From assembly GCA_963169045.1 (NCBI GenBank), contig CAUJDF010000002.1:62001-126000 (forward strand): DNA of 64,000 bases. Reading direction: 5' to 3'. Source of the DNA: Myxococcota bacterium. GTDB taxonomy: Bacteria > Myxococcota_A > Bradymonadia > UBA7976 > UBA1532. Each line of letters starts with the position of its first letter. Within the stretch, counting starts at the first letter, position 1. The notes under the pieces were generated by a model. It saw nothing but the letters and a program-made list of their open reading frames with translations. It was not told where the DNA came from and did not search any database. This document shows positions 1-64,000 of this stretch, in pieces. The position numbers and the translations under genes were made by a program.

Positions 1-324
1 CTGCAGGAGTCGTTCAGCGCCGCGACGGTCCAGCGGCTCCAGCGCGCCTGGAACCAGGACCAGGTGCCGCCCGCCGATGGCTGGCAGGCGCTCGCCGAGC
101 AGCTGCTCTTCCTGGGCAAGGCGCTCGAGGTCAAAGACGAGGAGATCCGCGGCGACTACGCGAAGGTCACGACGTTGGCCGGCGTCGAGCCGCGCGACTA
201 CTACCTCCGCAAGGAGGACGGCCGCTGGCGCCTCGAGATCGGGGCCGGGCAGCGCTTCGAGCAGGCGGCACCCGCCTCGGCGCCGGCCGAGCCGCCGCCG
301 CCGGAGAGCAAGGGCGGGACGTGA
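1..324 (+). CDS. C-terminal end of an unrecognised protein (truncated by the window edge)
   Basis: The frame is open from base 1 to the TGA at 322-324, so this is the last ~107 residues of a longer protein. A GTG at 64 could in principle start a short 86-residue protein, but the frame is open and coding-like before it. The segment around residues 45-80 (alternating polar and hydrophobic, ending KEDGRWRLEIG) looks like the closing strands of a small NTF2-like or DUF4878-like fold. That is weak pattern matching only. The tail is Ala/Pro/Glu-rich and probably disordered. No function can be assigned. The rny-like gene follows 31 bp downstream. Confidence 0.55.
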   Translation: MQESFSAATVQRLQRAWNQDQVPPADGWQALAEQLLFLGKALEVKDEEIRGDYAKVTTLAGVEPRDYYLRKEDGRWRLEIGAGQRFEQAAPASAPAEPPPPESKGGT

Positions 325-340
325 CCCTCGCCCGTCGTGC

Positions 341-346
341 TACAGT
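341..346 (+). promoter_or_regulatory. putative -10 element of the RNase Y-like gene
   Basis: TACAGT matches TATAAT at four of six positions and is preceded by GC. It ends 9 nt before the ATG at 356, so transcription would begin at or very near the start codon. No convincing -35 hexamer is seen at the usual spacing. A similar GC-TAGAAG sits at the same distance before the cyclase gene at 18960. Confidence 0.3.
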
Positions 347-355
347 CGAGCGACC

Positions 356-1924
356 ATGATCGAAGTGGCCATCACCGCCGTCGCCACTGCCACGGCCGCC
401 GCCCTGAGCACGACCCTCCTGCGTCGCCGCGGCCGCGCCGCCGAGGTCGCCCGCGCCGAGGCCGAGGCGCGCCGCGTGCGCGAGGCGGCGAGCAACGCCG
501 CTCGGCAGGTTCAGTCCGCCGCCCTCGCCGAGGCCCGCGCCCGCGCCGAGGCGATACGGGCGAGCGTCCAGGCCGACCGGGAGGCGGTCGAAGCCGAGCT
601 CGTGGCCGTCGAGGAGCGCATCGAGGCCCGCGCCCGCGCGCTCGAGGGCCGCGCCGAGCGCCTGCGGGACCGCGACGCCGAGATCGAGGGTCAGTTCGAC
701 GCGCTCAAGGCACGACGGGCCGAGCTACAGACGGTCGAGCGCCAGCTCGCCGAGCTCGCGACGCAGGCCGATCAGGCCGTCGAGCGGACGGCGGGCATCA
801 CCCGCGACACGGCGCGCGACGAGCTCCGACGCGACATGGTCGACGGCGCCCGGCTCGCGGCGCAGCGCGCTGCTCGAGAGATCGAGGAGCTGGCGCTGAG
901 CGGGGCCGAGGCCGAGGCCCGCCGCGTGATCGACCTCGCCTGCGGCCGCTACGGCATTCCCCTGCCCGCCGAGCGCCTGGTCACCACCGTGACGCTGCCC
1001 ACGGCGGCGGCGGCGCGCGAGCGCCTGCTCGGCGGCGGGCGCGAGGTGCTGCAGGTGGTCACCTCGCTCTCGTCGGTCGAGTTCCTGCCGGTCGACGGCG
1101 ACGACGACACGCTGTACCTGCAGGCGCCCGATCCCTTCACGCGCGAGGTGGGCCGCCTGGCGTTCGAGCGGCTCGCCAAGGCGAAGAAGGCCGACGCAAG
1201 CGCGGCGAAGCGCTTCGTCGACGAGGCGCGGCAAGAGCTCGACCGCATCGCCCACACCGCCGGCAAGCGCGCGGCCGAGGTGCTCGGCCTGAAGGACGTC
1301 CACGCCGACATCCGTTACCTCGTCGGAAAGCTGCTGTATCGCACCAGCTACACACAGAACCAGTGGCAGCACGCGATCGAGACCGCCTTCCTCGCGGGGA
1401 TGATGGCCGAGGACATGGGCATCGACGTGCACCTCGCGCGGCGCGCGGCGCTCCTGCACGACATCGGCAAGGTGCTGTGGGCCGAGACCGAGGCGGTCGG
1501 CAGCCACGCCGTCAGCGGCGCGGCCTTCGCGCGCGATCACGGCGAGCCGCCCGAGGTGGTCCACCCGATCGCCGCGCACCACAACGACGAGAAGCCGGCG
1601 AGCGCGCTTGCGCACCTCGTGGCCGCCGCCGACGCGCTCAGCGGCGCCCGACCCGGGGCCCGCCGCGAGACCGAGGAGGCCTTCAGCACCCGCGTCGAGG
1701 ACCTCGAGCGCATCTGCGGCGACTTCGGCGGTATCGACAAGGCCTACGTCATTCAGGGAGGCCGCGAGGTGCGCGTCGTCGTCGATCCCCACCGGGTCGA
1801 CGACCTCGGCGCCGCGCGCCTCTCCTTCGACATCGCCCGCCGCATCGAGGGCGAGATGGTCTACCCGGGCCAGATCAAGGTGACCGTCATCCGCGCCACG
1901 CGGGCCTCCGCCGTCGTCCGCTGA
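356..1924 (+). CDS. rny: RNase Y-like endoribonuclease with degenerate KH domain
   Basis: The 522-residue product has the order of RNase Y: an N-terminal hydrophobic anchor (residues ~3-20), a long Arg/Glu/Ala-rich coiled coil (~25-190), a KH-like region (~205-275) and an HD domain (~320-520) with H368-D369 in LLHDIGK. The C-terminal half follows the family closely (RTSYTQNQWQHAIE, HHNDEKP, ADALSGARPGARRET, YPGQIKVTVIR). RNase Y is a membrane-anchored endonuclease that starts mRNA decay. Here the KH GxxG loop, normally GREG, reads G226-G-G-R229, so RNA binding by this domain is doubtful. The ATG at 356 is chosen because it gives the membrane anchor. It has no Shine-Dalgarno sequence, and a -10-like TACAGT lies 9 nt upstream, which suggests a leaderless mRNA. 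Confidence 0.85.
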   Translation: MIEVAITAVATATAAALSTTLLRRRGRAAEVARAEAEARRVREAASNAARQVQSAALAEARARAEAIRASVQADREAVEAELVAVEERIEARARALEGRAERLRDRDAEIEGQFDALKARRAELQTVERQLAELATQADQAVERTAGITRDTARDELRRDMVDGARLAAQRAAREIEELALSGAEAEARRVIDLACGRYGIPLPAERLVTTVTLPTAAAARERLLGGGREVLQVVTSLSSVEFLPVDGDDDTLYLQAPDPFTREVGRLAFERLAKAKKADASAAKRFVDEARQELDRIAHTAGKRAAEVLGLKDVHADIRYLVGKLLYRTSYTQNQWQHAIETAFLAGMMAEDMGIDVHLARRAALLHDIGKVLWAETEAVGSHAVSGAAFARDHGEPPEVVHPIAAHHNDEKPASALAHLVAAADALSGARPGARRETEEAFSTRVEDLERICGDFGGIDKAYVIQGGREVRVVVDPHRVDDLGAARLSFDIARRIEGEMVYPGQIKVTVIRATRASAVVR

Positions 1925-2005
1925 GCGAGTCATTACGGACCCTTCTAGATCCTCCATCCGCTGTCGATCCGTAGGAAGGGTGGTGACGCCTCCACGGAGC
2001 ACGGC

Positions 2006-3232
2006 ATGACCGGTCTCGATCCCAACGACGCCCTCCGCCTCGGCGGCCGCTACGCGGTGGAACGGATCCTCGGGGTCCAGCCCTCGGGCCGCTTCCTCGT
2101 CGCGGTGGACACTCAGGCGGGCGGGCGCGTGACGATCTTCCTGCCGGAGCTCGGCGGGTCGGGGTGGTCCGCCGACCGCTTCATGGCGCAGCTGGCGCCG
2201 GAGCGAGAGCGGGCGCGGCCGCTCGTCGACACCGGGTACTGCACGATCCGCGACCTCGGGCAGACCGACGACGGCCAGCCGTTCGTCGTCGTCGGCCGCC
2301 CCCAGGGCGTGAGCGTGGCGGCGCTGATCCAGGCCGAAGGCCGGCTCGGCACGGAGCGGGCGATCAACGTGGCGCTGCAGGTCTGCGATCTCGTCCGCCG
2401 CGCCCACGGCGCCGGCATCCTGCCGGCGGCGGCGACACCCGACGCGGTGATCGTCGACGCGCAGACGAACGGTCGCCTGCGCGTGTCGATCGTCGACCTC
2501 GGGCTGCATCGGGGCGCCTACGGCAGCGCGGTGGCGACGCCGCCGCCCGCCGAGCACTTCGAGTCGGCGCAGCGACGGCGCGGACAGACGCCCGACCCGC
2601 GTGACGACGTCTACGCCGTGACCGCGCTGCTGCACGCCATGCTCTACGGGGTCGCGCCGCCGCCGATGGCCGCGCACGGGCCCGCGGACGGCTCCGGCTG
2701 GGCGGTCCTGCCGAACGACGGCCGCGGTCTGGACCGCCGGCTCGAGGCCTGCCTGCACACGGTGCTCGTGCGCGGCCTGGCGCGCGAACGCGAGGAGCGG
2801 CTGCCCGACGTGGCGGCGCTTCAGCGCGCGCTGACCGGCCTGCGGCAGCTCATGGGCATCTCCGCGCCGGCCTTCGAGCTGCTCGCGGCGACGCGGAGCC
2901 GCCTCGGACGCGGCACCGATCCGCTCGACATGCCGGTGTCGAACCCGGCGCTCGACCGGGCGATGGAAGCACGGGCCCGCGTGCGGCGCGTCATCGAGCG
3001 GGCGATGGAGGGCGGGGCCAACCTGGCGTCGCTGCCGGCGCCCGAGCGCCGCCGCGCGAGCGTGGAGATCGTCGACATCCGCCAGGCCGCCGGGCGTGAG
3101 GGCGCCGAGGCGGAGTCACCCGCCGAGGACGGCGGACCGGGCCGCGCCCTCCGTCCGCTGAGTCGCGCCAACACGGGCGCGCTGGGCTTCGGTCCGCCCC
3201 GTTCGCCGCGCCGCGTCGAGTTTCGCCGCTGA
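2006..3232 (+). CDS. Ser/Thr kinase-like protein, predicted pseudokinase
   Basis: The 408-residue protein has a protein-kinase fold signature (residues ~14-285: RYAVERILG at the N-lobe start, DDVYAVTALLHAML for the F-helix region) but has lost the catalytic residues. The N-lobe Lys position is F45 (VTIFLPE). The HRD-K-N catalytic loop reads roughly P140-A-A-A-T-P-D-A. DFG is D164-L-G166. Phosphotransfer is therefore unlikely; a scaffold or nucleotide-sensing role is an inference. The last ~120 residues are low-complexity and Arg-rich. There is no membrane segment. It precedes a second kinase-like gene on the same strand (134 bp gap), and two intact kinases lie beyond on the opposite strand, so it may modulate them. 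The ATG at 2006 gives the full N-lobe. Confidence 0.8.
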   Translation: MTGLDPNDALRLGGRYAVERILGVQPSGRFLVAVDTQAGGRVTIFLPELGGSGWSADRFMAQLAPERERARPLVDTGYCTIRDLGQTDDGQPFVVVGRPQGVSVAALIQAEGRLGTERAINVALQVCDLVRRAHGAGILPAAATPDAVIVDAQTNGRLRVSIVDLGLHRGAYGSAVATPPPAEHFESAQRRRGQTPDPRDDVYAVTALLHAMLYGVAPPPMAAHGPADGSGWAVLPNDGRGLDRRLEACLHTVLVRGLAREREERLPDVAALQRALTGLRQLMGISAPAFELLAATRSRLGRGTDPLDMPVSNPALDRAMEARARVRRVIERAMEGGANLASLPAPERRRASVEIVDIRQAAGREGAEAESPAEDGGPGRALRPLSRANTGALGFGPPRSPRRVEFRR

Positions 3233-3295
3233 AGGATCGTTGCCGAATCAAAGGCGAGGCGCCGTTCATCCGTCCGGGAGGGCTTCCAGGCTTTC

Positions 3296-3324
3296 GTGAC
3301 CCGTTCGAAAGCCTCTGTTATGCT
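3296..3324 (+). promoter_or_regulatory. putative sigma70-type promoter of the 3366 gene
   Basis: GTGACC (3296-3301) and TATGCT (3319-3324) are separated by 17 bp, each matching the consensus at four or so positions. They lie in the 133-bp gap between the two kinase-like genes, ~41 bp before the GTG start at 3366. The local AT content is higher than in the flanking genes. Confidence 0.4.
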
Positions 3325-3365
3325 GCCCGAGCCGGGGAGACGGCCATCCGTCACGGGGAGACAGA

Positions 3366-5672
3366 GTGTCCGGGCGCCACTCCGAGCCACTACATCCGCA
3401 GCACGACGACGCGCGCCGCGAGACGCCCGCGCGCCGCAGCCGCGGGCCGGCCTCCGAGCCGCCGTCGCCCGCCCGCGGGGGGGCCTCGGCCGAGCTGAAC
3501 AGCGACGCCGTCGTCGACGGGCGCTATCGCATCCTGCGGCGCCCCAGCCGCTGGGTCGTCGGCAATGCCTACCCCGCGCACGATGCCACCACGGGCGAGC
3601 CCGTCGTCGTCGTCCTGCCCGAGATCGCGCCCGACCAGGCCGCTGGCTTCGTCCAGCGCGCGCGGGTCGACGCCCAGCGCACGCGCGCGCTCCAGCCGCA
3701 CCACGTCGTGACGATCCGCGACTGCGGGGTCCTCACCGAGGGGCTCGCGTGGTTCACGATCCGTCGTGTCGCGGGCACCTCGCTCCTCCGCCACCTGAAG
3801 GCGCAGGGCGCGCTCGGCACCGACGTGGCGCTCCACCTGTTCGAGAAGCTCTGCGAGCAGGTGACCGCCGCCCACGCCAGCGGCCTCGTGCTCGGCGATC
3901 TGCGGCCGGCGAACATCATCCTGGCGGGCGCCGACGACGCGCCCGAGGGCGAGGGCCTGCACCCCGAGGTCGTCGACATGGGGTTCGCGCGCGGCGTGTT
4001 CGACGGGCTGCTCGAGCTGCCGGCGCCGCCGGTGGCCTATCGCTCGCCCGAGCGCCGCCGCGGCATGCCGCTGACCCCCGCCGACGACGTGTATGCGCTC
4101 GGCGCCGTCCTCTACTTCATGCTCACCGCGCGACCGCCCGTCGCCGACGACGCCGAGCACGACCGGCCCATCCCCGCGCCGTCGCTGGTGCGCCCCGACC
4201 TCGACCTGTCGGCGTACGTCGACCGCGTCGTCCTGCGCGCGCTCGCGCCGCGTCCCGAGGAGCGGCACGCGCGCATCGGCGACCTGCTCGAGGCGGTCCG
4301 CGGCCTGCGCGAGCTGTTCCGGCTGTCGCCGGCGGCGCGCGAGATGTTGAAGCTCGGCGGCGACGACGTCGAGTCGCGGGTCGACGCCTTCGAGAGCGAT
4401 CCGACGGCCGAGTTCGGCATGCAGGCGCTGCCGCGGCTCATGGCCAGCCGGCGCCCGCGTCCGGCGACCGCGCCGATGGGCCCGCCGGCGGACCAGGCCG
4501 GCACCGTCCCCTACTCGCCGGCGCCGCCGGTCCAGCCGACGCGGGCCACCGCGCCGAGCAACCGGCCGAGCTGGCAACCGCCGCCGCCCGAGTGGCAGCC
4601 GCCGCCCGCCGGCTCATGGCCGCCGCCGGGATCGGTGCCGCCGCCCGGGGGCGTGTGGCCGCCGGCGACCGGCCAGCAGCCGGTGGTGTCGCCTTCGGGG
4701 CCGCTGCCGCCGGTGCCCTTCGCCGGCCCCCCCGCCGCCGGCGGTCCCTTTCCGCCGCCCGCGTGGTCGCCCGCCGGTCTGCCGGTCGAGCCCACCGACC
4801 CGGGTCTGCCCGCCCGACGGGCCCTCCCCGGCCCGACCGGCAACCTGCCCGCCCTGGACATGGGCGGCTCGGTCCCGGGGCGCCACGGTCGCGTCGGCGG
4901 CCTCGGCATGGCGCCGCTGCGCCTCGAGGCCGAGCCGGGGCGGATCGCGCCGGCGATCGAGACGACCGCTCGCCCGGCCGGCGCGGGCGCCGGACGCTGG
5001 ATCGCGTCGGTGGTGCTCGTCCTGCTCGTCTTCGGCGGGGTGATCGCGGTCGCCTGGACGCTGCAGGGCAGCCAGCCCTCCGTCCATCCGCCCGATCGCG
5101 TCGTCCAGGACCCGGCGGCCTTCGATCCCTTACCGCCACCGCAGCCCGCCGTGCCGGCGCCCGCGCCGACTCCCGTCATGGCGCCGCCGCCGGCGGACGC
5201 GCCGGCCCCGGTGGTTTCGCCGGCCTCGGTGGCGGCGCCGCCCTCGAGCGCGCCGCGCGCCGAGGCCGCGACGGCCCCCGAGCCCACCCACGGATCCGCC
5301 GTCGACGAAGATGCGCCGCCCGAGGGCGCGACGCCGCCTGCGCCGGGCTCGGTGGCCCGCGTCCGCCTTCAGCTGGCGACGGTGCCCGCAGGCGCCCGCG
5401 TCGTGCGCGCCAAGACCGGCGAGGTGCCGTGCGCCGCGACGCCGTGCGTGCTCGAGCACCAGGCGCTCGAGGCGGGCAAGGTCATGTGGCTGCGCATCGA
5501 GAAGGCCGGCTTCGCCTCGCGCGAGGTGTATCTGCCGGTCTCCGCCGACGGCGAGTTCAGCTTCGAGCTCCACCCGGCGGCCCCGCCGGCACCGGCCGAA
5601 GACGTCGCCCCGCCGGCGGCGGGCAATCCGCCGACGGCGGCGCCCAGCCTGCGCGATCCCTTCGGCGACTGA
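3366..5672 (+). CDS. Membrane-anchored kinase-like protein with PEGA-like C-terminal domain
   Basis: The 768-residue protein begins with a Ser/Arg/Pro-rich leader and a kinase-like domain (~50-330). The N-lobe Lys is absent (VVVVLPE). The catalytic loop reads L176-G-D178-L-R-P-A-N183 in place of HRDLKPxN, so His and Lys are lost but Asp and Asn remain. DFG is D204-M-G206. Next come a long Pro/Gly-rich linker (~360-520), one transmembrane segment (~543-565), another Pro/Ala-rich stretch, and a beta-rich domain (~663-740) resembling PEGA-type domains on myxobacterial kinases. The topology puts the kinase-like domain in the cytoplasm and the C-terminal domain outside the inner membrane. It may be a pseudokinase receptor or a very weak kinase. 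The GTG at 3366 is the best start (GGGGAGAC upstream). It converges with the intact kinase at 5713. Confidence 0.8.
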   Translation: MSGRHSEPLHPQHDDARRETPARRSRGPASEPPSPARGGASAELNSDAVVDGRYRILRRPSRWVVGNAYPAHDATTGEPVVVVLPEIAPDQAAGFVQRARVDAQRTRALQPHHVVTIRDCGVLTEGLAWFTIRRVAGTSLLRHLKAQGALGTDVALHLFEKLCEQVTAAHASGLVLGDLRPANIILAGADDAPEGEGLHPEVVDMGFARGVFDGLLELPAPPVAYRSPERRRGMPLTPADDVYALGAVLYFMLTARPPVADDAEHDRPIPAPSLVRPDLDLSAYVDRVVLRALAPRPEERHARIGDLLEAVRGLRELFRLSPAAREMLKLGGDDVESRVDAFESDPTAEFGMQALPRLMASRRPRPATAPMGPPADQAGTVPYSPAPPVQPTRATAPSNRPSWQPPPPEWQPPPAGSWPPPGSVPPPGGVWPPATGQQPVVSPSGPLPPVPFAGPPAAGGPFPPPAWSPAGLPVEPTDPGLPARRALPGPTGNLPALDMGGSVPGRHGRVGGLGMAPLRLEAEPGRIAPAIETTARPAGAGAGRWIASVVLVLLVFGGVIAVAWTLQGSQPSVHPPDRVVQDPAAFDPLPPPQPAVPAPAPTPVMAPPPADAPAPVVSPASVAAPPSSAPRAEAATAPEPTHGSAVDEDAPPEGATPPAPGSVARVRLQLATVPAGARVVRAKTGEVPCAATPCVLEHQALEAGKVMWLRIEKAGFASREVYLPVSADGEFSFELHPAAPPAPAEDVAPPAAGNPPTAAPSLRDPFGD

Positions 5673-5712
5673 ACCGCTCTCCAATCCCTCGAGACGACTG
5701 AAGGTCCTCCGT

Positions 5713-7494
5713 TCATCGCGTCGGCAGGACGAACGGCGAACGCAGCGCGTCCGGCGAGACCGGCGTGCGCGAGGGCGCGCGGCGGGGCGCCTCGCCGGCG
5801 GCCACGGAGACCGGCGCCGGTGAGGCGGGCGGGGGCACGTCCTCCGCGGCGAGCGCCGTCGGCGCGGGCAGTCGAGGCGGACGCTTCGCCGGCGGCGGCG
5901 CGCTCCGGCGCGGGGGCGCCGCGGTTGGCGGCGCCGGTGCCGCCGTCGGGGGCGGCGACCCGGGCGGCCTCGTGGCGGGCGCGGCGGGCGCCGGCTCGGG
6001 CCCGCGGACGGCGGCCCCGTGCGCGCCGGTGCGGGCGGGCGCGATGGCCGGCGACATCTCGCCCCCGGTCGCGGCCGGCGCCGCGCGCTCGGCGACCACG
6101 CGCTCGTCGGTGCCGGGCGACGGCGGCGCCGTGTCGCGCGTCGCCACGGCCCTCGACCCGGCGTGGGCGGACGGCACGCGAACGTCGGCGCCGCGGGTCG
6201 CCGCCGAACCGCCGGGCGCCTCCGGCGGCGATGTGTTCCGGGCGGCCCGCCACGTCAGCGCCAGGGCCAGCAGCCCCGTGGCGGCGACGAGCGACCGGCG
6301 CAGCCGCCGGCGACGCGATCCGTCGGGCGCCGACGTCGCGGCGGGCGGCACGGCCTGGCGGTCCGGGGCCGCGGCGGGCGCCCCGCGATGCTCGGCGAAC
6401 GCCCCGCGAGACGCGGTGGGCGCCCCACGCTCCGACGGCATGCGGCGCGGCACGGCCCCCGCGGTCGCGGCCACCGGCGGACGCGCGGCGCGATCCGCGC
6501 TCGAGACCGTCCCGGTGGGCCCCCACACGTCGATCTCATCGCCGTCCGCCAGCACCGGCCCGCCGCCGGCCTCTGCCGTCGAGGCGCACGCGTCGATCGG
6601 CGCCGGCGGCGCGGTCCGCAGCGGGAAGGCGCGCGGCGGCGGCAGCTCGCCCAGGGCGCGCTGAAGGTCGTCGAGCGCGGCGCGCGCCGTCCCATAGCGT
6701 CGCGCGGGCTCGCGGGCGAGCAGCTTCGCGCACACCTGGCCGAGCGCGTAGGGCACGTCGGCGGGCGCCGCGACGTCCTCGTGGGTGATCTTGTGGATGA
6801 TCTGCAGGGTGTCGCCGCCCGGCGCGTCGAAGGGGCGCCGCCCCGTCAGCAAGCGAAAGAACACCACGCCGACCGCGAACAGGTCGCTGCGCGGATCGTC
6901 GCGCACGCCGGAGAAGCGCTCCGGCGCCATGTACTGGATGGTCCCCACGAGGCCGGAGCCGGTGGCCGGCGCTTCGCCCGCGAGCGGCTCGAGGGAACGC
7001 GAGATGCCGAAGTCGCAGACCTTCACCCGCCCGGAGGCGCTGTCGACCAGGACGTTCGCGTCCTTCACGTCGCGGTGCACGATGCCGGCCCGGTGGGCCG
7101 CGTCGAGGCCGAGCAGGACCTGCGCCACCGCCGCGACCGCCACCTCCGGCGCCAGCGCGCACCCGTAGGGTGCCGCCGCGGAGAGCGCGCCGTCGCCGAA
7201 CAGCTCCATCACCAGGAACGGATGCCCGCTCGCGAGGCGCCCGTAACGGTGCACGCGCACCACGTGCGCGTCGTCGATGCGCGCCAGGAGCCGCGCCTCG
7301 TCCCGGAAGCGGTCCAGCACGTGCGGGCGCCGGTCGCGCAGGACCTTGAACGCCACCTGTCGATCGAGGTCGAGGTCGATCGCCTCGTACACAGTGCCGA
7401 AGCCGCCGCCGCCGATGCGGCGCACAATGCGGTAGCCGGCCTGGACCGAGCCCGACGGCAGGGTCGGCTCGAACGGGAGCGGGGGTTCGTTCAC
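5713..7494 (-). CDS. Active-type Ser/Thr protein kinase, membrane-anchored, Pro/Ala-rich C-terminal half
   Basis: The 593-residue protein is a PknB-type kinase with all key residues: Gly loop GGGGFGTVYEA (~28-38), K50 in VAFKVL, H140-R-D142-V-K-D-A-N147, D161-F-G163 and an APERF motif at ~190. A hydrophobic segment in the middle (SLVAATGLLALALTW, after a run of Arg) is a single transmembrane helix. The remaining ~180 residues are Ala/Pro/Arg-rich and would lie in the periplasm without a recognisable domain. The start is a GTG at 7494; no strong ribosome site is visible. It phosphorylates Ser/Thr on unknown substrates; the neighbouring kinase-like proteins at 2006 and 3366 are candidate partners by position only. 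Its stop faces the 3366 gene with a 40-bp gap and no obvious terminator. Confidence 0.9.
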   Translation of the reverse strand: MNEPPLPFEPTLPSGSVQAGYRIVRRIGGGGFGTVYEAIDLDLDRQVAFKVLRDRRPHVLDRFRDEARLLARIDDAHVVRVHRYGRLASGHPFLVMELFGDGALSAAAPYGCALAPEVAVAAVAQVLLGLDAAHRAGIVHRDVKDANVLVDSASGRVKVCDFGISRSLEPLAGEAPATGSGLVGTIQYMAPERFSGVRDDPRSDLFAVGVVFFRLLTGRRPFDAPGGDTLQIIHKITHEDVAAPADVPYALGQVCAKLLAREPARRYGTARAALDDLQRALGELPPPRAFPLRTAPPAPIDACASTAEAGGGPVLADGDEIDVWGPTGTVSSADRAARPPVAATAGAVPRRMPSERGAPTASRGAFAEHRGAPAAAPDRQAVPPAATSAPDGSRRRRLRRSLVAATGLLALALTWRAARNTSPPEAPGGSAATRGADVRVPSAHAGSRAVATRDTAPPSPGTDERVVAERAAPAATGGEMSPAIAPARTGAHGAAVRGPEPAPAAPATRPPGSPPPTAAPAPPTAAPPRRSAPPPAKRPPRLPAPTALAAEDVPPPASPAPVSVAAGEAPRRAPSRTPVSPDALRSPFVLPTR

Positions 7495-7557
7495 GTTCGG
7501 GAATTCGGCGGGCGCGCGGGGGCGGGCGAGGCCGGGGGCGCGCCCGGACCCACCCTC

Positions 7558-8439
7558 TCAGCGGACGTCGAGGGTGACGCAGCGGCCGCCGGCTCCGCGC
7601 TCGCACACGCTCACGGCGAGATCGCCGTCGAGCAGTCGTTCGGCGGGGCCGAGCACGGCGAGGCCGCGGGGCTGGCCGTCGGGCGGCACGAAGGCGTCGG
7701 GGACCGAGAGCAGGACGTCCTGGACGGGCCGGTCGTCGACGCGGACCGTCACCTCGCCGACCGTGAACGCCGGCTGGCTGTGGTTGGTGACCTCGAGGTG
7801 CAGGACGGCGTCGCCGCCGACGCGCGCGAGGCCGTGGCTCGCGAGGTAGATGAAGTCACGCTTCGTCCGGCGCGCCGACGGCACGACCTCGAGGCCGCTC
7901 CGCGCGACGTTGCGCGCCAGCCAGTGCCGGCCGCGCTTCGCGAACAGCGGCTCGAGCGGCGCGAGGCGCTCGGCGACGGCGGGCTCGGCGCGATCGGGGT
8001 CCACCGAGAGCCAGCGGTGCAGCAGGCGCACCGCCGCCGCGGGGATGCCGGTGCTGAGGCCCTCCCCCCGCTCCACGCGCACCACGTCGATGGTGGCCTC
8101 TTCGGGGCGCGCGGCGACCCGCACGCGACAGGTCACCGCGGTGCCGTCCTCGGTGAGGATGGTGAGGTTGCTCACGGGGCGCTCGGCGCGCACGTACTCG
8201 CTCTCGACGAGGCTGGCGACGACGACGTTGTCCTTGACGTGCGCCGTCAGCACGTCGGGGCTGCCCGGCACGGCCATGCGCACCGACTCCGGCAAGATGA
8301 AGGTGAGGCGCTGCGTGAAGCCGAGCGCGATCTCGCCGGGGATCACCTGCGCCGGCTCGTCGAGCCGGACCACGCGCGTCCCCGCCATCGCCGGCGCGCC
8401 CCACAGCAGCATCGAGAGCAGCAGGCCAGTTCGTCGCAT
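7558..8439 (-). CDS. Secreted beta-rich protein, DUF2381-like or VirB9/TraK-like (uncertain)
   Basis: The 293-residue protein begins with a signal peptide (MRRTGLLLSMLLWGAPAMAG). The N-terminal ~110 residues are alternating beta strands (ILPESVRMAVPGS, VSNLTILTEDG), recalling either the myxobacterial DUF2381 family or the N-terminal domain of VirB9/TraK proteins. The C-terminal part has a second beta-rich domain (LHLEVTNHSQPAFTVGEVTV) like DUF2381 C-terminal regions. No other conjugation or secretion genes are near, so DUF2381 is preferred, but this is not secure. The ATG at 8439 is chosen because it gives the signal peptide. The long upstream open frame in the same phase is repeat-element DNA. 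It lies between two kinase genes on the same strand and ends 63 bp before the 7494 start. Confidence 0.6.
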   Translation of the reverse strand: MRRTGLLLSMLLWGAPAMAGTRVVRLDEPAQVIPGEIALGFTQRLTFILPESVRMAVPGSPDVLTAHVKDNVVVASLVESEYVRAERPVSNLTILTEDGTAVTCRVRVAARPEEATIDVVRVERGEGLSTGIPAAAVRLLHRWLSVDPDRAEPAVAERLAPLEPLFAKRGRHWLARNVARSGLEVVPSARRTKRDFIYLASHGLARVGGDAVLHLEVTNHSQPAFTVGEVTVRVDDRPVQDVLLSVPDAFVPPDGQPRGLAVLGPAERLLDGDLAVSVCERGAGGRCVTLDVR

Positions 8440-8476
8440 GCCGCACCATTCGGCACGGCGCGCCCACGGCCTTAGG

Positions 8477-8716
8477 CTTTCGCCATGCTCGGCTGCCTGC
8501 GGCCGGCCCCGACCGGTCGCCGCAGCTTGCTCCCCCAGGCGAAGCCGCCGTCTTGCGGTGGCGAGTCTGCCCGAAGGGGTCGGTCGCTTCGCTGCGCGGC
8601 GCACTTCGGTCTCGACGTGCATCAAGCACGCCTTCGACTGAGATTCGCCTTGCTCCTTGCTGCGACTCGGTCGTCGCTCGGCCTCGTCGACGCCGAAGGG
8701 GCGAAGCTTGAGCTCA
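8477..8716 (-). repeat. Dispersed intergenic element, copy A (MITE-like, imperfect inverted ends)
   Basis: About 240 bp fill most of the gap between the kinase gene stop (8727) and the 8439 start. Read on the minus strand, it shares long near-identical blocks with 34069-34243, such as CGACCGAGTCGCAGCAAGGA and GTCGAAGGCGTGCTTGATGC. The ends are imperfect inverted repeats (CTTTCGCC at 8478-8485 against GGCGAAG at 8700-8706). Copy A carries ~70 bp (~8520-8590) that copy B lacks. It starts about 10 bp after the kinase stop. No coding potential is shared by the copies, because their reading frames diverge. Confidence 0.75.
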
Positions 8717-8726
8717 GGACTCGGCC

Positions 8727-10121
8727 TCAGGGCGTCTCGCGCGCCTGGAGCTGCCGGCGCAGGGCCTCGACCTCGCGCTCGAGATCGCCCACGCGCGCGT
8801 CGACCTCGCGGAAGCGGCGCGCGAGCGCGGTGACGAAGCTGCCCATCCACGCGTTGAGGCCGAGCGCCTCGGTGAGCGCCGCCTCGCGGACCACCAGCAG
8901 CGTCACGTCGTCGACGGCGCGGATGCTCGCCGTGCGCGGCGCCCGCGTGAGGATGGCCGTCTCGCCGAACACCTCGCCGGGCCCCATGACCCGCAGCACG
9001 CGCGGCGCGCCGTCGGCGCCGCTCTTGAAGACCTCGCAGCGGCCCTTGCTGATGATGTACGCCGCTTCGCCGGGATCGCCCTCGTTCAGAATGACCGTGC
9101 CGGCCGCGAAGCTCTCGGCGGGCAGGTGCCAGCCGCCGCGCAGGAAGTCCTCGAGGGCGCGCTGCAGCTCGCCGGCGCCGGCGAAGCGGTCCGCCGGATC
9201 GGCGGCCATCGCGCGCATGGCGATGCGCGACAGCGCCGGCGGCACCCGCGGATCGATCTCCTCGGGCGTGAGGCAGCGCCGCTGCAGCGCCTGGATCAGG
9301 ACGGCGTAGTAGGTGCGGCCGTCGTACGGCGGCCGCCCGACCAGCAGGTGGTAGAGCGTGGCGCCCAGCGTGAACACGTCGCTGCGCTCGTCGACGAGCT
9401 CGTGGGCGCCGCGCGCCTGCTCCGGGGACATGTACGCGGGCGTCCCGATGACGTCGCCCGGCGCGTCGGTCTCGGTGATGGAGCCGCCGTCGCCTGCGGA
9501 CGGCGCCGCGCCACGGAGGCGGGCGACGCCCCAGTCCATCACGTAGACCTGCCCGAACTCGCCGACCATGATGTTCGACGGCTTCAGGTCGCGGTGGATC
9601 ACGCCCTTGCTGTGCGCGAAGGCGATCGCCTCGCAGCACTTGACGAACACCTGGAGCAGGTCGGCCAGGGTGTCGGGCTCGAGCCGTTCGGGCCCGGCGC
9701 GCTCGATGATCTGCTGCAGCGTCACGCCCTGGACCAGCTTCATGCTGAAGTACCAGCAGGCGTCGCCGCCGCTGCCCAGGTCGTGCACGGGCACGATGTT
9801 CGGGTGCTCGAGCTGGCCGGTGACGCGCGCCTCCTCGAGGAAGCGCGCGAGGCGCCGCTCATGGCCGCCGTGGCGCGGGTCGAGCACCTTGATCGCCAGC
9901 TCGCGCAGCAGGCGCTGATCGAAGACGCGCTGGACGGTGCCCATGCCGCCGCGCCCGATCTCGCCCAGCGTCACGAACCGCTCGTCGAAGCGCTCGCCGC
10001 CGGTCTGCACATCCGCCGGCGGGCAGACCACCACCGTCGACGGGGCGTCGACGCTCGGGGGCGGCGGTTGCTGGCGGAGCAGCCCGAGCCAGCGTTCCAG
10101 TCCACGCGTCATGGCCCCCAT
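8727..10121 (-). CDS. Ser/Thr protein kinase fused to a cyclic-nucleotide-binding domain
   Basis: The 464-residue soluble protein has an intact kinase domain (~48-330): GRGGMGTVQ, K78 in AIKVL, H176-R-D178-L-K-P-S-N183, and D196-W-G198 (DWG is a frequent variant in bacterial kinases). A cNMP-binding domain follows (~345-450: FAAGTVILNEGDPGEAAYIISKG in two parts, PGEVFGETAIL, PRTASIRA), then a short coiled coil. This arrangement resembles an inverted PKG, with kinase activity set by cAMP or cGMP. The sAC-type cyclase at 18960 could supply the ligand, an inference from the shared neighbourhood. Starts at 10121 or 10112 are both possible; the first is used. It is divergent from the cNMP/patatin gene with only ~49 bp between, so promoters may overlap. 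The dispersed repeat copy A begins just after its stop. Confidence 0.88.
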   Translation of the reverse strand: MGAMTRGLERWLGLLRQQPPPPSVDAPSTVVVCPPADVQTGGERFDERFVTLGEIGRGGMGTVQRVFDQRLLRELAIKVLDPRHGGHERRLARFLEEARVTGQLEHPNIVPVHDLGSGGDACWYFSMKLVQGVTLQQIIERAGPERLEPDTLADLLQVFVKCCEAIAFAHSKGVIHRDLKPSNIMVGEFGQVYVMDWGVARLRGAAPSAGDGGSITETDAPGDVIGTPAYMSPEQARGAHELVDERSDVFTLGATLYHLLVGRPPYDGRTYYAVLIQALQRRCLTPEEIDPRVPPALSRIAMRAMAADPADRFAGAGELQRALEDFLRGGWHLPAESFAAGTVILNEGDPGEAAYIISKGRCEVFKSGADGAPRVLRVMGPGEVFGETAILTRAPRTASIRAVDDVTLLVVREAALTEALGLNAWMGSFVTALARRFREVDARVGDLEREVEALRRQLQARETP

Positions 10122-10170
10122 GGAAACACGATTCCACTCACCGGTCGAGTCGTGGCATGGTCGCCGACCG

Positions 10171-12066
10171 ATGTCACACACTCGTGAGCCGGATACCCGC
10201 CGCCACATGGTGGCCGGCGTCGACAAGCGCGCCGTCGCCGCCCTGCGGCGCTCGCCGTTCTTCGAGCACGCCAGTGTCCGCCACCTGCGCGAGCTGCTCT
10301 TCGGCGCGACCTCGCTGAGCCTCGCCACCGGGGACCGGCTCTTCGACGAGGGTGCGTCGGCGGATGCCTTCTACGTGCTGCTCGCGGGCCGCCTCCAGTC
10401 GTGGACGACCGCCGAACGCCAAGGCACGAGCGGTCACGGCCTGCTGCGCGACGTCGGTGCGCCGGCCTGCGTCGGCGAGTCCGACGTGGTGCTGCAGCAT
10501 CGACGCAGCTGCACCGCCACCGCGCTCCAGCCCTCCCGCCTCGTTCGGATCGAGGCGAAGGCCTTCGCGGCGCTGCTCGATCGCTCGACGCCGTTCCGGC
10601 GCGCGGTGCGCGGCGTCCGCTTCGAGCAGGAGCGCGTGCGCGCCGTCACGCGCCACCACGACGCGACGAACGCCGAGCGCGTGGGCGTCCTCTCGCCGGC
10701 GCCGGACGTCCCCCTCGGCCCGCTCGTGGACCTGCTCGCCGCGGCGCTCGTCGCCCACCACCGCGAGCGGGTCCTCGTGATGCGCGCGCGGCGCGACGCC
10801 GACCCGCGCCTCGTCGACGGCGATCTCGCACCGCGGCCGGACGCGCCGACGATCGTCGACGTGGGGCCCGATCCCGCGTCGCTCTTCGACGGCCCCACGT
10901 GGAGCCGCATCGTCGACCGCTACGACTACGTCCTCGTCGACACCTCCGCGCTCCCCGCGGCGCAGGCCGCGCGGTTCCGGCCCCACTTCGACCGAGTCGT
11001 GACGGTGGTCCGCCGCGACGTCCCCGCGTACCGCGACCTGCGCGCGGGCTGCCGCCTGCAGCCGGTGGTCCTCGTCCCGCCGGAGGGCTGGGGCGCGTCG
11101 CCGCCGGCGCTCCCGGTTGGCGCGTGCCGGATCAAGCTGGAAACGGCGGAGCTCGTCGCTTCCGCGGGCCGGCTGGGGGCGCTCTCCGGGAGCGGCCGGG
11201 AAGCGATGGCCCGGTTCGCGCGGGGCGTGAGCGACCGGACCGTCGGCATCGCGCTCGGCGGCGGCGGCGCCTGGGGCTTCGCCCACGTGTCGCTCCTCCG
11301 GTTGCTCCGCGAGCGGGGCGTGCCGATCGACGTCGTCAGCGGCGCGAGCTTCGGCGCGGTCGTCGGCGCCTACTTCGCGCGTTACGCCGACGGGCTCGAG
11401 CGCCTGGAGCGCGGCGTCGCCGGGCTGCGTCGGGCCACCCTCCTGAGCGTCTTCGACTCCGGCGCCATCGAGCGCTTCATGCGCAGGGAGACGCCGGGCC
11501 ATCTCTCGGACCTCGACACGACGTTCCTGCCGGTCGCGACCGACGTCTCCGACGGGCACCTGCACGTCTTCCGCGACACCACCATCGCCCGCGCCGTCCG
11601 GGCGAGCGGGTCGTTCCCCTTCGCCTTCGCGGCGACGGTCGCGCGGCGGCCCGACGGCGTGAGGCGCTACGTCGACGGCGGCATCGCCAGCAACGTGCCC
11701 GACTCGGTCCTGGTCGAGGAGGGGGCCGACTTCGTCATCGCGTCCAACGTGGTGCCGCCGCCCGAGTCGATCCCCGCGTCGAAGCCCTGGTTCGGGGGCC
11801 CGGTCGGCACCTGGCTCAACGAGGTCAACCCGATCCTGCGACTGCGGGACGGCGTGCGCTCCGCCTTCATCCTCATGCACGCCGCCGGCGCCTCCGACGC
11901 CAGCCTCGCCGACGCGGTCCACAACAACGGCCCGCTCGACGAGATGCCCGGCGACTTCCACCGCGGCCCCGAGATCATGCGGGCCGTCGCCGAGCAGGTG
12001 CGCGAGTCTGCCGAGGAGATCGCCCGGAAGTGGGGCGAACGGGTCTTCGCGGAGCCCCGGTGCTGA
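10171..12066 (+). CDS. Patatin-like phospholipase with N-terminal cNMP-binding domain
   Basis: The 631-residue protein has a cNMP-binding-like domain (~20-145), a central region resembling a MinD/ParA ATPase without a P-loop (~165-330; YDYVLVDTSALP keeps the Walker B-like strand), and a patatin domain (~355-600). The lipase motifs are intact: oxyanion loop GGGGAWG from 363, nucleophile S393 in GASFG, and D502 in VDGGI. This is the neuropathy-target-esterase-like class of serine phospholipases acting on membrane lipids, with activity presumably set by a nucleotide ligand. The start is taken at 10171 (ATG); 10207 is an alternative. The next gene starts inside its stop codon (GTGCTGA), so the two are translationally coupled and homologous, probably from an old duplication. 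Confidence 0.85.
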   Translation: MSHTREPDTRRHMVAGVDKRAVAALRRSPFFEHASVRHLRELLFGATSLSLATGDRLFDEGASADAFYVLLAGRLQSWTTAERQGTSGHGLLRDVGAPACVGESDVVLQHRRSCTATALQPSRLVRIEAKAFAALLDRSTPFRRAVRGVRFEQERVRAVTRHHDATNAERVGVLSPAPDVPLGPLVDLLAAALVAHHRERVLVMRARRDADPRLVDGDLAPRPDAPTIVDVGPDPASLFDGPTWSRIVDRYDYVLVDTSALPAAQAARFRPHFDRVVTVVRRDVPAYRDLRAGCRLQPVVLVPPEGWGASPPALPVGACRIKLETAELVASAGRLGALSGSGREAMARFARGVSDRTVGIALGGGGAWGFAHVSLLRLLRERGVPIDVVSGASFGAVVGAYFARYADGLERLERGVAGLRRATLLSVFDSGAIERFMRRETPGHLSDLDTTFLPVATDVSDGHLHVFRDTTIARAVRASGSFPFAFAATVARRPDGVRRYVDGGIASNVPDSVLVEEGADFVIASNVVPPPESIPASKPWFGGPVGTWLNEVNPILRLRDGVRSAFILMHAAGASDASLADAVHNNGPLDEMPGDFHRGPEIMRAVAEQVRESAEEIARKWGERVFAEPRC

Positions 12067-14348
12067 CCCCCTCCCAGCTACACGATGACGGCCTCGACTG
12101 GCTGCTCGACCAGAGCTTCCTCGGCAAGCTCGCGCCCGAGGACCAGGCGGCGGTGCTGGCGGTGGCGGAGCTGCGCGACGTGCCCGAGGGCGCGGTGCTC
12201 ATCGAGCCGGGCACGCGCGGGCGCGAGGTGCACCTCGTCGTCGCGGGGCAGGCCGAGGTGTCCGTCAGCGACAGCGGGCGTACGCAGGCGCTCGCGCGCG
12301 TCGGCCCCGGGCGCCTGCTCGGGGAGCGCGCCGTCCGGCGTGGCGAGACGACGCGGGCCCGAGTGCGCGCCATCAGCGCCATGCGCACGCTGACCCTGCC
12401 CGCGCCGGCCTTCGCGGAGCTCATGGGCCGCATCCCGGCGCTGGCGCGGTACGTCGACGACCTCATCGAGCTGCGCGACCGCAGCGGCCTGCTGATGAAC
12501 CTGCTGCTGCGCGACCCGATCCTGCGCTCGCTGGGTCGCGAGGGCGTCGAGCGGCTGCTGCAGTCGGGCACCATCGTGCGCTGCGACGCGGGCCGGCGCA
12601 TCGTCACCGCCGGCGAGCGCGGGGCCGACGTGTTCCTCGTCGTGAAGGGTCGGGTGGCGGTCTACGTGCCCGCGCCGGGCGGCCGGCGCGAGCAGGTCTC
12701 GACCCACACCGCCGGCTGGTTCTTCGGCCACGCCTCGCTGCTGCTCGACGTGCCGCGCACCGCCGACATCGAGGCCGTCGAGCCGACGGAGCTGCTGCAG
12801 GTCAGCGACCGCGCCTTCATGCAGCTGATCGCGCGCAACCCGCCGCTGTACCGGCGCCTGTACGAGTCGCTGGCCAGCCTGCGGCTGCACGCCGACGAGG
12901 CGCTGTCGCGCAGCCGCGGACCGATGGTCGTCGCACTCTGGAGCGCGCAGCGCGACATCGGCACGACGACGCTCGCCTACGGGATGGCCGCGCACCTGGC
13001 GCTCGAGAGCGAGGTCACGCTGCTCGACCTCGAGGGCGCGCGCAGCGCGCGTCGGCTCGGCCTGGCGGTGACCGCCGGCCGGGTGGCGGGCATCCCGGTG
13101 CGCCGCGCGTCCACGCCGCCCGAGTGGCGCGTCGACATGCTCTGGCCGGAGGACCGGGCGCGCACCGCCGATCTCATCTCGGCGCTGAAGCAGCGGGCCG
13201 ACGATGGCGCGAGCATCGTGATCGCCCTGTCCGACGCCGAGCCGCCGGACGAGGCGACGGTGCGCGCGTCCGAGACGATCGTCTTCCTCCGGTGGGCCCA
13301 CGACGTCTCCGCCGGCCTGCCGCTGGACCACCTCGGCTTCCACGTCGACGCCGTCCGGCTCGAGGACGGCGTCGAGCTGCCGATGGCGGCGAGCCGCAAC
13401 GCGGTGCGCGTGCCGCACGACCCGGTGACGGGGCCGCGCTTCTGGCGGAGCGGCGACCTGCGGGCGCTGCGCGACGACGCCCGCCCGCTCGGCCGCGCCG
13501 CCGCGCGCCTCGTGCGCGTGCTGCGCGGCCGCACGGTCGGCGTGGCGCTCGGCGGCGGCGGCGCGCTCGGCTTCGCCCACGTCGCGCTGTTGCACGCCCT
13601 GGACGAGGCGAAGGTCCCCGTCGACTACGTGGCCGGCGTCTCGTTCGGCTCGCTCGTCGGCGCGCTGTACGCGAGCGGCGGCCTCGAGCTGTGCGAGAGC
13701 CTCATCCAGCGCCGGCGCGAGCTGCAGCGGCTCGTCAACCTCTGCTTCCTCTCGCTGACGCCGCTCGTGCGCTGGGTCGACGGCCTGACGCGCGGCCGGA
13801 CGCTCGGCACCACCGAGGTGCCGTTCTTCCCCGTCTCGCTCGACGTCGTGACCGGCCAGGAGGTGGTGATCACCCGCGGCACCGTCGCCGAGGGCATGCG
13901 CGCGTCGTCGTCCTTCCCCGGCCTGTTCCCGGCGCTCGCGCGCGGCGTGACCCGGCTCGTCGACGGCGGCATCGTCAACAACGTCCCCGCGTCGGTGGTG
14001 TGGGACGCGGGCGCCAACTTCATCATCGCGTCCAACATCATCCCCGCGCATCCGGTGGGCCGGGAGCCGCGGCTGACCGACAGCGTGGCGGCGCGCCTGC
14101 GCGGCGTGACCGTCGGGCGCCTCGACGACATCCTGCGCTCGGTCTTCCTCTTGATGTCGCAGACCGGGCGCGATCGGGCGACCCTCGCCGACTTCGTCTT
14201 CGACCTCGACCTCGAGGGCTACACCATCTACGACTTCCAGCGCGGCCACGAGATCTACGCGCGCGCCCTGGACCAGGCGCGCGCCGCCCTGCCCGATATC
14301 GTCGAGTTGCGGCAGGCGGAGCGGTCGATCCGGCTCGGCCAGCGGTAG
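12060..14348 (+). CDS. Patatin-like phospholipase with two cNMP-binding domains and a degenerate MinD-like domain
   Basis: The 762-residue protein has two cNMP-binding domains (~15-135 and ~150-270), a MinD/ParA-like segment (~285-430) and a patatin domain (~485-750). In the MinD-like part the Walker A Lys is replaced (QRDIGTTT where GGVGKTT is expected), followed by VTLLDLEG, so ATP hydrolysis is doubtful. The patatin motifs are intact: GGGGALGFAH, S528 in GVSFG and D635 in VDGGI. It is likely a cyclic-nucleotide-responsive phospholipase or lysophospholipase at the membrane. The start is a GTG at 12060 that overlaps the upstream stop TGA; no ATG gives the full first domain. It shares its architecture with the preceding gene but carries an extra cNMP-binding domain. 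Confidence 0.87.
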   Translation: MLTPSQLHDDGLDWLLDQSFLGKLAPEDQAAVLAVAELRDVPEGAVLIEPGTRGREVHLVVAGQAEVSVSDSGRTQALARVGPGRLLGERAVRRGETTRARVRAISAMRTLTLPAPAFAELMGRIPALARYVDDLIELRDRSGLLMNLLLRDPILRSLGREGVERLLQSGTIVRCDAGRRIVTAGERGADVFLVVKGRVAVYVPAPGGRREQVSTHTAGWFFGHASLLLDVPRTADIEAVEPTELLQVSDRAFMQLIARNPPLYRRLYESLASLRLHADEALSRSRGPMVVALWSAQRDIGTTTLAYGMAAHLALESEVTLLDLEGARSARRLGLAVTAGRVAGIPVRRASTPPEWRVDMLWPEDRARTADLISALKQRADDGASIVIALSDAEPPDEATVRASETIVFLRWAHDVSAGLPLDHLGFHVDAVRLEDGVELPMAASRNAVRVPHDPVTGPRFWRSGDLRALRDDARPLGRAAARLVRVLRGRTVGVALGGGGALGFAHVALLHALDEAKVPVDYVAGVSFGSLVGALYASGGLELCESLIQRRRELQRLVNLCFLSLTPLVRWVDGLTRGRTLGTTEVPFFPVSLDVVTGQEVVITRGTVAEGMRASSSFPGLFPALARGVTRLVDGGIVNNVPASVVWDAGANFIIASNIIPAHPVGREPRLTDSVAARLRGVTVGRLDDILRSVFLLMSQTGRDRATLADFVFDLDLEGYTIYDFQRGHEIYARALDQARAALPDIVELRQAERSIRLGQR

Positions 14349-14408
14349 GCGCCACCCCGAGTCGTGCCGCCGTTGCGACGCGACGCCACAAGTGGCAGCC
14401 TCCGCCGA

Positions 14409-15251
14409 GTGGGAACCCCGCTCACCTTCGACGACGTGCGGCGCCTCGCGTGTCCGCGCTGCCGCGGCGCGCTCGCATACGACGGCCCGTCGCGTGACGG
14501 CCTCCGCTGCGGCGCCTGCGGTGGCGGCTGGCCTGTCGAGCGGGGGCTGCCGCGCCTGTTCGACGAGAGCGCCGTCCGCGGCACCGACCGGCTGATGCGC
14601 CTCTTCTACGACGGCCTGCCGGCGCTCCACGACCCGGTCGTGCGCCTGATGCTGCCGCTCATCCAGGGCGTCGGCGAGCGGGAGATGCGCGCGTTCTACG
14701 TGCGGCGCCTCGAGCTCGACCGGCTCGCGCCGCGCGCCGACGGCGGCCCCCCGCGGATCCTCGAGATCGGCGTCGGCTGCGGCGCCAACGTACCGCTCGT
14801 TCGGCAGGGGCTGCCGGTGGGTCTCGAGGCCGAGCTGTGGGGCTGCGACCTCAGCGCCGGCATGCTCGGGCAGCTGCGCCGCCGGCTGCCGCGGCGGGGC
14901 GTACCGGTGCCGCGGCTCGTGCAGGCCGACGCCCACGCGCTCCCCTTCCCCGACGGGGCGTTCGATCGCGTCTTTCATGTCGGCGGCATCGGCGCCTACC
15001 GCGACCCGCGCGCGGCGCTGGCCGAGATGGCGCGCGTCGCCGTCCCCGGCACGCCGATCGTCGTCGTCGACGAGCAGGTCGACGCGAACGCGCGGCTGAA
15101 CCCCTTGCAGTACGCGCTGTTCCGCGCGTTCACGTTCTACGACCGGCGCCCGCACTGCCCGGTCGAGCACCTGCCGCGCGGCGCCACCGACGTGCGCGAG
15201 GAGCAGGCGGGGCCCGCGTTCTACTGCCTCACGTTCCGCGTGCCGGGGTGA
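14409..15251 (+). CDS. SAM-dependent methyltransferase with N-terminal zinc ribbon
   Basis: The 280-residue protein starts with a Trm112-like zinc ribbon (CPRC ... CGAC, residues ~12-40) and continues with a class I methyltransferase fold. Motif I is ILEIGVGCGAN (~117-127), then the acidic WGCDLSAGML and post-motif DAHALPFPDGAFDRVF. This arrangement is shared by UbiE/COQ5-related and lipid or small-molecule methyltransferases; the substrate cannot be read from the sequence. The GTG at 14409 is preferred; another GTG at 14364 would add 15 residues without improving the domain. Its stop overlaps the start of the following membrane protein (GTGA), so the two are coupled. A lipid substrate would fit the patatin genes before and the KAS III-like cluster after it, but that is positional inference. 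Confidence 0.78.
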   Translation: MGTPLTFDDVRRLACPRCRGALAYDGPSRDGLRCGACGGGWPVERGLPRLFDESAVRGTDRLMRLFYDGLPALHDPVVRLMLPLIQGVGEREMRAFYVRRLELDRLAPRADGGPPRILEIGVGCGANVPLVRQGLPVGLEAELWGCDLSAGMLGQLRRRLPRRGVPVPRLVQADAHALPFPDGAFDRVFHVGGIGAYRDPRAALAEMARVAVPGTPIVVVDEQVDANARLNPLQYALFRAFTFYDRRPHCPVEHLPRGATDVREEQAGPAFYCLTFRVPG

Positions 15252-15856
15252 GCGCCCCGCCGGCGCCCGGTCCCGTCGAACGCGAGGCGGTCCTCCGCGC
15301 GTTCGCGGCCGCCCGCGCCGAGCCGCTCCCACCCGGTCGGGGCGCCACCGGCAGCCTGCTCGTCACCCTCGCGCTGGCCGTCGTCATCGGCGTCGCGGCG
15401 ACGGCGGGCGTCCTCGGCTTCGCGCTGCCCGGCGCCGTCGCCGCCGCCGTCTACGGCCTGCCCGCCGTCCTCTTCGCCGCCGGCGTCTGGATGATCATGT
15501 CCCGGCGTCCGCGGGAGCAGGTCCTCGAGGAGCGCGCCGAGGCCGCGCTGGGCGACCTGGCGGCGGTCGATCCCGCCGCCGATCCGCGCCGCACGCTCGA
15601 GTTGTCCGCCCGCGTCCTCGCCTTCGCGCTGCCGCGCGGCGACGACCCCGGCGCGCCGGCGCTCGACCCCGCCGAGGCCGCCGACCGCGCCGGCGCGGCG
15701 CTCTCCTGGCTCGAGGCCGCCGAGCGCGTCCTCATCGACGCCGGCCACGCGGAGCCCACCTTCAGCAGCCCCGCCGTCGGCGACACGATCTTCGAAGCCC
15801 CGCCCGGCGACACCGTCTTCGACATGCCGCCGCTCTCCGACGAAGGCCGCTCCTGA
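15248..15856 (+). CDS. Small membrane protein, function unknown
   Basis: The 202-residue protein has two predicted transmembrane helices close together (~37-60 and ~62-90) and a soluble C-terminal region of ~110 residues. That region has helices rich in Ala, Glu and Arg and ends in short repeated motifs (DTIFEAPPGDTVFDMPP). The repeat of DT[IV]F and acidic residues suggests a disordered binding tail. No family was recognised. The GTG at 15248 overlaps the methyltransferase stop (GTGA), which fixes the start and suggests a joint function. A perfect GC palindrome (15857-15868) follows the stop but has no T run. Confidence 0.7.
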   Translation: MSAPPAPGPVEREAVLRAFAAARAEPLPPGRGATGSLLVTLALAVVIGVAATAGVLGFALPGAVAAAVYGLPAVLFAAGVWMIMSRRPREQVLEERAEAALGDLAAVDPAADPRRTLELSARVLAFALPRGDDPGAPALDPAEAADRAGAALSWLEAAERVLIDAGHAEPTFSSPAVGDTIFEAPPGDTVFDMPPLSDEGRS

Positions 15857-15942
15857 GCGGCCGGCCGCGCCCCCAGCCGAGTTGCCCGCCGCGCCCCCCC
15901 GTGGCACAGTGCGGGTCCTACGGGAAGAACCGGAAACGTGGC

Positions 15943-16914
15943 GTGCTGACCGCGGGGATCCTGGGGACGGCGACCGTGCTTCGCGGCCGCTTGCGCGGCA
16001 CGGCCGAGGTCGGCGCGGAGGCGATGCCCGACCGTCCGGCCGCGGTCCTGCGGCGCCTCACCGGCATCGAGACGCGGTACTGGCTCGACGCGGAGACGAC
16101 GGTCGCGGCGCTGGCCTGCGAGGCGCTCCGCGGCGCCCTCGACCGCGCCCGCCTCGCCCCCGAAGCCCTCGAGCGCGTCATCCTCGTCACCTCGACCGGC
16201 GGCGACACGCTCGTCCCCGCGAGCGTCAACGCGGTGATCGCCGGCCTCGGCCTCGACGGCCGCGCCGACGGCTTCGACCTCAACAACGCATGCACCGGCT
16301 TCCTCAGCGCCTTCGACGTGGCCGCGCGCTGTGTCGCCACCGGCAGCGGTCCGATCGGCATCGCGGTCGTCGAGACGCTGACGCGCTTCCTCTCGCCGGC
16401 GCACCCGCGCCCCTACATGGTGTTCGGCGACGCGGCGATGGCGGCGGTGGTCGGGCCGGCGGCTTCGGGCGGCGTCCACGCCACGCACTTCGGGAACGTC
16501 GGCGCCCACCGCGGCGCGGTCGTCCTCGGCCACCCCGGCTGGGCGGGCACCCTCACGTGCTTCGAGTTCGAGAGCTCGCGCGACGAGCTGCTCGACCTCG
16601 CGCGGGGCGCGCTGCAGAAGAGCGCCGACCGCGTGCTCGCCGCCGCCGGGCTGCGCCTCGACGAGGTGGAGTGGGTGGTGCTGCACCAGCCGAACGGATC
16701 GATGCTCCAGGCGCTCATCCGCGGCCTGGGCATCGACCCGGCCCGAGTCGTGCCCGTGGTCGAGGCCATCGGCAGCGTCGGCGCGGCGTCGGTGGCGGTG
16801 AGCCTCGACCGTCTGTTGCGCGAGCGCCCGGTGGCACCGGGCGATCGCATCCTGATGATGGCGGTGGGCGCCGGCATGTCCTACGGCGCCGTGCTCTACG
16901 AGGTGGGTCGATGA
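15943..16914 (+). CDS. KAS III-like beta-ketoacyl synthase, FabH/OleA superfamily
   Basis: The 323-residue thiolase-fold protein has the active-site Cys117 (NNACTGF) and His248 (LHQPNGS). Both lie within five residues of E. coli FabH C112 and H244. The third FabH residue, Asn274, aligns with Ser278 (AIGSVGAAS). The N-terminal LTAGILGTAT and the C-terminal AVGAGMSYGAVLYE fit the family. The Cys would take an acyl group from acyl-CoA or acyl-ACP; a non-Asn site suggests non-decarboxylating acyl transfer or an unusual condensation rather than ordinary FabH work. The GTG at 15943 is chosen because the family motif begins there; a GTG at 15901 adds 14 atypical residues. It opens a four-gene coupled cluster and overlaps the next start (ATGA). 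Confidence 0.82.
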   Translation: MLTAGILGTATVLRGRLRGTAEVGAEAMPDRPAAVLRRLTGIETRYWLDAETTVAALACEALRGALDRARLAPEALERVILVTSTGGDTLVPASVNAVIAGLGLDGRADGFDLNNACTGFLSAFDVAARCVATGSGPIGIAVVETLTRFLSPAHPRPYMVFGDAAMAAVVGPAASGGVHATHFGNVGAHRGAVVLGHPGWAGTLTCFEFESSRDELLDLARGALQKSADRVLAAAGLRLDEVEWVVLHQPNGSMLQALIRGLGIDPARVVPVVEAIGSVGAASVAVSLDRLLRERPVAPGDRILMMAVGAGMSYGAVLYEVGR

Positions 16915-17642
16915 CGCCGGGCGCCGCCGCCGCGCGCGAGGCCTGGCTGCGCTATTGGCGCCTGCAGCAGCGCTGGCACCGCTACACGGTCGAAGGCTTC
17001 GAGCACCTCACCGGACCGCCGGCGCTCATCGTCGGCTACCACGGTCGCTCGATCGCCCGCGACCTGTGCATGTTCACCGCCTACGCCCACGACCGCCTGG
17101 GATACCTGCCCCACGCCTTCTTCCATCGCGCCTTCGCCGAGAACCCGGTCCTGCGCGCCGTCCTCGAGGGGGTCGGAGGCGTGACGAGCGACGACGGGTC
17201 CGTTGCCGCCGCCGTCGCGCGCGGCGAGCACCTGATCGTGACGCCCGGCGGCACCCGCGAGGGCTGCCGCAGCTTCCGCGACCGCTACCGCGTCGACTGG
17301 GGCCGCCGCACCGGCTATCTCAAGCTCGCGCTGAAGTACGGGCTCGACGTCATCCCCGCCGCCGCCCACGGTACCGACGACACCTACGTCGGCCTCAACG
17401 ACGGGGACGCGTGGAGCCGCCGGCTGCGCCTGCCGCTGGGCCTGCCGGTGTGGGTGGGCCTGGGACCGCTGGGACCCTGGCCGCTGTCGCCCCCCTTCCC
17501 CGTTCGCATCCGGCAGGTCCTGGGGCCGCGCATCGCCCTGCCCCGCGTCGCCGCCGGCGATCGGGACGCCCTCGCCGCGCTGCACGACGAGGTGGCGGGC
17601 GCCGTGCAGGGGCTGCTCGACGGCGCGAGGGGCGCCGCGTGA
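16911..17642 (+). CDS. PlsC/DGAT-like acyltransferase (TMEM68-like)
   Basis: The 243-residue protein resembles the lysophospholipid/diacylglycerol acyltransferase superfamily. It has a His motif (GYHGRSIARD, residues ~42-51), HAFFHRAF, and the typical LIVTPGGTREG segment (~102-112) where related proteins have PGG-x-RE. The spacing between His and Asp is longer than HX4D, so catalysis should be checked. It would transfer an acyl group to a lipid acceptor at the membrane. The ATG at 16911 overlaps the KAS III-like stop (ATGA), and the next gene starts inside its stop (GTGA). This tight coupling implies it handles the product of the condensing enzyme. The acceptor is unknown. Confidence 0.75.
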   Translation: MTPGAAAAREAWLRYWRLQQRWHRYTVEGFEHLTGPPALIVGYHGRSIARDLCMFTAYAHDRLGYLPHAFFHRAFAENPVLRAVLEGVGGVTSDDGSVAAAVARGEHLIVTPGGTREGCRSFRDRYRVDWGRRTGYLKLALKYGLDVIPAAAHGTDDTYVGLNDGDAWSRRLRLPLGLPVWVGLGPLGPWPLSPPFPVRIRQVLGPRIALPRVAAGDRDALAALHDEVAGAVQGLLDGARGAA

Positions 17643-18457
17643 GCTGGGCCGTCGTCCTCGGCGCCACGTCGGGTGCCGGCGAAGCCATCGCGCGGGAGGT
17701 CGTGCGGCGACCCGGGCTCGATCTGTTCGGCGTGCACCGCGGCAACCACCTCTCGGCCGCCGAGGCGCTCGAGCAACACGCCGGAGACAGCGGCCGCGCC
17801 GTCCACCTGCGCCGCGCCGACGCCGGCACCGCCGCCGCCGCCGAAGCCGGCGCCGACGAGCTCCTCGCCGTCGCCGGACCCCACAGCGTGCGTCTGTTCG
17901 TCCACGCCATCGCCAACGCCTCGATCGGTCTGTTCGTGCACGGCGAGCAGTGGCTCCGGCCCGACCAGATCGAGCGCACCTTCGCCAGCATGGCGCACTC
18001 CTTCGTCTGGTGGGCACAGGCGCTCGTGAAGCGAGATCTGCTGCACCCGGGCGGCGCCCGCCTGCTGGGGCTCACGAGCCCGCTCGGCGAGTCGCTCATC
18101 CGCAACACCGGCGTCGTCTCGGCGGCGAAGGGCGCGCTCGAGGTCTACGTGCGCCACCTCGCGTTCGAGCTCGGCCCGCGCGGCCACCGCGTCAACCTGC
18201 TGAAGTACGGCGCGACCCGCACGACAGCGCTCGGCCGCGTGCTCGACGACGGCACGCTGGGACGCCTCGATCGCATGCTGCAGCGCATGACACCGGCGCG
18301 GCGCCCCTGCTCGCTCGAGGAGGTGGCGCGCTTCGTGACCGTGCTCGCCGGCGAGGAGGGCGCGTGGTTCAACGGCGCCACCATCGACTTCACCGGCGGC
18401 GAGGTCCAGAGCCTGTACGACCTGGTGGTGCACCCCGACGCGGAGGCGCTCGAGTGA
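17639..18457 (+). CDS. Short-chain dehydrogenase, FabI-like, catalytic Tyr replaced
   Basis: The 272-residue Rossmann protein has an N-terminal nucleotide-binding motif (GATSGAGEAIA, ~9-19) and a FabI-like active-site region. Aligned with E. coli FabI (Y156, K163 in IPNYNVMGLAK), it reads IRNT157GVVSAAK164. The Lys is kept and the Tyr is Thr157. The other FabI Tyr (Y146) aligns with Pro148. The C-terminal FNGATIDFTGG segment fits SDR proteins. Either it uses another residue for protonation or it binds substrate without reducing it. The GTG at 17639 overlaps the acyltransferase stop, and its own stop overlaps the next GTG. By position it should act on the KAS III-like product. Confidence 0.75.
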   Translation: MSWAVVLGATSGAGEAIAREVVRRPGLDLFGVHRGNHLSAAEALEQHAGDSGRAVHLRRADAGTAAAAEAGADELLAVAGPHSVRLFVHAIANASIGLFVHGEQWLRPDQIERTFASMAHSFVWWAQALVKRDLLHPGGARLLGLTSPLGESLIRNTGVVSAAKGALEVYVRHLAFELGPRGHRVNLLKYGATRTTALGRVLDDGTLGRLDRMLQRMTPARRPCSLEEVARFVTVLAGEEGAWFNGATIDFTGGEVQSLYDLVVHPDAEALE

Positions 18458-18918
18458 CGACCGACGACATGACCGGCTTCCTGACCGACGAGCAGCTCGA
18501 CGCGCTCCGCCGTGGCTACGACCGCGACGTGATGCTGCGGGCGGCGGTCGGCAACGTGGCCATGCACTATGCAGGCATCGCCCCCCTGATGGACTTCTTC
18601 CGCAGCGAGATCTACGACCCCGACAAGATGGATCCCCAGCACCGGCAGCGTTGCCTGCTGGCCATCCTGGCGACGAAGCACCACCCGCTCACGCTGAGCG
18701 TGCACGTCTACTGGAGCCTCGCCGAGGGTCTGTCGCTGCGCGATGTGTATCAGGTGCTTCTCGTGGCGGCCGCATATGCCGGCATCGACGCGTTCGCCAC
18801 GTCGGCGTTCACGCTGAAGGTACAGACGCTGCCTCTCTTGAAGCGGCTCATCGACGAGGGCGGCGACGCGATCGCGACCCCCAATGTGGTGCGGGCGCTG
18901 GTGGCGGCCTTCGCGTGA
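18454..18918 (+). CDS. Carboxymuconolactone decarboxylase/AhpD-fold-like protein without CxxC
   Basis: The 154-residue all-helical protein resembles the carboxymuconolactone decarboxylase family (RQRCLLAILATKHH followed by VHVYWSL, then GLSLRDVYQVLLVAAAYAGI). The AhpD-type CxxC is absent, so a peroxidase role is unlikely; the His residues near KHHPLTLSVHV could be catalytic. It is the last member of the coupled cluster (GTG at 18454 overlapping the SDR stop). A lyase, decarboxylase or isomerase step is possible but not shown by the sequence. An internal ATG at 18469 would remove five residues. It ends 41 bp before the cyclase gene. Confidence 0.65.
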   Translation: MTTDDMTGFLTDEQLDALRRGYDRDVMLRAAVGNVAMHYAGIAPLMDFFRSEIYDPDKMDPQHRQRCLLAILATKHHPLTLSVHVYWSLAEGLSLRDVYQVLLVAAAYAGIDAFATSAFTLKVQTLPLLKRLIDEGGDAIATPNVVRALVAAFA

Positions 18919-18944
18919 CGCGTGCTTCTGCGGCCCGATTCGGC

Positions 18945-18950
18945 TAGAAG
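18945..18950 (+). promoter_or_regulatory. putative -10 element of the cyclase gene
   Basis: GC-TAGAAG lies 9 nt before the ATG at 18960, within the 41-bp gap. There is no Shine-Dalgarno sequence before the ATG, so a leaderless transcript starting at or near the A of ATG is possible. No clear -35 hexamer is seen at 16-18 bp. Confidence 0.3.
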
Positions 18951-18959
18951 GCCGATCAA

Positions 18960-21900
18960 ATGGATCTCAGCCGTTACACGCCCGAGCAGGTCCGCCGCCG
19001 CCTCGCCGTCGATCCGGCGGCGCCCCGCGAGCCGCAGGTCGAGGCCTTCACGGCGGCGGTGCTCTGGGCCGACATCTCCGGCTTCACGCCGCTGACCGAG
19101 CGCCTCGTCGCCGCGGGGCCCAGCGGCGTCGAAGCGCTCACCGAGATCCTCAACCGGTACTACGGTCGCCTGATCGACCTCGTCCACGCCGCCGGCGGCG
19201 ACATCACCCAGTTCGAGGGCGACGCCATCCTGGCGGTCTGGCCGATCGGCGAGGGCGGCGACCTCGGCGAGGCCACGGTGCGGGCCGCCCAGTGCGCGCT
19301 CGCCATCCAGCGCGAGCTGCACGGCTTCGAGGTGGCCGAGGGCGTGCGCCTCTCGCAGCGTGTGGCGATCGCCGCCGGACCGATGCGCTTCCTTTGGGTC
19401 GGGGGGGTGCTCTCCCGCTGGACGTTCGTCGCCGCCGGCGAGCCGCTCGTCCAGGTGCAGGCCATCGACCATCAGGTCGATCCGGGCCAGGTCGTCGTCT
19501 CCATGCCGGCGTGGACGCGCATCTCGACGCGTTGCCGCGGTCGCCAGCTGCCCACGGGCGCCGTCCAGCTCGAGGCCGTGGAGCAGTCGGTCCCGCCGCG
19601 GGCCCTCGAGCGCGTCGACGTGCCCGAGGGGGCGCTGCCGGTGGTGCGCATGTTCCTGCCGGGCGCGGTGCTGTCGCGCATGCAGGGCCACAGCCGCTGG
19701 CTGGCCGAGCTGCGCACCATCTCGGTGCTGTTCGTGCAGCTGCCCGACCTCGACCCGCGGACCGACGACGTCGCCGCGCGCGCGCAGCAGGTCGTCGAGC
19801 AGGTCCAGCACGCGGTCTACCGGCTCGGCGGCTCCATCGACAAGCTGAGCATGGCCGACAAGGGCGCGACGCTGCTGGCCGGCTTCGGCCTGCCGCCGCT
19901 CGCCCACGAGGACGACCCCACGCGGGCCGTCCAGGCGGCCCAGGCCATCGTCGAGCGCCTGCAGGCCCTCGGCATGCGCGCCCACATCGGCGTGACGACG
20001 GGCCCGGTCTTCTGCGGGCTGCTCGGCAGCGAGCTGCGCTGTGAGTACGCGACGTTGGGACGCCCGGTGAACCTCGCGTCGCGGCTGATGCAGCTCGGCG
20101 AGCCGGTGCTCGTCGACGAGGCCACCTACCAGGCCTCGCGCAAGCGTCTCGGCTACGAGCCGCTCCCGCCGGTCCAGGTGAAGGGCGTGCCCGAGCCGGT
20201 CGCCGTTTTCCGGCCGACGGGCGAGGAGCGCGCCGTCGTGCGGCCGCCCACCGACATCATCGGCCGCGCCGCCGAGCTCGACGCGATCTCGGCGCGCCTG
20301 CAGGCCCTGGTGCGCGCTGGCGCCGACGGCGTGCTGATCGTCGAGGGCGAGGCGGGCATCGGCAAGTCGCGGCTCGTGGGCGAGGCCGTGAAGCGGGCGC
20401 GCGATCTCGGCGTGCGCGTGCTGTGGGCCGAGGCCCACGCCATCGAGCGCGACACCGCCTACTACCCGTGGCGCGCGGTGGTGCTCGATCTGCTCGACGT
20501 GCACGAAGCCCGCGATCCGCAGGTCATCCGCCGCGCCGTCGAGCGCGAGCTGTCACCGGAGCCGGCGCTGCTGCGCCTGGCGCCGCTGCTGAGTGCGCTG
20601 CTGCCGATCGACCTGCCCGACAACGCGGACACGGCGCAGATGCACGGCGAGGTGCGCGCCGCCAACACGCTGCACCTGCTCAGCCGTCTCGTGCAGCGCG
20701 CGGCCACCGACCGGCCCGTCCTGCTCGTCGTCGAGGACGCCCACTGGCTCGACTCGCCCTCGTGGGCCGTGACGGCGCGTGTCGTGCGCGACGTGCACCC
20801 GCTGCTGACGCTGGTCGCCACACGCCCCTTCGCCGAGGGCGTCCCCGCCGAGTTCGCCCAGCTCGTGGCGCGGCCCGACGCGACGCACCTGCGCCTCGAG
20901 AACCTCGACCCCGAGCAGACGATCCAGCTCGTGCGCCAGCGCCTCGGCGTCGTCCACCTGCCCGACGAGGTGGGCGCGATGCTCATCGCCAAGTCGGGGG
21001 GCAATCCGTTCTTCACCGAGGAGCTGGCGTTCGCGCTGCGCGACTCCGGCAAGCTGCTGATCGACAACGGCACCTGCGGCCTCGCGCCGGGCGAGGACCT
21101 CGAGAGCCTGTCGCTGCCGGCGACGGTGCAGGGCGCCATCATCAGCCGCGTCGATCGCCTCTCGCCGTCGCAGCAACTGCTGTTGAAGGTCGCCAGCGTC
21201 ATCGGGCGCGAGTTCGCGCAGGCGACGCTCGAGGATGTCTATCCCAGCGAAGAGACGGGGGATCACGTCACGGACGTGCTCCCGTCGGTGCTGTATCTCG
21301 ACATCATCCTGCGGGAGTCGCTCGGCGAGGCCGCCTGGTACATCTTCAAGCACGTGCTCAGCCAGGAGGCCATCTACGGCCTGATGCTGTTCGCGCAGCG
21401 ACGCGAGCTGCACGGCCGCGTGGCGCGCTGGTACGAGCAGACGTCGGCGAGCGTCGAGGAGCTGGCCGCGCGCTATCCCCTGCTCGCGTACCACTGGTCG
21501 CGGGCCGAGGATCCCGCGCGCGCCGTCCACTACCTGCAGAAGGCCGGCGAGCAGGCGCTCAGCCGCTCCGCCAACCACGAGGCGGTGCGCTTCTTCGACC
21601 GCGGGCTGAAGCTGTGCGCGGCGCACCCCGCCGTGGCGACGCCCGAGCGCCTGCGCGTCATGCAGGAGGGCCTCGCCCTCGCGCACCACGGCGCAGGCGA
21701 CATGGACGCGTGCATGGAGCACGGGCTCAAGGCGCTCGAGCTGCTGGGGCGCCCGTCGGCCGCCACGCGCGCCGAGCTCGCCGTGGGCTTGCTCGGCCAG
21801 GTGGCCCTCCGCACGCTGCAGGGAGCCTGGCCCGACCTCTTCGCCGAGCGCGATCCCGAGAACCGCGAGCGGCGGCTCGCCGCGGCGCGCCTCGAGAACA

Positions 21901-22988
21901 AGTTCAGCGAAATCGCGGTGTTCCGCGAAGAGAACGTCCGCTGCCTCTACTCGGCGCTCCGCCAGATCAACGTCGCGCACCCCGCCGGCCCCTCGGCGGA
22001 GCTCGGACGCGCCTACGCCGTGATGTCGACCATGCTCGGCACGGTGCCCCTGCCGCGCATCGCCGACGCATGGGTCGGGCGCGCGCTCGACATGGCGAAC
22101 CGCATCGACTCGCAGCTCCACCGCGCCTACATCTACAACCGCGCGGCCTGCTACGAGCTCTACCGCGCCCGGTGGGACAACGTGTACCGGCTCATGGCCG
22201 AGATCATGGACACCACCGAGCGCCTCGGCGACACGCGGCTGCACGAGGAGAACCTCGTGGTGGTGGGCCTCGCCGACCAGTACACCGGCAAGCTCGCGTC
22301 GTCGATCGGGGTGATGGAGCGGCTCCGGTTCGCGGCGCGGTCGAGCGGCAACCACCAGACGCAGTTCTGGGGCCTCGTCGGCCGGGCCGAGTGCCTGGCG
22401 CGCCTCGGCCGCGCAGAAGAGGCGCTGGCCCACTGCGACGAGTTCGCGTCCTGGCTCGAGAGCGGCGCGCAGTCCTCGGAGCGCGTCTGGGGCTACGCGA
22501 CGCGCGCCCTCGTCTGCCTGCGGCTCGGCCGCGACGACGACGCCCTGCGCTGGGCCGATCGCGTGCGCGACCTCTACCTCGGCGCGCGTCCGGTCGCCTT
22601 CTGGAACCAGCAGACGGCCCCCTGCTGCGCCGAGGTGTACGCCACGCTCCTGCGGCGCCGGGGCGACAGCGCGCTGCGCGGCCGGTTGCGCCTCGCGGTG
22701 AAGACGGCGCGCACCTTCGGCGGCATCTTCCCGTTCGGCGCCGCCGTCGGCGAGTACTGGAGCGCGGTCGAGGCGTGGCTCGACGGCCACCGCCGCCTGG
22801 CCTTCGCGCTCTGGAGAAGGGCGATCGCCGTTGCCGAGCGCAACGGACAGTCCTACGAGCAGGGCCTCGCCCACCGCGACCTCGGCCGCCACCTGCCCGA
22901 CGGACCCGAGCGTGACGGCCACGCCGTCCGCGGGCGGGCCCTGCTGCAGCAGTGCGGCGCCACGCCCGACCTCGACGCGATCAACTGA
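18960..22988 (+). CDS. Soluble-adenylyl-cyclase-like protein: two cyclase domains, ATPase and TPR-like region
   Basis: The 1342-residue protein has two class III cyclase domains (~28-190 and ~250-420), a STAND/AAA ATPase (~430-680; Walker A GEAGIGKS with K469, Walker B VLLVVEDAHW) and a long helical TPR-like region to the end. Domain 1 has the metal Asp residues D38 (ADISGFT) and D88 (FEGDA). Domain 2 has a Gln in place of the metal Asp (LFVQLPD) but supplies K301 (ADKGAT), N371 and R375 (VNLASRLM). This is the same division of labour as in human ADCY10, where C1 gives metal sites and C2 the Lys/Asn/Arg. It should make cAMP in the cytosol. Bicarbonate or calcium control is possible by analogy. 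Four or more cNMP-binding domains nearby are plausible readers of its product. Confidence 0.88.
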   Translation: MDLSRYTPEQVRRRLAVDPAAPREPQVEAFTAAVLWADISGFTPLTERLVAAGPSGVEALTEILNRYYGRLIDLVHAAGGDITQFEGDAILAVWPIGEGGDLGEATVRAAQCALAIQRELHGFEVAEGVRLSQRVAIAAGPMRFLWVGGVLSRWTFVAAGEPLVQVQAIDHQVDPGQVVVSMPAWTRISTRCRGRQLPTGAVQLEAVEQSVPPRALERVDVPEGALPVVRMFLPGAVLSRMQGHSRWLAELRTISVLFVQLPDLDPRTDDVAARAQQVVEQVQHAVYRLGGSIDKLSMADKGATLLAGFGLPPLAHEDDPTRAVQAAQAIVERLQALGMRAHIGVTTGPVFCGLLGSELRCEYATLGRPVNLASRLMQLGEPVLVDEATYQASRKRLGYEPLPPVQVKGVPEPVAVFRPTGEERAVVRPPTDIIGRAAELDAISARLQALVRAGADGVLIVEGEAGIGKSRLVGEAVKRARDLGVRVLWAEAHAIERDTAYYPWRAVVLDLLDVHEARDPQVIRRAVERELSPEPALLRLAPLLSALLPIDLPDNADTAQMHGEVRAANTLHLLSRLVQRAATDRPVLLVVEDAHWLDSPSWAVTARVVRDVHPLLTLVATRPFAEGVPAEFAQLVARPDATHLRLENLDPEQTIQLVRQRLGVVHLPDEVGAMLIAKSGGNPFFTEELAFALRDSGKLLIDNGTCGLAPGEDLESLSLPATVQGAIISRVDRLSPSQQLLLKVASVIGREFAQATLEDVYPSEETGDHVTDVLPSVLYLDIILRESLGEAAWYIFKHVLSQEAIYGLMLFAQRRELHGRVARWYEQTSASVEELAARYPLLAYHWSRAEDPARAVHYLQKAGEQALSRSANHEAVRFFDRGLKLCAAHPAVATPERLRVMQEGLALAHHGAGDMDACMEHGLKALELLGRPSAATRAELAVGLLGQVALRTLQGAWPDLFAERDPENRERRLAAARLENKFSEIAVFREENVRCLYSALRQINVAHPAGPSAELGRAYAVMSTMLGTVPLPRIADAWVGRALDMANRIDSQLHRAYIYNRAACYELYRARWDNVYRLMAEIMDTTERLGDTRLHEENLVVVGLADQYTGKLASSIGVMERLRFAARSSGNHQTQFWGLVGRAECLARLGRAEEALAHCDEFASWLESGAQSSERVWGYATRALVCLRLGRDDDALRWADRVRDLYLGARPVAFWNQQTAPCCAEVYATLLRRRGDSALRGRLRLAVKTARTFGGIFPFGAAVGEYWSAVEAWLDGHRRLAFALWRRAIAVAERNGQSYEQGLAHRDLGRHLPDGPERDGHAVRGRALLQQCGATPDLDAIN

Positions 22989-23006
22989 GTGACGGGGCCG
23001 CGCGCG

Positions 23007-25328
23007 CTACCGGTTGCAGGCGCAGGCCAGGTGGCAGGCGTGGAAGCGGAAGTTGAGGTCGGGGTTGCCGTTGTTGGCACCCCAGTTGGTGTTGTTGTCG
23101 GTCGAGCAGCACTCGACCGAGACCCAGTTGCCGCCGTTTCGCTTCTGCGGGAAGAAGTTGCGGCAGATCGCGTTTCCGGAGTGTCGCATCGCGGCGACGT
23201 TCACCCCGCCGCGCGCGCCGCAGAACTGGTTGCACGACTGGTTCCGCGCCGACGTGTACCAGCAGCCGTTGATGCCATTGCCCGGGTTGAGCAGCCGCCC
23301 GGCGCACCGGTTCACACACACGTGGTTCTGGCACGTCTGGTTGGCCGCGCATCCCGCGTCGTTGCGGCACCCGTTGCGGCACGTGTGGGCCGCCACGTCG
23401 CACCACTGGTTCGCGGGGCAGCCGTTGTCGTTGCGGCACCCGTTGCGGCACGTGTGCGCGCCCACGTCGCACCACTGGTGGGCCGGACAGACGTTGTCGC
23501 TGCGACAGCCCGGGACGCACTGGTGGTTGTTGCACCACTCGTTCGCCGCGCAGTTGTTGTCGGTGCGGCAGCCGGGGACGCAGTAGCCCCGCCCGCCGTC
23601 GCACCACTTGTCGGCCGGGCAGTTCGCGTCGGCCGCGCAGTCGCAGATGATGCTGCCGTCGGCCGCGAGACCCACCATCTTGCGGCCCACGGCGCAGGCC
23701 TGTAGCTGCCCGCCGCCGCCGCCGACGACCCCGCAGGTCGTCACGCCGTTGGCGGCGATCGACACGAGTGCCTGCCCGTTGGGACAGCGCTGCGCCGGCA
23801 GGGCGCCGAGACCGATGTCGTCGACCTCGCAGACCGGGTTCAGGTTTGCGTCGAAGCCCCGGAAGCTCTGTCCCGCCGGGCACGTGACGTTGACGCAGCG
23901 GGCGTTGCCGTTGGCGTCGGTGCCGAACATCATCGAGCCGTTCGGGCAGGCGTACTGCGGGCGGCGCAGCAGGTTGCCGTTGCCGTCGAACACTTGCACG
24001 TTGCCGACGAAGATGCCGCCGAGCCCCGCGCGCACCGAGCCCTGGGCGCCGGCCTGCACGTTCCCGCCGGCGGTGACCGATCCCCCCGCGGTGAGGTTCT
24101 GCGCGGCGGCGATCGACGCGGCGGCGGAGATGCTCCCGCCCGACTGCAGGTCACCGGTGCGCATGGCGCCGATGAAGTCGGTGGCGTTGCTGAGGTTCAC
24201 GTCCCCCCGCAGCGTCAGGTTGCCCGTGAAGACCACGTTGCCGTTCACGGTCGACAGGTTGGCGTTGGTGACCACGGCGTTCGTGCTGAAGAACGACGTG
24301 GACCGGACCGTGGTCGCCTGCACCTCCTGGGAGGAGACGACGTTGCCATCGGCGGACACGCGCCCGCTGACATCGAGGTCGCCGGTGACGATCGTGCGGC
24401 TCTCGAGGCTGATGGGGTCGTCGTTGCGCAAGCGCAGGTAGCCGTCGCGGTTGGCGCCGTCGGGCGGGGAGACGACGATCGATGCGCCCGTCCCGTCGAA
24501 CGTGATGCCCTCGTTCGGCCCCGGATCATTGAAGCGGAGCTGGTTCACGCCGACGATGTTGCTGTTGTTCATCTCGAGCGCGTTGCGCGCGTCGGGGCCC
24601 GTCATCTGGACGCGCCCGCCCTGCATGATCACGTTGCCGCCGTTCATCGTGAGGTGGCCCACCTTGGTGTCGGCGGCGTCCTTGCGCACGTAGGTCAGCA
24701 GCGTGGGATCGGCCTGCAGGCGCTGGACGACCAGCGGCACCGCCTCGCCCGGATCGAGCGGCGGTCCCGCCGCCCCCGCGGGACCCTGGGGGCCCGCCGC
24801 CCCCCGCGGCCCGGCAGGACCCGCCGGTCCGGCCGGGCCGGCCGGGCCCTGCAACCCGGCCACCGGGCCCACCCAGCGACCGTTCGCGTCGATGACCACC
24901 CCGCCGCCGACGCTCACGGAGTGGGGCGTGATGTCGCCGACGACGTTGTCCGCCAGCATGGCGGCGGGCACCTTGCGCAGCATCGTGCGCGGCACGAGCT
25001 CGGGCCGACCGTCGATCGAGATGCCGAGGAAGACATCGCCCCGGAAGGCCGCCGCCGCGAGCGGGCGGGAGCTGCCGACACCGACGGCGTAGTAGCCCTC
25101 GACGAGGTCGACGTCGCGGAACGTCTCGTCGTGAATCACCATGCCGCCGGCGGCGCGGTCCCAGAGGCGCACCCGGAGGGTGTGCGCCCCCTCGAGCGGG
25201 TCGCCGTCCTCGTCGACGATCAGCCCCTCCTGCGCGAACTCGTTCGGGAGCGCCACCGCATCCGCCGGCCATCCCATCGCCAGCAGACAGACCAGGCCGA
25301 AGGCCCGTCCAATGAGATCGCGTCGCAT
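23007..25328 (-). CDS. Secreted collagen-like protein with fibre-like middle and Cys-module tail
   Basis: The 773-residue protein has a signal peptide, an N-terminal domain (~25-150; PLEGAHTLRVRLWDRA recalls beta-sandwich domains of bacterial surface proteins), a short Gly-x-y collagen-like stretch (~162-196), and a long repetitive beta region (~210-500) with tail-fibre-like motifs (GNLTLRGDVNL, GGSVTAGGNV). A C-terminal region with Cys modules (CPADKWCDGGRGYCVPGC and four or five similar units) and a final Cys-rich domain complete it. This suggests a trimeric surface fibre or adhesin. The Cys modules resemble those of the giant protein at 36526. The ATG at 25328 is only 10 bp after the stop of the upstream TSP3 lipoprotein gene, so they form one operon. 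Its stop is 18 bp from the convergent cyclase stop. Confidence 0.8.
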   Translation of the reverse strand: MRRDLIGRAFGLVCLLAMGWPADAVALPNEFAQEGLIVDEDGDPLEGAHTLRVRLWDRAAGGMVIHDETFRDVDLVEGYYAVGVGSSRPLAAAAFRGDVFLGISIDGRPELVPRTMLRKVPAAMLADNVVGDITPHSVSVGGGVVIDANGRWVGPVAGLQGPAGPAGPAGPAGPRGAAGPQGPAGAAGPPLDPGEAVPLVVQRLQADPTLLTYVRKDAADTKVGHLTMNGGNVIMQGGRVQMTGPDARNALEMNNSNIVGVNQLRFNDPGPNEGITFDGTGASIVVSPPDGANRDGYLRLRNDDPISLESRTIVTGDLDVSGRVSADGNVVSSQEVQATTVRSTSFFSTNAVVTNANLSTVNGNVVFTGNLTLRGDVNLSNATDFIGAMRTGDLQSGGSISAAASIAAAQNLTAGGSVTAGGNVQAGAQGSVRAGLGGIFVGNVQVFDGNGNLLRRPQYACPNGSMMFGTDANGNARCVNVTCPAGQSFRGFDANLNPVCEVDDIGLGALPAQRCPNGQALVSIAANGVTTCGVVGGGGGQLQACAVGRKMVGLAADGSIICDCAADANCPADKWCDGGRGYCVPGCRTDNNCAANEWCNNHQCVPGCRSDNVCPAHQWCDVGAHTCRNGCRNDNGCPANQWCDVAAHTCRNGCRNDAGCAANQTCQNHVCVNRCAGRLLNPGNGINGCWYTSARNQSCNQFCGARGGVNVAAMRHSGNAICRNFFPQKRNGGNWVSVECCSTDNNTNWGANNGNPDLNFRFHACHLACACNR

Positions 25329-25338
25329 CGGCCCCCCC

Positions 25339-26964
25339 TCAGATCTCGACCGCCACCGCGCATGCGGCGCCCCGCCCCGGCTCGGCCTCGTCCTGCCCCG
25401 CGTTCGGCGCGGACGGACAGTTGTCGTCGTCGTTCGGCACGCCGTCGCCGTCGAGGTCGAGCAGGCAGGGATCGTCCGGCGACTGGAAGTCATTGAAGAC
25501 GAACGGGCAGAGGTCCTCGCCGTTCGACGCCCCGTCATCGTCGAGGTCGGCGGCCTCGAGCTCGTCGCAGCTCGGTCCACCCGTCCTCTCCGGGTCGATC
25601 GGCGTCGGCCAGCGACAGTCGTCGGCGAAGTCGGGGATCGCGTCGCCGTCGGCGTCGGCGTAGAAGAGCTGGCAGGCGTCGCCGCGGCCGTCGCCGTCGA
25701 GGTCGAGCTGGTCGGGGTTGCTCACCTCGACGCAGTTGTCGACGTCGTCGAGGAGCCCGTCGAGGTCGGTGTCGACCAGCACGACCTCGCACGAGTCGCC
25801 CACGCCGTTCTCGTCGGCGTCGGCCTGGTCGGCGTTGGGGGCGTTCGGGCAGTTGTCGCACGCGTCGCCCCGCCCGTCGCCGTCGGCGTCGGAGAGATCG
25901 AAGAGGGGCAGCGCGGGGCAGGGATCGACGTCGTTGGGCAGCCCGTCGCCGTCGGTGTCGTCGGGGCCGGCCTGGCAGGCGTCTCCCCGGCCGTCGTGGT
26001 CGGCGTCGTCCTGGCCGGCGTTCCCCACGTCGACGCAGTTGTCGGCGGCGTCGGCGACGCCGTCGCCGTCGCGGTCGAGCACCGGCATGCCGGCGCAGGC
26101 GTCGCCCCTGCCGTCCCCGTCCGCGTCGGCCTGGTCGGGGTTGGCGGTCTCCGGGCAGTTGTCGCAGACGTCCCCGAGGCCGTCGCGGTCGCTGTCGAGC
26201 TGGTTGGGGTTGGGCGCCTCCGGGCAGGTGTCTCCCTCGCGGATGCCGTCGCCGTCGGGATCCTGCCCGAGCGGATCGCCGTCACAGGCGTCCCCCAGCC
26301 CGTCCCCGTCCGCGTCGGCCTGGTCGCCGTTGGGGGCCTGCGGGCAGTTGTCGCGGTCGTCGGGCACCCCATCGCCGTCGACGTCGGCCGGCGGCGCCGG
26401 ATCGTCGCAGACGTCGCCCCGGCCGTCCCGATCGGCGTCGGCCTGGTCGGGGTTGGCCGCCTCACGGCAGTTGTCGAGGTCGTCGGGGACGCCGTCGCGG
26501 TCGGCGTCCGCCGGCGCGGTCTCGTCGCAGGCGTCGCCCTGGCCGTCCGCGTCCGCGTCGGCCTGGTCGGCGTTGTCGTGCGCCGGGCAGTTGTCGATCG
26601 CGTCGAGGATGCCATCGCCGTCGCCATCGACGGGGGGCGCGGCGTCGGGCAACGCGCCGCCGACGCCGGCGTCGGCACCGCCCCCGGCGCCACCGCCGCC
26701 CCCGACGCCACCCGAGCCGGCATCAGCCAGGGTCGGGCCACCGCCCTGAGCGCCGGCGCCGCCCCCCTCGCCTCCCTCGCCGCCGCCTCCCTCGCCGCCG
26801 CCGCCTCCCTCGCCGCCCGCGCCGCCGGCTCCGCCGCCGCCTGCTCCCCCGAGACCGCCCGGATTCCCGGACGGATCGGCGCCGCCGGTCTCGCTGTTGC
26901 AGGCTCCGAGCGCGAGCAACAGCGCGGCGACGACAGCGACGGACGAGCGGCGGAACACCGACAC
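25339..26964 (-). CDS. Lipoprotein with thrombospondin type 3 (Ca-binding) repeats
   Basis: The 541-residue protein starts with a lipoprotein signal (ALLLALGAC, Cys near residue 22), then a Gly/Ala/Glu-rich linker (~30-115) and tandem repeats of the type D-x-D-G-D-G-x-x-D-x-x-D-N-C (~120-530). Each repeat has the DxDxDG calcium-binding pattern and Cys residues that would form disulphides. Thrombospondin type 3 repeats bind Ca2+ and give extended rods; this is probably an outer-membrane surface protein. The GTG at 26964 is chosen for its strong GGGGAGG site 6-7 nt upstream and for the signal peptide. It is the first gene of an operon with the collagen-like gene and has a clear promoter with an inverted repeat. 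Confidence 0.85.
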   Translation of the reverse strand: MSVFRRSSVAVVAALLLALGACNSETGGADPSGNPGGLGGAGGGGAGGAGGEGGGGGEGGGGEGGEGGGAGAQGGGPTLADAGSGGVGGGGGAGGGADAGVGGALPDAAPPVDGDGDGILDAIDNCPAHDNADQADADADGQGDACDETAPADADRDGVPDDLDNCREAANPDQADADRDGRGDVCDDPAPPADVDGDGVPDDRDNCPQAPNGDQADADGDGLGDACDGDPLGQDPDGDGIREGDTCPEAPNPNQLDSDRDGLGDVCDNCPETANPDQADADGDGRGDACAGMPVLDRDGDGVADAADNCVDVGNAGQDDADHDGRGDACQAGPDDTDGDGLPNDVDPCPALPLFDLSDADGDGRGDACDNCPNAPNADQADADENGVGDSCEVVLVDTDLDGLLDDVDNCVEVSNPDQLDLDGDGRGDACQLFYADADGDAIPDFADDCRWPTPIDPERTGGPSCDELEAADLDDDGASNGEDLCPFVFNDFQSPDDPCLLDLDGDGVPNDDDNCPSAPNAGQDEAEPGRGAACAVAVEI

Positions 26965-26993
26965 GGGTACCTCCCCGGTGAAAAATTCCACCA

Positions 26994-27012
26994 GCACAAG
27001 ATCAGCTTGTGC
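26994..27012. promoter_or_regulatory. operator-like perfect inverted repeat in the promoter
   Basis: GCACAAG (26994-27000), ATCAG, CTTGTGC (27006-27012): seven-base arms with a five-base centre, 19 bp in all. It covers the -10 and part of the spacer, where a bound regulator would block RNA polymerase. The spacing fits a dimeric helix-turn-helix protein. No regulator gene adjoins it, so the binder is unknown. Confidence 0.5.
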
Positions 27013-27026
27013 ACGAAACATGTCAA
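26998..27026 (-). promoter_or_regulatory. sigma70-type promoter of the TSP3/collagen-like operon
   Basis: On the minus strand, a perfect -35 TTGACA (27021-27026) and GATCTT (26998-27003, three of six) are separated by 17 bp. The region is much more AT-rich than its surroundings. Transcription would start ~25-30 nt before the GTG at 26964. The -10 overlaps the inverted repeat at 26994-27012. Confidence 0.5.
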
Positions 27027-27221
27027 CACCAAACTTTTACCTACCTCGGACGGCGGGGAGAGGTCGGACGCGGGCGGTCAACCTGGCCGCGAACCGGCAG
27101 GGTGCGGTGACGTCGGACGGCTTCGAGGGGGCGGGGGCAGGAGGATGGGCGCCGCGAGGGGCATCACCGGGCCGCCGCGACGACGACGGACGCGCCGCGG
27201 TGCAGGACCGGTCGGCGCGCG

Positions 27222-30200
27222 CTACTCGTCGCCGTGGGGCTCGCGCTCGCGGTAGTCGCTGGCGAGCTCGGGCTCGCCGATCGCCTCGAGGAAGTCGACG
27301 AACTGCGACTGCACGAGCTGCGCCTGGGCGTCGGCGCCGAGCCCCAGCAGGTAGCGCTGCAGCGCCTCGTAGAAGCCGCGCACGGCGGGCAGCCGGGGAT
27401 AGTCGAAGCCGGCGTCCGGGTCGTACTGCAGGTGTTCCTCGAAGAGGTACATCAGCTCGCCGACGTTGCCGACGGCGAACGAGAGCTCGCGACTCTCGGC
27501 GCGGGCGCGCAAGTACTCGTCGTACTCGCCCAGCCCGAGCAGGTCGTCGAACATCTCGTGGTACTCCTCGAACACCCGATGGAAGTTGCCGAGGCTGCGG
27601 TTGATGCGCGCCGCCGCCCGCACCGCCTCGAGCGAACGGCGCAGCCAGTCGCGGAACGCCGGCTCGGTCTGCGCCTCGTCGGCGCGCCGCCGGCAGATCT
27701 TGCTGATCTCGACGAAGCACTCGTCGATGCGCGTGGTGCTGTCGGGCATGCGCCCGAAGAGCTGGACGCAGCGCTCCACCATCTCGATGGCGCGCTCCTC
27801 GTCGGCCTCGTGGCGCGCCAGCGTCAGCAGGTGCTCGATGCGCAGCTCGAGGCCGAGCGGATCGACGCCGGGCACCGACGACGCCTCGAGCGCGCGGAAG
27901 CGCTCGCGCAGCATGCGGTAGCGGCCGAGGTCGCCCTGCTGACGGTACACGTCGCGCAGCGTCTCGCCCACGCTCTGCACGCGCTCCATGTCGCCGAGCT
28001 GGTCGTAGAGCCGGATGGCGTGCTCGAGGTGGTCGACGGCCTCCTCGGCGCTGCCCTTGCCGTCGACGAGCAGCAGCTCGCCGAAGCGCATGCGCACGTA
28101 GGCCCGCTGCTCGACGTTGAGCTCGTCGCCGCGCTCCTCGAAGAGCTTCACCGCCTGCCCGAGCACCGGCTTGCCGTCGTGGCCGGCCCGCAGGTGCAGA
28201 CGGTGGTCCACGAGCAGCAGCGTGATCAGTCCGTAGGCGTCGCCGACGCGCTCGTAGGCCTGCGCCGCCGTGTCGAACAGCGTCTTGCGCCGGCGCAGCG
28301 CGCCGGGCAGCTCGCGGTCGAGCGCCTCGTAGAGCGTGTCGGCCACCACCTGGTCGAGGCCCAGGGACTGCGCCAGCGAGCAGGTGCGCTCGGTGAGGCG
28401 TTCGACGTGCTCGACGCCGAAGAAGCCGGACTCGAGCAGCTCCTCGAGCTCGCGCAGCCGCACCGGCGGCTCCTCTTCGGCGAGCGGGTGCCAGCGCTCG
28501 AGCAGCTCGCCCATGCGCTCGCGGACGTCGTACACGATGCCCAGCGTCGTCGTGAGCACCCGCAGCCGCGCGATGCGGTTCTCGGACTCGCGCGCCAGGC
28601 CCTCGGCGCGGTCGAGCAGATCGACCGGCCACTGCAGCCGCTCCGGCAGCGGCGTGGCGTGGGCGGTCGGCCCCTCGCCGTACAGATCGGGCGGGTAGAA
28701 CTCGCCGCTCAGGCTGTCGTAGTGGGCGTCGACCATGCCCTGGATGATGTCGGCGGCGTAGGTGGCCATCTGCTCGGCCGCGTAGGGCAGCTGCCCCGTC
28801 GCCCGCGCCTCGTGGATGACCTCCTCGACCAGCGCAGGCGGCGTGGAGTTGCTCGCGTCGCTGTCGTTGGAGGCCGACAGCCGCTCCATCATCGCCTTGA
28901 TGGCGGCGCGGTCGTCGCGCAGCGTGCGCAGCTGTCCGATGACGTACGGGTAGAGGCGGTCGTGCAGGCCGGCCCACTCCCAGCGTCCCATCGCCTCGGC
29001 GAGCCAGCCGTAGACGCGCACCGCCTCGTCCCGCGGCGCGCGCGCAAGCTCGGCGAGCAGCTCGACCGTGCTCTGTCGCCCGGCGTTGTGATCGCCGGCG
29101 GCGTAACACACCTCGACCCGCGATCGCATGGCTTCGAGCCGCAGGCCCGCGTCGTCGACGTGGCCGGCCATCTGCACCGCGGCGTCGGCCATCGCCCGCG
29201 CCTCGGAGAAGTCGCCCATGACCTCTTTGAAGCGCGCGCGCACCGTCTGCAGGCGGATGTCGATCGCCAGACGCTCCGGGTCGAGGCCGTCGTCGGCGTG
29301 GGCCGCCTTGGCCAGGCGCAGCTGGCTCGCCGCCTCGGTCAGCGCCACGTAGATGCGGTGCCGGCGCTCGCGGTCCTCGCGGCGGCCGTAGCGGCCCGCG
29401 AGGTAGGAGTATCCGCCGCTCGTCTCGAACAGCCGCTCGACGAGCGTGACCGCCGCCTCGGCAGCCGCCGTGTGCCGGCGGGCGCGCGCGAAGTGCTTCG
29501 ACGCCGCCCAGAGCGACTCCTGCTCCTCGCGGATGCGGCGGTCGCGGCGCTTGGTCTCGGACCACGTCTCCGTCACGTCGAGGAAGGGCCGGCGCGGCTC
29601 CTCGAGCCCCGTCCCGCGGCGGCCGCTGGCGCGCAGCAGCGTCGCGACGCGCGCGTGCAGCGACTCGCGCGCCTGCTCCGAGAGCTCGTCGGCGAAGTGG
29701 AACGGCAGGTCGGCCGACAAGAACGCGTACAGGCCCTCGGCGGTCGATCCTTCCGGCTCGACCAGGCCGGTGGCCACCAGGGCCTGGATGCGGGCGCGCG
29801 CCGCCTCGAGCGGGACCTCCCAGAGGCGGGCCAGCAGGCCGGCCTCGAAACGTCGGCCGAGCACCGCCGCCGCCTGCAGATCGGCGCGCACGTGGGCCGG
29901 CATGTCGGGCACGAGGCCCGCGGCGAGCGCGCGCAGGCCCGCGGTCTCCGGGCGCTCCTCGAGCCGCGGATCGTCGATGGCGCGGCGGTTGGCCTGCCGG
30001 AACGCGCCCGCGCGCTCGGCCACGCCGATCAGGGCATCGACGAGACGCGGATTGCCGTGCGCCAGCTGCAGCACGCGGTCGACGAAGCGCGGCGCCGGCT
30101 CGCCGAACCGCGCCACCCGCGCCCGCACCCGCGCGCGCAGGACGTCGTCGTCGGGCGCCGGCAGCTGCCAGACGGCCTCGGGCACCGGCCGCCAGTCGGC

Positions 30201-30929
30201 CATCGGGCCGTCGCGGTCGGCGAGCGGGTCGGGGCTGGCGAGCACCAGCAGCAGCCGGAACGGCCCGCCGGCACGCAGCGCGCGCGCGACCAGCTCGAGC
30301 ACGCGGCGCGAGGGCGGGTCGGCGCGGTGCGCGTCGTCGACGACGAGCAGCACCGGGTGCTCGCGGCTCACGTCCAGCAGCAGGTCGGCGAAGATCCGGT
30401 GGCGCGGCGGCGCGCCGCGCTCGTGGGGTCCGCTGCTGGGCAGCGCTGCGATGCCGGTGGCCGCGCTCAGGAAGTCGCTCGCCGGCAGCAGCCACGGCAC
30501 CCGCCCGCCCGTGCCGTCGACCGCAGGCGCCTTGGCCGTGTCGGCGGCCTGCGGGGCGCGGCGCGGCCCCTCGCCCGTCGGTGGCTCGTCGCCGCTCACC
30601 TCGATGGCGCGCACGCCCTCGGCCACACGCACCACGAGCTCTTCGAGCGTCCCGCGCTCGGTCGTCACGAAGGTGTCATCGGTGCACCGGCAGCTCACGA
30701 CCGCCGCCTGGTCGCCCGGCGTCGTCACGCTGTCGAGGAAGCCGGCGATCAGCGCGCTGCGGCCGCCGCCCGGCGGCGAGATGAGGTGCACGAGGCCGCC
30801 CTGCCCCGTCCGCGCCCGGGCCCAGGCCTCGCGAAGGCGCTCGAGCATCGCGGCGCGGCCGTTGCCGCCTTCGTGGAAGCCCGCCGGCTCTTCAGGGCCC
30901 ATCGGGTGCTCTGGGGGGCGTTCGCTCAT
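27222..30929 (-). CDS. STAND-like ATPase with long TPR-like region; Walker A Lys is Arg
   Basis: The 1235-residue protein has an N-terminal AAA/STAND NTPase domain (~22-430). Its P-loop reads PPGGGR57S with Arg where Lys is expected, and Walker B is VLLVVD198D199A. The rest is helical, with TPR-like pairs (LRIEHLLTLARHEADEERA, FRDWLRRSLEAVR). The Arg may weaken hydrolysis but could keep nucleotide binding. Such proteins act as signalling switches or scaffolds. The ATG at 30929 (GAAGGA ~11 nt upstream) is used. It overlaps the end of the upstream pseudokinase/FGE gene by 38 bp, so the two are coupled and probably partners. Similar ATPase/TPR parts occur in the cyclase at 18960. Confidence 0.78.
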   Translation of the reverse strand: MSERPPEHPMGPEEPAGFHEGGNGRAAMLERLREAWARARTGQGGLVHLISPPGGGRSALIAGFLDSVTTPGDQAAVVSCRCTDDTFVTTERGTLEELVVRVAEGVRAIEVSGDEPPTGEGPRRAPQAADTAKAPAVDGTGGRVPWLLPASDFLSAATGIAALPSSGPHERGAPPRHRIFADLLLDVSREHPVLLVVDDAHRADPPSRRVLELVARALRAGGPFRLLLVLASPDPLADRDGPMADWRPVPEAVWQLPAPDDDVLRARVRARVARFGEPAPRFVDRVLQLAHGNPRLVDALIGVAERAGAFRQANRRAIDDPRLEERPETAGLRALAAGLVPDMPAHVRADLQAAAVLGRRFEAGLLARLWEVPLEAARARIQALVATGLVEPEGSTAEGLYAFLSADLPFHFADELSEQARESLHARVATLLRASGRRGTGLEEPRRPFLDVTETWSETKRRDRRIREEQESLWAASKHFARARRHTAAAEAAVTLVERLFETSGGYSYLAGRYGRREDRERRHRIYVALTEAASQLRLAKAAHADDGLDPERLAIDIRLQTVRARFKEVMGDFSEARAMADAAVQMAGHVDDAGLRLEAMRSRVEVCYAAGDHNAGRQSTVELLAELARAPRDEAVRVYGWLAEAMGRWEWAGLHDRLYPYVIGQLRTLRDDRAAIKAMMERLSASNDSDASNSTPPALVEEVIHEARATGQLPYAAEQMATYAADIIQGMVDAHYDSLSGEFYPPDLYGEGPTAHATPLPERLQWPVDLLDRAEGLARESENRIARLRVLTTTLGIVYDVRERMGELLERWHPLAEEEPPVRLRELEELLESGFFGVEHVERLTERTCSLAQSLGLDQVVADTLYEALDRELPGALRRRKTLFDTAAQAYERVGDAYGLITLLLVDHRLHLRAGHDGKPVLGQAVKLFEERGDELNVEQRAYVRMRFGELLLVDGKGSAEEAVDHLEHAIRLYDQLGDMERVQSVGETLRDVYRQQGDLGRYRMLRERFRALEASSVPGVDPLGLELRIEHLLTLARHEADEERAIEMVERCVQLFGRMPDSTTRIDECFVEISKICRRRADEAQTEPAFRDWLRRSLEAVRAAARINRSLGNFHRVFEEYHEMFDDLLGLGEYDEYLRARAESRELSFAVGNVGELMYLFEEHLQYDPDAGFDYPRLPAVRGFYEALQRYLLGLGADAQAQLVQSQFVDFLEAIGEPELASDYREREPHGDE

Positions 30930-33204
30930 CGGCGCCAACGTCCTTCACGCAGCGGAAGCCGAGGTCGTTCGCCACCTCGTCGGGCGCCACGGGCTCGCGC
31001 CGGCTCACGCGCAGCTCGTAGGAGGGCGAGCGCCAGCCGCCGCCCATCACCGCCGGACCGCCGGCGGCCGTCGTCCACTCGCGCACGTTCCCGGCGAGGT
31101 TGACGACGCCGAAGGGGCTCTGGCCGCGCGTGGCGAACACGTCGACCGGCGCGGCGTAGGTGTGGCCGTCCTCGCGGTTGCCCATGGTGGCCGTGTTGCG
31201 GCCCGCGGCGCCGAAGTTGGCCTTGTGCTTGTCGTCGACGACCGGCGGCTCGTCGCCCCACGGGTAGAGGCGGGCGTCGTCGCCGCGGGCGGCGCGCAGC
31301 CACTCGTCGCCCGTCGGCAGGCGGCCGCCCGCCCAACGGCAGAACGCCGTCGCCGCGGCGAGATCGACGCCCACCGCCGGCTGTTCGGGGATCTCCCACC
31401 GCAGCGTGGCCGGCGGGCAGGCGCGCGCGCGCTCGCACTCGCCGTAGCGGCCCTGCGAGACCTCGTACACGTCGATGAAGAAGGCCGGCACCGCCACCGG
31501 CGGCCCGGCGGGCTCGAAGGCGTCGTCGGTGCAGCGCCTCTCGGCGTCGCCCCGCTTCGCGAGATCGGCCTTGCACTGGGCCGCGGCGAGCGCGCGCTGC
31601 GCCGGCGCCAGCCCCGGCGTCGCCGGCCCGGCGGTCACCAGGACCATGCCGGGCGGCGCGGCGACGACGGGCGGCGCGGCGGGGACGCTGGCCGGAGCGA
31701 CGGCTGCGCTCGCGGGCACGGCGGGGGCGCTCGCCGGAGCGACGGCGCTCGTGGGAGCGACGGCCCTCGTCGGCGGCGCTGGCGTCGCCACGGGCGTCGG
31801 CGCGTCGGCCGGCGGCGTCGCGCGCGCGCCGGTCGCCGTCGACGTCGGCGCCTCGCCGTGCGTCAGCCACCAGGCCGCCGCGGCGACGCCGGCGATCGCG
31901 GCCACGGCGACGGTGACACCGACGACGCGGGCGCCCCGGCTCGCCGGGCGGAGCCGCGCTTCGGCGCCGGAGCGCGCGCGGCGCGGCCGCTCGTCCTCGA
32001 TGCCGTGCATGGGCGCCGGCTCGGGGCGCTCGGCCGCTTCGGCGGGCGTCGCCCGGGGCGCCTCGGCCGCAGGCGCCTCCGCCGGGGCCTCTGCCCGCCG
32101 GGGCGGCGCGACCGGCAGTGGCGGCGCCGAGTCGGGGAGCGGCGGCGGCTCCACGCGCGGCTCGCGCAGCGACGGCGGCAGGGCGCGATCGAGCAACATC
32201 CCGAGCTCGAGCTCGAGGTGGCGGAGCCGCTGCGCCTCCGCGTCGCGGACCGTGGCCGCCGCCTCGGCCCGGTCGATGCGCTCGCCGTTCTCGCGCAGCC
32301 AGTTGCGGACCCAGCGCAGCTTGCTCTCGAGCTCCTGCAGGCGCTCGCGATGACGCGCCGTCTCGACCAGCAGGTCGCGGTCGATCGCGTGCCCCGCCGC
32401 CAGCTCCGCGTAACGCGTGTCGAGCAGCACGCGGAGGTGCGGGACGAGCGCGTCGATCACCGCGTCGGTCGTCGGGAACGCGGCGGCGTCGTTCATCACG
32501 CGCACCGCAAGCTCGCCGAGCCCGCCGAGGTCGCGCTCCGACTCGACGAAGTCCATCAGCACGTCGTCGAAGGCGCCGCCGCGGCCCTCGAGGCCCTCGA
32601 GCTCCGCCGCCGGCTTCGTCGAGGGCGGCGCGAGGCCGCTCAGTCCGAGGTAGAGCAGCTCGCCGACGCCGCGGACGTCGGCGCGGATGCCCGCCGCCGC
32701 GTCGCCCTCCACCGAGAGCGGCGCCCAGCCCACGAGCCGCACCGCCTCCGCCCCGCCCGGCCGCTCGACGAGCAGGACCGAACGCGCCGAGAGGCTGCCG
32801 TGGGCCACGCCCGCCCTGTGGACGGCGCGCAGCCCCGCCGCGACGTGCAGCGCGATCGTGGCGGCGTCGACCGGCGGCAGCGCCTCGCCGCGCAGCGCCA
32901 GGCGCGCCTCGAGATTCTGCCCCTCGACGTAGGCCTGGGCCACGTACGCCGGGAGCAGCTCGGTCTCGACGCGCACCACCTCGGGCACCACCGGGTGGCT
33001 GACGGCGCGCAGCCGCCGCGCCCACTCGAGGAAGCGCCCGCGATCGGTGCGTCCCGGCTGCTCGAGCAACAGCGACACGAGCGCCTCGGCATCGCCGAAG
33101 CGCGCCTTGAAGCGGCCCGCCCCCAGCCCGTCGCCCAGCCGCTCGAGGAACTGGACGTCCTCGACCGAGGGCTGCGGTCCGATCTCTAAAGAGGGGTGCG
33201 CCAT
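30892..33204 (-). CDS. Pseudokinase fused to an extracytoplasmic FGE-sulfatase-type domain
   Basis: The 770-residue protein has a kinase-like N-terminal domain (~10-270) without catalytic residues. HRD is replaced by HGS (GVAHGSLSARSVLLV) and DFG by VGW. Then come helices (~330-390), a Pro/Ala-rich stretch, a transmembrane segment (~424-446), another Pro/Ala linker and an FGE-sulfatase domain (~518-763; NLAGNVREWT, GGGWRSPSYE, DLGFRC). The FGE fold here more likely serves binding than formylglycine formation. The topology resembles a membrane receptor with an outside binding domain and an inside pseudokinase. The ATG at 33204 begins the kinase-like domain. Its 3' end overlaps the ATPase/TPR gene. 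The divergent gene at 33371 is 166 bp away. Confidence 0.8.
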   Translation of the reverse strand: MAHPSLEIGPQPSVEDVQFLERLGDGLGAGRFKARFGDAEALVSLLLEQPGRTDRGRFLEWARRLRAVSHPVVPEVVRVETELLPAYVAQAYVEGQNLEARLALRGEALPPVDAATIALHVAAGLRAVHRAGVAHGSLSARSVLLVERPGGAEAVRLVGWAPLSVEGDAAAGIRADVRGVGELLYLGLSGLAPPSTKPAAELEGLEGRGGAFDDVLMDFVESERDLGGLGELAVRVMNDAAAFPTTDAVIDALVPHLRVLLDTRYAELAAGHAIDRDLLVETARHRERLQELESKLRWVRNWLRENGERIDRAEAAATVRDAEAQRLRHLELELGMLLDRALPPSLREPRVEPPPLPDSAPPLPVAPPRRAEAPAEAPAAEAPRATPAEAAERPEPAPMHGIEDERPRRARSGAEARLRPASRGARVVGVTVAVAAIAGVAAAAWWLTHGEAPTSTATGARATPPADAPTPVATPAPPTRAVAPTSAVAPASAPAVPASAAVAPASVPAAPPVVAAPPGMVLVTAGPATPGLAPAQRALAAAQCKADLAKRGDAERRCTDDAFEPAGPPVAVPAFFIDVYEVSQGRYGECERARACPPATLRWEIPEQPAVGVDLAAATAFCRWAGGRLPTGDEWLRAARGDDARLYPWGDEPPVVDDKHKANFGAAGRNTATMGNREDGHTYAAPVDVFATRGQSPFGVVNLAGNVREWTTAAGGPAVMGGGWRSPSYELRVSRREPVAPDEVANDLGFRCVKDVGADERTPPRAPDGP

Positions 33205-33252
33205 GATCCGCGGCACCATAAGGCAGCGGGCCCCGCAGGGCAAGCGGGCCCC

Positions 33253-33274
33253 CGGCCGCCCGAACGGACGGCCG
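33253..33274. other. hairpin in the divergent intergenic region
   Basis: CGGCCG-c-CCG-aa-CGG-a-CGGCCG forms a stem of nine pairs with one mismatch in the 166-bp divergent gap between the 33204 and 33371 starts. There is no T run, so it is not a typical terminator. It could be an operator or a leader structure for either gene. Nothing else convincing is seen in this gap apart from GCAGGA before the 33371 start. Confidence 0.25.
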
Positions 33275-33370
33275 CAGCCCCCGGCCGGTCGCGGCCGAGG
33301 CGCGCCGGAACGTGCTTTCGGCAGCCATGCCCTTCCGTTTCCCCGGCGGTTCCCGCAGGATGCGCGCGCC

Positions 33371-34069
33371 ATGTCCTCCCCCTCTCCGCGTTGGCGCGCC
33401 GTGGCCTGGGTCGCGGGCATCACCGTGCTCCTCGTCGTCGTCGCCGCGTTCACCGTGCGGGTCGCCGGCCCCAACGTGGTCGGCTCGGGGCAGAAAGCCA
33501 CCGAGAAGGCCGCCATCTGGACGCTGCGCAACCTCATCTGGGCGCAGGACCTGTTGATCCGGCACCGCGGCCGCGCCGGCGTCTTCGCCGAGCTGGCCGG
33601 CACGCGCGGCGTCGACGGGCGCCCGCCGCTCGAGGCGCCGCTGGTGCGCGAGCCGTTCGCCGCCCTGCAGCGCGGCCCCCATGGCGAGGTGGCGGCGCTC
33701 AGCGGCTACCACTACGCCGTCTTCGTCGAGGCGGCGGGCGGCGCGCCGGCGACGGACGGCGCGGGCACCCCCGCCCCCGCCGCGCGCCGCTGGGTGGCCT
33801 ACGCGTGGCCGTCGCGGCGCGGCGTCAGCGGCCTCGCCGCGTTCTGCATCGACCAGGACGAGAACATCCTCGAGACGGCCAACGACGCCCCCGGCCAGGG
33901 CTACGACGGCCTGGCCAGGGTCCCGGCCTGGGACGCGTGCCTCGCCGCGACCGGCGAGGGCCTGCCCGACGGCCTCGAGCCCGGCACCGGCCGCGACGGC
34001 GGCGCCTGGGCGCGATGGCGCGGCCGTCAGACGAAGCGCGCCCGCGAGTCGCACGCCGACGCACGATGA
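33371..34069 (+). CDS. Pilin-like/DUF2950-like membrane-anchored protein
   Basis: The 232-residue protein has one N-terminal transmembrane helix (~10-32) and a periplasmic domain. Its pattern of a helix (AAIWTLRNLIWAQDLL), a beta sheet (GYHYAVFVE, WVAYAWPSRRG), FCIDQDENILET and a final Trp-Asp-Cys recalls type IV pilin-like or DUF2950 proteins. These share 'AQ...' and 'G-Y-x-F' segments. No prepilin peptidase site (Gly before a Phe-rich helix) is visible, so it need not be assembled. The function is unknown. The ATG at 33371 follows GCAGGA. Its stop TGA at 34067-34069 is directly joined to the dispersed repeat copy B. Confidence 0.6.
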   Translation: MSSPSPRWRAVAWVAGITVLLVVVAAFTVRVAGPNVVGSGQKATEKAAIWTLRNLIWAQDLLIRHRGRAGVFAELAGTRGVDGRPPLEAPLVREPFAALQRGPHGEVAALSGYHYAVFVEAAGGAPATDGAGTPAPAARRWVAYAWPSRRGVSGLAAFCIDQDENILETANDAPGQGYDGLARVPAWDACLAATGEGLPDGLEPGTGRDGGAWARWRGRQTKRARESHADAR

Positions 34070-34243
34070 GCTCGAGCTTCGCCATTTCGGCGTGAGGCCG
34101 AGCAACGACCGAGTCGCAGCAAGGAGCAAGGCGAGTTCCGGTCGAAGGCGTGCTTGATGCGCGTCGAGACCGAAATGCGCCGCGCGACGCAGCGGCGGCC
34201 GGTCGGGGCCGGCCGCAGGCAGCCGAAGATGGCGAAACTCGAG
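34069..34243 (+). repeat. Dispersed intergenic element, copy B, with near-perfect terminal inverted repeats
   Basis: This ~175-bp element begins at the last base of the upstream stop codon. Its left end CTCGAGCTTCGCCATTTCGG (from 34071) matches the reverse complement of its right end CTCGAGTTTCGCCATCTTCGG (34223-34243, here shown in two parts: CTCGAGTTTCGCCAT + CTTCGG) with one mismatch and one gap. The interior shares two long blocks with 8477-8716. It lies in the same orientation relative to the upstream gene as copy A. It has the look of a miniature inverted-repeat element or an RNA that folds back on itself. No target-site duplication is clear. Confidence 0.75.
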
Positions 34244-34334
34244 GACAAGGCCGGCTGAACGATCGGAGGCGCGGCCGGGGTCCCACCGGCGCCGGCGGCC
34301 GGTCCGAAGCTCGCTTCGCCCGCGCCCGCTCGGC

Positions 34335-34340
34335 TAGACT
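34335..34340 (+). promoter_or_regulatory. putative -10 element of the OmpA-like gene
   Basis: GC-TAGACT matches TATAAT at four of six positions and lies 26 nt before the ATG at 34367. No good -35 was seen. The gap 34244-34366 otherwise holds only GC-rich sequence. Confidence 0.25.
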
Positions 34341-34366
34341 GCCGCGGCAATCCGGATGGGCGGGCG

Positions 34367-36526
34367 ATGCGCGTGAACCGACGTTGGACCTGTGTCCTCC
34401 TGCTCGCCGGGACGCCGGCGAGCGCGCAACCGGTGGCCGGCGAGGCGCCCGACGCGCGGCCGCCGGCACTGGCGGGCGCGCCGGCAGCCGTCCCGAAGCC
34501 GCCCGCGACCACGCCGCCGACCGAGGCCGCGAGCGCGCCGACGGCTGTCCCGAAGCCGCCCGCGACCACGCCGCCGACCGAGGCCGCGAGCGCGCCGATC
34601 GCCGCGGCGGCCCCCGTGGAGGCGCCGGCCGTCACCGAGAAGGCCCGCGAGAGCGATCGCGTGCCGCCCGACCGGCGCGCCCCCTCGCGGCTCGGCCTGC
34701 TCGGCCTCGACGAGGTGGTCTCGGCGGATCCGGGCCCGGCGGGCACCTACCGGCTCCGCCTGTCGGGCTTCCACTCCACCGCCGACGACTTCCCCGAGGC
34801 GGGCGGCGAGAACGCGTTCTCGGGGGCGCAGGTCGCCATCGCGGCCACGCCGCTGCCCTTCCTCGAGCTGGCGCTCGGCGTCCGCAACACCAGCAACAGC
34901 AACGCCGCGAGCTTTCCCGAGCTTCTGCAGACGCAGGGCGACCTCGACGTCGCCGTCAAGGGAGGCCACTTCGTCACCGAGATCGTGGGCCTCGGCGCGG
35001 CGGCGACGGTCCGCGTGACGAGCGGCCTCGGCGGGTCGGCCTACGGCGACGCGAGCGCCAGCGTCCACTTCCAGGGCCTGGCGACGTTCGACATGGCCCG
35101 CGCCGAGCGCGCGCCGGTCCGCGTGCACGTCAACCTCGGATATTTCCTCGAGAATTCGTCCGATGTCGGCGCGTCGCGCGACGGGAGCCTCGACCTCGTC
35201 CAGGAGTGGGGCCTGCAGGTGGCGGAGTACGACCGCATCACCTTCGGCCTCGGCATCGAGGCGCCGGTGGCCCCGGCCCTCGCGCCCTACGTCGAGTACC
35301 GCCTGGACGTCCCGCTCGAGGTGTCGGTGGTCCGCGGCGCGATCGACGCGCGGGAGTACTCGTTCGCCGCCTTCCCGCATGCGGTGACGCCGGGCCTGCG
35401 TGTCTTTCCGCTGCCGGCGCTCGCCATCGACGCCGGGGTGCGCATCGGCCTGAGCAGCGAAGCCTACCCGGGCGTGCCCGCGACGCCGCCGTGGCTGGCT
35501 CTGCTCGGCTTCAGCTACACGCTCGACCCGCGACCCGAGGTGATCGAGCGCGAGATCGTCCGTGCCGCGCCGCCGACGCCGCCCGCTCCGGTGGCCGCCG
35601 ACGGCGCCGTGAAGGGGCGCGTGCTCGACGCGCGCACGGGTGAGCCGGTCCGCGGCGTCCACGTCGAGTACGTCACCGGCGGCCGCAACGCGCAGCTCGC
35701 CGACGACGCCGGCCGCTTCACGAGCTACCGCCTGCCGCCCGGCAAGATCGGCCTGCGCCTCGTCGCCGAGGGGTACGAGCCGCGCACGATCGACACCGTG
35801 ATCGAGGCCGGCAAGGACGCCGCCGTCGAGGTCCGGCTCGAGCCGGGCGTGCGCGCGACCGGGCGCCTCGCCGTCCGCCTCGTCGACGAGCGCGGCCGCG
35901 CCCGCGCCGGCCGCGTCAACGTCGGCGGCAAGGCCGCCCAGTCCGGCGAGGCCGCGAAGGACCGCCCCTTCGAGGTCGACCTGCCCGTCGGTCGCTATCC
36001 GGTCAGCGCCAGCGCCGAGGGCCTCGCCGCCGAGACGCAGGACGTCGAGATCAAGGCCGGCGAGACGACGACGGTGCGCGTCGCCCTGAAGCGCGGCGGC
36101 CGGCCCGCCGACAAGGCCACGCTCGCGTCCGCGCCCGTGGCCGCGTCCACCGCGGGCGACGGCGGCGCTTCGGTCCGCGGCGACCGCATCCGCACGAAGG
36201 CGCCGATCCGGTTCGACGGCGCGGCGCTGACGGCGGCGTCGAAGGCCGCCCTCGACGGCGTCGCGGCGTTCCTCAAGGCCCACCCCGAGATCACCAAGGT
36301 GCGCATCGAGGCCCACACTGCGGCCGGCGAGGACCGCGCGGCGCTCGTTCGGGAAAGCGAGGAACAGGCGCGATCCGTACAATCGCACCTCGTCACCCGG
36401 GGTGTCGCGCCGGGACGTCTCGCCACCCGCGGCCGCGGGCCCGACCAGCCGGTCGCGCCCAACCTCACGGAGCGCGGGCGCGAGAAGAACCGGCGCGTCG
36501 AGTTGGTGATCGTGGAGCGCCAGTGA
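34367..36526 (+). CDS. OmpA-family outer-membrane protein with carboxypeptidase-regulatory-like domains
   Basis: The 719-residue protein has a signal peptide (VLLLAGTPASA), a Pro/Ala linker with a perfect 19-residue tandem repeat, a beta-barrel-like or beta-sandwich region (~100-390; LGVRNTSNSN, FGLGIEAPVA), two carboxypeptidase regulatory-like domains (~405-480 and ~490-570), and a C-terminal OmpA/MotB domain (~600-717; GVAPGRLATRGRGPDQP, NRRVEL). In the OmpA domain the Asp that binds diaminopimelate in E. coli (HTD) reads HTA, so peptidoglycan binding may be lost or altered. It is coupled to the giant Cys-module lipoprotein, whose ATG overlaps this stop. They probably form a cell-surface complex. 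Confidence 0.8.
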   Translation: MRVNRRWTCVLLLAGTPASAQPVAGEAPDARPPALAGAPAAVPKPPATTPPTEAASAPTAVPKPPATTPPTEAASAPIAAAAPVEAPAVTEKARESDRVPPDRRAPSRLGLLGLDEVVSADPGPAGTYRLRLSGFHSTADDFPEAGGENAFSGAQVAIAATPLPFLELALGVRNTSNSNAASFPELLQTQGDLDVAVKGGHFVTEIVGLGAAATVRVTSGLGGSAYGDASASVHFQGLATFDMARAERAPVRVHVNLGYFLENSSDVGASRDGSLDLVQEWGLQVAEYDRITFGLGIEAPVAPALAPYVEYRLDVPLEVSVVRGAIDAREYSFAAFPHAVTPGLRVFPLPALAIDAGVRIGLSSEAYPGVPATPPWLALLGFSYTLDPRPEVIEREIVRAAPPTPPAPVAADGAVKGRVLDARTGEPVRGVHVEYVTGGRNAQLADDAGRFTSYRLPPGKIGLRLVAEGYEPRTIDTVIEAGKDAAVEVRLEPGVRATGRLAVRLVDERGRARAGRVNVGGKAAQSGEAAKDRPFEVDLPVGRYPVSASAEGLAAETQDVEIKAGETTTVRVALKRGGRPADKATLASAPVAASTAGDGGASVRGDRIRTKAPIRFDGAALTAASKAALDGVAAFLKAHPEITKVRIEAHTAAGEDRAALVRESEEQARSVQSHLVTRGVAPGRLATRGRGPDQPVAPNLTERGREKNRRVELVIVERQ
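34487..34600 (+). repeat. 57-bp tandem duplication inside the OmpA-like gene
   Basis: Two 57-bp units (34487-34543 and 34544-34600) each encode A-V-P-K-P-P-A-T-T-P-P-T-E-A-A-S-A-P plus T or I. They differ only at silent or last-codon positions. They lengthen a Pro-rich linker after the signal peptide. Near identity suggests a recent slippage or unequal-crossover event. Confidence 0.85.
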
Positions 36527-39500
36527 TGCAGCGAGCGTCCCGACTCCTCTGGATCGCGTGCCTCACCGCCCTTCTCGGGGGGTGCGGCCGCTCGAGCCTC
36601 GACTGTCAGAGCCACGCCGACTGCGGCGAGGGCAACGCCTGCGCCGACGGCGTCTGCCGCACCGGGCCAGACTGCGTCGAGGGGCTCTGTCCCACCGGCC
36701 GCGTCTGTATCGCCGAGGTGTGCATCGACGTCGACGATCTCGGCGGCGATTGCCGCGGCGACGGCGACTGCGCCGCCGGCGAGCGCTGCTTCGAGGGCGC
36801 CTGTCTGCCGGCCGCGTGCGGCGGCGGCTGTCCGCCCGACCGCGTGTGCCACGACGATGCCTGCCTGCGCGTCTGCAGCGAGGACGCCCACTGCGAGGGC
36901 GAGGGCGTCTGCCGCGGCAACGTGTGCCTGCCCGCCTGCGACGGCGACGCCGCCTGCCCGCCCGGGGAACGCTGCCTCGACGGCGCGTGCGGTCCCGGCT
37001 GCGCGGCCGACGCCGACTGCGGCGATGGCATCTGCCGCGACGGGGCGTGCGTCTCGCCCTGCAATGGCGACGGTGACTGCCTCGGCGGCGAGCAGTGCCG
37101 CGACGGCGTCTGCGGGCCCGCGTGCCGGGCCGACGCGGACTGCGCCGTGGGCGAGCAGTGCGTCGGCGGCGCGTGCCTCGTCCGCTGCGGCGACGCGACG
37201 TGCCCCGAGGACAGCGTGTGCGAGGGCGGCGTCTGTCTGCCGACGTGCGACCGGGACGCCGACTGCGAGGGCGGCCGCTGCGTCGGCGACACCTGCACCC
37301 TGCCCTGCGCCCGGGACGCCGACTGCCCCGACGGGCAGAGCTGTCGCGACGGCGAGTGCGCCGCGCCCTGCGTCCGCGACGCCGACTGCGGCGACGACCG
37401 CCTGTGCCGCGCCGGCGCCTGCGTCCCCGCGTGCGAGGCCGACCGCGACTGCCCGCGTGGCCTCGTCTGCCTCGATCGCGTGTGCGGCGTCGCCTGCAAC
37501 GTCGACCGCGACTGCCCCCCCGGCGACACGTGCGTCGGCGGCGCCTGCACCGGCGTGTGCGCCGCCGACCGCGACTGCCCCGCGGGGCTCGCCTGCCGCG
37601 ACGGCCACTGCACGCAGCGCTGCGGGATCGACGACGACTGCCCGCGCGAGGACGTCTGCCGCGAGGGCGCGTGCGTCCCCGCCTGTCGCGGCGACCGCGA
37701 CTGCCCCGCCGGCGACGTCTGCCGCGACGGCGCGTGCACATCCGCGTGCCGCCGAGACGCCGACTGCCCCGCCGGCGGCGTCTGCGCCGACGGCGCCTGC
37801 CGGCCCGGCTGCCGCGGCGACGAGGACTGCGGCCCGGGCGAAGCCTGCGATCGACAGGCGCGCGTGTGCGTGGCGCGCGAGTGCCGGTTCCACGACGAGT
37901 GCTCGCCGCCGCTGTTGTGCAGCCCGCGCGGCGAGTGCGTGCCATGCCTCGCCGACGTCGACTGCGGGATCGGCTTCGTCTGCGAGCAGGCGCAGTGCCG
38001 CCCCGCTCCGATGTGCCAGACGGACCTCGACTGCCCGGTCGAGCTCGTGTGTCAGGACGGCGTCTGCGTCCGCGGTGTCGGGTGCCGCGACGACCTCGAC
38101 TGCCGCGCGGGCACGATCTGCGTCGGCGGCGAGTGCGTCGAGATCGGCTGCCGATTCGACGACGAGTGCCCGCGCGGCCGCGTCTGCGACCAGGGCCAGT
38201 GCGTTCCCGGCCCGCAGTGTCGCTTCGACGGGGATTGCCCGCCGGACTTCGCCTGCCGCGAGGGCGTCTGCCGCTTCGAGCCCCAGTGCCGCCGCGACGT
38301 CGACTGCCCGCCCGGGCTGGTGTGCCAGTTCAATCGCTGTGTCGAACGCATCCCGTGCATGGTCGGCGGCGAGTGTCCCGCCGGCAGCCAGTGCGTCGGC
38401 GGCGAATGCGTCCAGACGGGCGTGTGCCGCGACGACGCCGACTGCCCGCCGCGCTTCGTTTGCGACGGCGGCTTCTGCGCGCCCGCGCCCGAGTGCCGCG
38501 GCGACCTCGACTGCGGCCCCGGCCAGTCCTGCGACGGCGGCTTCTGCACTGCGCGGCCGGAGTGCCGCGACGACGTGGAGTGTCCGCTCGGGACGGCCTG
38601 CGTCGGCGAGCGCTGCGTCTCCCTCGGCGAGTGCCGCCGCGACGTCGACTGCCCGCGCGGCCGTCGCTGCGTCGACGAGCGCTGCCTGATCGCCGGCTGC
38701 CGAGGCGACGCCGAGTGCCCGCCGGACACCGCCTGCGTCGAGGGTGTCTGCGCGCCGGCGTCCTGCCGACGGGACGTCGACTGCCCGCCGCAGCAGACCT
38801 GCGTCGAGGGCGCCTGCGAGCCGCTTTTCTGCATCGACGACGCCGACTGCCCCGCCGGCAGCGAGTGCCGCGGCGACCGCTGCTTCCAGCCGCCGCGCTG
38901 CCAGGCGGACGCCGACTGCGCGCCCGGCAACCGCTGCCTCGGCGGCGCCTGCACGCCGGTCGGCTGCTTCGAGGACCGCGACTGCGCCGACGACGAGCAG
39001 TGCGAGTTCGGGCGCTGCGTCGCCGCCGCCTGCCGCGTCGACGGCGACTGCGGCCCCGGCGTGACGTGCATCGGCGGACGCTGCATCCCCGAGTTCCAGT
39101 GCCGCCGAGACGCCGACTGCCCGCAGCCGCTCACGTGCCTCGACGGCGAGTGCCGCGCCGGCGACGAGTGCCGCATCGACGCCGACTGCCCGCGCGGCCT
39201 CGAGTGCGCGTTCGGGCTCTGTCTGCCGGTGCCGCCCCCGCAGTGTCAGCGTGACGCCGAGTGCGCGCCCGGCGAGCGCTGCGAGCTCGGGCGGTGCGTT
39301 CCGGGCCTGCCGCCGCAGTGCCGCCGCGACTTCGACTGCGGCCCCGGCTTCGCGTGCGTCCGCGGCGTCTGCGAAGCGCAGGGCTGCGCCATCGACGCGC
39401 AGTGCGATCCGGGCGAGGTGTGCGAGGGCGGCCGCTGCCTGCCGGCGCCCGAGTGCCGCGGCGACGGCGACTGTGGGCCCGGCGAGGCCTGCCGCGGCGG

Positions 39501-42500
39501 GGTGTGTGTGTTCACGGGCGAGTGCCAGCGAGATCTCGACTGCCCCGGTGGCTTCGTCTGCGAGGACTTCCGCTGCATGCCGGCCGAGGCGTGCGGTCCC
39601 GGCCGCCCCTGTGAGGCCGGCCGCATCTGCCGCGACGGCGCCTGCGTGCCCGACGGCCGCTGCGAGTCCGACGAGCAGTGCGGCGCGGGCGCGGTCTGCC
39701 GCGACGGCGAGTGCCGGCCCGACGTCCAGTGCCGCGCCGACGTGGACTGCGGCGCCGGCGAGGCCTGCCGCGGGGGCCGCTGTGTGTTCGCCGGCGAGTG
39801 CCGCGCCGACGCGGACTGCCCGCCCGGGCTCGCGTGCCAGCAGTTCCAGTGCCTGCCCGCGCCACAGTGCCGCGCCGCCGTCGACTGCGGCGACGGCTTC
39901 GATTGCGTCCGCGGGCGCTGTGTGTTCACCGGCGAGTGCCGGATCGACGCCGACTGCCCGATGGGCCAGCGGTGCGCGGGCGGCCTCTGCCAGCCGATCG
40001 CCGTCTGCGACGCCGCGCGCCCCTGCCCCGACGGCCAGGGGTGCGTCGACGGCGCCTGCCGGCCGCTCGGCGAGTGCCGCGTGAACAGCGACTGCCCGCC
40101 GCTCTCCTCGTGCGTCGACTTCGCTTGCGTCGAGACGGGCCGCTGCGAGCGCGACGTCGACTGCGCGCCGCTCGGCCTCGTCTGCGATGGCTTCACGCGC
40201 CGGTGCGTGCCCGCGGGCGGATGCCAGGGCGACGGCGACTGCAATCGCGGCGAGCGCTGCATCGGCACGGAGTGCCGCCCGATCGACTTCTGCCGGCGCG
40301 ACGCGGACTGCCGAGGCGACCAGTTCTGCCAGCCCGGCGGCCAGATCTGCCTGCCGCGCCCCGACTGCTTCCGCGACGCCGACTGCGGCGCCGCCGAGCG
40401 GTGCGACCAGGGCCGCTGCCTGCCGACCGTCTGCCGCGCCGACGCCGATTGCGCCGACGACTTCACCTGCGCCGGCGGCCGCTGCATCCCGCCGTTCTTC
40501 TGCGGCGACGACGGCGACTGCCCCCTCCCCGGCCAGATCTGCGTGAACAACGTGTGCCAGGTGCCCGGCGGCTGCGCCGGCGACGTGGACTGCCCGCGCG
40601 GGCAGTCCTGCGTGGCCGGAGCGTGCGTCCCGCTCCCGCCGCCCGAGTGCGCCCGCGACACGGACTGCGGCCGCGGCGCGATCTGCGAGTTCGGCTTCTG
40701 CGTGGCCGACCCCGGCTGCGAGGCCGACGCTCAGTGTCCGCAGGGCCAGATCTGTCAGGACCGCCAGTGCGTCCTCCCGCCGCAGTGCCGCGTCGACCGC
40801 GACTGCGGCGCGAACCGACGGTGCGACGCCGGGCGCTGCGTGGACGGACCGCCCGTGTGCGCCGGCGACCGCGACTGCCCCGGCGGCCAGCTCTGCCAGA
40901 ACGGCGTGTGCGTCGAGGGGTGCCGCGACGACCGGACCTGCCCCGCGGGCCAGATCTGCCGCGAGGGCCGCTGCGCGGTGCCCGCCTGCCGCGTGAACGC
41001 CGACTGCCCGGGCGGACAGTTCTGCGACGCAGGCGTCTGCCGCGCCGGCTGCCGCGAATCGGCCGAGTGCCTGCCGGGCCTCGTGTGTCAGCAGGGCCAG
41101 TGCCGCGTCGCCGGCGCCTGCCGCGTCGATCGCGACTGCCGCCCCGGACAGCAGTGCATCAATCGCCAGTGCATCGGCCAGCCGGTCGATTGCCGCGGCG
41201 ACGCCGACTGCGGCGCGGGCTTCCGTTGCGAGATGGGCCAGTGCGTGATCGACGGGTGCCGGGACGACGGCGAGTGCCCCGACGGCGCCGTGTGCGTCGA
41301 CGGCCTGTGCCAGGACGCGCCCGTCTGTCGTGCCAACCCCGACGTGCTGCCCGTCGGCCGCAACGGCGGCGAGGTGCCGGTGGACACGCGCGGCGCCGTC
41401 GACGGCTACCGCAACTCGTGCGTCGCCGACAGCGCGTCGCCCGAGAGGGTGCTCGTGCTCGACCTCGCCGTCGCCTCCCGCGTCACCATCGACGTGACCG
41501 AGGCCGACTTCGACACCGTGCTCTTCGTGCGCTCCGCCTGCGACGACGCGCGCAGCGAGATCGGCTGCAACGACGACTTCGAAGCGGATCCCGTCAATCG
41601 CACGAACTCGCGGCTCGTGTTCGATCTGTTGCAGCCCGGCGTCTACTACGTGTTCGTCGACGGCTGGAACGGCCAGTCGGGCCGCGCGCGCGTGCTCTTC
41701 GAAGTCACGCCGGCCGGCTTCTGCCGCGGGCCCGACGACTGCGGCGGGCGCGCCTGCGTCAACGGCCGCTGTGTCGACGGCGAGTGCGCGATCGACGCCG
41801 ACTGCGGCGAGGGGCGCATCTGCCGCAACGCCGCGTGCGTCGACGGTCCGCGCTGCCGCGCCGACGCCGAGTGCGGCGATGGCATCTGCGTCGGCGGCGA
41901 GTGTCGCGAGGCCCAGTGCCGCGCGGACGCCGACTGCGGCCGCGGCCTCTGCGAGGCGGGCCGGTGCGGCCCGGCGGAGTGCGCGCGCAACGCGGACTGT
42001 CCCGGCGGGGGTCTCTGTGTCGGCCGTCGCTGCGTGGCCCCGGAGTGCCGCCTCGACGCCGACTGCGGCGGCAACGACCTCTGCGAGGCCGGCGCCTGCG
42101 TCCCGCCGCAGTGCGTGCGCAACGACCAGTGCCAGCCGGGCAACGAGTGCCGCGGCGGCCGCTGCCGCGTCGCCGAGAACATCTGCGCGAACGACGCCGA
42201 CTGCGGCGGCGGACAGATCTGCGAAGGCCAGCGCTGCCAGGCGATCGGCAACCGCTGCGCCGATGTGGACGCGTGCGCTGCCGGATCGGCGTGCGTGGGG
42301 GGCAACTGCGTCGCGCCCGTCCCCTGCCGGAACGACCAGGTCTGTCGACAGATCGTGCCGGTGTTCCGCTGCCAGCAGGGCACCTGCCGGGCGCCGTTCG
42401 ACCAGTGCGAGCGCAACAGCGATTGCGCCGCGGGCGGCAGCTGCATCTTCGGCATCTGCGCCCCGCTGCAGAGCCCCGAGTGCGTCCGCGACATCGACTG

Positions 42501-42540
42501 CGGCGCCGGCGGCCTCTGCGAGGCCGGCGTCTGCCAGTGA
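36526..42540 (+). CDS. Giant Cys-rich modular lipoprotein with an inserted PPC-like domain
   Basis: The 2004-residue protein begins with a lipoprotein signal (ACLTALLGGC). Almost all of the rest is tandem ~22-24-residue modules, roughly C-R-x-D-x-D-C-P-x-G-x-x-C-x-x-G-x-C, with about six Cys each. They resemble the EB or Dickkopf-type Cys modules of predicted bacterial surface proteins. One bacterial pre-peptidase C-terminal (PPC)-like domain interrupts the array (residues ~1603-1735; VLVLDLAVASRVTIDV, YYVFVDGWNG), followed by about a dozen more modules. The number of modules, by length, is some 70-80. It should form a long, disulphide-rich rod on the cell surface. The start ATG at 36526 overlaps the OmpA-like stop. 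It ends 3 bp before the convergent esterase gene. Confidence 0.82.
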   Translation: MQRASRLLWIACLTALLGGCGRSSLDCQSHADCGEGNACADGVCRTGPDCVEGLCPTGRVCIAEVCIDVDDLGGDCRGDGDCAAGERCFEGACLPAACGGGCPPDRVCHDDACLRVCSEDAHCEGEGVCRGNVCLPACDGDAACPPGERCLDGACGPGCAADADCGDGICRDGACVSPCNGDGDCLGGEQCRDGVCGPACRADADCAVGEQCVGGACLVRCGDATCPEDSVCEGGVCLPTCDRDADCEGGRCVGDTCTLPCARDADCPDGQSCRDGECAAPCVRDADCGDDRLCRAGACVPACEADRDCPRGLVCLDRVCGVACNVDRDCPPGDTCVGGACTGVCAADRDCPAGLACRDGHCTQRCGIDDDCPREDVCREGACVPACRGDRDCPAGDVCRDGACTSACRRDADCPAGGVCADGACRPGCRGDEDCGPGEACDRQARVCVARECRFHDECSPPLLCSPRGECVPCLADVDCGIGFVCEQAQCRPAPMCQTDLDCPVELVCQDGVCVRGVGCRDDLDCRAGTICVGGECVEIGCRFDDECPRGRVCDQGQCVPGPQCRFDGDCPPDFACREGVCRFEPQCRRDVDCPPGLVCQFNRCVERIPCMVGGECPAGSQCVGGECVQTGVCRDDADCPPRFVCDGGFCAPAPECRGDLDCGPGQSCDGGFCTARPECRDDVECPLGTACVGERCVSLGECRRDVDCPRGRRCVDERCLIAGCRGDAECPPDTACVEGVCAPASCRRDVDCPPQQTCVEGACEPLFCIDDADCPAGSECRGDRCFQPPRCQADADCAPGNRCLGGACTPVGCFEDRDCADDEQCEFGRCVAAACRVDGDCGPGVTCIGGRCIPEFQCRRDADCPQPLTCLDGECRAGDECRIDADCPRGLECAFGLCLPVPPPQCQRDAECAPGERCELGRCVPGLPPQCRRDFDCGPGFACVRGVCEAQGCAIDAQCDPGEVCEGGRCLPAPECRGDGDCGPGEACRGGVCVFTGECQRDLDCPGGFVCEDFRCMPAEACGPGRPCEAGRICRDGACVPDGRCESDEQCGAGAVCRDGECRPDVQCRADVDCGAGEACRGGRCVFAGECRADADCPPGLACQQFQCLPAPQCRAAVDCGDGFDCVRGRCVFTGECRIDADCPMGQRCAGGLCQPIAVCDAARPCPDGQGCVDGACRPLGECRVNSDCPPLSSCVDFACVETGRCERDVDCAPLGLVCDGFTRRCVPAGGCQGDGDCNRGERCIGTECRPIDFCRRDADCRGDQFCQPGGQICLPRPDCFRDADCGAAERCDQGRCLPTVCRADADCADDFTCAGGRCIPPFFCGDDGDCPLPGQICVNNVCQVPGGCAGDVDCPRGQSCVAGACVPLPPPECARDTDCGRGAICEFGFCVADPGCEADAQCPQGQICQDRQCVLPPQCRVDRDCGANRRCDAGRCVDGPPVCAGDRDCPGGQLCQNGVCVEGCRDDRTCPAGQICREGRCAVPACRVNADCPGGQFCDAGVCRAGCRESAECLPGLVCQQGQCRVAGACRVDRDCRPGQQCINRQCIGQPVDCRGDADCGAGFRCEMGQCVIDGCRDDGECPDGAVCVDGLCQDAPVCRANPDVLPVGRNGGEVPVDTRGAVDGYRNSCVADSASPERVLVLDLAVASRVTIDVTEADFDTVLFVRSACDDARSEIGCNDDFEADPVNRTNSRLVFDLLQPGVYYVFVDGWNGQSGRARVLFEVTPAGFCRGPDDCGGRACVNGRCVDGECAIDADCGEGRICRNAACVDGPRCRADAECGDGICVGGECREAQCRADADCGRGLCEAGRCGPAECARNADCPGGGLCVGRRCVAPECRLDADCGGNDLCEAGACVPPQCVRNDQCQPGNECRGGRCRVAENICANDADCGGGQICEGQRCQAIGNRCADVDACAAGSACVGGNCVAPVPCRNDQVCRQIVPVFRCQQGTCRAPFDQCERNSDCAAGGSCIFGICAPLQSPECVRDIDCGAGGLCEAGVCQ

Positions 42541-42543
42541 TCC

Positions 42544-44133
42544 TCAGCGATCCCGCCACCGGGGGATGACATCCTCGGCGCGGCCCCGCGCCTCGCGCAC
42601 CTCGAACACACGGTTGGCGGGCTCGGATCCGTCGGCGGCCTTCTCGACCGTCTCCCAGCTGCCGCGCGTGTACTTGTATTCGAAGCGCGCGCCGGGCGGC
42701 AGCGAGGCCGTCCCCGCGAAGGCGCCGCCGGGCGTGGGCGCGAGGGGCATCGCCGCCGGATCCCACGGGCCGAACGACGCGTCGCTGCCGGTGAGGGTCA
42801 CGGCGTCGGTGCCCGCCGGCGCCCGCGCGACGAACAGGACGGGGTGGCCGACCTCCTCGGCGACGACCAGCGGCAGGGCCGCCTCGAGCCCGCCGGCGCG
42901 GACGCTCAGCGCGGTGGCGCCCGCGGCGACGGGCCGGAGCAGGAGGCCGTCCACGTTGGCGAGCTCGCCGGCGCTCGCCTCGTACTCGTCGAGCCGCAGC
43001 GTCCGGACGCGCCCGTCGGCGCCCCAGCGGTCGACCGAGAAGGCCGTGACGCGGCGCAGCGGCCAGCCGAACGTCCGCGGCACCAGCGCGACCGCCGGGG
43101 ACGGCGCGCCGTAGAGGTGCAGGAGGGCGTGCGCGAGCCGCCCGGCCCACGCCGGCTCGTCGTGGAACGCCGGGGGGTCCTCGAGGTAGCCGACGCCGGC
43201 GCCGGCGGGCAGCGCCTCGACGAGGGCGCGCGCGTCGCCGATCACGCTGGTGCGGCCGTCGTCGAGGGCGTCGCCCTCGGCGCCGCCGGCGTCCACCCAC
43301 ACGCGCGCGCCGGCGGCCACCGCGTCGCCGAGCGCCGGCGCCCAGCCCTGCGCCTCGCCGCCGTTCCACCAGAGCGACGGCGACAGCGCGCCGGCGCGGC
43401 CGAACACGTCCGGACGCCGGCGCAGCAGGTCGAGCGACACGAGGCCGCCGAGGGAGCTGCCCATCACGCCGGTGCTCGCCGGCCCGCACCGTGTCCGGAA
43501 GCGGAAGCGCACCCACGGGTCCAGCTCCTCGGCGAGGAAGCGGGCGTAGTCGCCCGCCCGGCCGCTGCCAGGGTGCGCAGGGTCCTCGCTCGGCGTGTAC
43601 TCGGCGATGCGCGCCGCGGTGTTGTGGACGCCGACGAGGATCAGCGGCGGCACACGCCCGGCGTCGACGAGCGCGTCCAGCGTCTCGGCGACGTGCCAGG
43701 AACGGCCGAAGGCGGCCTCCTCGTCGAAGAAGAGGTTCTGGCCGTCGTGCAGGTAGAGCACGGCGAATTCCGCTTGCGGATCGGCGTCATACGCAGCGGG
43801 CAGGTAGACGGTCAGGCCGCGCGGGCGGCCGAGGAACGCCGACGGGAACGCGTCGGTCCGCACGAAGCGGCCCTCGCGGCGCGTCGGCACGTCCGGGCCG
43901 GGATCCGCCGCCGGCGTGCAGCCGGGCGGGCGCGCGGCGTCGGGGCCGGGCGCCGCGTCGGTGGCCGCGTCCGCACCGGGCGCCGCCGCGTCGGTGGCCG
44001 CGTCCGGCGCCGCCGCGTCGGTGGTCGCGTCCGCGCCGGGCGCCGCCGCGTCGCGCCCCGCCGACGCGCCGCCGCCGTCGTCGCAGGCCGCCAGGCACAG
44101 CCACCACACCCAGACCGCCGTCGTCCGCCGCAC
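42544..44133 (-). CDS. Esterase lipoprotein, enterochelin-esterase-like, with carbohydrate-binding-like C-terminus
   Basis: The 529-residue protein has a lipoprotein signal (VWWLCLAAC), a low-complexity Asp/Ala/Pro linker with repeats of DAATDAAAPGADA (~25-75), and an alpha/beta hydrolase domain (~90-370) of the Fes/esterase D type. The nucleophile elbow is GSSLGG near residue 225, and the acid/His part includes GYLEDPPAFHDE. Two further beta domains follow. The last (~450-525; FEYKYTRGSWETVEK, NRVFEV) has the form of a CBM20/CBM48-like starch-binding domain. It would hydrolyse esters at the cell surface, perhaps on a glycan or siderophore. The GTG at 44133 has GGGGGGA just before it and gives the signal peptide. 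It is divergent from the ABC operon. Confidence 0.8.
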   Translation of the reverse strand: MRRTTAVWVWWLCLAACDDGGGASAGRDAAAPGADATTDAAAPDAATDAAAPGADAATDAAPGPDAARPPGCTPAADPGPDVPTRREGRFVRTDAFPSAFLGRPRGLTVYLPAAYDADPQAEFAVLYLHDGQNLFFDEEAAFGRSWHVAETLDALVDAGRVPPLILVGVHNTAARIAEYTPSEDPAHPGSGRAGDYARFLAEELDPWVRFRFRTRCGPASTGVMGSSLGGLVSLDLLRRRPDVFGRAGALSPSLWWNGGEAQGWAPALGDAVAAGARVWVDAGGAEGDALDDGRTSVIGDARALVEALPAGAGVGYLEDPPAFHDEPAWAGRLAHALLHLYGAPSPAVALVPRTFGWPLRRVTAFSVDRWGADGRVRTLRLDEYEASAGELANVDGLLLRPVAAGATALSVRAGGLEAALPLVVAEEVGHPVLFVARAPAGTDAVTLTGSDASFGPWDPAAMPLAPTPGGAFAGTASLPPGARFEYKYTRGSWETVEKAADGSEPANRVFEVREARGRAEDVIPRWRDR

Positions 44134-44313
44134 GCGTCCCCCCTGCGCTGCCGTCGCGCAGCATCCTGGGGCGGCGCGCGCCGGCCGGTCAACCCACGGC
44201 CGCGAGGCCGCCGCGCGCCGCTCGGGCGTGCGTGGAAGCGAGCGGCGAGCTAGGCAATTCGGCTTCGGATCGTGTACGAAGTCCGCTCCGCCCCCTCGCC
44301 AGGAGTCGCCCGC
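44134..44313. other. divergent intergenic region between the esterase and ABC operons
   Basis: 180 bp separate the GTG starts at 44133 and 44314. An alternative GTG for the ABC ATPase at 44272 lies within it. The stretch is GC-rich with a more AT-balanced part near 44250-44280, where promoters for the ABC operon would be expected. No confident hexamer pair, riboswitch or terminator was found. Confidence 0.4.
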
Positions 44314-45009
44314 GTGCAAGCCGCCGGCCCCATCGTCGTCCTCGAAGACGTCCACAAGGACTACCCGCTCGGCCGCACCGTGGTCACCGCCGTCCGCGGC
44401 GTGAGCCTCACCGTGCAGCGCGGCGAGTTCATGGCGCTCGCCGGCCCATCCGGCAGCGGCAAGACGACGCTGCTCAACCTGATCGGCTGCGTCGACACGG
44501 CCACCAGCGGCCGCGTGACCGTCGACGGCCACGACACCGCGAGGCTCAAGGAGAAGGGGCTGACGAAGCTGCGCCTCGAGCGCCTCGGCTTCATCTTCCA
44601 GAGCTTCAACCTGGTGGCGGTGCTCGACGTCTTCCAGAACATCGAGTTCCCGCTGCTCCTCCAGAAGAAGCTCGGCAAGGCCGAGCGCGCGGCGCGGGTG
44701 AACGAGATCATGGAGCGCGTCGGCCTGTCGAAGCAGGCGAAGCAGCGCCCGGCGGAGCTCTCCGGCGGTCAGCGCCAGCGCGTCGCCATCGCGCGCGCCC
44801 TCGTCGCCCGTCCGGCGCTGGTGCTCGCCGACGAGCCCACCGCCAACCTCGACTCGGAGACGGGCGAGCGCATCATCGACCTCATGCGCGAGCTGAACCG
44901 CGCCGAGGGCACCACCTTCGTCTTCTCGACCCACGACCCGAAGATCATGAACCACGCCGACCGGCTGGTGCGCATCGCCGACGGGCGCGTCGTCGAAGGG
45001 ACGAACTGA
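44314..45009 (+). CDS. ABC transporter ATP-binding protein, LolD/MacB-type
   Basis: The 231-residue protein has an intact ABC ATPase: Walker A GPSGSGKTT (~47-55), Q-loop in FIFQSFNLVAVL, signature LSGGQRQRVAIARAL, Walker B ALVLADEPTANLDS and H-loop FVFSTHD. The family drives MacB, LolCDE and FtsEX-like transporters that extract or push substrates across the envelope without classic transmembrane transport. The GTG at 44314 is chosen because AGGAG lies ~9 nt upstream; a GTG at 44272 would add 14 residues. Its stop is followed at once by the ATG of the first permease. It powers the two permeases downstream. Confidence 0.93.
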   Translation: MQAAGPIVVLEDVHKDYPLGRTVVTAVRGVSLTVQRGEFMALAGPSGSGKTTLLNLIGCVDTATSGRVTVDGHDTARLKEKGLTKLRLERLGFIFQSFNLVAVLDVFQNIEFPLLLQKKLGKAERAARVNEIMERVGLSKQAKQRPAELSGGQRQRVAIARALVARPALVLADEPTANLDSETGERIIDLMRELNRAEGTTFVFSTHDPKIMNHADRLVRIADGRVVEGTN

Positions 45010-47082
45010 ATGGTCGCCAGCGCCGCCGTCTTCTGGCGCATCGCGTTCCGCAACGTCTGGCGCCAGCGCACCAAGAGCCTGATCGTCGGCTTCATCCTCT
45101 TCCTCTGCACCGGCCTGATCGTGTTCGGGAACGCGCTCGTCGACGCCGTCGACGCCGGCATGGAGAAGAGCGTCACCCAGAGCGTCTCCGGCCACCTGCA
45201 GGTCTACAGCGCCGAGGCCCGCGACGCGCTGTCCGTCTTCGGCGACGAGTACGGGTCGATGCCCGACATCGGCGTCATCCCCGACTTCGCCGCGCTCGCG
45301 GCGGCGGTCCGCAAGGTCGAGAACGTCCGGGCGATCGTGCCGATGGGCATCAACTTCGCCATGGGACAGTCGGGCAACGAGCTCGACCGCTGGCTGGCGA
45401 CGCTGCGCCAGGCCGTGCGCGAGGGCGACCCCGCGCGCATCGCCGAGCGCCGCGACGAGGTGCGCGCCGTCTGCGAGCGCCTCCTGCAGGAGCTGCAGAA
45501 CACGCGCGACGTGGCCGCCGCCGACAGCGCCATCGCCCAGGACATCGAGCAGGCGAGGCGCGCCGCGAGCCCCGAGTTCTGGGCCGGCTTCGACGCCGAC
45601 CCGCTCGGCAGCCTCGAGTTCCTCGAGAACAAGGTCGCCCCGCTCGAGGCGGCGATGAGCGAGCTGTGGCTGCAGTTCCTCGGCACCGACCTCGACGCGT
45701 TCGCCCAGAACTTCGACCGCTTCGAGATCGTCGAGGGCACGGCGGTGCCGAAGGGGCAGCGCGGCTTCCTCATGAACCACGGGTTCTACGAGGAGGCGGT
45801 CAAGCACCGCGTCGCCCGCGAGCTCGACAAGATGAAGAAGCTGCGGGCCGAGGGCGCCTCGTTCGAGAGCGACGCCGACCTGCGCAGCCGCCGCGACCAG
45901 CTCCCGACCCAGTACCGCCGCGTGCTCTACCAGCTCGACCGCAAGGCGTCGGCGGACCTGACGCAGCGCCTGCGCGCGCTCCTCGGCACGCCCGACACCG
46001 CGCTGCCGGACCTGCTGCAGTCGTTCCTCAAGGTGGACGACGCGAACTTCGACGCGCGCTACGCCTTCTTCTACGAGCACGTCGCGCCGCAACTGCAGCT
46101 CTACGCGGCGAAGGTGGGCGACGTCATCCCGCTGCAGGGCTACACGAAGTCCGGCTACTCGAAGTCGATCAACGTCAAGGTCTACGGGACGTTCCGGTTC
46201 AAGGGCCTCGAGGACTCGGACATCGGCAAGATGTTCAACCTCGTCGACCTCGTCACCTTCCGCGACCTGTACGGGATGATGACCCCCGAGCGCCGCGCCG
46301 AGGTGCAGGCGCTGCGCGAGCAGGCGGGCGTGAAGGACGTGAAGCGCGAGGACGCCGAGGCGGCCCTCTTCGGCGAAGCGGCGCCCGCCATCGAGCGCCA
46401 GGTCGAGACGGCCGAGATCGACGAGCTCGCCGGCCTCGCGAAGGTCGCCCGCGGCGAGGCGAACCAGGCCTTCGACCCGGCGGAGCTCGAGCGCGGCGTG
46501 GCCCTCAACGCCGCCGTCGTGCTCGCCGACCCCACCCGCCTGCACGAGACGAAGGCCGCCATCGAGGCGGCGCTGAAGGACGCCGGCCTGAAGATGCAGG
46601 TCATCGACTGGCAGGCGGCCTCGGGCATGGTCGGCATGCTCGTCGTCGTCGCCCGCGGCGTGCTGTGGGTCATCATCTTCGTCCTGCTGATCGTCGCCGC
46701 CGTCGTCATCAACAACTCGATGGTCATCGCGACGATGGAGCGCGTGAAGGAGATCGGCACCATGCGCGCCATCGGCGCCGGGCGCGGGTGGATCCGCCGC
46801 CTCTTCCTCGCCGAGACGGCGATGCTCGGCCTCGTCTCGGGCGGCCTCGGCGCCGCGTGCGCCGCCGGCGCCGTCGTCCTCTGGGGACGCGTCGGCCTGC
46901 CGGCGCCCAACGCCTTCATGCAGTTCCTGTTCGGCGGGCCGCGCCTGCACCCGTGGTTCGAGTCCGGCCACCTGGTGTCGGCGCTCGTGATCATCCTGCT
47001 CTTCGCGCTGATCTCGACGCTGTACCCGGCGGCGCTCGCCTCCCGGGTCTCCCCCCGCGCCGCCATGGCCTCGGACGGTTGA
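45010..47082 (+). CDS. FtsX/MacB-type ABC permease with a large periplasmic domain
   Basis: The 690-residue permease has an N-terminal transmembrane helix (~23-45), a large periplasmic domain (~50-540, longer than in LolC/E or MacB) and three C-terminal helices in an FtsX fold (~545-690; MERVKEIGTMRAIG is the typical coupling segment). The insertion (~100-330) is charged and helical, with no recognisable domain. It acts with the ATPase upstream and the second permease downstream, probably as a heterodimer like LolC/LolE. The ATG follows the upstream TGA directly. Confidence 0.9.
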   Translation: MVASAAVFWRIAFRNVWRQRTKSLIVGFILFLCTGLIVFGNALVDAVDAGMEKSVTQSVSGHLQVYSAEARDALSVFGDEYGSMPDIGVIPDFAALAAAVRKVENVRAIVPMGINFAMGQSGNELDRWLATLRQAVREGDPARIAERRDEVRAVCERLLQELQNTRDVAAADSAIAQDIEQARRAASPEFWAGFDADPLGSLEFLENKVAPLEAAMSELWLQFLGTDLDAFAQNFDRFEIVEGTAVPKGQRGFLMNHGFYEEAVKHRVARELDKMKKLRAEGASFESDADLRSRRDQLPTQYRRVLYQLDRKASADLTQRLRALLGTPDTALPDLLQSFLKVDDANFDARYAFFYEHVAPQLQLYAAKVGDVIPLQGYTKSGYSKSINVKVYGTFRFKGLEDSDIGKMFNLVDLVTFRDLYGMMTPERRAEVQALREQAGVKDVKREDAEAALFGEAAPAIERQVETAEIDELAGLAKVARGEANQAFDPAELERGVALNAAVVLADPTRLHETKAAIEAALKDAGLKMQVIDWQAASGMVGMLVVVARGVLWVIIFVLLIVAAVVINNSMVIATMERVKEIGTMRAIGAGRGWIRRLFLAETAMLGLVSGGLGAACAAGAVVLWGRVGLPAPNAFMQFLFGGPRLHPWFESGHLVSALVIILLFALISTLYPAALASRVSPRAAMASDG

Positions 47083-47093
47083 GGAGCACCACG

Positions 47094-48398
47094 ATGGGCA
47101 CCGCGATCCTCATGTCGCTCCGCAACCTGCGCCAGGGCGGCCGCCGCACGGTCCTGCTCATGGTCGCGCTGGCGATGGTCACGCTGCTGCTGGTGGTGCT
47201 GAACGCGCTCGCCGCCGGCCTCGAGGCCACGATGCTGCGCTCGGCGACGACGCTGAGCAGCGGCCACGTCAACGTCGGCGGCTTCTTCAAGACCACCGCC
47301 GGCCAGTCCGCCCCCGCCGTCGCCGAGGGCGCCCGCATCCGCGAGATCGTCGAGCGCGAGGTCGAGGGCGCCGACTACATCATCGACCGCGTGCGCGGCT
47401 TCGCGCGCATCGTGAGCGAGAACGCCTCGCTCTGGTGCGCGCTCTACGGCGTGGACATCGCCGAAGAGCGCGGCCTGCGCGACGTGCTGCAGATCACCGA
47501 GGGCACGCTCGACGAGATCGCGAAGCCCGATACGGTGCTGATCTTCGCCGGCCACGCGAAGCGCCTCGAGGTGAAGGTGGGCGACGTGGTCACCCTCTCG
47601 GCGCCGACCATGGGCGGCGTCAGCAACACCGTGGACGTGCGCGTGGGGGCCATCGCCCGCGACGTCGGCTGGATGAGCGCCTGGGCGATGTTCCTGCCGA
47701 AGGACACCATCCGGCGGCTGGGCCAGATGCGCCCCGACGCCACGGGCGCGGTGCAGATCTACCTGAAGGACCCGAACCGCGCCGCCGAGGTGATCGAGGC
47801 GCTGCGGCCGAAGCTCGCGGCCGCCGGCTTCCGCCTGATGGACCCCGATCCGCGCGCCTTCTGGATGAAGTTCGAGACGGTGAACGGGCAGGACTGGGTG
47901 AACCAGAAGCTCGACCTGACCACCTGGCGGGACGAGATCAGCATGATGCTGTGGATCCTCACCGGCTTCGCGACCATCCGGTTCTTCCTGCTGGGCCTGC
48001 TGATGCTGGTGATCGTCGTCGGCATCATGAACACGCTCTACATGGCCATCCGCGAGCGCACGCGCGAGATCGGCACGATGCGCGCCATCGGCATGTCCCG
48101 CGGCGGGGTGATGCGGCTCTTCCTGCTCGAGGCGGGCGGCCTCGGCCTGCTGGCGTCGACGCTCGGCGCGGCCGTCGGCTCCGCCCTCGCGCTCGGGCTC
48201 AACGCCGCGCGCGTGAGGATCCCGAGCGAGGCGTTCCAGGCCATCCTGATGAGCGACACGCTGCTGCTCGCGCTGAATCCGGTGAACGTCGTGACCGCCG
48301 TCGCCGTCATCACCGGCGTCACCTGCCTGGCCGCCATCGCCCCGGCGTGGCGGGCCGCGCGCATGCGGCCCGTCGGGGCGTTGCACCAGGTCGGTTGA
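47094..48398 (+). CDS. FtsX-type ABC permease, second subunit
   Basis: The 434-residue permease has one N-terminal helix (~17-40), a MacB-like periplasmic core domain (~45-290) and three C-terminal helices (~300-425). The coupling segment is IRERTREIGTMRAIGMS. Its size is like that of LolC/E. The ATG at 47094 has GAGGAG just upstream. It is closer to standard length than the first permease. The two permeases with one ATPase make a LolCDE-like complex. The LolA-like protein that follows supports extraction of lipid or lipoprotein from the inner membrane. Confidence 0.92.
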   Translation: MGTAILMSLRNLRQGGRRTVLLMVALAMVTLLLVVLNALAAGLEATMLRSATTLSSGHVNVGGFFKTTAGQSAPAVAEGARIREIVEREVEGADYIIDRVRGFARIVSENASLWCALYGVDIAEERGLRDVLQITEGTLDEIAKPDTVLIFAGHAKRLEVKVGDVVTLSAPTMGGVSNTVDVRVGAIARDVGWMSAWAMFLPKDTIRRLGQMRPDATGAVQIYLKDPNRAAEVIEALRPKLAAAGFRLMDPDPRAFWMKFETVNGQDWVNQKLDLTTWRDEISMMLWILTGFATIRFFLLGLLMLVIVVGIMNTLYMAIRERTREIGTMRAIGMSRGGVMRLFLLEAGGLGLLASTLGAAVGSALALGLNAARVRIPSEAFQAILMSDTLLLALNPVNVVTAVAVITGVTCLAAIAPAWRAARMRPVGALHQVG

Positions 48399-48416
48399 TT
48401 CTGCAAGGAGATCGTG

Positions 48417-49190
48417 ATGTTGCGTGCCCTCTCGCTCCTCTTGCTGCTCGCCGCGCTGCCCCTGCCCGCGAGCGCGCAGCTCTCCGCCGAAGAGATGAAG
48501 GCCCTGCTCGGCCGCATCGACGACCGCCAGCGCAACACCGGCGATTACAAGGCGCTCGCCTACATCGAACAGCGCGAGAAGAACAAGAACGACGTCTTCT
48601 TCGAGACCGTCTTCTACCGCAGAGACAACTCCGAGCAGTTCCTGATCCTCTTCCTCAAGCCCAAGACCGAGGCCGGCAAGGGCTACCTGCGTATCGAGAA
48701 GAACCTGTGGATGTACGATCCGGCCACCGGCAAGTGGGAGCGCCGCACCGAGCGCGAGCGCATCGGCGGCACCAACTCGCGCTCCCAGGACTTCGACCCG
48801 CTCTACCTGGCCCGTGACTTCGAGCACGAATACAAGGGCAAGGAGAAGCTCGGGCAGTTCGACGTGCACCACATCAAGCTCACGCTGAAGCCCGGGGCGA
48901 AGGCGCCCGACCCCATCATCGAGCTCTGGATCGACGAGAAGACCGAGAACACCCTCAAGCAGCAGGACTTCGCCCTGAGCGGCCGCCTGATGCGCACCGC
49001 CTACTACCCGAAGTGGGAGAAGGTGTTCTCGGAGAGCAAGAAGGCCGAGGTCTACTACCCCAAGGAGATCCGCATCTTCGACGAAGTCGAGAAGGAGAAC
49101 CGCACCACGGTGCTCATCGACAAGGTCGACCTGCGGCCCCTCGAGCCGAACATCTTCACGAAGGCCTGGCTCGAGGCGAAGAGCCGGTGA
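48417..49190 (+). CDS. LolA-like periplasmic protein (COG2834, outer-membrane lipoprotein-sorting type)
   Basis: The 257-residue protein has a signal peptide (LLLLAALPLPASA) and a beta-sheet half-barrel of the LolA/LolB-like COG2834 type (DYKALAYIEQREKNKN, FLILFLKP, YLRIEKNLWMYDPATGKW, ELWIDEKT, NIFTKAWLE). Such proteins carry lipid-linked cargo across the periplasm. The second of the paired codons GTG-ATG (48414/48417) is used, with AAGGAG upstream. The position between ABC permeases and a predicted outer-membrane barrel supports a carrier role. The cargo is unknown: classical LolA serves lipoproteins, while this family also occurs with lipid exporters. Confidence 0.88.
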   Translation: MLRALSLLLLLAALPLPASAQLSAEEMKALLGRIDDRQRNTGDYKALAYIEQREKNKNDVFFETVFYRRDNSEQFLILFLKPKTEAGKGYLRIEKNLWMYDPATGKWERRTERERIGGTNSRSQDFDPLYLARDFEHEYKGKEKLGQFDVHHIKLTLKPGAKAPDPIIELWIDEKTENTLKQQDFALSGRLMRTAYYPKWEKVFSESKKAEVYYPKEIRIFDEVEKENRTTVLIDKVDLRPLEPNIFTKAWLEAKSR

Positions 49191-50641
49191 TCCGCGCGAC
49201 CGCGCTCCTCGTCCTGGCCGGGACGGGCGTCGCCCGGGCCCAGCCCGACGCTCGCCCCTCCGAGGACGAGATGTTCGGGGCGCCGGCGCCGGCGAGCGAG
49301 CCGCAGGCCCCGAGCGGCGAGACGGCGACGCCCACCGGCGATCCGACGCCCCTGCCGGCGGGCGGCGAGCGCGGCACCGTCGAGGAGGCGCTGTTCGGCG
49401 GCGGCGCGTCGCCCAACGTCACGCGCGACGCCGCCGGCCTCGAGGACAAGCTGGCCATCGGCGGCCGGCTGCTCCTGCGCGCCCAGGCCCAGGTCTACAC
49501 CGACACCGACGCCGCCGAGCAACCGGTGGCGAGCCCGAACCTGCTCGACGTCTACCTCGACGCCCGCCCGGTGGAGCGCCTGCGCGGCTATGCCGAGCTC
49601 CGCGTCGCCTACGACCCGACGCTCGAGGGCGGCCGCGCCACCCTGCCCGAGCTGTGCGACGAGGACGATCCCGACGTCGCGCAGTGCCGCGCCACGAGCG
49701 ACGCCATCGCCCGCGCGCTCGCCACGCCGGCCACCGACAGCGAGCTCAGCCAGCTCTGGATCAAGACCGACGTCGCGCAGCGCGTCTTCCTGACGATCGG
49801 CAAGCAGCCGATCCGCTGGGGCGCCGGCCACATCTGGAACCCGACCGACTTCCTCAACCGGACGAAACGCGACCCGCTGACCACGCTCGACCTGCGCACG
49901 GGCGTCTCGCTCGTGAAGGTGCACGTTCCCATCGAGACGACGGCGAGCAACGTGTACGCGATCGGGGTGTTCGACGGCGCCCGCGCGCTCGGCGACGTGG
50001 GTGGCGCCGCCCGTGCCGAGTTCGGCTTCAGCCAGGCGGAGCTGACGCTGTCCGCCGCGGCGCGCAGAGACGAGCCGCTCCTGCTCGGCGGCGACCTGTC
50101 CTTCGGCCTCGGGCCCTTCGATGTCATCGCCGAGGCGGCGGTGGCGCACGGCCACCACGATCCGCTGCCGGGCGACGAAGACCGCGACGACGACTGGATC
50201 CCGCAGGTCACCGCCGGCGCCTCCGTGCAGATCGACTACGGCGACGAGGACTCGCTCATCTTCGGCGTCGAGTACTTCCACAACGGCGACGGGGTCGACG
50301 ACCCCGCCGAGTACTTCAGCGCGTTGCTCGCGGGCCGCAGCTTCATCGACCTGCCGCGCCACGCCGCCGGCGCGTTCCTGCTGCTCGCCGCGCCCGGCGC
50401 GTGGAACGACACCTCGATCTTCGCCACCGCCATCGGGAGCCTCGACGACCACAGCGTCACGTCCCGCGTCCAGTGGACGCAGCGCGTCGTGACCTGGCTC
50501 GACGTCATCGCGTACGCCGGCGGCTACTTCGGGGATCCCGGCGACCTCTTCCGCCCCTACGGCTTCGACGTCGCCACCCTGGCGACCACCGACGAGGCGC
50601 TGACGGCTGAAGCCGGGGTCTGGCTGCAGATGGCGCTCTGA
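49187..50641 (+). CDS. Predicted outer-membrane beta-barrel protein, DUF1302-like or related
   Basis: The 484-residue protein has a signal peptide (TALLVLAGTGVARA), an acidic, Pro-rich N-terminal part with short repeats of D/E-E-x-LFG (EDEMFGAP, VEEALFGG), and a region of alternating beta strands (~85-484) ending in a hydrophobic final strand (AEAGVWLQMAL). Motifs such as TIGKQPIRWGAGHIWNPTDF resemble the DUF1302 or alginate-export-like barrels ('RWG...NP-D'). The GTG at 49187 overlaps the stop of the LolA-like gene, so they are coupled. As the last gene of the operon it would be the outer-membrane end of the transport path. Confidence 0.8.
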   Translation: MIRATALLVLAGTGVARAQPDARPSEDEMFGAPAPASEPQAPSGETATPTGDPTPLPAGGERGTVEEALFGGGASPNVTRDAAGLEDKLAIGGRLLLRAQAQVYTDTDAAEQPVASPNLLDVYLDARPVERLRGYAELRVAYDPTLEGGRATLPELCDEDDPDVAQCRATSDAIARALATPATDSELSQLWIKTDVAQRVFLTIGKQPIRWGAGHIWNPTDFLNRTKRDPLTTLDLRTGVSLVKVHVPIETTASNVYAIGVFDGARALGDVGGAARAEFGFSQAELTLSAAARRDEPLLLGGDLSFGLGPFDVIAEAAVAHGHHDPLPGDEDRDDDWIPQVTAGASVQIDYGDEDSLIFGVEYFHNGDGVDDPAEYFSALLAGRSFIDLPRHAAGAFLLLAAPGAWNDTSIFATAIGSLDDHSVTSRVQWTQRVVTWLDVIAYAGGYFGDPGDLFRPYGFDVATLATTDEALTAEAGVWLQMAL

Positions 50642-50642
50642 C

Positions 50643-51395
50643 CTAACGCGCGAAGTAGACGGTGGCGACGGCCAGGCCGATCGCGACCACCACCGCCCGC
50701 AGGACGACCGGCTTCAGGCGCGAAGCGAGGGAGCCGCCGAGGTGTCCGCCGGCGAGCGCGCCGAGCATCATCACCCCCGCCGCCGCCCACACGACCTGCC
50801 CGGAGAACAGAAAGAAGACCGCGGCGGTGACGTTGGTGGCCACCGAGATGGCCTGCTTCAGGGCGTTGACGCGCACGAGGTCGTCGTCGACCACCAGGCC
50901 GAGCACAGCGAGCATCAAGATGCCGAGGCCGGCGCCGAAGTAGCCGCCGTACACCCCGGCGAAGAAGACCGCCGCCACCGCCCCCGCGCCGACGTCGCGG
51001 CCCGTCGCGACGTGCCGCGCGACGAGGCGCCGGACGAGCCCCTGGGCGGCCAGCAGCCCGGTCGCGACGAGGATGAGCCACGGCACCAGCGCGCGGAACA
51101 GCGCCTCGTCGGTCGCCAGCAGCAGCCCGCCGCCCGCCACGCCCCCGAGCGCCGCCGCCGGCAGCAAGAGCAGCAGGCGCCGCCGCTGGCCCACGAGGTC
51201 GCGCCGCTGCGCGAACGTGCCGCCGAGGTAGCCGGGGCACAGCGCGACGGTGTTGGTCACGTTGGCCGCCACCGCCGGCACGCCCAGGAGCAGCAGCGCG
51301 GGAAACGACAGCAGCGTGCCGCCGCCCGCGAGCGCGTTGACCGCGCCCGCCAGCAGGGCTGCCGCGGCGGCGATGGCGAGGTCGGCGATCTCCAT
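50643..51395 (-). CDS. TauE/SafE-family membrane permease
   Basis: The 250-residue protein has seven to eight transmembrane helices. It contains the repeated GGG motifs of the TauE/SafE (sulfite/organosulfonate exporter-like) family: [15 protein letters not shown] near the N-terminus and [16 protein letters not shown] in the second half. Members move small anions or sulfur compounds across the inner membrane; the substrate is not predictable here. The ATG at 51395 gives the full first helix. The stop is two bases from the stop of the barrel gene, so it converges with the ABC operon. It is divergent from the cellulose operon. Confidence 0.88.
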
Positions 51396-51489
51396 GCGGT
51401 GGCCACCCTCGTGCGCGCGACGATGGGGCGCCTCGGGGGACGGCCGAGGGCCTCGAACGCCCCGCGAAATTCCCGCGACGCGCGCGGAG

Positions 51490-51505
51490 CGTCACGTTTC
51501 TGACG
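51490..51505. promoter_or_regulatory. 5-6-5 dyad before the cellulose operon
   Basis: CGTCA-CGTTTC-TGACG is a perfect dyad with five-base arms and a six-base centre, the spacing of CRP/FNR-family sites, though the arms differ from TGTGA. It lies ~26 bp before the bcsR ATG at 51531, in the 135-bp divergent region shared with the TauE/SafE gene. GGAGGGG, just before the ATG, is the ribosome site. No clear promoter hexamers were found. Confidence 0.35.
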
Positions 51506-51530
51506 GCCGACGGGACGCGGCGGAGGGGTC

Positions 51531-51740
51531 ATGCAGAGCGACGTCCGACGACTGTTCCGGTCCCTGGGGCTGTCGGCGCACCCATACCACGAAGTCACCG
51601 CCGAGGCGGACCGCGCGGCGGCCTCGGCCCGCTGGCCGCTGCTCGAGGCCGTCGACCGGCTGCTCGGCACGCCGGCCTGCGGGCGGCGGGCCGTCGACGA
51701 CCGCCCCGCGGCGCCGGGCGAAAAGGGGCCGTCGCGATGA
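51531..51740 (+). CDS. bcsR: BcsR-like cellulose-synthesis regulator
   Basis: The 69-residue protein has the BcsR pattern: an N-terminal L-x-x-x-L-G-L, then Y-x-E, then ARWPLLEAV. In E. coli, BcsR is a small protein that binds BcsQ and supports assembly of the cellulose synthase. Here the gene overlaps bcsQ (ATGA at 51737-51740), which strongly supports the call for an otherwise easily missed ORF. The C-terminal ~20 residues are charged and probably unstructured. The ATG follows GGAGGGG. Confidence 0.8.
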   Translation: MQSDVRRLFRSLGLSAHPYHEVTAEADRAAASARWPLLEAVDRLLGTPACGRRAVDDRPAAPGEKGPSR

Positions 51741-52504
51741 GAGTGGTGGCGCTCGTCTCGATGAAGGGCGGCACGGGCCGCACCACGCTCACCGCCCTGC
51801 TGGCGACGCTGCTCTCGCGGCGCGGCGAGCGCGTCTGGGCGGTCGACCTCGACCCGCAGGGCGCCCTCGGGCTGCACCTCGGCATGCGGCCCGGCACGCC
51901 CGTCGGGCTCGCGCACCCCGAGGCCGACGTCGCGGCGTATCTGAAGCGGACGGGCGCCACCGTGCCGCACGTGCCGTTCGGCTGGTGCTCGCCCGAGGCG
52001 CTGGCGCGCCTCGAGGCCGACGCGACGCGCGACCCGGACTGGCTGGCGCGGCGCCTCGAGGCGGTCGCGCCCGACGCCCGCGACCTCGTGCTGCTCGACG
52101 TGGCCCCCGGGCCGTCCCCCTGGCTGCGGCAGGCCCTCCGCCTCGCGGGCGCCGCGCTGGTGGTGCTGCTGCCCGACGCCGCCTCCTACGCGACGCTGCC
52201 GGCCACGGAGGCCCTCTTCGCCGGCGCGCCGCCGCTCTACTACGTCGTCAACCAGGTGGACGGCCGCCGCCCGCTCTGCGCCGACATCGTCGCCGCGATG
52301 CGCCGCGCGCTCGGCGCGCGCCTGCTGCCCTTCGCCGTGCACGCCGACGAGCGCGTCCGCGAGGCGCTGGCCATGGGCACCACCCTGCTCGACGCGCCGG
52401 ACGGCTCACAGGTGCTCCTCGACCTCGAGCCGCTCGCCGACTGGCTGGCGGCGCTGCCCGAAGCAACCCTCCCGGTGCCTTCGGAATTCGAGCATGTCAA
52501 CTGA
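51737..52504 (+). CDS. bcsQ: BcsQ, MinD-like ATPase of the cellulose operon
   Basis: The 255-residue protein is a MinD/ParA-type ATPase that helps place or activate the cellulose synthase. The P-loop reads KGGTGR15TT: the signature Lys (K10) is present but the Walker A Lys is Arg15. E. coli BcsQ has Thr at that position, so a non-standard P-loop is a family trait. The Asp residues VDLDPQG and LVLLDVAPG fit. The ATG at 51737 overlaps the bcsR stop, and the bcsA ATG lies inside its last codons (11-bp overlap). Confidence 0.88.
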   Translation: MRVVALVSMKGGTGRTTLTALLATLLSRRGERVWAVDLDPQGALGLHLGMRPGTPVGLAHPEADVAAYLKRTGATVPHVPFGWCSPEALARLEADATRDPDWLARRLEAVAPDARDLVLLDVAPGPSPWLRQALRLAGAALVVLLPDAASYATLPATEALFAGAPPLYYVVNQVDGRRPLCADIVAAMRRALGARLLPFAVHADERVREALAMGTTLLDAPDGSQVLLDLEPLADWLAALPEATLPVPSEFEHVN

Positions 52505-54536
52505 GCGCCTGGGCGGGCTCATCGCGTCGCTCGCGGCGGGTCTGGTCGTCGTCACGCCCCTCGATCTGCGCGCCCAGGCGATCTTCGGCGTCGGCGTCTT
52601 CTTCGCCTCGCTCCTGCTCGCGCGGCGCCGCGGCGCCGGCACGCGCCTGGCGCTCGTCGTCATCTCCGTCGTCGTCTCGGGGCGCTATCTGTGGTGGCGC
52701 ATGACGACGACGATGGGATCCGAGCGGCCGCTGGACGCGGTGGCCGCCTGGCTCCTGCTCGGCGCCGAGCTGTACACGTTCGCCGTCCTGCTGCTCGGCT
52801 ACGCGCAGACGGTGTGGCCGCTGCGGCGCAAGCCCGTGCCGCTGCCCGACGACCGCGCCCGCTGGCCGACGGTCGACGTCTTCATCCCGACGTACGGCGA
52901 GCCCCTCGAGGTGGTGCGCGCGACGGTGCTGGCCGCGCAGGCCCTCGACTGGCCGGCGGACAAGCTGGTCGTGCACCTGCTCGACGACGGCCGCCGCCCG
53001 GCTTTCCGCGACTTCGCGGCGAAGGCCGGCGTGCGCTACCACACGCGGCCCGGCAACGAGCACGCGAAGGCGGGCAACCTCAACGTCGCGCTCGGACGCT
53101 CCCACGGCGAGCTGGTCGCCGTGTTCGACTGCGACCACGTGCCGGTGCGGTCGTTCCTGCAGCTCGCCGCGGGTGGCTTCCTGCGGGACCCGCGGCTCGC
53201 TTTCGTCCAGACGCCGCACCACTTCCACTCGCCGGACCCGTTCGAGCGCAACCTCGGCACCTTCAGGCGCGTGCCGAACGAAGGCGATCTGTTCTACGGG
53301 CAGATCCAGCCCGGCAACGACGCCTGGAACGCCGCCTTCTTCTGCGGCTCGTGCGCCGTCATCCGGCGCGCCGCGCTCGCGGACATCGGCGGGTTCGCCG
53401 TCGAGACGGTCACCGAGGACGCGCACACCGCCCTGCGCATGCACCGTCGCGGCTGGCGCAGCGCCTACCTCGCCGTCCCGCAGGCGTCGGGCCTCGCCAC
53501 CGAGAGCCTCGCCGCGCACGTGGGCCAGCGCATCCGCTGGGCGCGCGGCATGGCGCAGATCTTCCGCATCGACAACCCGCTGTTGGGGCGCGGGCTCGGG
53601 CTCATGCAGCGCCTCTGCTACGCGTCGGCGATGCTGCACTTCTTCTACGGGCTGCCGCGCCTCGTCTTCCTGACGGCGCCCGTGTTCTACCTGCTCTTCG
53701 GCGCCCACATCTTCAACGCCCCGCCGGCCACGGTCATGGCCTACGCGCTCCCGCACCTGGCGCACCTCGTCCTGACGAGCTCGCGCCTGTCGGGACGCTG
53801 GCGACACTCGTTCTGGGCGGAGGTGTACGAGGCCGCGCTGGCGGTGTACGTGCTCCTCCCCACCGCGCTGGCGCTCGTCGCGCCGAAGCTCGGCCACTTC
53901 AAGGTGACGGCGAAGGGCGGCCGCACCGAGAAGGGCTGGTTCGACCGGCGGATCGCGCTGCCGTACCTGATCCTGCTGGGCCTGAACCTGTGCGCCTTCG
54001 CCGCGGGTCTGTGGCGCTGGCGCGCCCACCCGCACGAGCACGACGTCGTGCTGATCAACCTGGTCTGGTGCGCCTACGACCTGCTGATCATCGGCGCGAC
54101 GCTGGCGGTGGCGCGGGAGCGACGGCAGGTGCGGGCGGTCTGGCGCGTGCCGGTGGCCGAGCCGGCGGTGCTGCGCCTCGAGGGCGAACGCACGCTCGCG
54201 GCGACGACCGCGGACCTGTCGATGGGCGGGGCCGCGCTGCGGCCGTCGGCGCCGTGCGCGCTGCGGCCCGGCGACCGGCTCTCCGTCGGGTTCTTCCTCG
54301 ACGGGATGGAGCGGCCCGTCCCCGCGCGGGTGGTCCGCGCCGACGGCGAGCTGCTGCGCGTCCGCTTCGAGGCGCACACGACCGACGAGGAGCGCTGGGT
54401 CGTGCGCTCGCTCTTCGGGCGCGCCGACGTCTGGGCGCGCGGCTGGACGCAGCGTGAGCCGGACCGTCCGCTGCGCGCCCTCGGCCGCATCGCCGGGCAC
54501 GCGCTCGGCCTCGCCTTCCGGAGGAGGTCCGCGTGA
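52494..54536 (+). CDS. bcsA: BcsA, catalytic cellulose synthase subunit with PilZ domain
   Basis: The 680-residue inner-membrane glycosyltransferase (GT2) joins UDP-glucose into beta-1,4-glucan and extrudes it. It has about eight transmembrane helices, with the catalytic domain (~125-370) between them. The motifs are complete: D164-D-G, D212-C-D214, T-E-D309 and Q345-R-I-R-W349. A C-terminal PilZ domain has R543-x-x-x-R547 and D574-L-S-M-G-G, so binding of cyclic di-GMP should relieve gating as in known BcsA proteins. It overlaps bcsQ and is followed by bcsB (GTG overlapping its stop). The order bcsRQABZC follows the E. coli-like operon type. Confidence 0.95.
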   Translation: MSTERLGGLIASLAAGLVVVTPLDLRAQAIFGVGVFFASLLLARRRGAGTRLALVVISVVVSGRYLWWRMTTTMGSERPLDAVAAWLLLGAELYTFAVLLLGYAQTVWPLRRKPVPLPDDRARWPTVDVFIPTYGEPLEVVRATVLAAQALDWPADKLVVHLLDDGRRPAFRDFAAKAGVRYHTRPGNEHAKAGNLNVALGRSHGELVAVFDCDHVPVRSFLQLAAGGFLRDPRLAFVQTPHHFHSPDPFERNLGTFRRVPNEGDLFYGQIQPGNDAWNAAFFCGSCAVIRRAALADIGGFAVETVTEDAHTALRMHRRGWRSAYLAVPQASGLATESLAAHVGQRIRWARGMAQIFRIDNPLLGRGLGLMQRLCYASAMLHFFYGLPRLVFLTAPVFYLLFGAHIFNAPPATVMAYALPHLAHLVLTSSRLSGRWRHSFWAEVYEAALAVYVLLPTALALVAPKLGHFKVTAKGGRTEKGWFDRRIALPYLILLGLNLCAFAAGLWRWRAHPHEHDVVLINLVWCAYDLLIIGATLAVARERRQVRAVWRVPVAEPAVLRLEGERTLAATTADLSMGGAALRPSAPCALRPGDRLSVGFFLDGMERPVPARVVRADGELLRVRFEAHTTDEERWVVRSLFGRADVWARGWTQREPDRPLRALGRIAGHALGLAFRRRSA

Positions 54537-56584
54537 ACCTCGCGAAGCTCCTGTGGATCCTGGCGCTCGCCGGGCCCGCCGAGGCGACGGAGTGGACCGA
54601 CGCGCCGCTCGAGCGCCTGGGACTGACCGACGACGTGCGCGCGGCCTCGACGCAGCCGGCGCTGACGCTGCCCTTCGCGGCGCGCGGGGACCGCGTGCTC
54701 GTCGGCGCCCGGCTGCGCCTCGACCTGGGCCCGGCGCCGGCGGGCGTGGACGGCCTCGAGGTGCGCGTCAACGACGAGCCGGTCGGCTTCGTGGAGGCCA
54801 GGCCCGGCCCGCACGTCCTGGACGTCGACGCGGACCTGCTCGGCGATCGCAACACGCTCACCCTGAAGCTGCTCGGCGCGGAGCGCGCCTGCGTGCCGCC
54901 GGGCACCTGGCGCTTCGTCGCCGGCGGGCGGCTGGCGCGGCGCAGCGTCCCGCTCGCCCTCCCGGACGACCTCGGCGCGCTGCCCCTCCCCTTCGTCGAT
55001 CCGGACTTCGACACGGCGCCGGTCGTGCCGGTCGTCTTCGCCGTGCCGCCGTCGCCGGACGAGGTGCGCGCCGCCGCGCTCGTCGCCGGCTGGTTCGGCC
55101 TGCGCACGGAGCAGCCGATCGAATTCTCCATTGGTTACGGGGCGTTGCCCGACACGAGCGCCGTCGTCGTCGCCACGCGTGCCGGCGTGGCGGCGCTCGG
55201 CCTGCCGGCGGACGACCGCGCCGCCGTGCGCCTGTTGCCGCACCCGCGCGCGCCGGCCCACAAGGTGCTCGTCGTCTCCGGCGCCGGTGCGGCGGGGCTC
55301 GAGGCCGCCGCGCGAGGCTTCGCGCGCACGACGCCGCCGCTGTGGGGCGCCGTCCTCGCGTTCGGCAGCGCGGCGCCGCCGGCCCCCCGCGCGGCCTACG
55401 ACGCGCCGCGCTGGGTGCCCGATCGGCGCGACCTGCGGCTCGGCGACCTCGGCGACCGGCTCGTCCACGCCGGGACCGCGGGCGGCACGCTGCGCGTCGC
55501 GTTCCGCGTGGCGCCCGACCTCTTCCCCTGGCCGGACGCCCACGTGCCGCTCGACCTCGTGTACCGCGTGCGCGCGCCCGCCGGCGCGCCCCCGCGCCTC
55601 GCCGTCCAGCTGGGCGATCGCTTCGTCGCCGCGCTGCCCGTCGAGGGGGACGCCTGGCGGACGGCCCGCCTGCGCCTGCAGGGCGTGCGCGGCCGCGCCG
55701 AGCTGCGCGTCCACGTGGAGCCCGCCGCCTGCGAAGGCCCCATCGAGGTGGAGATCTCGCCGGACTCGCGCCTGCGCCTCGCCGGCGTGCCGCACCTCAC
55801 GCGCCTGCCCGACGTCGATCGCTTCGTCTTCGACGGCTTCCCGTTCACCCGGCGAGCCGACCTGGGCGAGACGGCGCTCGTGCTGCCCGACGCGCCGCGA
55901 CCCGAGGAGGTGGGCGCCGCGCTCTCGTGGATCGCGCGTTTCGCCACCGTCACCGGCGTCGTCGCCGAGCGGCTGACGGTGCTGCCGGCCACCGGCGTCG
56001 AGCCCGGCCTCGACGCGGACCTGCTCGTCGTCGAGGCTGCCGACCGCGCCGGCGCGTGGCGCGGGGCCGTGCCGATCGAGCTGCGGGACGGGGCGCTCGC
56101 GCCGCAGGCGCCCGGGATCGCCGACTGGTGGTCGTCGCTCGCCGCTGCGCGCTGGCCCGCAGGCGACCGCGCCCGCGCCGCCCGTTGGCTCGAGGGCGTC
56201 GGTCCCGCCGGCGCGATCACCGGCGCCGAATCGCCGCTGCTGGCCGGCCGGGCGCTCGTGCTCGTCACCGCGGCGACCCCCGCCGCGCTGCCCGACGCGC
56301 CCTCGGCCACAGGCGTGACCGAGCGGACGGGCGCGCGCGGCGACCTGCTGCTGGTCGCCGGCGACCGCCGCGCCCTGTTCGCGCTCGGCGCCGGCCACGA
56401 TGTGGGCGCGGTGCCGGGATGGACGCGCGTGCGCTGGTTCCTCGCCAGCCACTGGGTGCTCCTCTTCGCCGCGATCTTCGCCGCCGCGTTCGGCTCCTCG
56501 CTGGCGCTGCGGCGCCTGATCGCCCGCAACCACGCCAGACGGCTCGCGGATCCCGGCGAGGGCGGCCCATGTCCGCCGGCGTGA
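54533..56584 (+). CDS. bcsB: BcsB, periplasmic cellulose synthase subunit
   Basis: The 683-residue protein has a signal peptide, alternating carbohydrate-binding-like and flavodoxin-like domains (TLTLKLLGAERACVPPGTW, YGALPDTSAVVVATR, VEPAACEGPIEVEISPDS), and a C-terminal transmembrane helix (~650-672, SHWVLLFAAIFAAAFGSSLAL). BcsB guides glucan through the periplasm and its last helix packs on BcsA. The GTG at 54533 follows GGAGGA and overlaps the bcsA stop. The bcsZ ATG lies 16 bp before its end. The length is close to but a little below typical BcsB. Confidence 0.92.
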   Translation: MNLAKLLWILALAGPAEATEWTDAPLERLGLTDDVRAASTQPALTLPFAARGDRVLVGARLRLDLGPAPAGVDGLEVRVNDEPVGFVEARPGPHVLDVDADLLGDRNTLTLKLLGAERACVPPGTWRFVAGGRLARRSVPLALPDDLGALPLPFVDPDFDTAPVVPVVFAVPPSPDEVRAAALVAGWFGLRTEQPIEFSIGYGALPDTSAVVVATRAGVAALGLPADDRAAVRLLPHPRAPAHKVLVVSGAGAAGLEAAARGFARTTPPLWGAVLAFGSAAPPAPRAAYDAPRWVPDRRDLRLGDLGDRLVHAGTAGGTLRVAFRVAPDLFPWPDAHVPLDLVYRVRAPAGAPPRLAVQLGDRFVAALPVEGDAWRTARLRLQGVRGRAELRVHVEPAACEGPIEVEISPDSRLRLAGVPHLTRLPDVDRFVFDGFPFTRRADLGETALVLPDAPRPEEVGAALSWIARFATVTGVVAERLTVLPATGVEPGLDADLLVVEAADRAGAWRGAVPIELRDGALAPQAPGIADWWSSLAAARWPAGDRARAARWLEGVGPAGAITGAESPLLAGRALVLVTAATPAALPDAPSATGVTERTGARGDLLLVAGDRRALFALGAGHDVGAVPGWTRVRWFLASHWVLLFAAIFAAAFGSSLALRRLIARNHARRLADPGEGGPCPPA

Positions 56585-57675
56585 CCGCGCTCGCCGTCGC
56601 CCTCTCGTGCGGTCCCTGGCCGCTGTGGGAGGCGTACGCGCGGCGCTTCGTGAGCGACGAGGGGCGCGTGATCGACCGGAGCGCCGGCGACCGCACCACG
56701 TCGGAGGGACAGGCGTACGCGCTGTTCTTCGCGCTCGTGGCGGGCGACGACGCGCGCTTCGACCGCGTGCTGTCGTGGACGCGGGACAACCTGGCCGCCG
56801 GCGACCTGCGCGCGAACCTGCCCGCGTGGTGGTGGGGGCGCGACGCGCAGGGCGCCTGGCGCGTGCTCGACACGAACGCGGCCAGCGACGCCGACCTCTG
56901 GATCGCCTACACGCTGCTCGAGGCGGGGCGCCTGCGGCGGGATCCGGCGCTGGCCGAGCTCGGCCGCGCCGTGTCCGCCACGATCGCCGCGCGGGAGGTG
57001 GCGGACCTGCCCGGCCTCGGGCCGATGCTGCTGCCGGGTCCCGTCGGCTTCGCGCTCGACGGCGGGCGCTGGCGCCTCAACCCCAGCTATCTGCCGCTGC
57101 CGGTGCTGCGCGGCCTCGCGGACGCGCGCGCGCCCGGTCCGTGGGCGGACGTCCGCCGCAGCACGCTCCGCCTGCTCCGCGAGGGCAGCCCGCGCGGCTA
57201 CGCCCCCGACTGGATCGTGTGGGACGCCGCGCGCGGCTTCGTGGACGACCCCGTCTCCGGGCCGGTGGGCAGCTACGACGCCGTGCGCGCCTACCTCTGG
57301 GCGGCGATGGCCCCGCCGGGCGATGCGGCGGCCGAGGCCGTGCGGCGGGCCCTGACGGGGCCGTTCGCGCACTTCGCGCGGCACGGCCGGGTGCCGGAGC
57401 GCGTGGACGTCCGCACCGGCGCGGCGCAGGGCGCGGGACCCGTGGGCTTCGCCGGCGCGCTGCTGCCGGGCGCCGTGCGGCGCGGCGACGCGGCGGCGGC
57501 GGCGAGCCTGCGCGCCGCCCTCGCCGCCGCGCGGGCCGACGGCCTCTACGGGCAGCCCCCCGCCTACTACGACCAGAACCTCATCCTGTTCGCCACGGGC
57601 TACGGAGACGGATGGTACCGCTTCGACGAGAAGGGCCGGCTGCGGCTCCGGCGCGAGGGCTGCGCTCGGCGCTGA
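56569..57675 (+). CDS. bcsZ: BcsZ, GH8 endo-beta-1,4-glucanase
   Basis: The 368-residue periplasmic cellulase of glycoside hydrolase family 8 trims glucan during synthesis. The acid E46 (TTSEGQAYAL) and base D237 (GSYDAVRAYLW) correspond to E55 and D243 of E. coli BcsZ. Further family segments are LDTNAASDADLWIAY and NPSYLPLPVL. The N-terminus has a short hydrophobic signal (VTALAVALSCG). The ATG at 56569 overlaps the bcsB end by 16 bp. Confidence 0.94.
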   Translation: MSAGVTALAVALSCGPWPLWEAYARRFVSDEGRVIDRSAGDRTTSEGQAYALFFALVAGDDARFDRVLSWTRDNLAAGDLRANLPAWWWGRDAQGAWRVLDTNAASDADLWIAYTLLEAGRLRRDPALAELGRAVSATIAAREVADLPGLGPMLLPGPVGFALDGGRWRLNPSYLPLPVLRGLADARAPGPWADVRRSTLRLLREGSPRGYAPDWIVWDAARGFVDDPVSGPVGSYDAVRAYLWAAMAPPGDAAAEAVRRALTGPFAHFARHGRVPERVDVRTGAAQGAGPVGFAGALLPGAVRRGDAAAAASLRAALAAARADGLYGQPPAYYDQNLILFATGYGDGWYRFDEKGRLRLRREGCARR

Positions 57676-60600
57676 CCGCCGCCGCGCAGGGAACGGGCGC
57701 CGCGTGGCTGCTGCTGGCCGGCGTCCTCGTCGCCGACCCCGCGGGCGCCGCGCCCCCACCCGGGGAGGGCGCCGCGAAATCGATGGACGCGGCGAGCCCG
57801 GCCTCCGCGGCGGGCGCGGCGCCCGCCGTTCCGGACGGGACCGCGTCCGGGGAGGGCGCGCCGCCGTCGCCCGGCGACGGGGCCGCGGCGCTCCTCGAGC
57901 GGGCGCGCCGCTGGGCCGCGCTCGGCCGCGAGGACCGCGCCGCCGAGGCTTGGCGGCAGCTGCTCCGCAGCGATCCGGCACAGCCCGACGCGCTCTTCGG
58001 GCTGGGCGTGATCGCGGCGCGCGCCGGGCGGAGCGACGAGGCGCGGCGCCTGCTCGCGAGGCTGCTCCCGGACGACCCACGCGCGCGGTCCCTCGCGAAA
58101 GCGATCGAGGTCGGCACCGACCGCGACCGCCACCTGGCGAAGGCGCGCGCGGCGGCGCGGGCCGGCGACGCGGAGGTCGCGGTCGCCGCGTACCGCGCGC
58201 TCTTCGGCGACGGCCCGCCCCCCGACGCGCTCGCCGTCGAGTTCTACGAGACGCTCGCCGGCACCGACGCCGGCTGGGAGGAGGCGCGCGACGGTCTGCG
58301 GCGCCTCGCGCCCGACGGCCTCGCCTACGCACGCGTGCTGACCTGGCGCGAGCCGACGCGCCGCGAGGGCCTCGACCGGCTCGCCGCCCTCGCGCGCCAG
58401 CCGGCGACGGCGGCGGCGGCGAAGCGCGACGGCCTCCAGGCGCTCCGCTGGCTCGATGTGCAGGCCGGCGAGGCCGAGCGGTTCCGCGCGTGGCTCGCGG
58501 TGTTCGGACCCGACGAGGCGCTCGCGCGGCGGCCGCGCCGGACGCCGCCGGACCTGGCGCCCGCGTGGGCCGCCCTCGCGCGCGGCGAGCTCGACCGCGC
58601 CGACGCGCTCTTCGCGCGCCACGACGGCGACGCGCAGGCGCTCGCCGGGCAGGCCGCGGTCGCGCTCCGGCGGGAGGACTTCGAGCGCGCGCGGACGCTC
58701 CTGCTGCGCGCGAAGGCGAAGGCGCCCGGACGCCCCGAGCTGTGGGCGCGCGCCCTGCGCGGCGCCGAGTTCTGGCTGAAGATGCGCGCCGCGGCGCTGG
58801 CCGCGCCCGCCCTGGCGCCGCGTCTGTACGAGGAGGCCGCCGCCCTCTCCCCCGAGGACCGCCACCACGCCGACGCCGCGCTCGGCCGCCACGCGCTCGC
58901 CACCGGTCGCCCCGCCGAGGCCGAAGCGCCGCTGCGGCGCGCCGTCGACGCGCGGCCGCGCGATCCCGACCTGCTGCGCGACCTGATCGAGGTCCTGCTG
59001 CGGACGCAGCGCGAGGCCGACGCGGCGGCGATCAACGCGCGGCTTCGGGCGCTCGACCCGAAAAAGGCCTTGTCGGACGCGCGGTTGCGGGCCGAGGTCC
59101 TGCGCCTGCGCGCCGCCGGCGCCGAGGACGAGGCGGCGCGCGCCCTCCTCCTCCGGGCGCGCGAGGCGGACCCCACCGATCCGCTGGTGCTGCTCGACCT
59201 CGTGTACGCCCACCTGCGTCTGGGCGAGGTGGCCGAGGCGCGCGCCCTCCTCGACGTGCTGCCGACGGGGAGCCCGGCGCGGGCGCTCGTCTTCGAAGCC
59301 GAGGGCCGCCACCGCGACGCCCTGCGGGCGCTGCCGAAGGACGCCGAGCCCGGCCTCCGCCGGCGGCTCGAGCTGCGCGTCGCCCTCGTGGGGGCGCGCG
59401 GCCGCGTCGAGCTGCTTCGTCTCTTGCGCGGCGTCGAGGACGACCCCGCGCTGATGGGCCTCGTCGCGTCGGCGTGGTCCGAACGGGGCGATCACCGCCG
59501 TGCGCTCGACACGTTCGAGGCGGCGCTGACGCGCGCGCCCTCGCCCCCGACCGCGCTCCGCCTGCAGTACGCGGCGGCGCTGCTGCGCGCCGGCCACGAC
59601 ACGGAGCTCGACGCCACGCTCGACGAGCTGGCGGGCGATCCGGCGACCACGGCCCGCGAGCGCCGCGACCTTGTCCGCCTGCGGATCGGCGCCGCCGTCC
59701 GGCGCGCGGACGCGCTGCGCGAGCGCGGCGAGCTCGAGGCCGCCTACGCCGCGCTCGCCCCCGCCCTCCGCGACCACCCCGGCGACCGGACCGTGCTCGG
59801 CGCGCTCGCCCGCCTCTTCCACGGCGCCGGCGCCTACGAGGACGCCGGCGCCGCCTGGGCGAAGGTGCTCGACGCGGCGCCCGACGACCTCGCGGCGCGG
59901 CAGGGCGCCGTCCTCACCGCCCTCGCCGCCGGGGAGCCCGAGGCGGCGGAGCGGCTCGTCGACGAGGGCCTGAAGCGCCGGCCCGATGACGCGGGCATGC
60001 AGCTGCTCGCCGGCCGCTACTTCGCGCGCATGGACGAGGACGAGCGCGCCCTCGACGCGCTCCGCCGCGCGCGCGCGCTGGCGCGGGCCCCGCAGCCGCT
60101 GGTCCAGGCCGCCGACGACCGCTTCGGCGGCGGCTCGCTGCCGTCCGAGATCCAGCGTGAGATCGACGTGTTGCGACGCCGGCAGCACGTGCAGGTCGGC
60201 GGCGCGACCGAGATCCGACGGCGCGACGGCGAGCCCGGCTTCGGCGCCGTCGACGGCCTGCGGACGCCGGCCCACGTCCGCGTCCCGCTCGGGGTCGCCA
60301 CGCACGCCACCTTCACCGCCGAGCCCGTGCTGCTCGACGCCGGCACGCTGGCCCTCGACGACGCGAACGTCGCGCGGCGGTTCGGCTCGGTCGGCGCCCG
60401 CGGGCTGCGGGGCGGCGCGCCTCGGGACCAGGCCGCCGAGGGCGTCGCGATCGGACTGGCCTGGCGCTTCCGCGGCCTGACGCTCGACGTGGGCTCGACG
60501 CCGCTCGGCTTCCCCGCGCGCGCCATCGTCGGCGGCGTGCGCTGGGACGGGCGCCTGGGCCCGGTGGGCCTCGCCGTCGACGTCGCGCGCCGGCCGGTCG

Positions 60601-61250
60601 AGGACAGCCTGCTGTCGTTCGCCGGCGCCCGCGATCCCGCCACCGGCGACGTGTGGGGCGGCGTGGTGCGTCAGGGCGCTCGCCTCGAGGCGCGCGGCAC
60701 CGTGCGGCGCCTCGACTGGCGCGCGTCCGGCGGCGCGCACCACGTCACGGGCCACGACGTCGCCGGCAACTGGCGGATCGAGGGCGGCGCCGGCGCCGAC
60801 TGGCCGCTGTACGACCGCGACGCGGCGCGCTTCACCGCCGGCCTCGCCGTGTCCGGCATGGCCCACGAACACGACCTCGGCCACTTCACGCTCGGCCACG
60901 GCGGCTACTTCAGCCCGCAGCGCTTCCTGCGCGCCGGCGTGCCGTTCTCCTGGACCGGCGTCGCCCGCCGCCTGCGCTGGGAGGTGCGCGCCGCGCCCGG
61001 CGTGAACTGGTTCCGCGAGGCCGACGCCCCCTTCTACCCGGACGACGCGACCCTCCAGGCCGCCGCCGGCGACGTCCACCGCGGCCAGACGCGCAGCGGG
61101 TTCGCGTTCGACGGCCTCGCGGTCCTGGGGCACACCTTCGGCGAGGGCCTCGACGCCGGTCTCCGCGCCGGCGTCCACGGCGCCCGCGACTACGAGGAGT
61201 GGACCGCCGGGCTCTACCTCCGCCTCGACTTCCAGTCCCGCGCCCCGTGA
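57612..61250 (+). CDS. bcsC: BcsC, TPR and outer-membrane beta-barrel cellulose exporter
   Basis: The 1212-residue protein has a signal peptide after a longer charged leader (hydrophobic WLLLAGVLVADPAGA), a TPR-rich periplasmic part (~95-840) and a C-terminal beta-barrel (~855-1212), which carries the family's final barrel strands (GLYLRLDFQSRAP). E. coli BcsC is similar in length and build and exports cellulose. No ATG or GTG lies after the bcsZ stop before the signal peptide. The ATG at 57612, inside bcsZ with GGAG about 6 nt upstream, gives a complete signal and is preferred; a 64-bp overlap results. CTG starts at 57660 or 57672 are the alternative. Confidence 0.88.
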   Translation: MVPLRREGPAAAPARGLRSALTAAAQGTGAAWLLLAGVLVADPAGAAPPPGEGAAKSMDAASPASAAGAAPAVPDGTASGEGAPPSPGDGAAALLERARRWAALGREDRAAEAWRQLLRSDPAQPDALFGLGVIAARAGRSDEARRLLARLLPDDPRARSLAKAIEVGTDRDRHLAKARAAARAGDAEVAVAAYRALFGDGPPPDALAVEFYETLAGTDAGWEEARDGLRRLAPDGLAYARVLTWREPTRREGLDRLAALARQPATAAAAKRDGLQALRWLDVQAGEAERFRAWLAVFGPDEALARRPRRTPPDLAPAWAALARGELDRADALFARHDGDAQALAGQAAVALRREDFERARTLLLRAKAKAPGRPELWARALRGAEFWLKMRAAALAAPALAPRLYEEAAALSPEDRHHADAALGRHALATGRPAEAEAPLRRAVDARPRDPDLLRDLIEVLLRTQREADAAAINARLRALDPKKALSDARLRAEVLRLRAAGAEDEAARALLLRAREADPTDPLVLLDLVYAHLRLGEVAEARALLDVLPTGSPARALVFEAEGRHRDALRALPKDAEPGLRRRLELRVALVGARGRVELLRLLRGVEDDPALMGLVASAWSERGDHRRALDTFEAALTRAPSPPTALRLQYAAALLRAGHDTELDATLDELAGDPATTARERRDLVRLRIGAAVRRADALRERGELEAAYAALAPALRDHPGDRTVLGALARLFHGAGAYEDAGAAWAKVLDAAPDDLAARQGAVLTALAAGEPEAAERLVDEGLKRRPDDAGMQLLAGRYFARMDEDERALDALRRARALARAPQPLVQAADDRFGGGSLPSEIQREIDVLRRRQHVQVGGATEIRRRDGEPGFGAVDGLRTPAHVRVPLGVATHATFTAEPVLLDAGTLALDDANVARRFGSVGARGLRGGAPRDQAAEGVAIGLAWRFRGLTLDVGSTPLGFPARAIVGGVRWDGRLGPVGLAVDVARRPVEDSLLSFAGARDPATGDVWGGVVRQGARLEARGTVRRLDWRASGGAHHVTGHDVAGNWRIEGGAGADWPLYDRDAARFTAGLAVSGMAHEHDLGHFTLGHGGYFSPQRFLRAGVPFSWTGVARRLRWEVRAAPGVNWFREADAPFYPDDATLQAAAGDVHRGQTRSGFAFDGLAVLGHTFGEGLDAGLRAGVHGARDYEEWTAGLYLRLDFQSRAP

Positions 61251-61269
61251 GGCCCTCGGCCCCCTCGCC

Positions 61270-61298
61270 TTGACCCCCGCCCCCCGCCCGCCGACTAT
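61270..61298 (+). promoter_or_regulatory. sigma70-type promoter of the DUF1552/DUF1592 operon
   Basis: TTGACC (61270-61275) and GACTAT (61293-61298) are 17 bp apart in the 94-bp gap behind bcsC. Transcription would start ~61305, in the left arm of the inverted repeat described at 61301. Five of six bases match at the -35 and three of six at the -10. Confidence 0.45.
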
Positions 61299-61300
61299 CG

Positions 61301-61338
61301 CCCCGTTCGTTTTGTGAGTTTTCATCACTCGAACGGGG
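61301..61338 (+). promoter_or_regulatory. inverted repeat enclosing the ribosome site of the DUF1552 gene
   Basis: CCCCGTTCG (61301-61309) pairs with CGAACGGGG (61330-61338), with GTGA/TCAC pairs inside. The right arm contains most of the GGGGGAAG ribosome site before the ATG at 61345. As RNA it could hide the ribosome site; as DNA, at the predicted transcription start, it could be an operator. AT content is locally high. Confidence 0.45.
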
Positions 61339-61344
61339 GAAGCC

Positions 61345-62661
61345 ATGCCCGATCGATCGCCGACCCGCCGCCAGTTCGTGGGCGGCGGCCTCGCCGCGCT
61401 GCTCGCGGCGCCGTTCGTGGCCCAGCTCGCCGCGCCCGCGAAGGCGCGCGCGCAGGGCCGCGTCGGCGCCCGCCGGCTGGTGGTGGTGTTCACGCCCAAC
61501 GGCACCGTCCACCGGCACTGGCGTCCGGTCCCGCGCGGGGGCGGCTTCGAGCTCGCGCCGGGCTCCATCCTCGAGCCGCTCGCGCCCGTCCGCGACGATC
61601 TCGTCGTGCTCGACGGCGTCGACTACGTCGGCGTCTCCAACCACGAGGGCGGGATGGCCGCCATGCTCACCGGCGGCGCGGGCGGCGCGACGCAGGGCGC
61701 GTCGATCGACCAGTACGTCGCCGGCGTCATCGGCGGCGACGACCGCTTCCCGTCGCTCGAGATCGGGGTGCAGACGAGCGCCTGGGGGGGATCGACGCAG
61801 ACGCGCATGAGCTACCGGCGCGCGGGCGAGATGGTGCCGCCCGAGGACGACCCCGCCGCGCTCTACCGCCGCCTGTTCGGCGCAGCGCGCGCCGCGGGTG
61901 GCGATCCGGCGACCCCCGACCGCGCGCTATTGCGCCGGCGCAGCGTGATCGACCACGTCCGCCGCGAGCTGCGCGCGCTCTCGCGGCGCCTGCCCTCCGA
62001 GGAGCGCCCCAAGCTCGACGCGCACCTCGCCTCGCTCCGTCAGATGGAGACGAGCCTGTCGGCGGACCCTGGCCTCGGGCGCGCGGGCTGTCCGCCGGCG
62101 GCACCGGACCTGCGCGGACACCTCGACAACGACCGGTTCCCGCACGTCGGCGAGGCGCAGATGGACCTCCTCGTCGCCGCGCTCGCCTGCGGGCAGACGC
62201 GCGTCACCTCGCTGCAGTGGGCGCACACGATCGCGCCGCAGGTCTTCTCGTGGACGGGCACCGGCGAGGGCCACCACGCGCTGTCGCACATGGCCGACGA
62301 GAACGTCGAGGGCGTGCGGCAGTTCGTCGCCGCCGAGCGCTGGTTCTCGGCGCAGATGCTCGCCCTCATCGAGAAGCTGAAGGCGCTGCCGGAGCCGGGC
62401 GGCGAGGGCACGCTCTTCGACCACACGCTCGTCGTGTGGGCCAAGGAGATGGGCGACAGCCGCCTGCACGACTGCCAGAGCGTGCCGTGGGTGCTGACCG
62501 GCGGCGCGTCCGGCGCGCTGCGCCGCGGGCGCTACGTGCGCCTCGACCACGCGCCGCACCAGAAGCTGCTCGTCTCGATCTGCCGGCTGATGGGCCTCGA
62601 CAACCCGACGTTCGGCGATCCGTCCCACGGCACCGGGCCCCTGGCGGAGGTGGTCGGATGA
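61345..62661 (+). CDS. DUF1552 protein with twin-arginine-type signal
   Basis: The 438-residue protein starts with a twin-arginine-like signal (RRQFVGGGLAALLAAPF). The rest fits the DUF1552 family that is common in myxobacteria and planctomycetes (VVFTPNGTVHRHW, GVQTSAWGG, MSYRRAGEMVPPEDDP, HHALSHM, KEMGDS). These proteins are always found with DUF1585/DUF1592-type cytochrome c proteins, as here, and are distantly related to the sulfatase-like DUF1501 group. The reaction is not known. The next gene starts inside its stop (ATGA). Confidence 0.9.
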   Translation: MPDRSPTRRQFVGGGLAALLAAPFVAQLAAPAKARAQGRVGARRLVVVFTPNGTVHRHWRPVPRGGGFELAPGSILEPLAPVRDDLVVLDGVDYVGVSNHEGGMAAMLTGGAGGATQGASIDQYVAGVIGGDDRFPSLEIGVQTSAWGGSTQTRMSYRRAGEMVPPEDDPAALYRRLFGAARAAGGDPATPDRALLRRRSVIDHVRRELRALSRRLPSEERPKLDAHLASLRQMETSLSADPGLGRAGCPPAAPDLRGHLDNDRFPHVGEAQMDLLVAALACGQTRVTSLQWAHTIAPQVFSWTGTGEGHHALSHMADENVEGVRQFVAAERWFSAQMLALIEKLKALPEPGGEGTLFDHTLVVWAKEMGDSRLHDCQSVPWVLTGGASGALRRGRYVRLDHAPHQKLLVSICRLMGLDNPTFGDPSHGTGPLAEVVG

Positions 62662-64000
62662 AGCGCCTGCCCCTGCTCGCGGCGCTGCTCGCCGCGTGCG
62701 GCCAGACCGAGCCCGGCACGGACCCCGGCGGACTGCCGCCCCGGGACGGCGCCGATGGCGCCCCCGTCGCGGGCGACCACGAGCCGGCCCCCTGCGCCGA
62801 CGAGCGCGACTGGTTCGTGCGCGAGCTGTACCGCCCCGTCCTCGCCGTCCAGTGCATCGGCTGCCACACCGAGGGCGGGACGGCGGCGGCCACGCGCCTG
62901 AACCTCGTCCCGGAGACCGAGCCCGGCTGGGAGGAGGCCAGCTTCGCCGCCGTCCGCCGCGTCGTGCGCGCCGAGCTCGCCGGCGAGCCGCTGCTCCTGC
63001 TCAAGCCCAGCCTGCGGCACCCGGACGGCCACACCGGCGGCCGGCTCGTCCCCGAGGGCAGCGCGGCCTACGGCGCGCTCGAGGCGTTCGTCGAGCGGGT
63101 GCGCGATCCCGCCTGCGCGCCCGACGTCGAGGACGGCGTCGTCGCCTGCGACGACGTCCGGCCGGGGCGCCCCCTCCTGCGGCGCCTCACGCCGGACGAG
63201 TACGACCGCACGGTCCGCGACCTGTTCGGCCTCGAGGCGGACTACGGCGACGGCTTCGCCGCCGATCCCGTGGTCGACGGCTTCCGCAACCGCGCCGAGG
63301 CGCTGACGGTGTCGCCGCTGCTCGCCGACCAGCTGCGCGTCGCCGCCGAGGACGTCGCTCGCCGGGTGGCGGCGTCGCCGGCGGCGCTGGGCGCGTGCGC
63401 GACCCGGCCGGACGCGGGCGAGGCGTGCGTGCGCGACCTCCTGGGCGGCTTCGGAACGCGCGTCTTCCGGCGCCCGCTCACATCCGAAGAGATCAATGAA
63501 TACGCGGCGTTGTACGCGGCGGACGGCGGCACCTTCGCCGCGGGCCTCGAGCTTGTGCTGTCGGCGATGTTGCAGTCGCCGCACTTCCTTTACCGCGCCG
63601 AGCTCGGGGACGCCGACGGCGGCCTGTCGCCGTACGAGACGGCGACGGCGCTGGCGTACCTCGTGACCGGCACGACGCCCGACGACGCGCTGCTCGCTGC
63701 CGCGGCCGCGGGCGCCCTCGACGCGGCGGACGGCCGGGAGGCGCAGGCGCGCCGCCTCATGGCGCAGCCGGCCCACCGCGAGCGCGTGCGCCGCTTCGTC
63801 ACCGCGTGGCTCGACCTCGACCGGCTCGCCGCCGTCCCCAAGGACACAGCGACGTTCCCCGAGCTCACGCCCGCCGTCCGCGAGGCGATGCGCCGCGAGC
63901 TCGACGCGTTCGTCGACCACGCCGTCTTCTCGGGGACCGGCAGGCTGCCCGAGCTGCTCACCGCCGGTTACACCTTCGTCGACGACACGCTCGCCACCTT
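62658..64000 (+). CDS. c-type cytochrome lipoprotein with DUF1587/DUF1592/DUF1588-type domains (cut by window end)
   Basis: The reading frame from the ATG at 62658 stays open to the last base, giving the first ~447 residues. It has a lipoprotein signal (LLAALLAACG), one haem-binding CxxCH (CIGCH, ~72-76), and the family's EYDRTVRDLFG segment (~183-193), followed by DUF1592-like helices (LQSPHFLYR). Related proteins are ~600-800 residues long, so about a third is missing. They are thought to be periplasmic or surface redox proteins that act with the DUF1552 partner encoded just before (4-bp overlap). The substrate is unknown. Confidence 0.88.
   Translation, partial: MKRLPLLAALLAACGQTEPGTDPGGLPPRDGADGAPVAGDHEPAPCADERDWFVRELYRPVLAVQCIGCHTEGGTAAATRLNLVPETEPGWEEASFAAVRRVVRAELAGEPLLLLKPSLRHPDGHTGGRLVPEGSAAYGALEAFVERVRDPACAPDVEDGVVACDDVRPGRPLLRRLTPDEYDRTVRDLFGLEADYGDGFAADPVVDGFRNRAEALTVSPLLADQLRVAAEDVARRVAASPAALGACATRPDAGEACVRDLLGGFGTRVFRRPLTSEEINEYAALYAADGGTFAAGLELVLSAMLQSPHFLYRAELGDADGGLSPYETATALAYLVTGTTPDDALLAAAAAGALDAADGREAQARRLMAQPAHRERVRRFVTAWLDLDRLAAVPKDTATFPELTPAVREAMRRELDAFVDHAVFSGTGRLPELLTAGYTFVDDTLAT

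Follow-up and report, generated by a model that had tools for sequence, protein, structure and literature searches.

A four-gene cluster of Myxococcota with a tyrosine-less FabI-like protein, a probable accessory lipid pathway

The closest described counterparts of the gene cluster analyzed here come from separate protein families. FabH and BioZ represent the ketoacyl synthase III (KS III) fold family, in which FabH carries a Cys-His-Asn triad, while FabI and InhA are related to the short-chain dehydrogenase/reductases (SDRs), the active site of FabI reading Tyr-x6-Lys. The Y158F variant of InhA keeps 1.8% of kcat with hydride still transferred, and Y158S drops to 0.16% (PMC6222099); the role of the Tyr as proton donor in InhA is debated (PMC9260719). 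The acyltransferase TMEM68 uses a His-Asp dyad to make triacylglycerol (PMC9916437). The CMD family includes AhpD-type proteins, which have a CxxC redox pair, and PcaC. The locus described below joins relatives of these proteins in a set of four overlapping genes and, judged by sequence comparison, probably encodes not ordinary fatty-acid synthesis but a real, uncharacterized accessory lipid pathway.

Gene content and flanking genes

All coordinates are positions in the window, that is, the whole analyzed stretch of 64,000 nt. The genes of the cluster and those probably associated with it are listed below.

10207–12066, + strand: cNMP-binding domain and patatin lipase (GASFG and DGG kept), probable associated gene
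12063–14348, + strand: two cNMP-binding domains and patatin lipase (GVSFG and DGG kept), probable associated gene
14364–15251, + strand: class I SAM methyltransferase with CxxC...CxxC N-terminus, probable associated gene, beside the cluster in many relatives
15943–16914, + strand: KS III-like condensing enzyme (KS), 323 aa; Cys117 and His248 kept, Ser278 at the position of FabH Asn274
16911–17642, + strand: DAGAT/TMEM68-like acyltransferase (AT), 243 aa; GYHGRxxAxD (H44, D51) and PGGxxE conserved in the family
17639–18457, + strand: FabI-like SDR, 272 aa; Thr157, Ser147 at the Tyr146 position, K164 and Gly-rich motif kept
18454–18918, + strand: PcaC/CMD-like all-helical protein, 154 aa; no CxxC; H84, Y86 and W87 invariant
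18960–22988, + strand: class III cyclase domains with AAA_16 and TPR, 1342 aa, probable associated regulator

The four ORFs from KS to the CMD-like protein are joined by three 4-bp stop/start overlaps (ATGA, GTGA, GTGA) on the + strand, where a preliminary description of this DNA had placed them. These ORFs share their codon-position GC profile with neighboring genes, third-position values being 0.90–0.95, and are for that reason taken to be real genes. The KS III, acyltransferase, SDR and CMD assignments of the preliminary description are likewise supported by domain matches, with E-values of 5e-24 for ACP_syn_III_C, 7e-7 for DAGAT, 3e-25 for adh_short_C2 and 2e-5 for CMD.

In the large protein downstream of the cluster, inspection by eye finds both metal-binding Asp residues in the first cyclase domain and N-x3-R in the second, motifs from which the cyclase-AAA-TPR layout may be read as a paired-domain adenylate cyclase. 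With two cyclase domains of split catalytic residues, an ATPase and TPR, this protein resembles mammalian soluble adenylyl cyclase. In relatives, the corresponding regulator combines AAA-TPR with either a Ser/Thr kinase, the form found in many, or a cyclase. Genes related to cyclic nucleotides are concentrated in this part of the window: the class III cyclase lies near the two cNMP-patatin genes, and these are adjoined by a gene for a Ser/Thr kinase fused to a cNMP-binding domain (8727–10328, - strand). Between the methyltransferase and KS genes, positions 15239–15856 (+ strand) encode a small protein with a hydrophobic stretch and no Pfam match. Beyond the regulator, adjacent genes at 23007–27021 (- strand) give a collagen-like match and encode a long repeat protein rich in Asp, with a DGDGD pattern.

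Distribution and separation from housekeeping fatty-acid synthesis

Orthologs were called by a KS profile search at E <= 1e-60 in two samples, 96 relatives and 379 Myxococcota genomes. Matches at this threshold occur in 13/96 and 39/379 genomes, respectively, counts that include the source genome and, among the 39, one genome (G369) whose sole match is an ordinary FabH. Two FabH loci that pass the threshold, L080 and L081, were used as outgroups. The conserved neighborhood that the preliminary description had proposed to look for in other genomes is clearly present. Where 4 kb or more of sequence follows the ortholog, AT is found within 4 kb of KS in 31/32, SDR in 28/32 and CMD in 20/32. Where both flanks reach 7 kb or more, 15/17 orthologs have a match to a kinase- or cyclase-type regulator within 8 kb of KS, 12/17 a patatin and 10/17 a methyltransferase. 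None of these six gene types (AT, SDR, CMD, regulator, patatin or methyltransferase) lies near the two ordinary FabH loci. The same families were recovered by de novo clustering of all neighborhood ORFs with no prior choice, and the CMD, methyltransferase and patatin genes are not universal among the clusters. A peptide-pattern scan of GTDB genomes based on the SDR found true relatives in at least two Corallococcus species and at least two MAGs; the MAG loci L006 and L007 have a KS-AT-SDR-CMD gene order identical to that of the window, and in Corallococcus the SDR lies ~6 kb away from AT. A search of plasmids for close relatives found none, with a best KS match of ~31% and one weak AT match. 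A matching cluster is not described in the papers searched, most subscription papers being outside that search.

Pairwise identities of KS, AT, SDR, CMD and methyltransferase are correlated (r 0.74–0.90; Mantel 0/999), genome kinship not being controlled for; among distant pairs, with the same limit, the correlation is weaker, mostly 0.3–0.65, and absent for SDR-CMD. Two KS copies per genome were seen in G265 (L059) and G374 (L048/L074), and the SDR match of L059 is divided between two frames, possibly through a frameshift or an assembly error. In the KS tree, the genes of f1, the taxonomic family to which the window's source belongs (L051, L053, L058, L063, L066, L070, L072), fall into several separate clades, a scatter that suggests horizontal transfer or differential loss.

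The source genome encodes a separate FabI with both tyrosines on another contig, scoring 299 bits and thus slightly below the curated cut-off of 337, and two other KS III genes, also on another contig, one of which (L001) has the ordinary Cys-His-Asn. No ACP is found near the cluster, and carrier-protein domains were detected only on other contigs of the genome. Because an intact FabI, another Cys-His-Asn KS III and carrier proteins are thus encoded on other contigs, the cluster is considered distinct from housekeeping synthesis. A KS III gene beside an SDR and an acyltransferase does bear a superficial resemblance to the plsX-fabH-fabD-fabG-acpP operon. The idea of an ordinary duplicate of that operon is nevertheless largely refuted and very improbable: the acyltransferase belongs to the DAGAT family and not to PlsX or FabD, the ACP and PlsX/FabD neighbors of the operon are missing, FabI and further KS III genes lie elsewhere in the genome, KS and SDR both score far below the FabH and FabI cut-offs (see below), and the SDR lacks the Tyr. 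The preliminary description had proposed a pathway with its own chemistry, marked by a joint change of key residues; its separateness from fatty-acid synthesis stands, and the joint change as a signature does not, as the following section details.

Active-site residues of the four proteins

Both the ACP_syn_III and the ACP_syn_III_C domains of KS are above cut-off. The protein shares with FabH and BioZ the fold family, the catalytic Cys and His, the HQPN loop and ~30% identity. It differs in forming its own clade (100/99) relative to the FabH outgroups, in having Ser or Asn at the Asn274 position, in scoring below both curated FabH models (160.9 against a cut-off of 249 bits and 141.6 against 292.1 bits), and in having no ACP nearby. 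Alignment confirmed that Ser278 corresponds to FabH Asn274, so that the window protein lacks the full Cys-His-Asn triad, and that Cys117 and His248 are kept, as they are in 41/41 and 42/42 of the KS sequences covering each position. The use of Ser278 as a diagnostic residue fails. Position 278 is Ser in 28 sequences and Asn in 14, the latter including the two FabH outgroups, which leaves 12 in-family orthologs with the ordinary Asn; homologous clusters of this kind, which the preliminary description had named as evidence against its proposal, are found in clades f12 and f29. In a KS tree built with column 278 left out, the Ser/Asn distribution needs two changes. One reading, which on a tree with long branches is not proof, has Asn in a basal clade, a change to Ser after it, and Asn once more in clade f12.

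The SDR has the Rossmann fold and Gly-rich cofactor motif of its superfamily and shares both with FabI and InhA, along with an invariant Lys (K164, 35/35) and a gapless alignment through the active-site segment. It nevertheless scores far below the curated FabI models, with at most 44 bits against cut-offs of 337–477, and does not have the Tyr-x6-Lys of FabI, Thr157 standing at the Tyr156 position and the Lys kept at 164, as the preliminary alignment had it. Across the 35 SDRs the Tyr156 position is occupied by Phe (12), Thr (10), Leu (5), Cys (3), Gly (2), Ala (2) or Trp (1) and by Tyr in none; homologs with an ordinary Tyr, which would have counted against the preliminary proposal, are thus not found, and of the joint residue change the SDR half holds and the KS half does not. 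The equivalent of Tyr146 had been placed one residue off, at Pro148: gapless alignments to E. coli FabI and to the FabI of the source genome put it at Ser147, a position that is Asn in 34/35 members, the Ser being that of the window SDR. H89, S121, W125 and R184 are invariant. In the predicted model of the SDR the mean pLDDT is 58 over residues 150–160 and below 50 at 150–153, and active-site geometry is not argued from it.

The acyltransferase scores 28.9 bits against the Pfam DAGAT (PF03982) cut-off of 22, and H44 and D51 are kept in all 37 members covering them. TMEM68 is the nearest characterized type, a likeness to the TMEM68/DGAT2 type (PF03982) that extends beyond the domain score to the His...Asp dyad and the PGG motif. 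The two differ in dyad spacing, the acyltransferase having His-x6-Asp and TMEM68 His129/Asp135, or x5 (PMC9916437).

The CMD-like protein is only 29–32% identical to its relatives in other clusters, and His84, Tyr86 and Trp87 are invariant in the family. It resembles PcaC in a CMD domain just above cut-off, in conserved R64 and H84, and in a predicted helical fold whose nearest match is the PcaC-type protein 2af7, albeit with weak E-values; it differs in falling far under the PcaC equivalog cut-off (26 against 155.7 bits). From AhpD it differs in having no CxxC, the pair being absent at that site in 23/23 members, and the candidate role of a CxxC peroxidase was rejected for that reason. The absence reported in the preliminary description is therefore correct; the significance attached to it is not upheld, as it agrees with a place among the PcaC-like members of the family.

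Candidate pathway and competing readings

The chances are put at about even that the cluster serves a dedicated accessory lipid pathway of Myxococcota that is under signal control and stands apart from housekeeping FAS-II. The most likely reading of its chemistry, by analogy with characterized enzymes, is an acyl-modifying pathway finishing in an ester lipid, since TMEM68 makes triacylglycerol and C=C reduction is still possible without Tyr. The four clusters with an additional canonical YxxxK SDR, and the PapA-type ORF seen in one of them (see below), also count in favor of the pathway. KS, with its Cys-His pair intact, would condense an acyl thioester, and the SDR would reduce an activated, enoyl-type C=C rather than a ketone, taking the proton from water while Lys holds NAD(P)H. 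The acyl chain so modified would then be joined to a lipid alcohol as an ester by the acyltransferase. Trimming or decoration of the product may fall to the PcaC-like protein and the methyltransferase, and the patatins, under cyclic-nucleotide control, could supply or recycle acyl chains. Genes for a dehydratase, an acyl-CoA ligase and an ACP are absent from the cluster, and the enoyl substrate must for this reason come from elsewhere. The residual activity of the InhA Tyr mutants indicates that loss of the Tyr makes enoyl reduction costly but leaves it chemically possible. A conserved gene set that has its own regulators and is present in ~10% of sampled Myxococcota, including Corallococcus, points to an unrecognized lipid in a group known for lipid signaling and development.

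Other roles can be considered for KS and for the locus as a whole. As a CerJ/ChlB-type acyl transferase or an OleA-type head-to-head condensing enzyme, KS would yield an ester or a hydrocarbon with no malonyl extension. This is unlikely, although the third catalytic residue varies between Ser and Asn, the cluster is without ACP, and structure entries that we take to be OleA are among the KS matches; FabH and BioZ outscore these entries, and OleB/C/D-like genes are absent among the shared neighbors. CerJ-type enzymes have Asp at the third catalytic position, a residue found there in no member. The class III cyclase near cNMP-binding patatins, together with matches of the PADLOC models PycC and PycTIR to the cyclase and cNMP domains, recalls a Pycsar/CBASS-like cyclic-nucleotide defense system. 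Membership in such a system is rejected as highly improbable: the PADLOC matches cover only those shared domains and include neither a TIR nor a TM effector of the Pycsar kind, the cyclase is a 1342-aa cyclase-AAA-TPR protein that many relatives replace with kinase-AAA-TPR, and none of the PADLOC models matches any of the four lipid genes.

A further proposal is that the SDR reduces its substrate without a catalytic Tyr through Lys164 and Asn147 or a bound water, making an undescribed class of Myxococcota lipid under a signal-regulated gene set; it is put forward tentatively. A serious rival to the pathway reading, though a less probable one, takes the SDR as a pseudoenzyme that partners KS or AT as a nucleotide sensor or a scaffold, with the chemistry done by those two only. 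The Tyr position is so variable (F/T/L/C/G/A/W) in the 35 sequences, with fold and cofactor-side residues conserved, that the protein may be non-catalytic, and four clusters add a canonical YxxxK SDR able to do the reduction. That second SDR is absent from most clusters, however, and the invariance of K164, H89, S121, W125 and R184, together with the nearly invariant Asn147, suggests an active site under selection. The 35 natural Tyr-less SDRs offer a natural test of the need for Tyr in FabI-type reduction, still debated for InhA. The loci in which a canonical YxxxK SDR adjoins the Tyr-less one are L047, L050, L055 and L056; these loci have a group of ORFs in common, and an L050 member of that group matches the PapA-type family of ester-forming acyltransferases.
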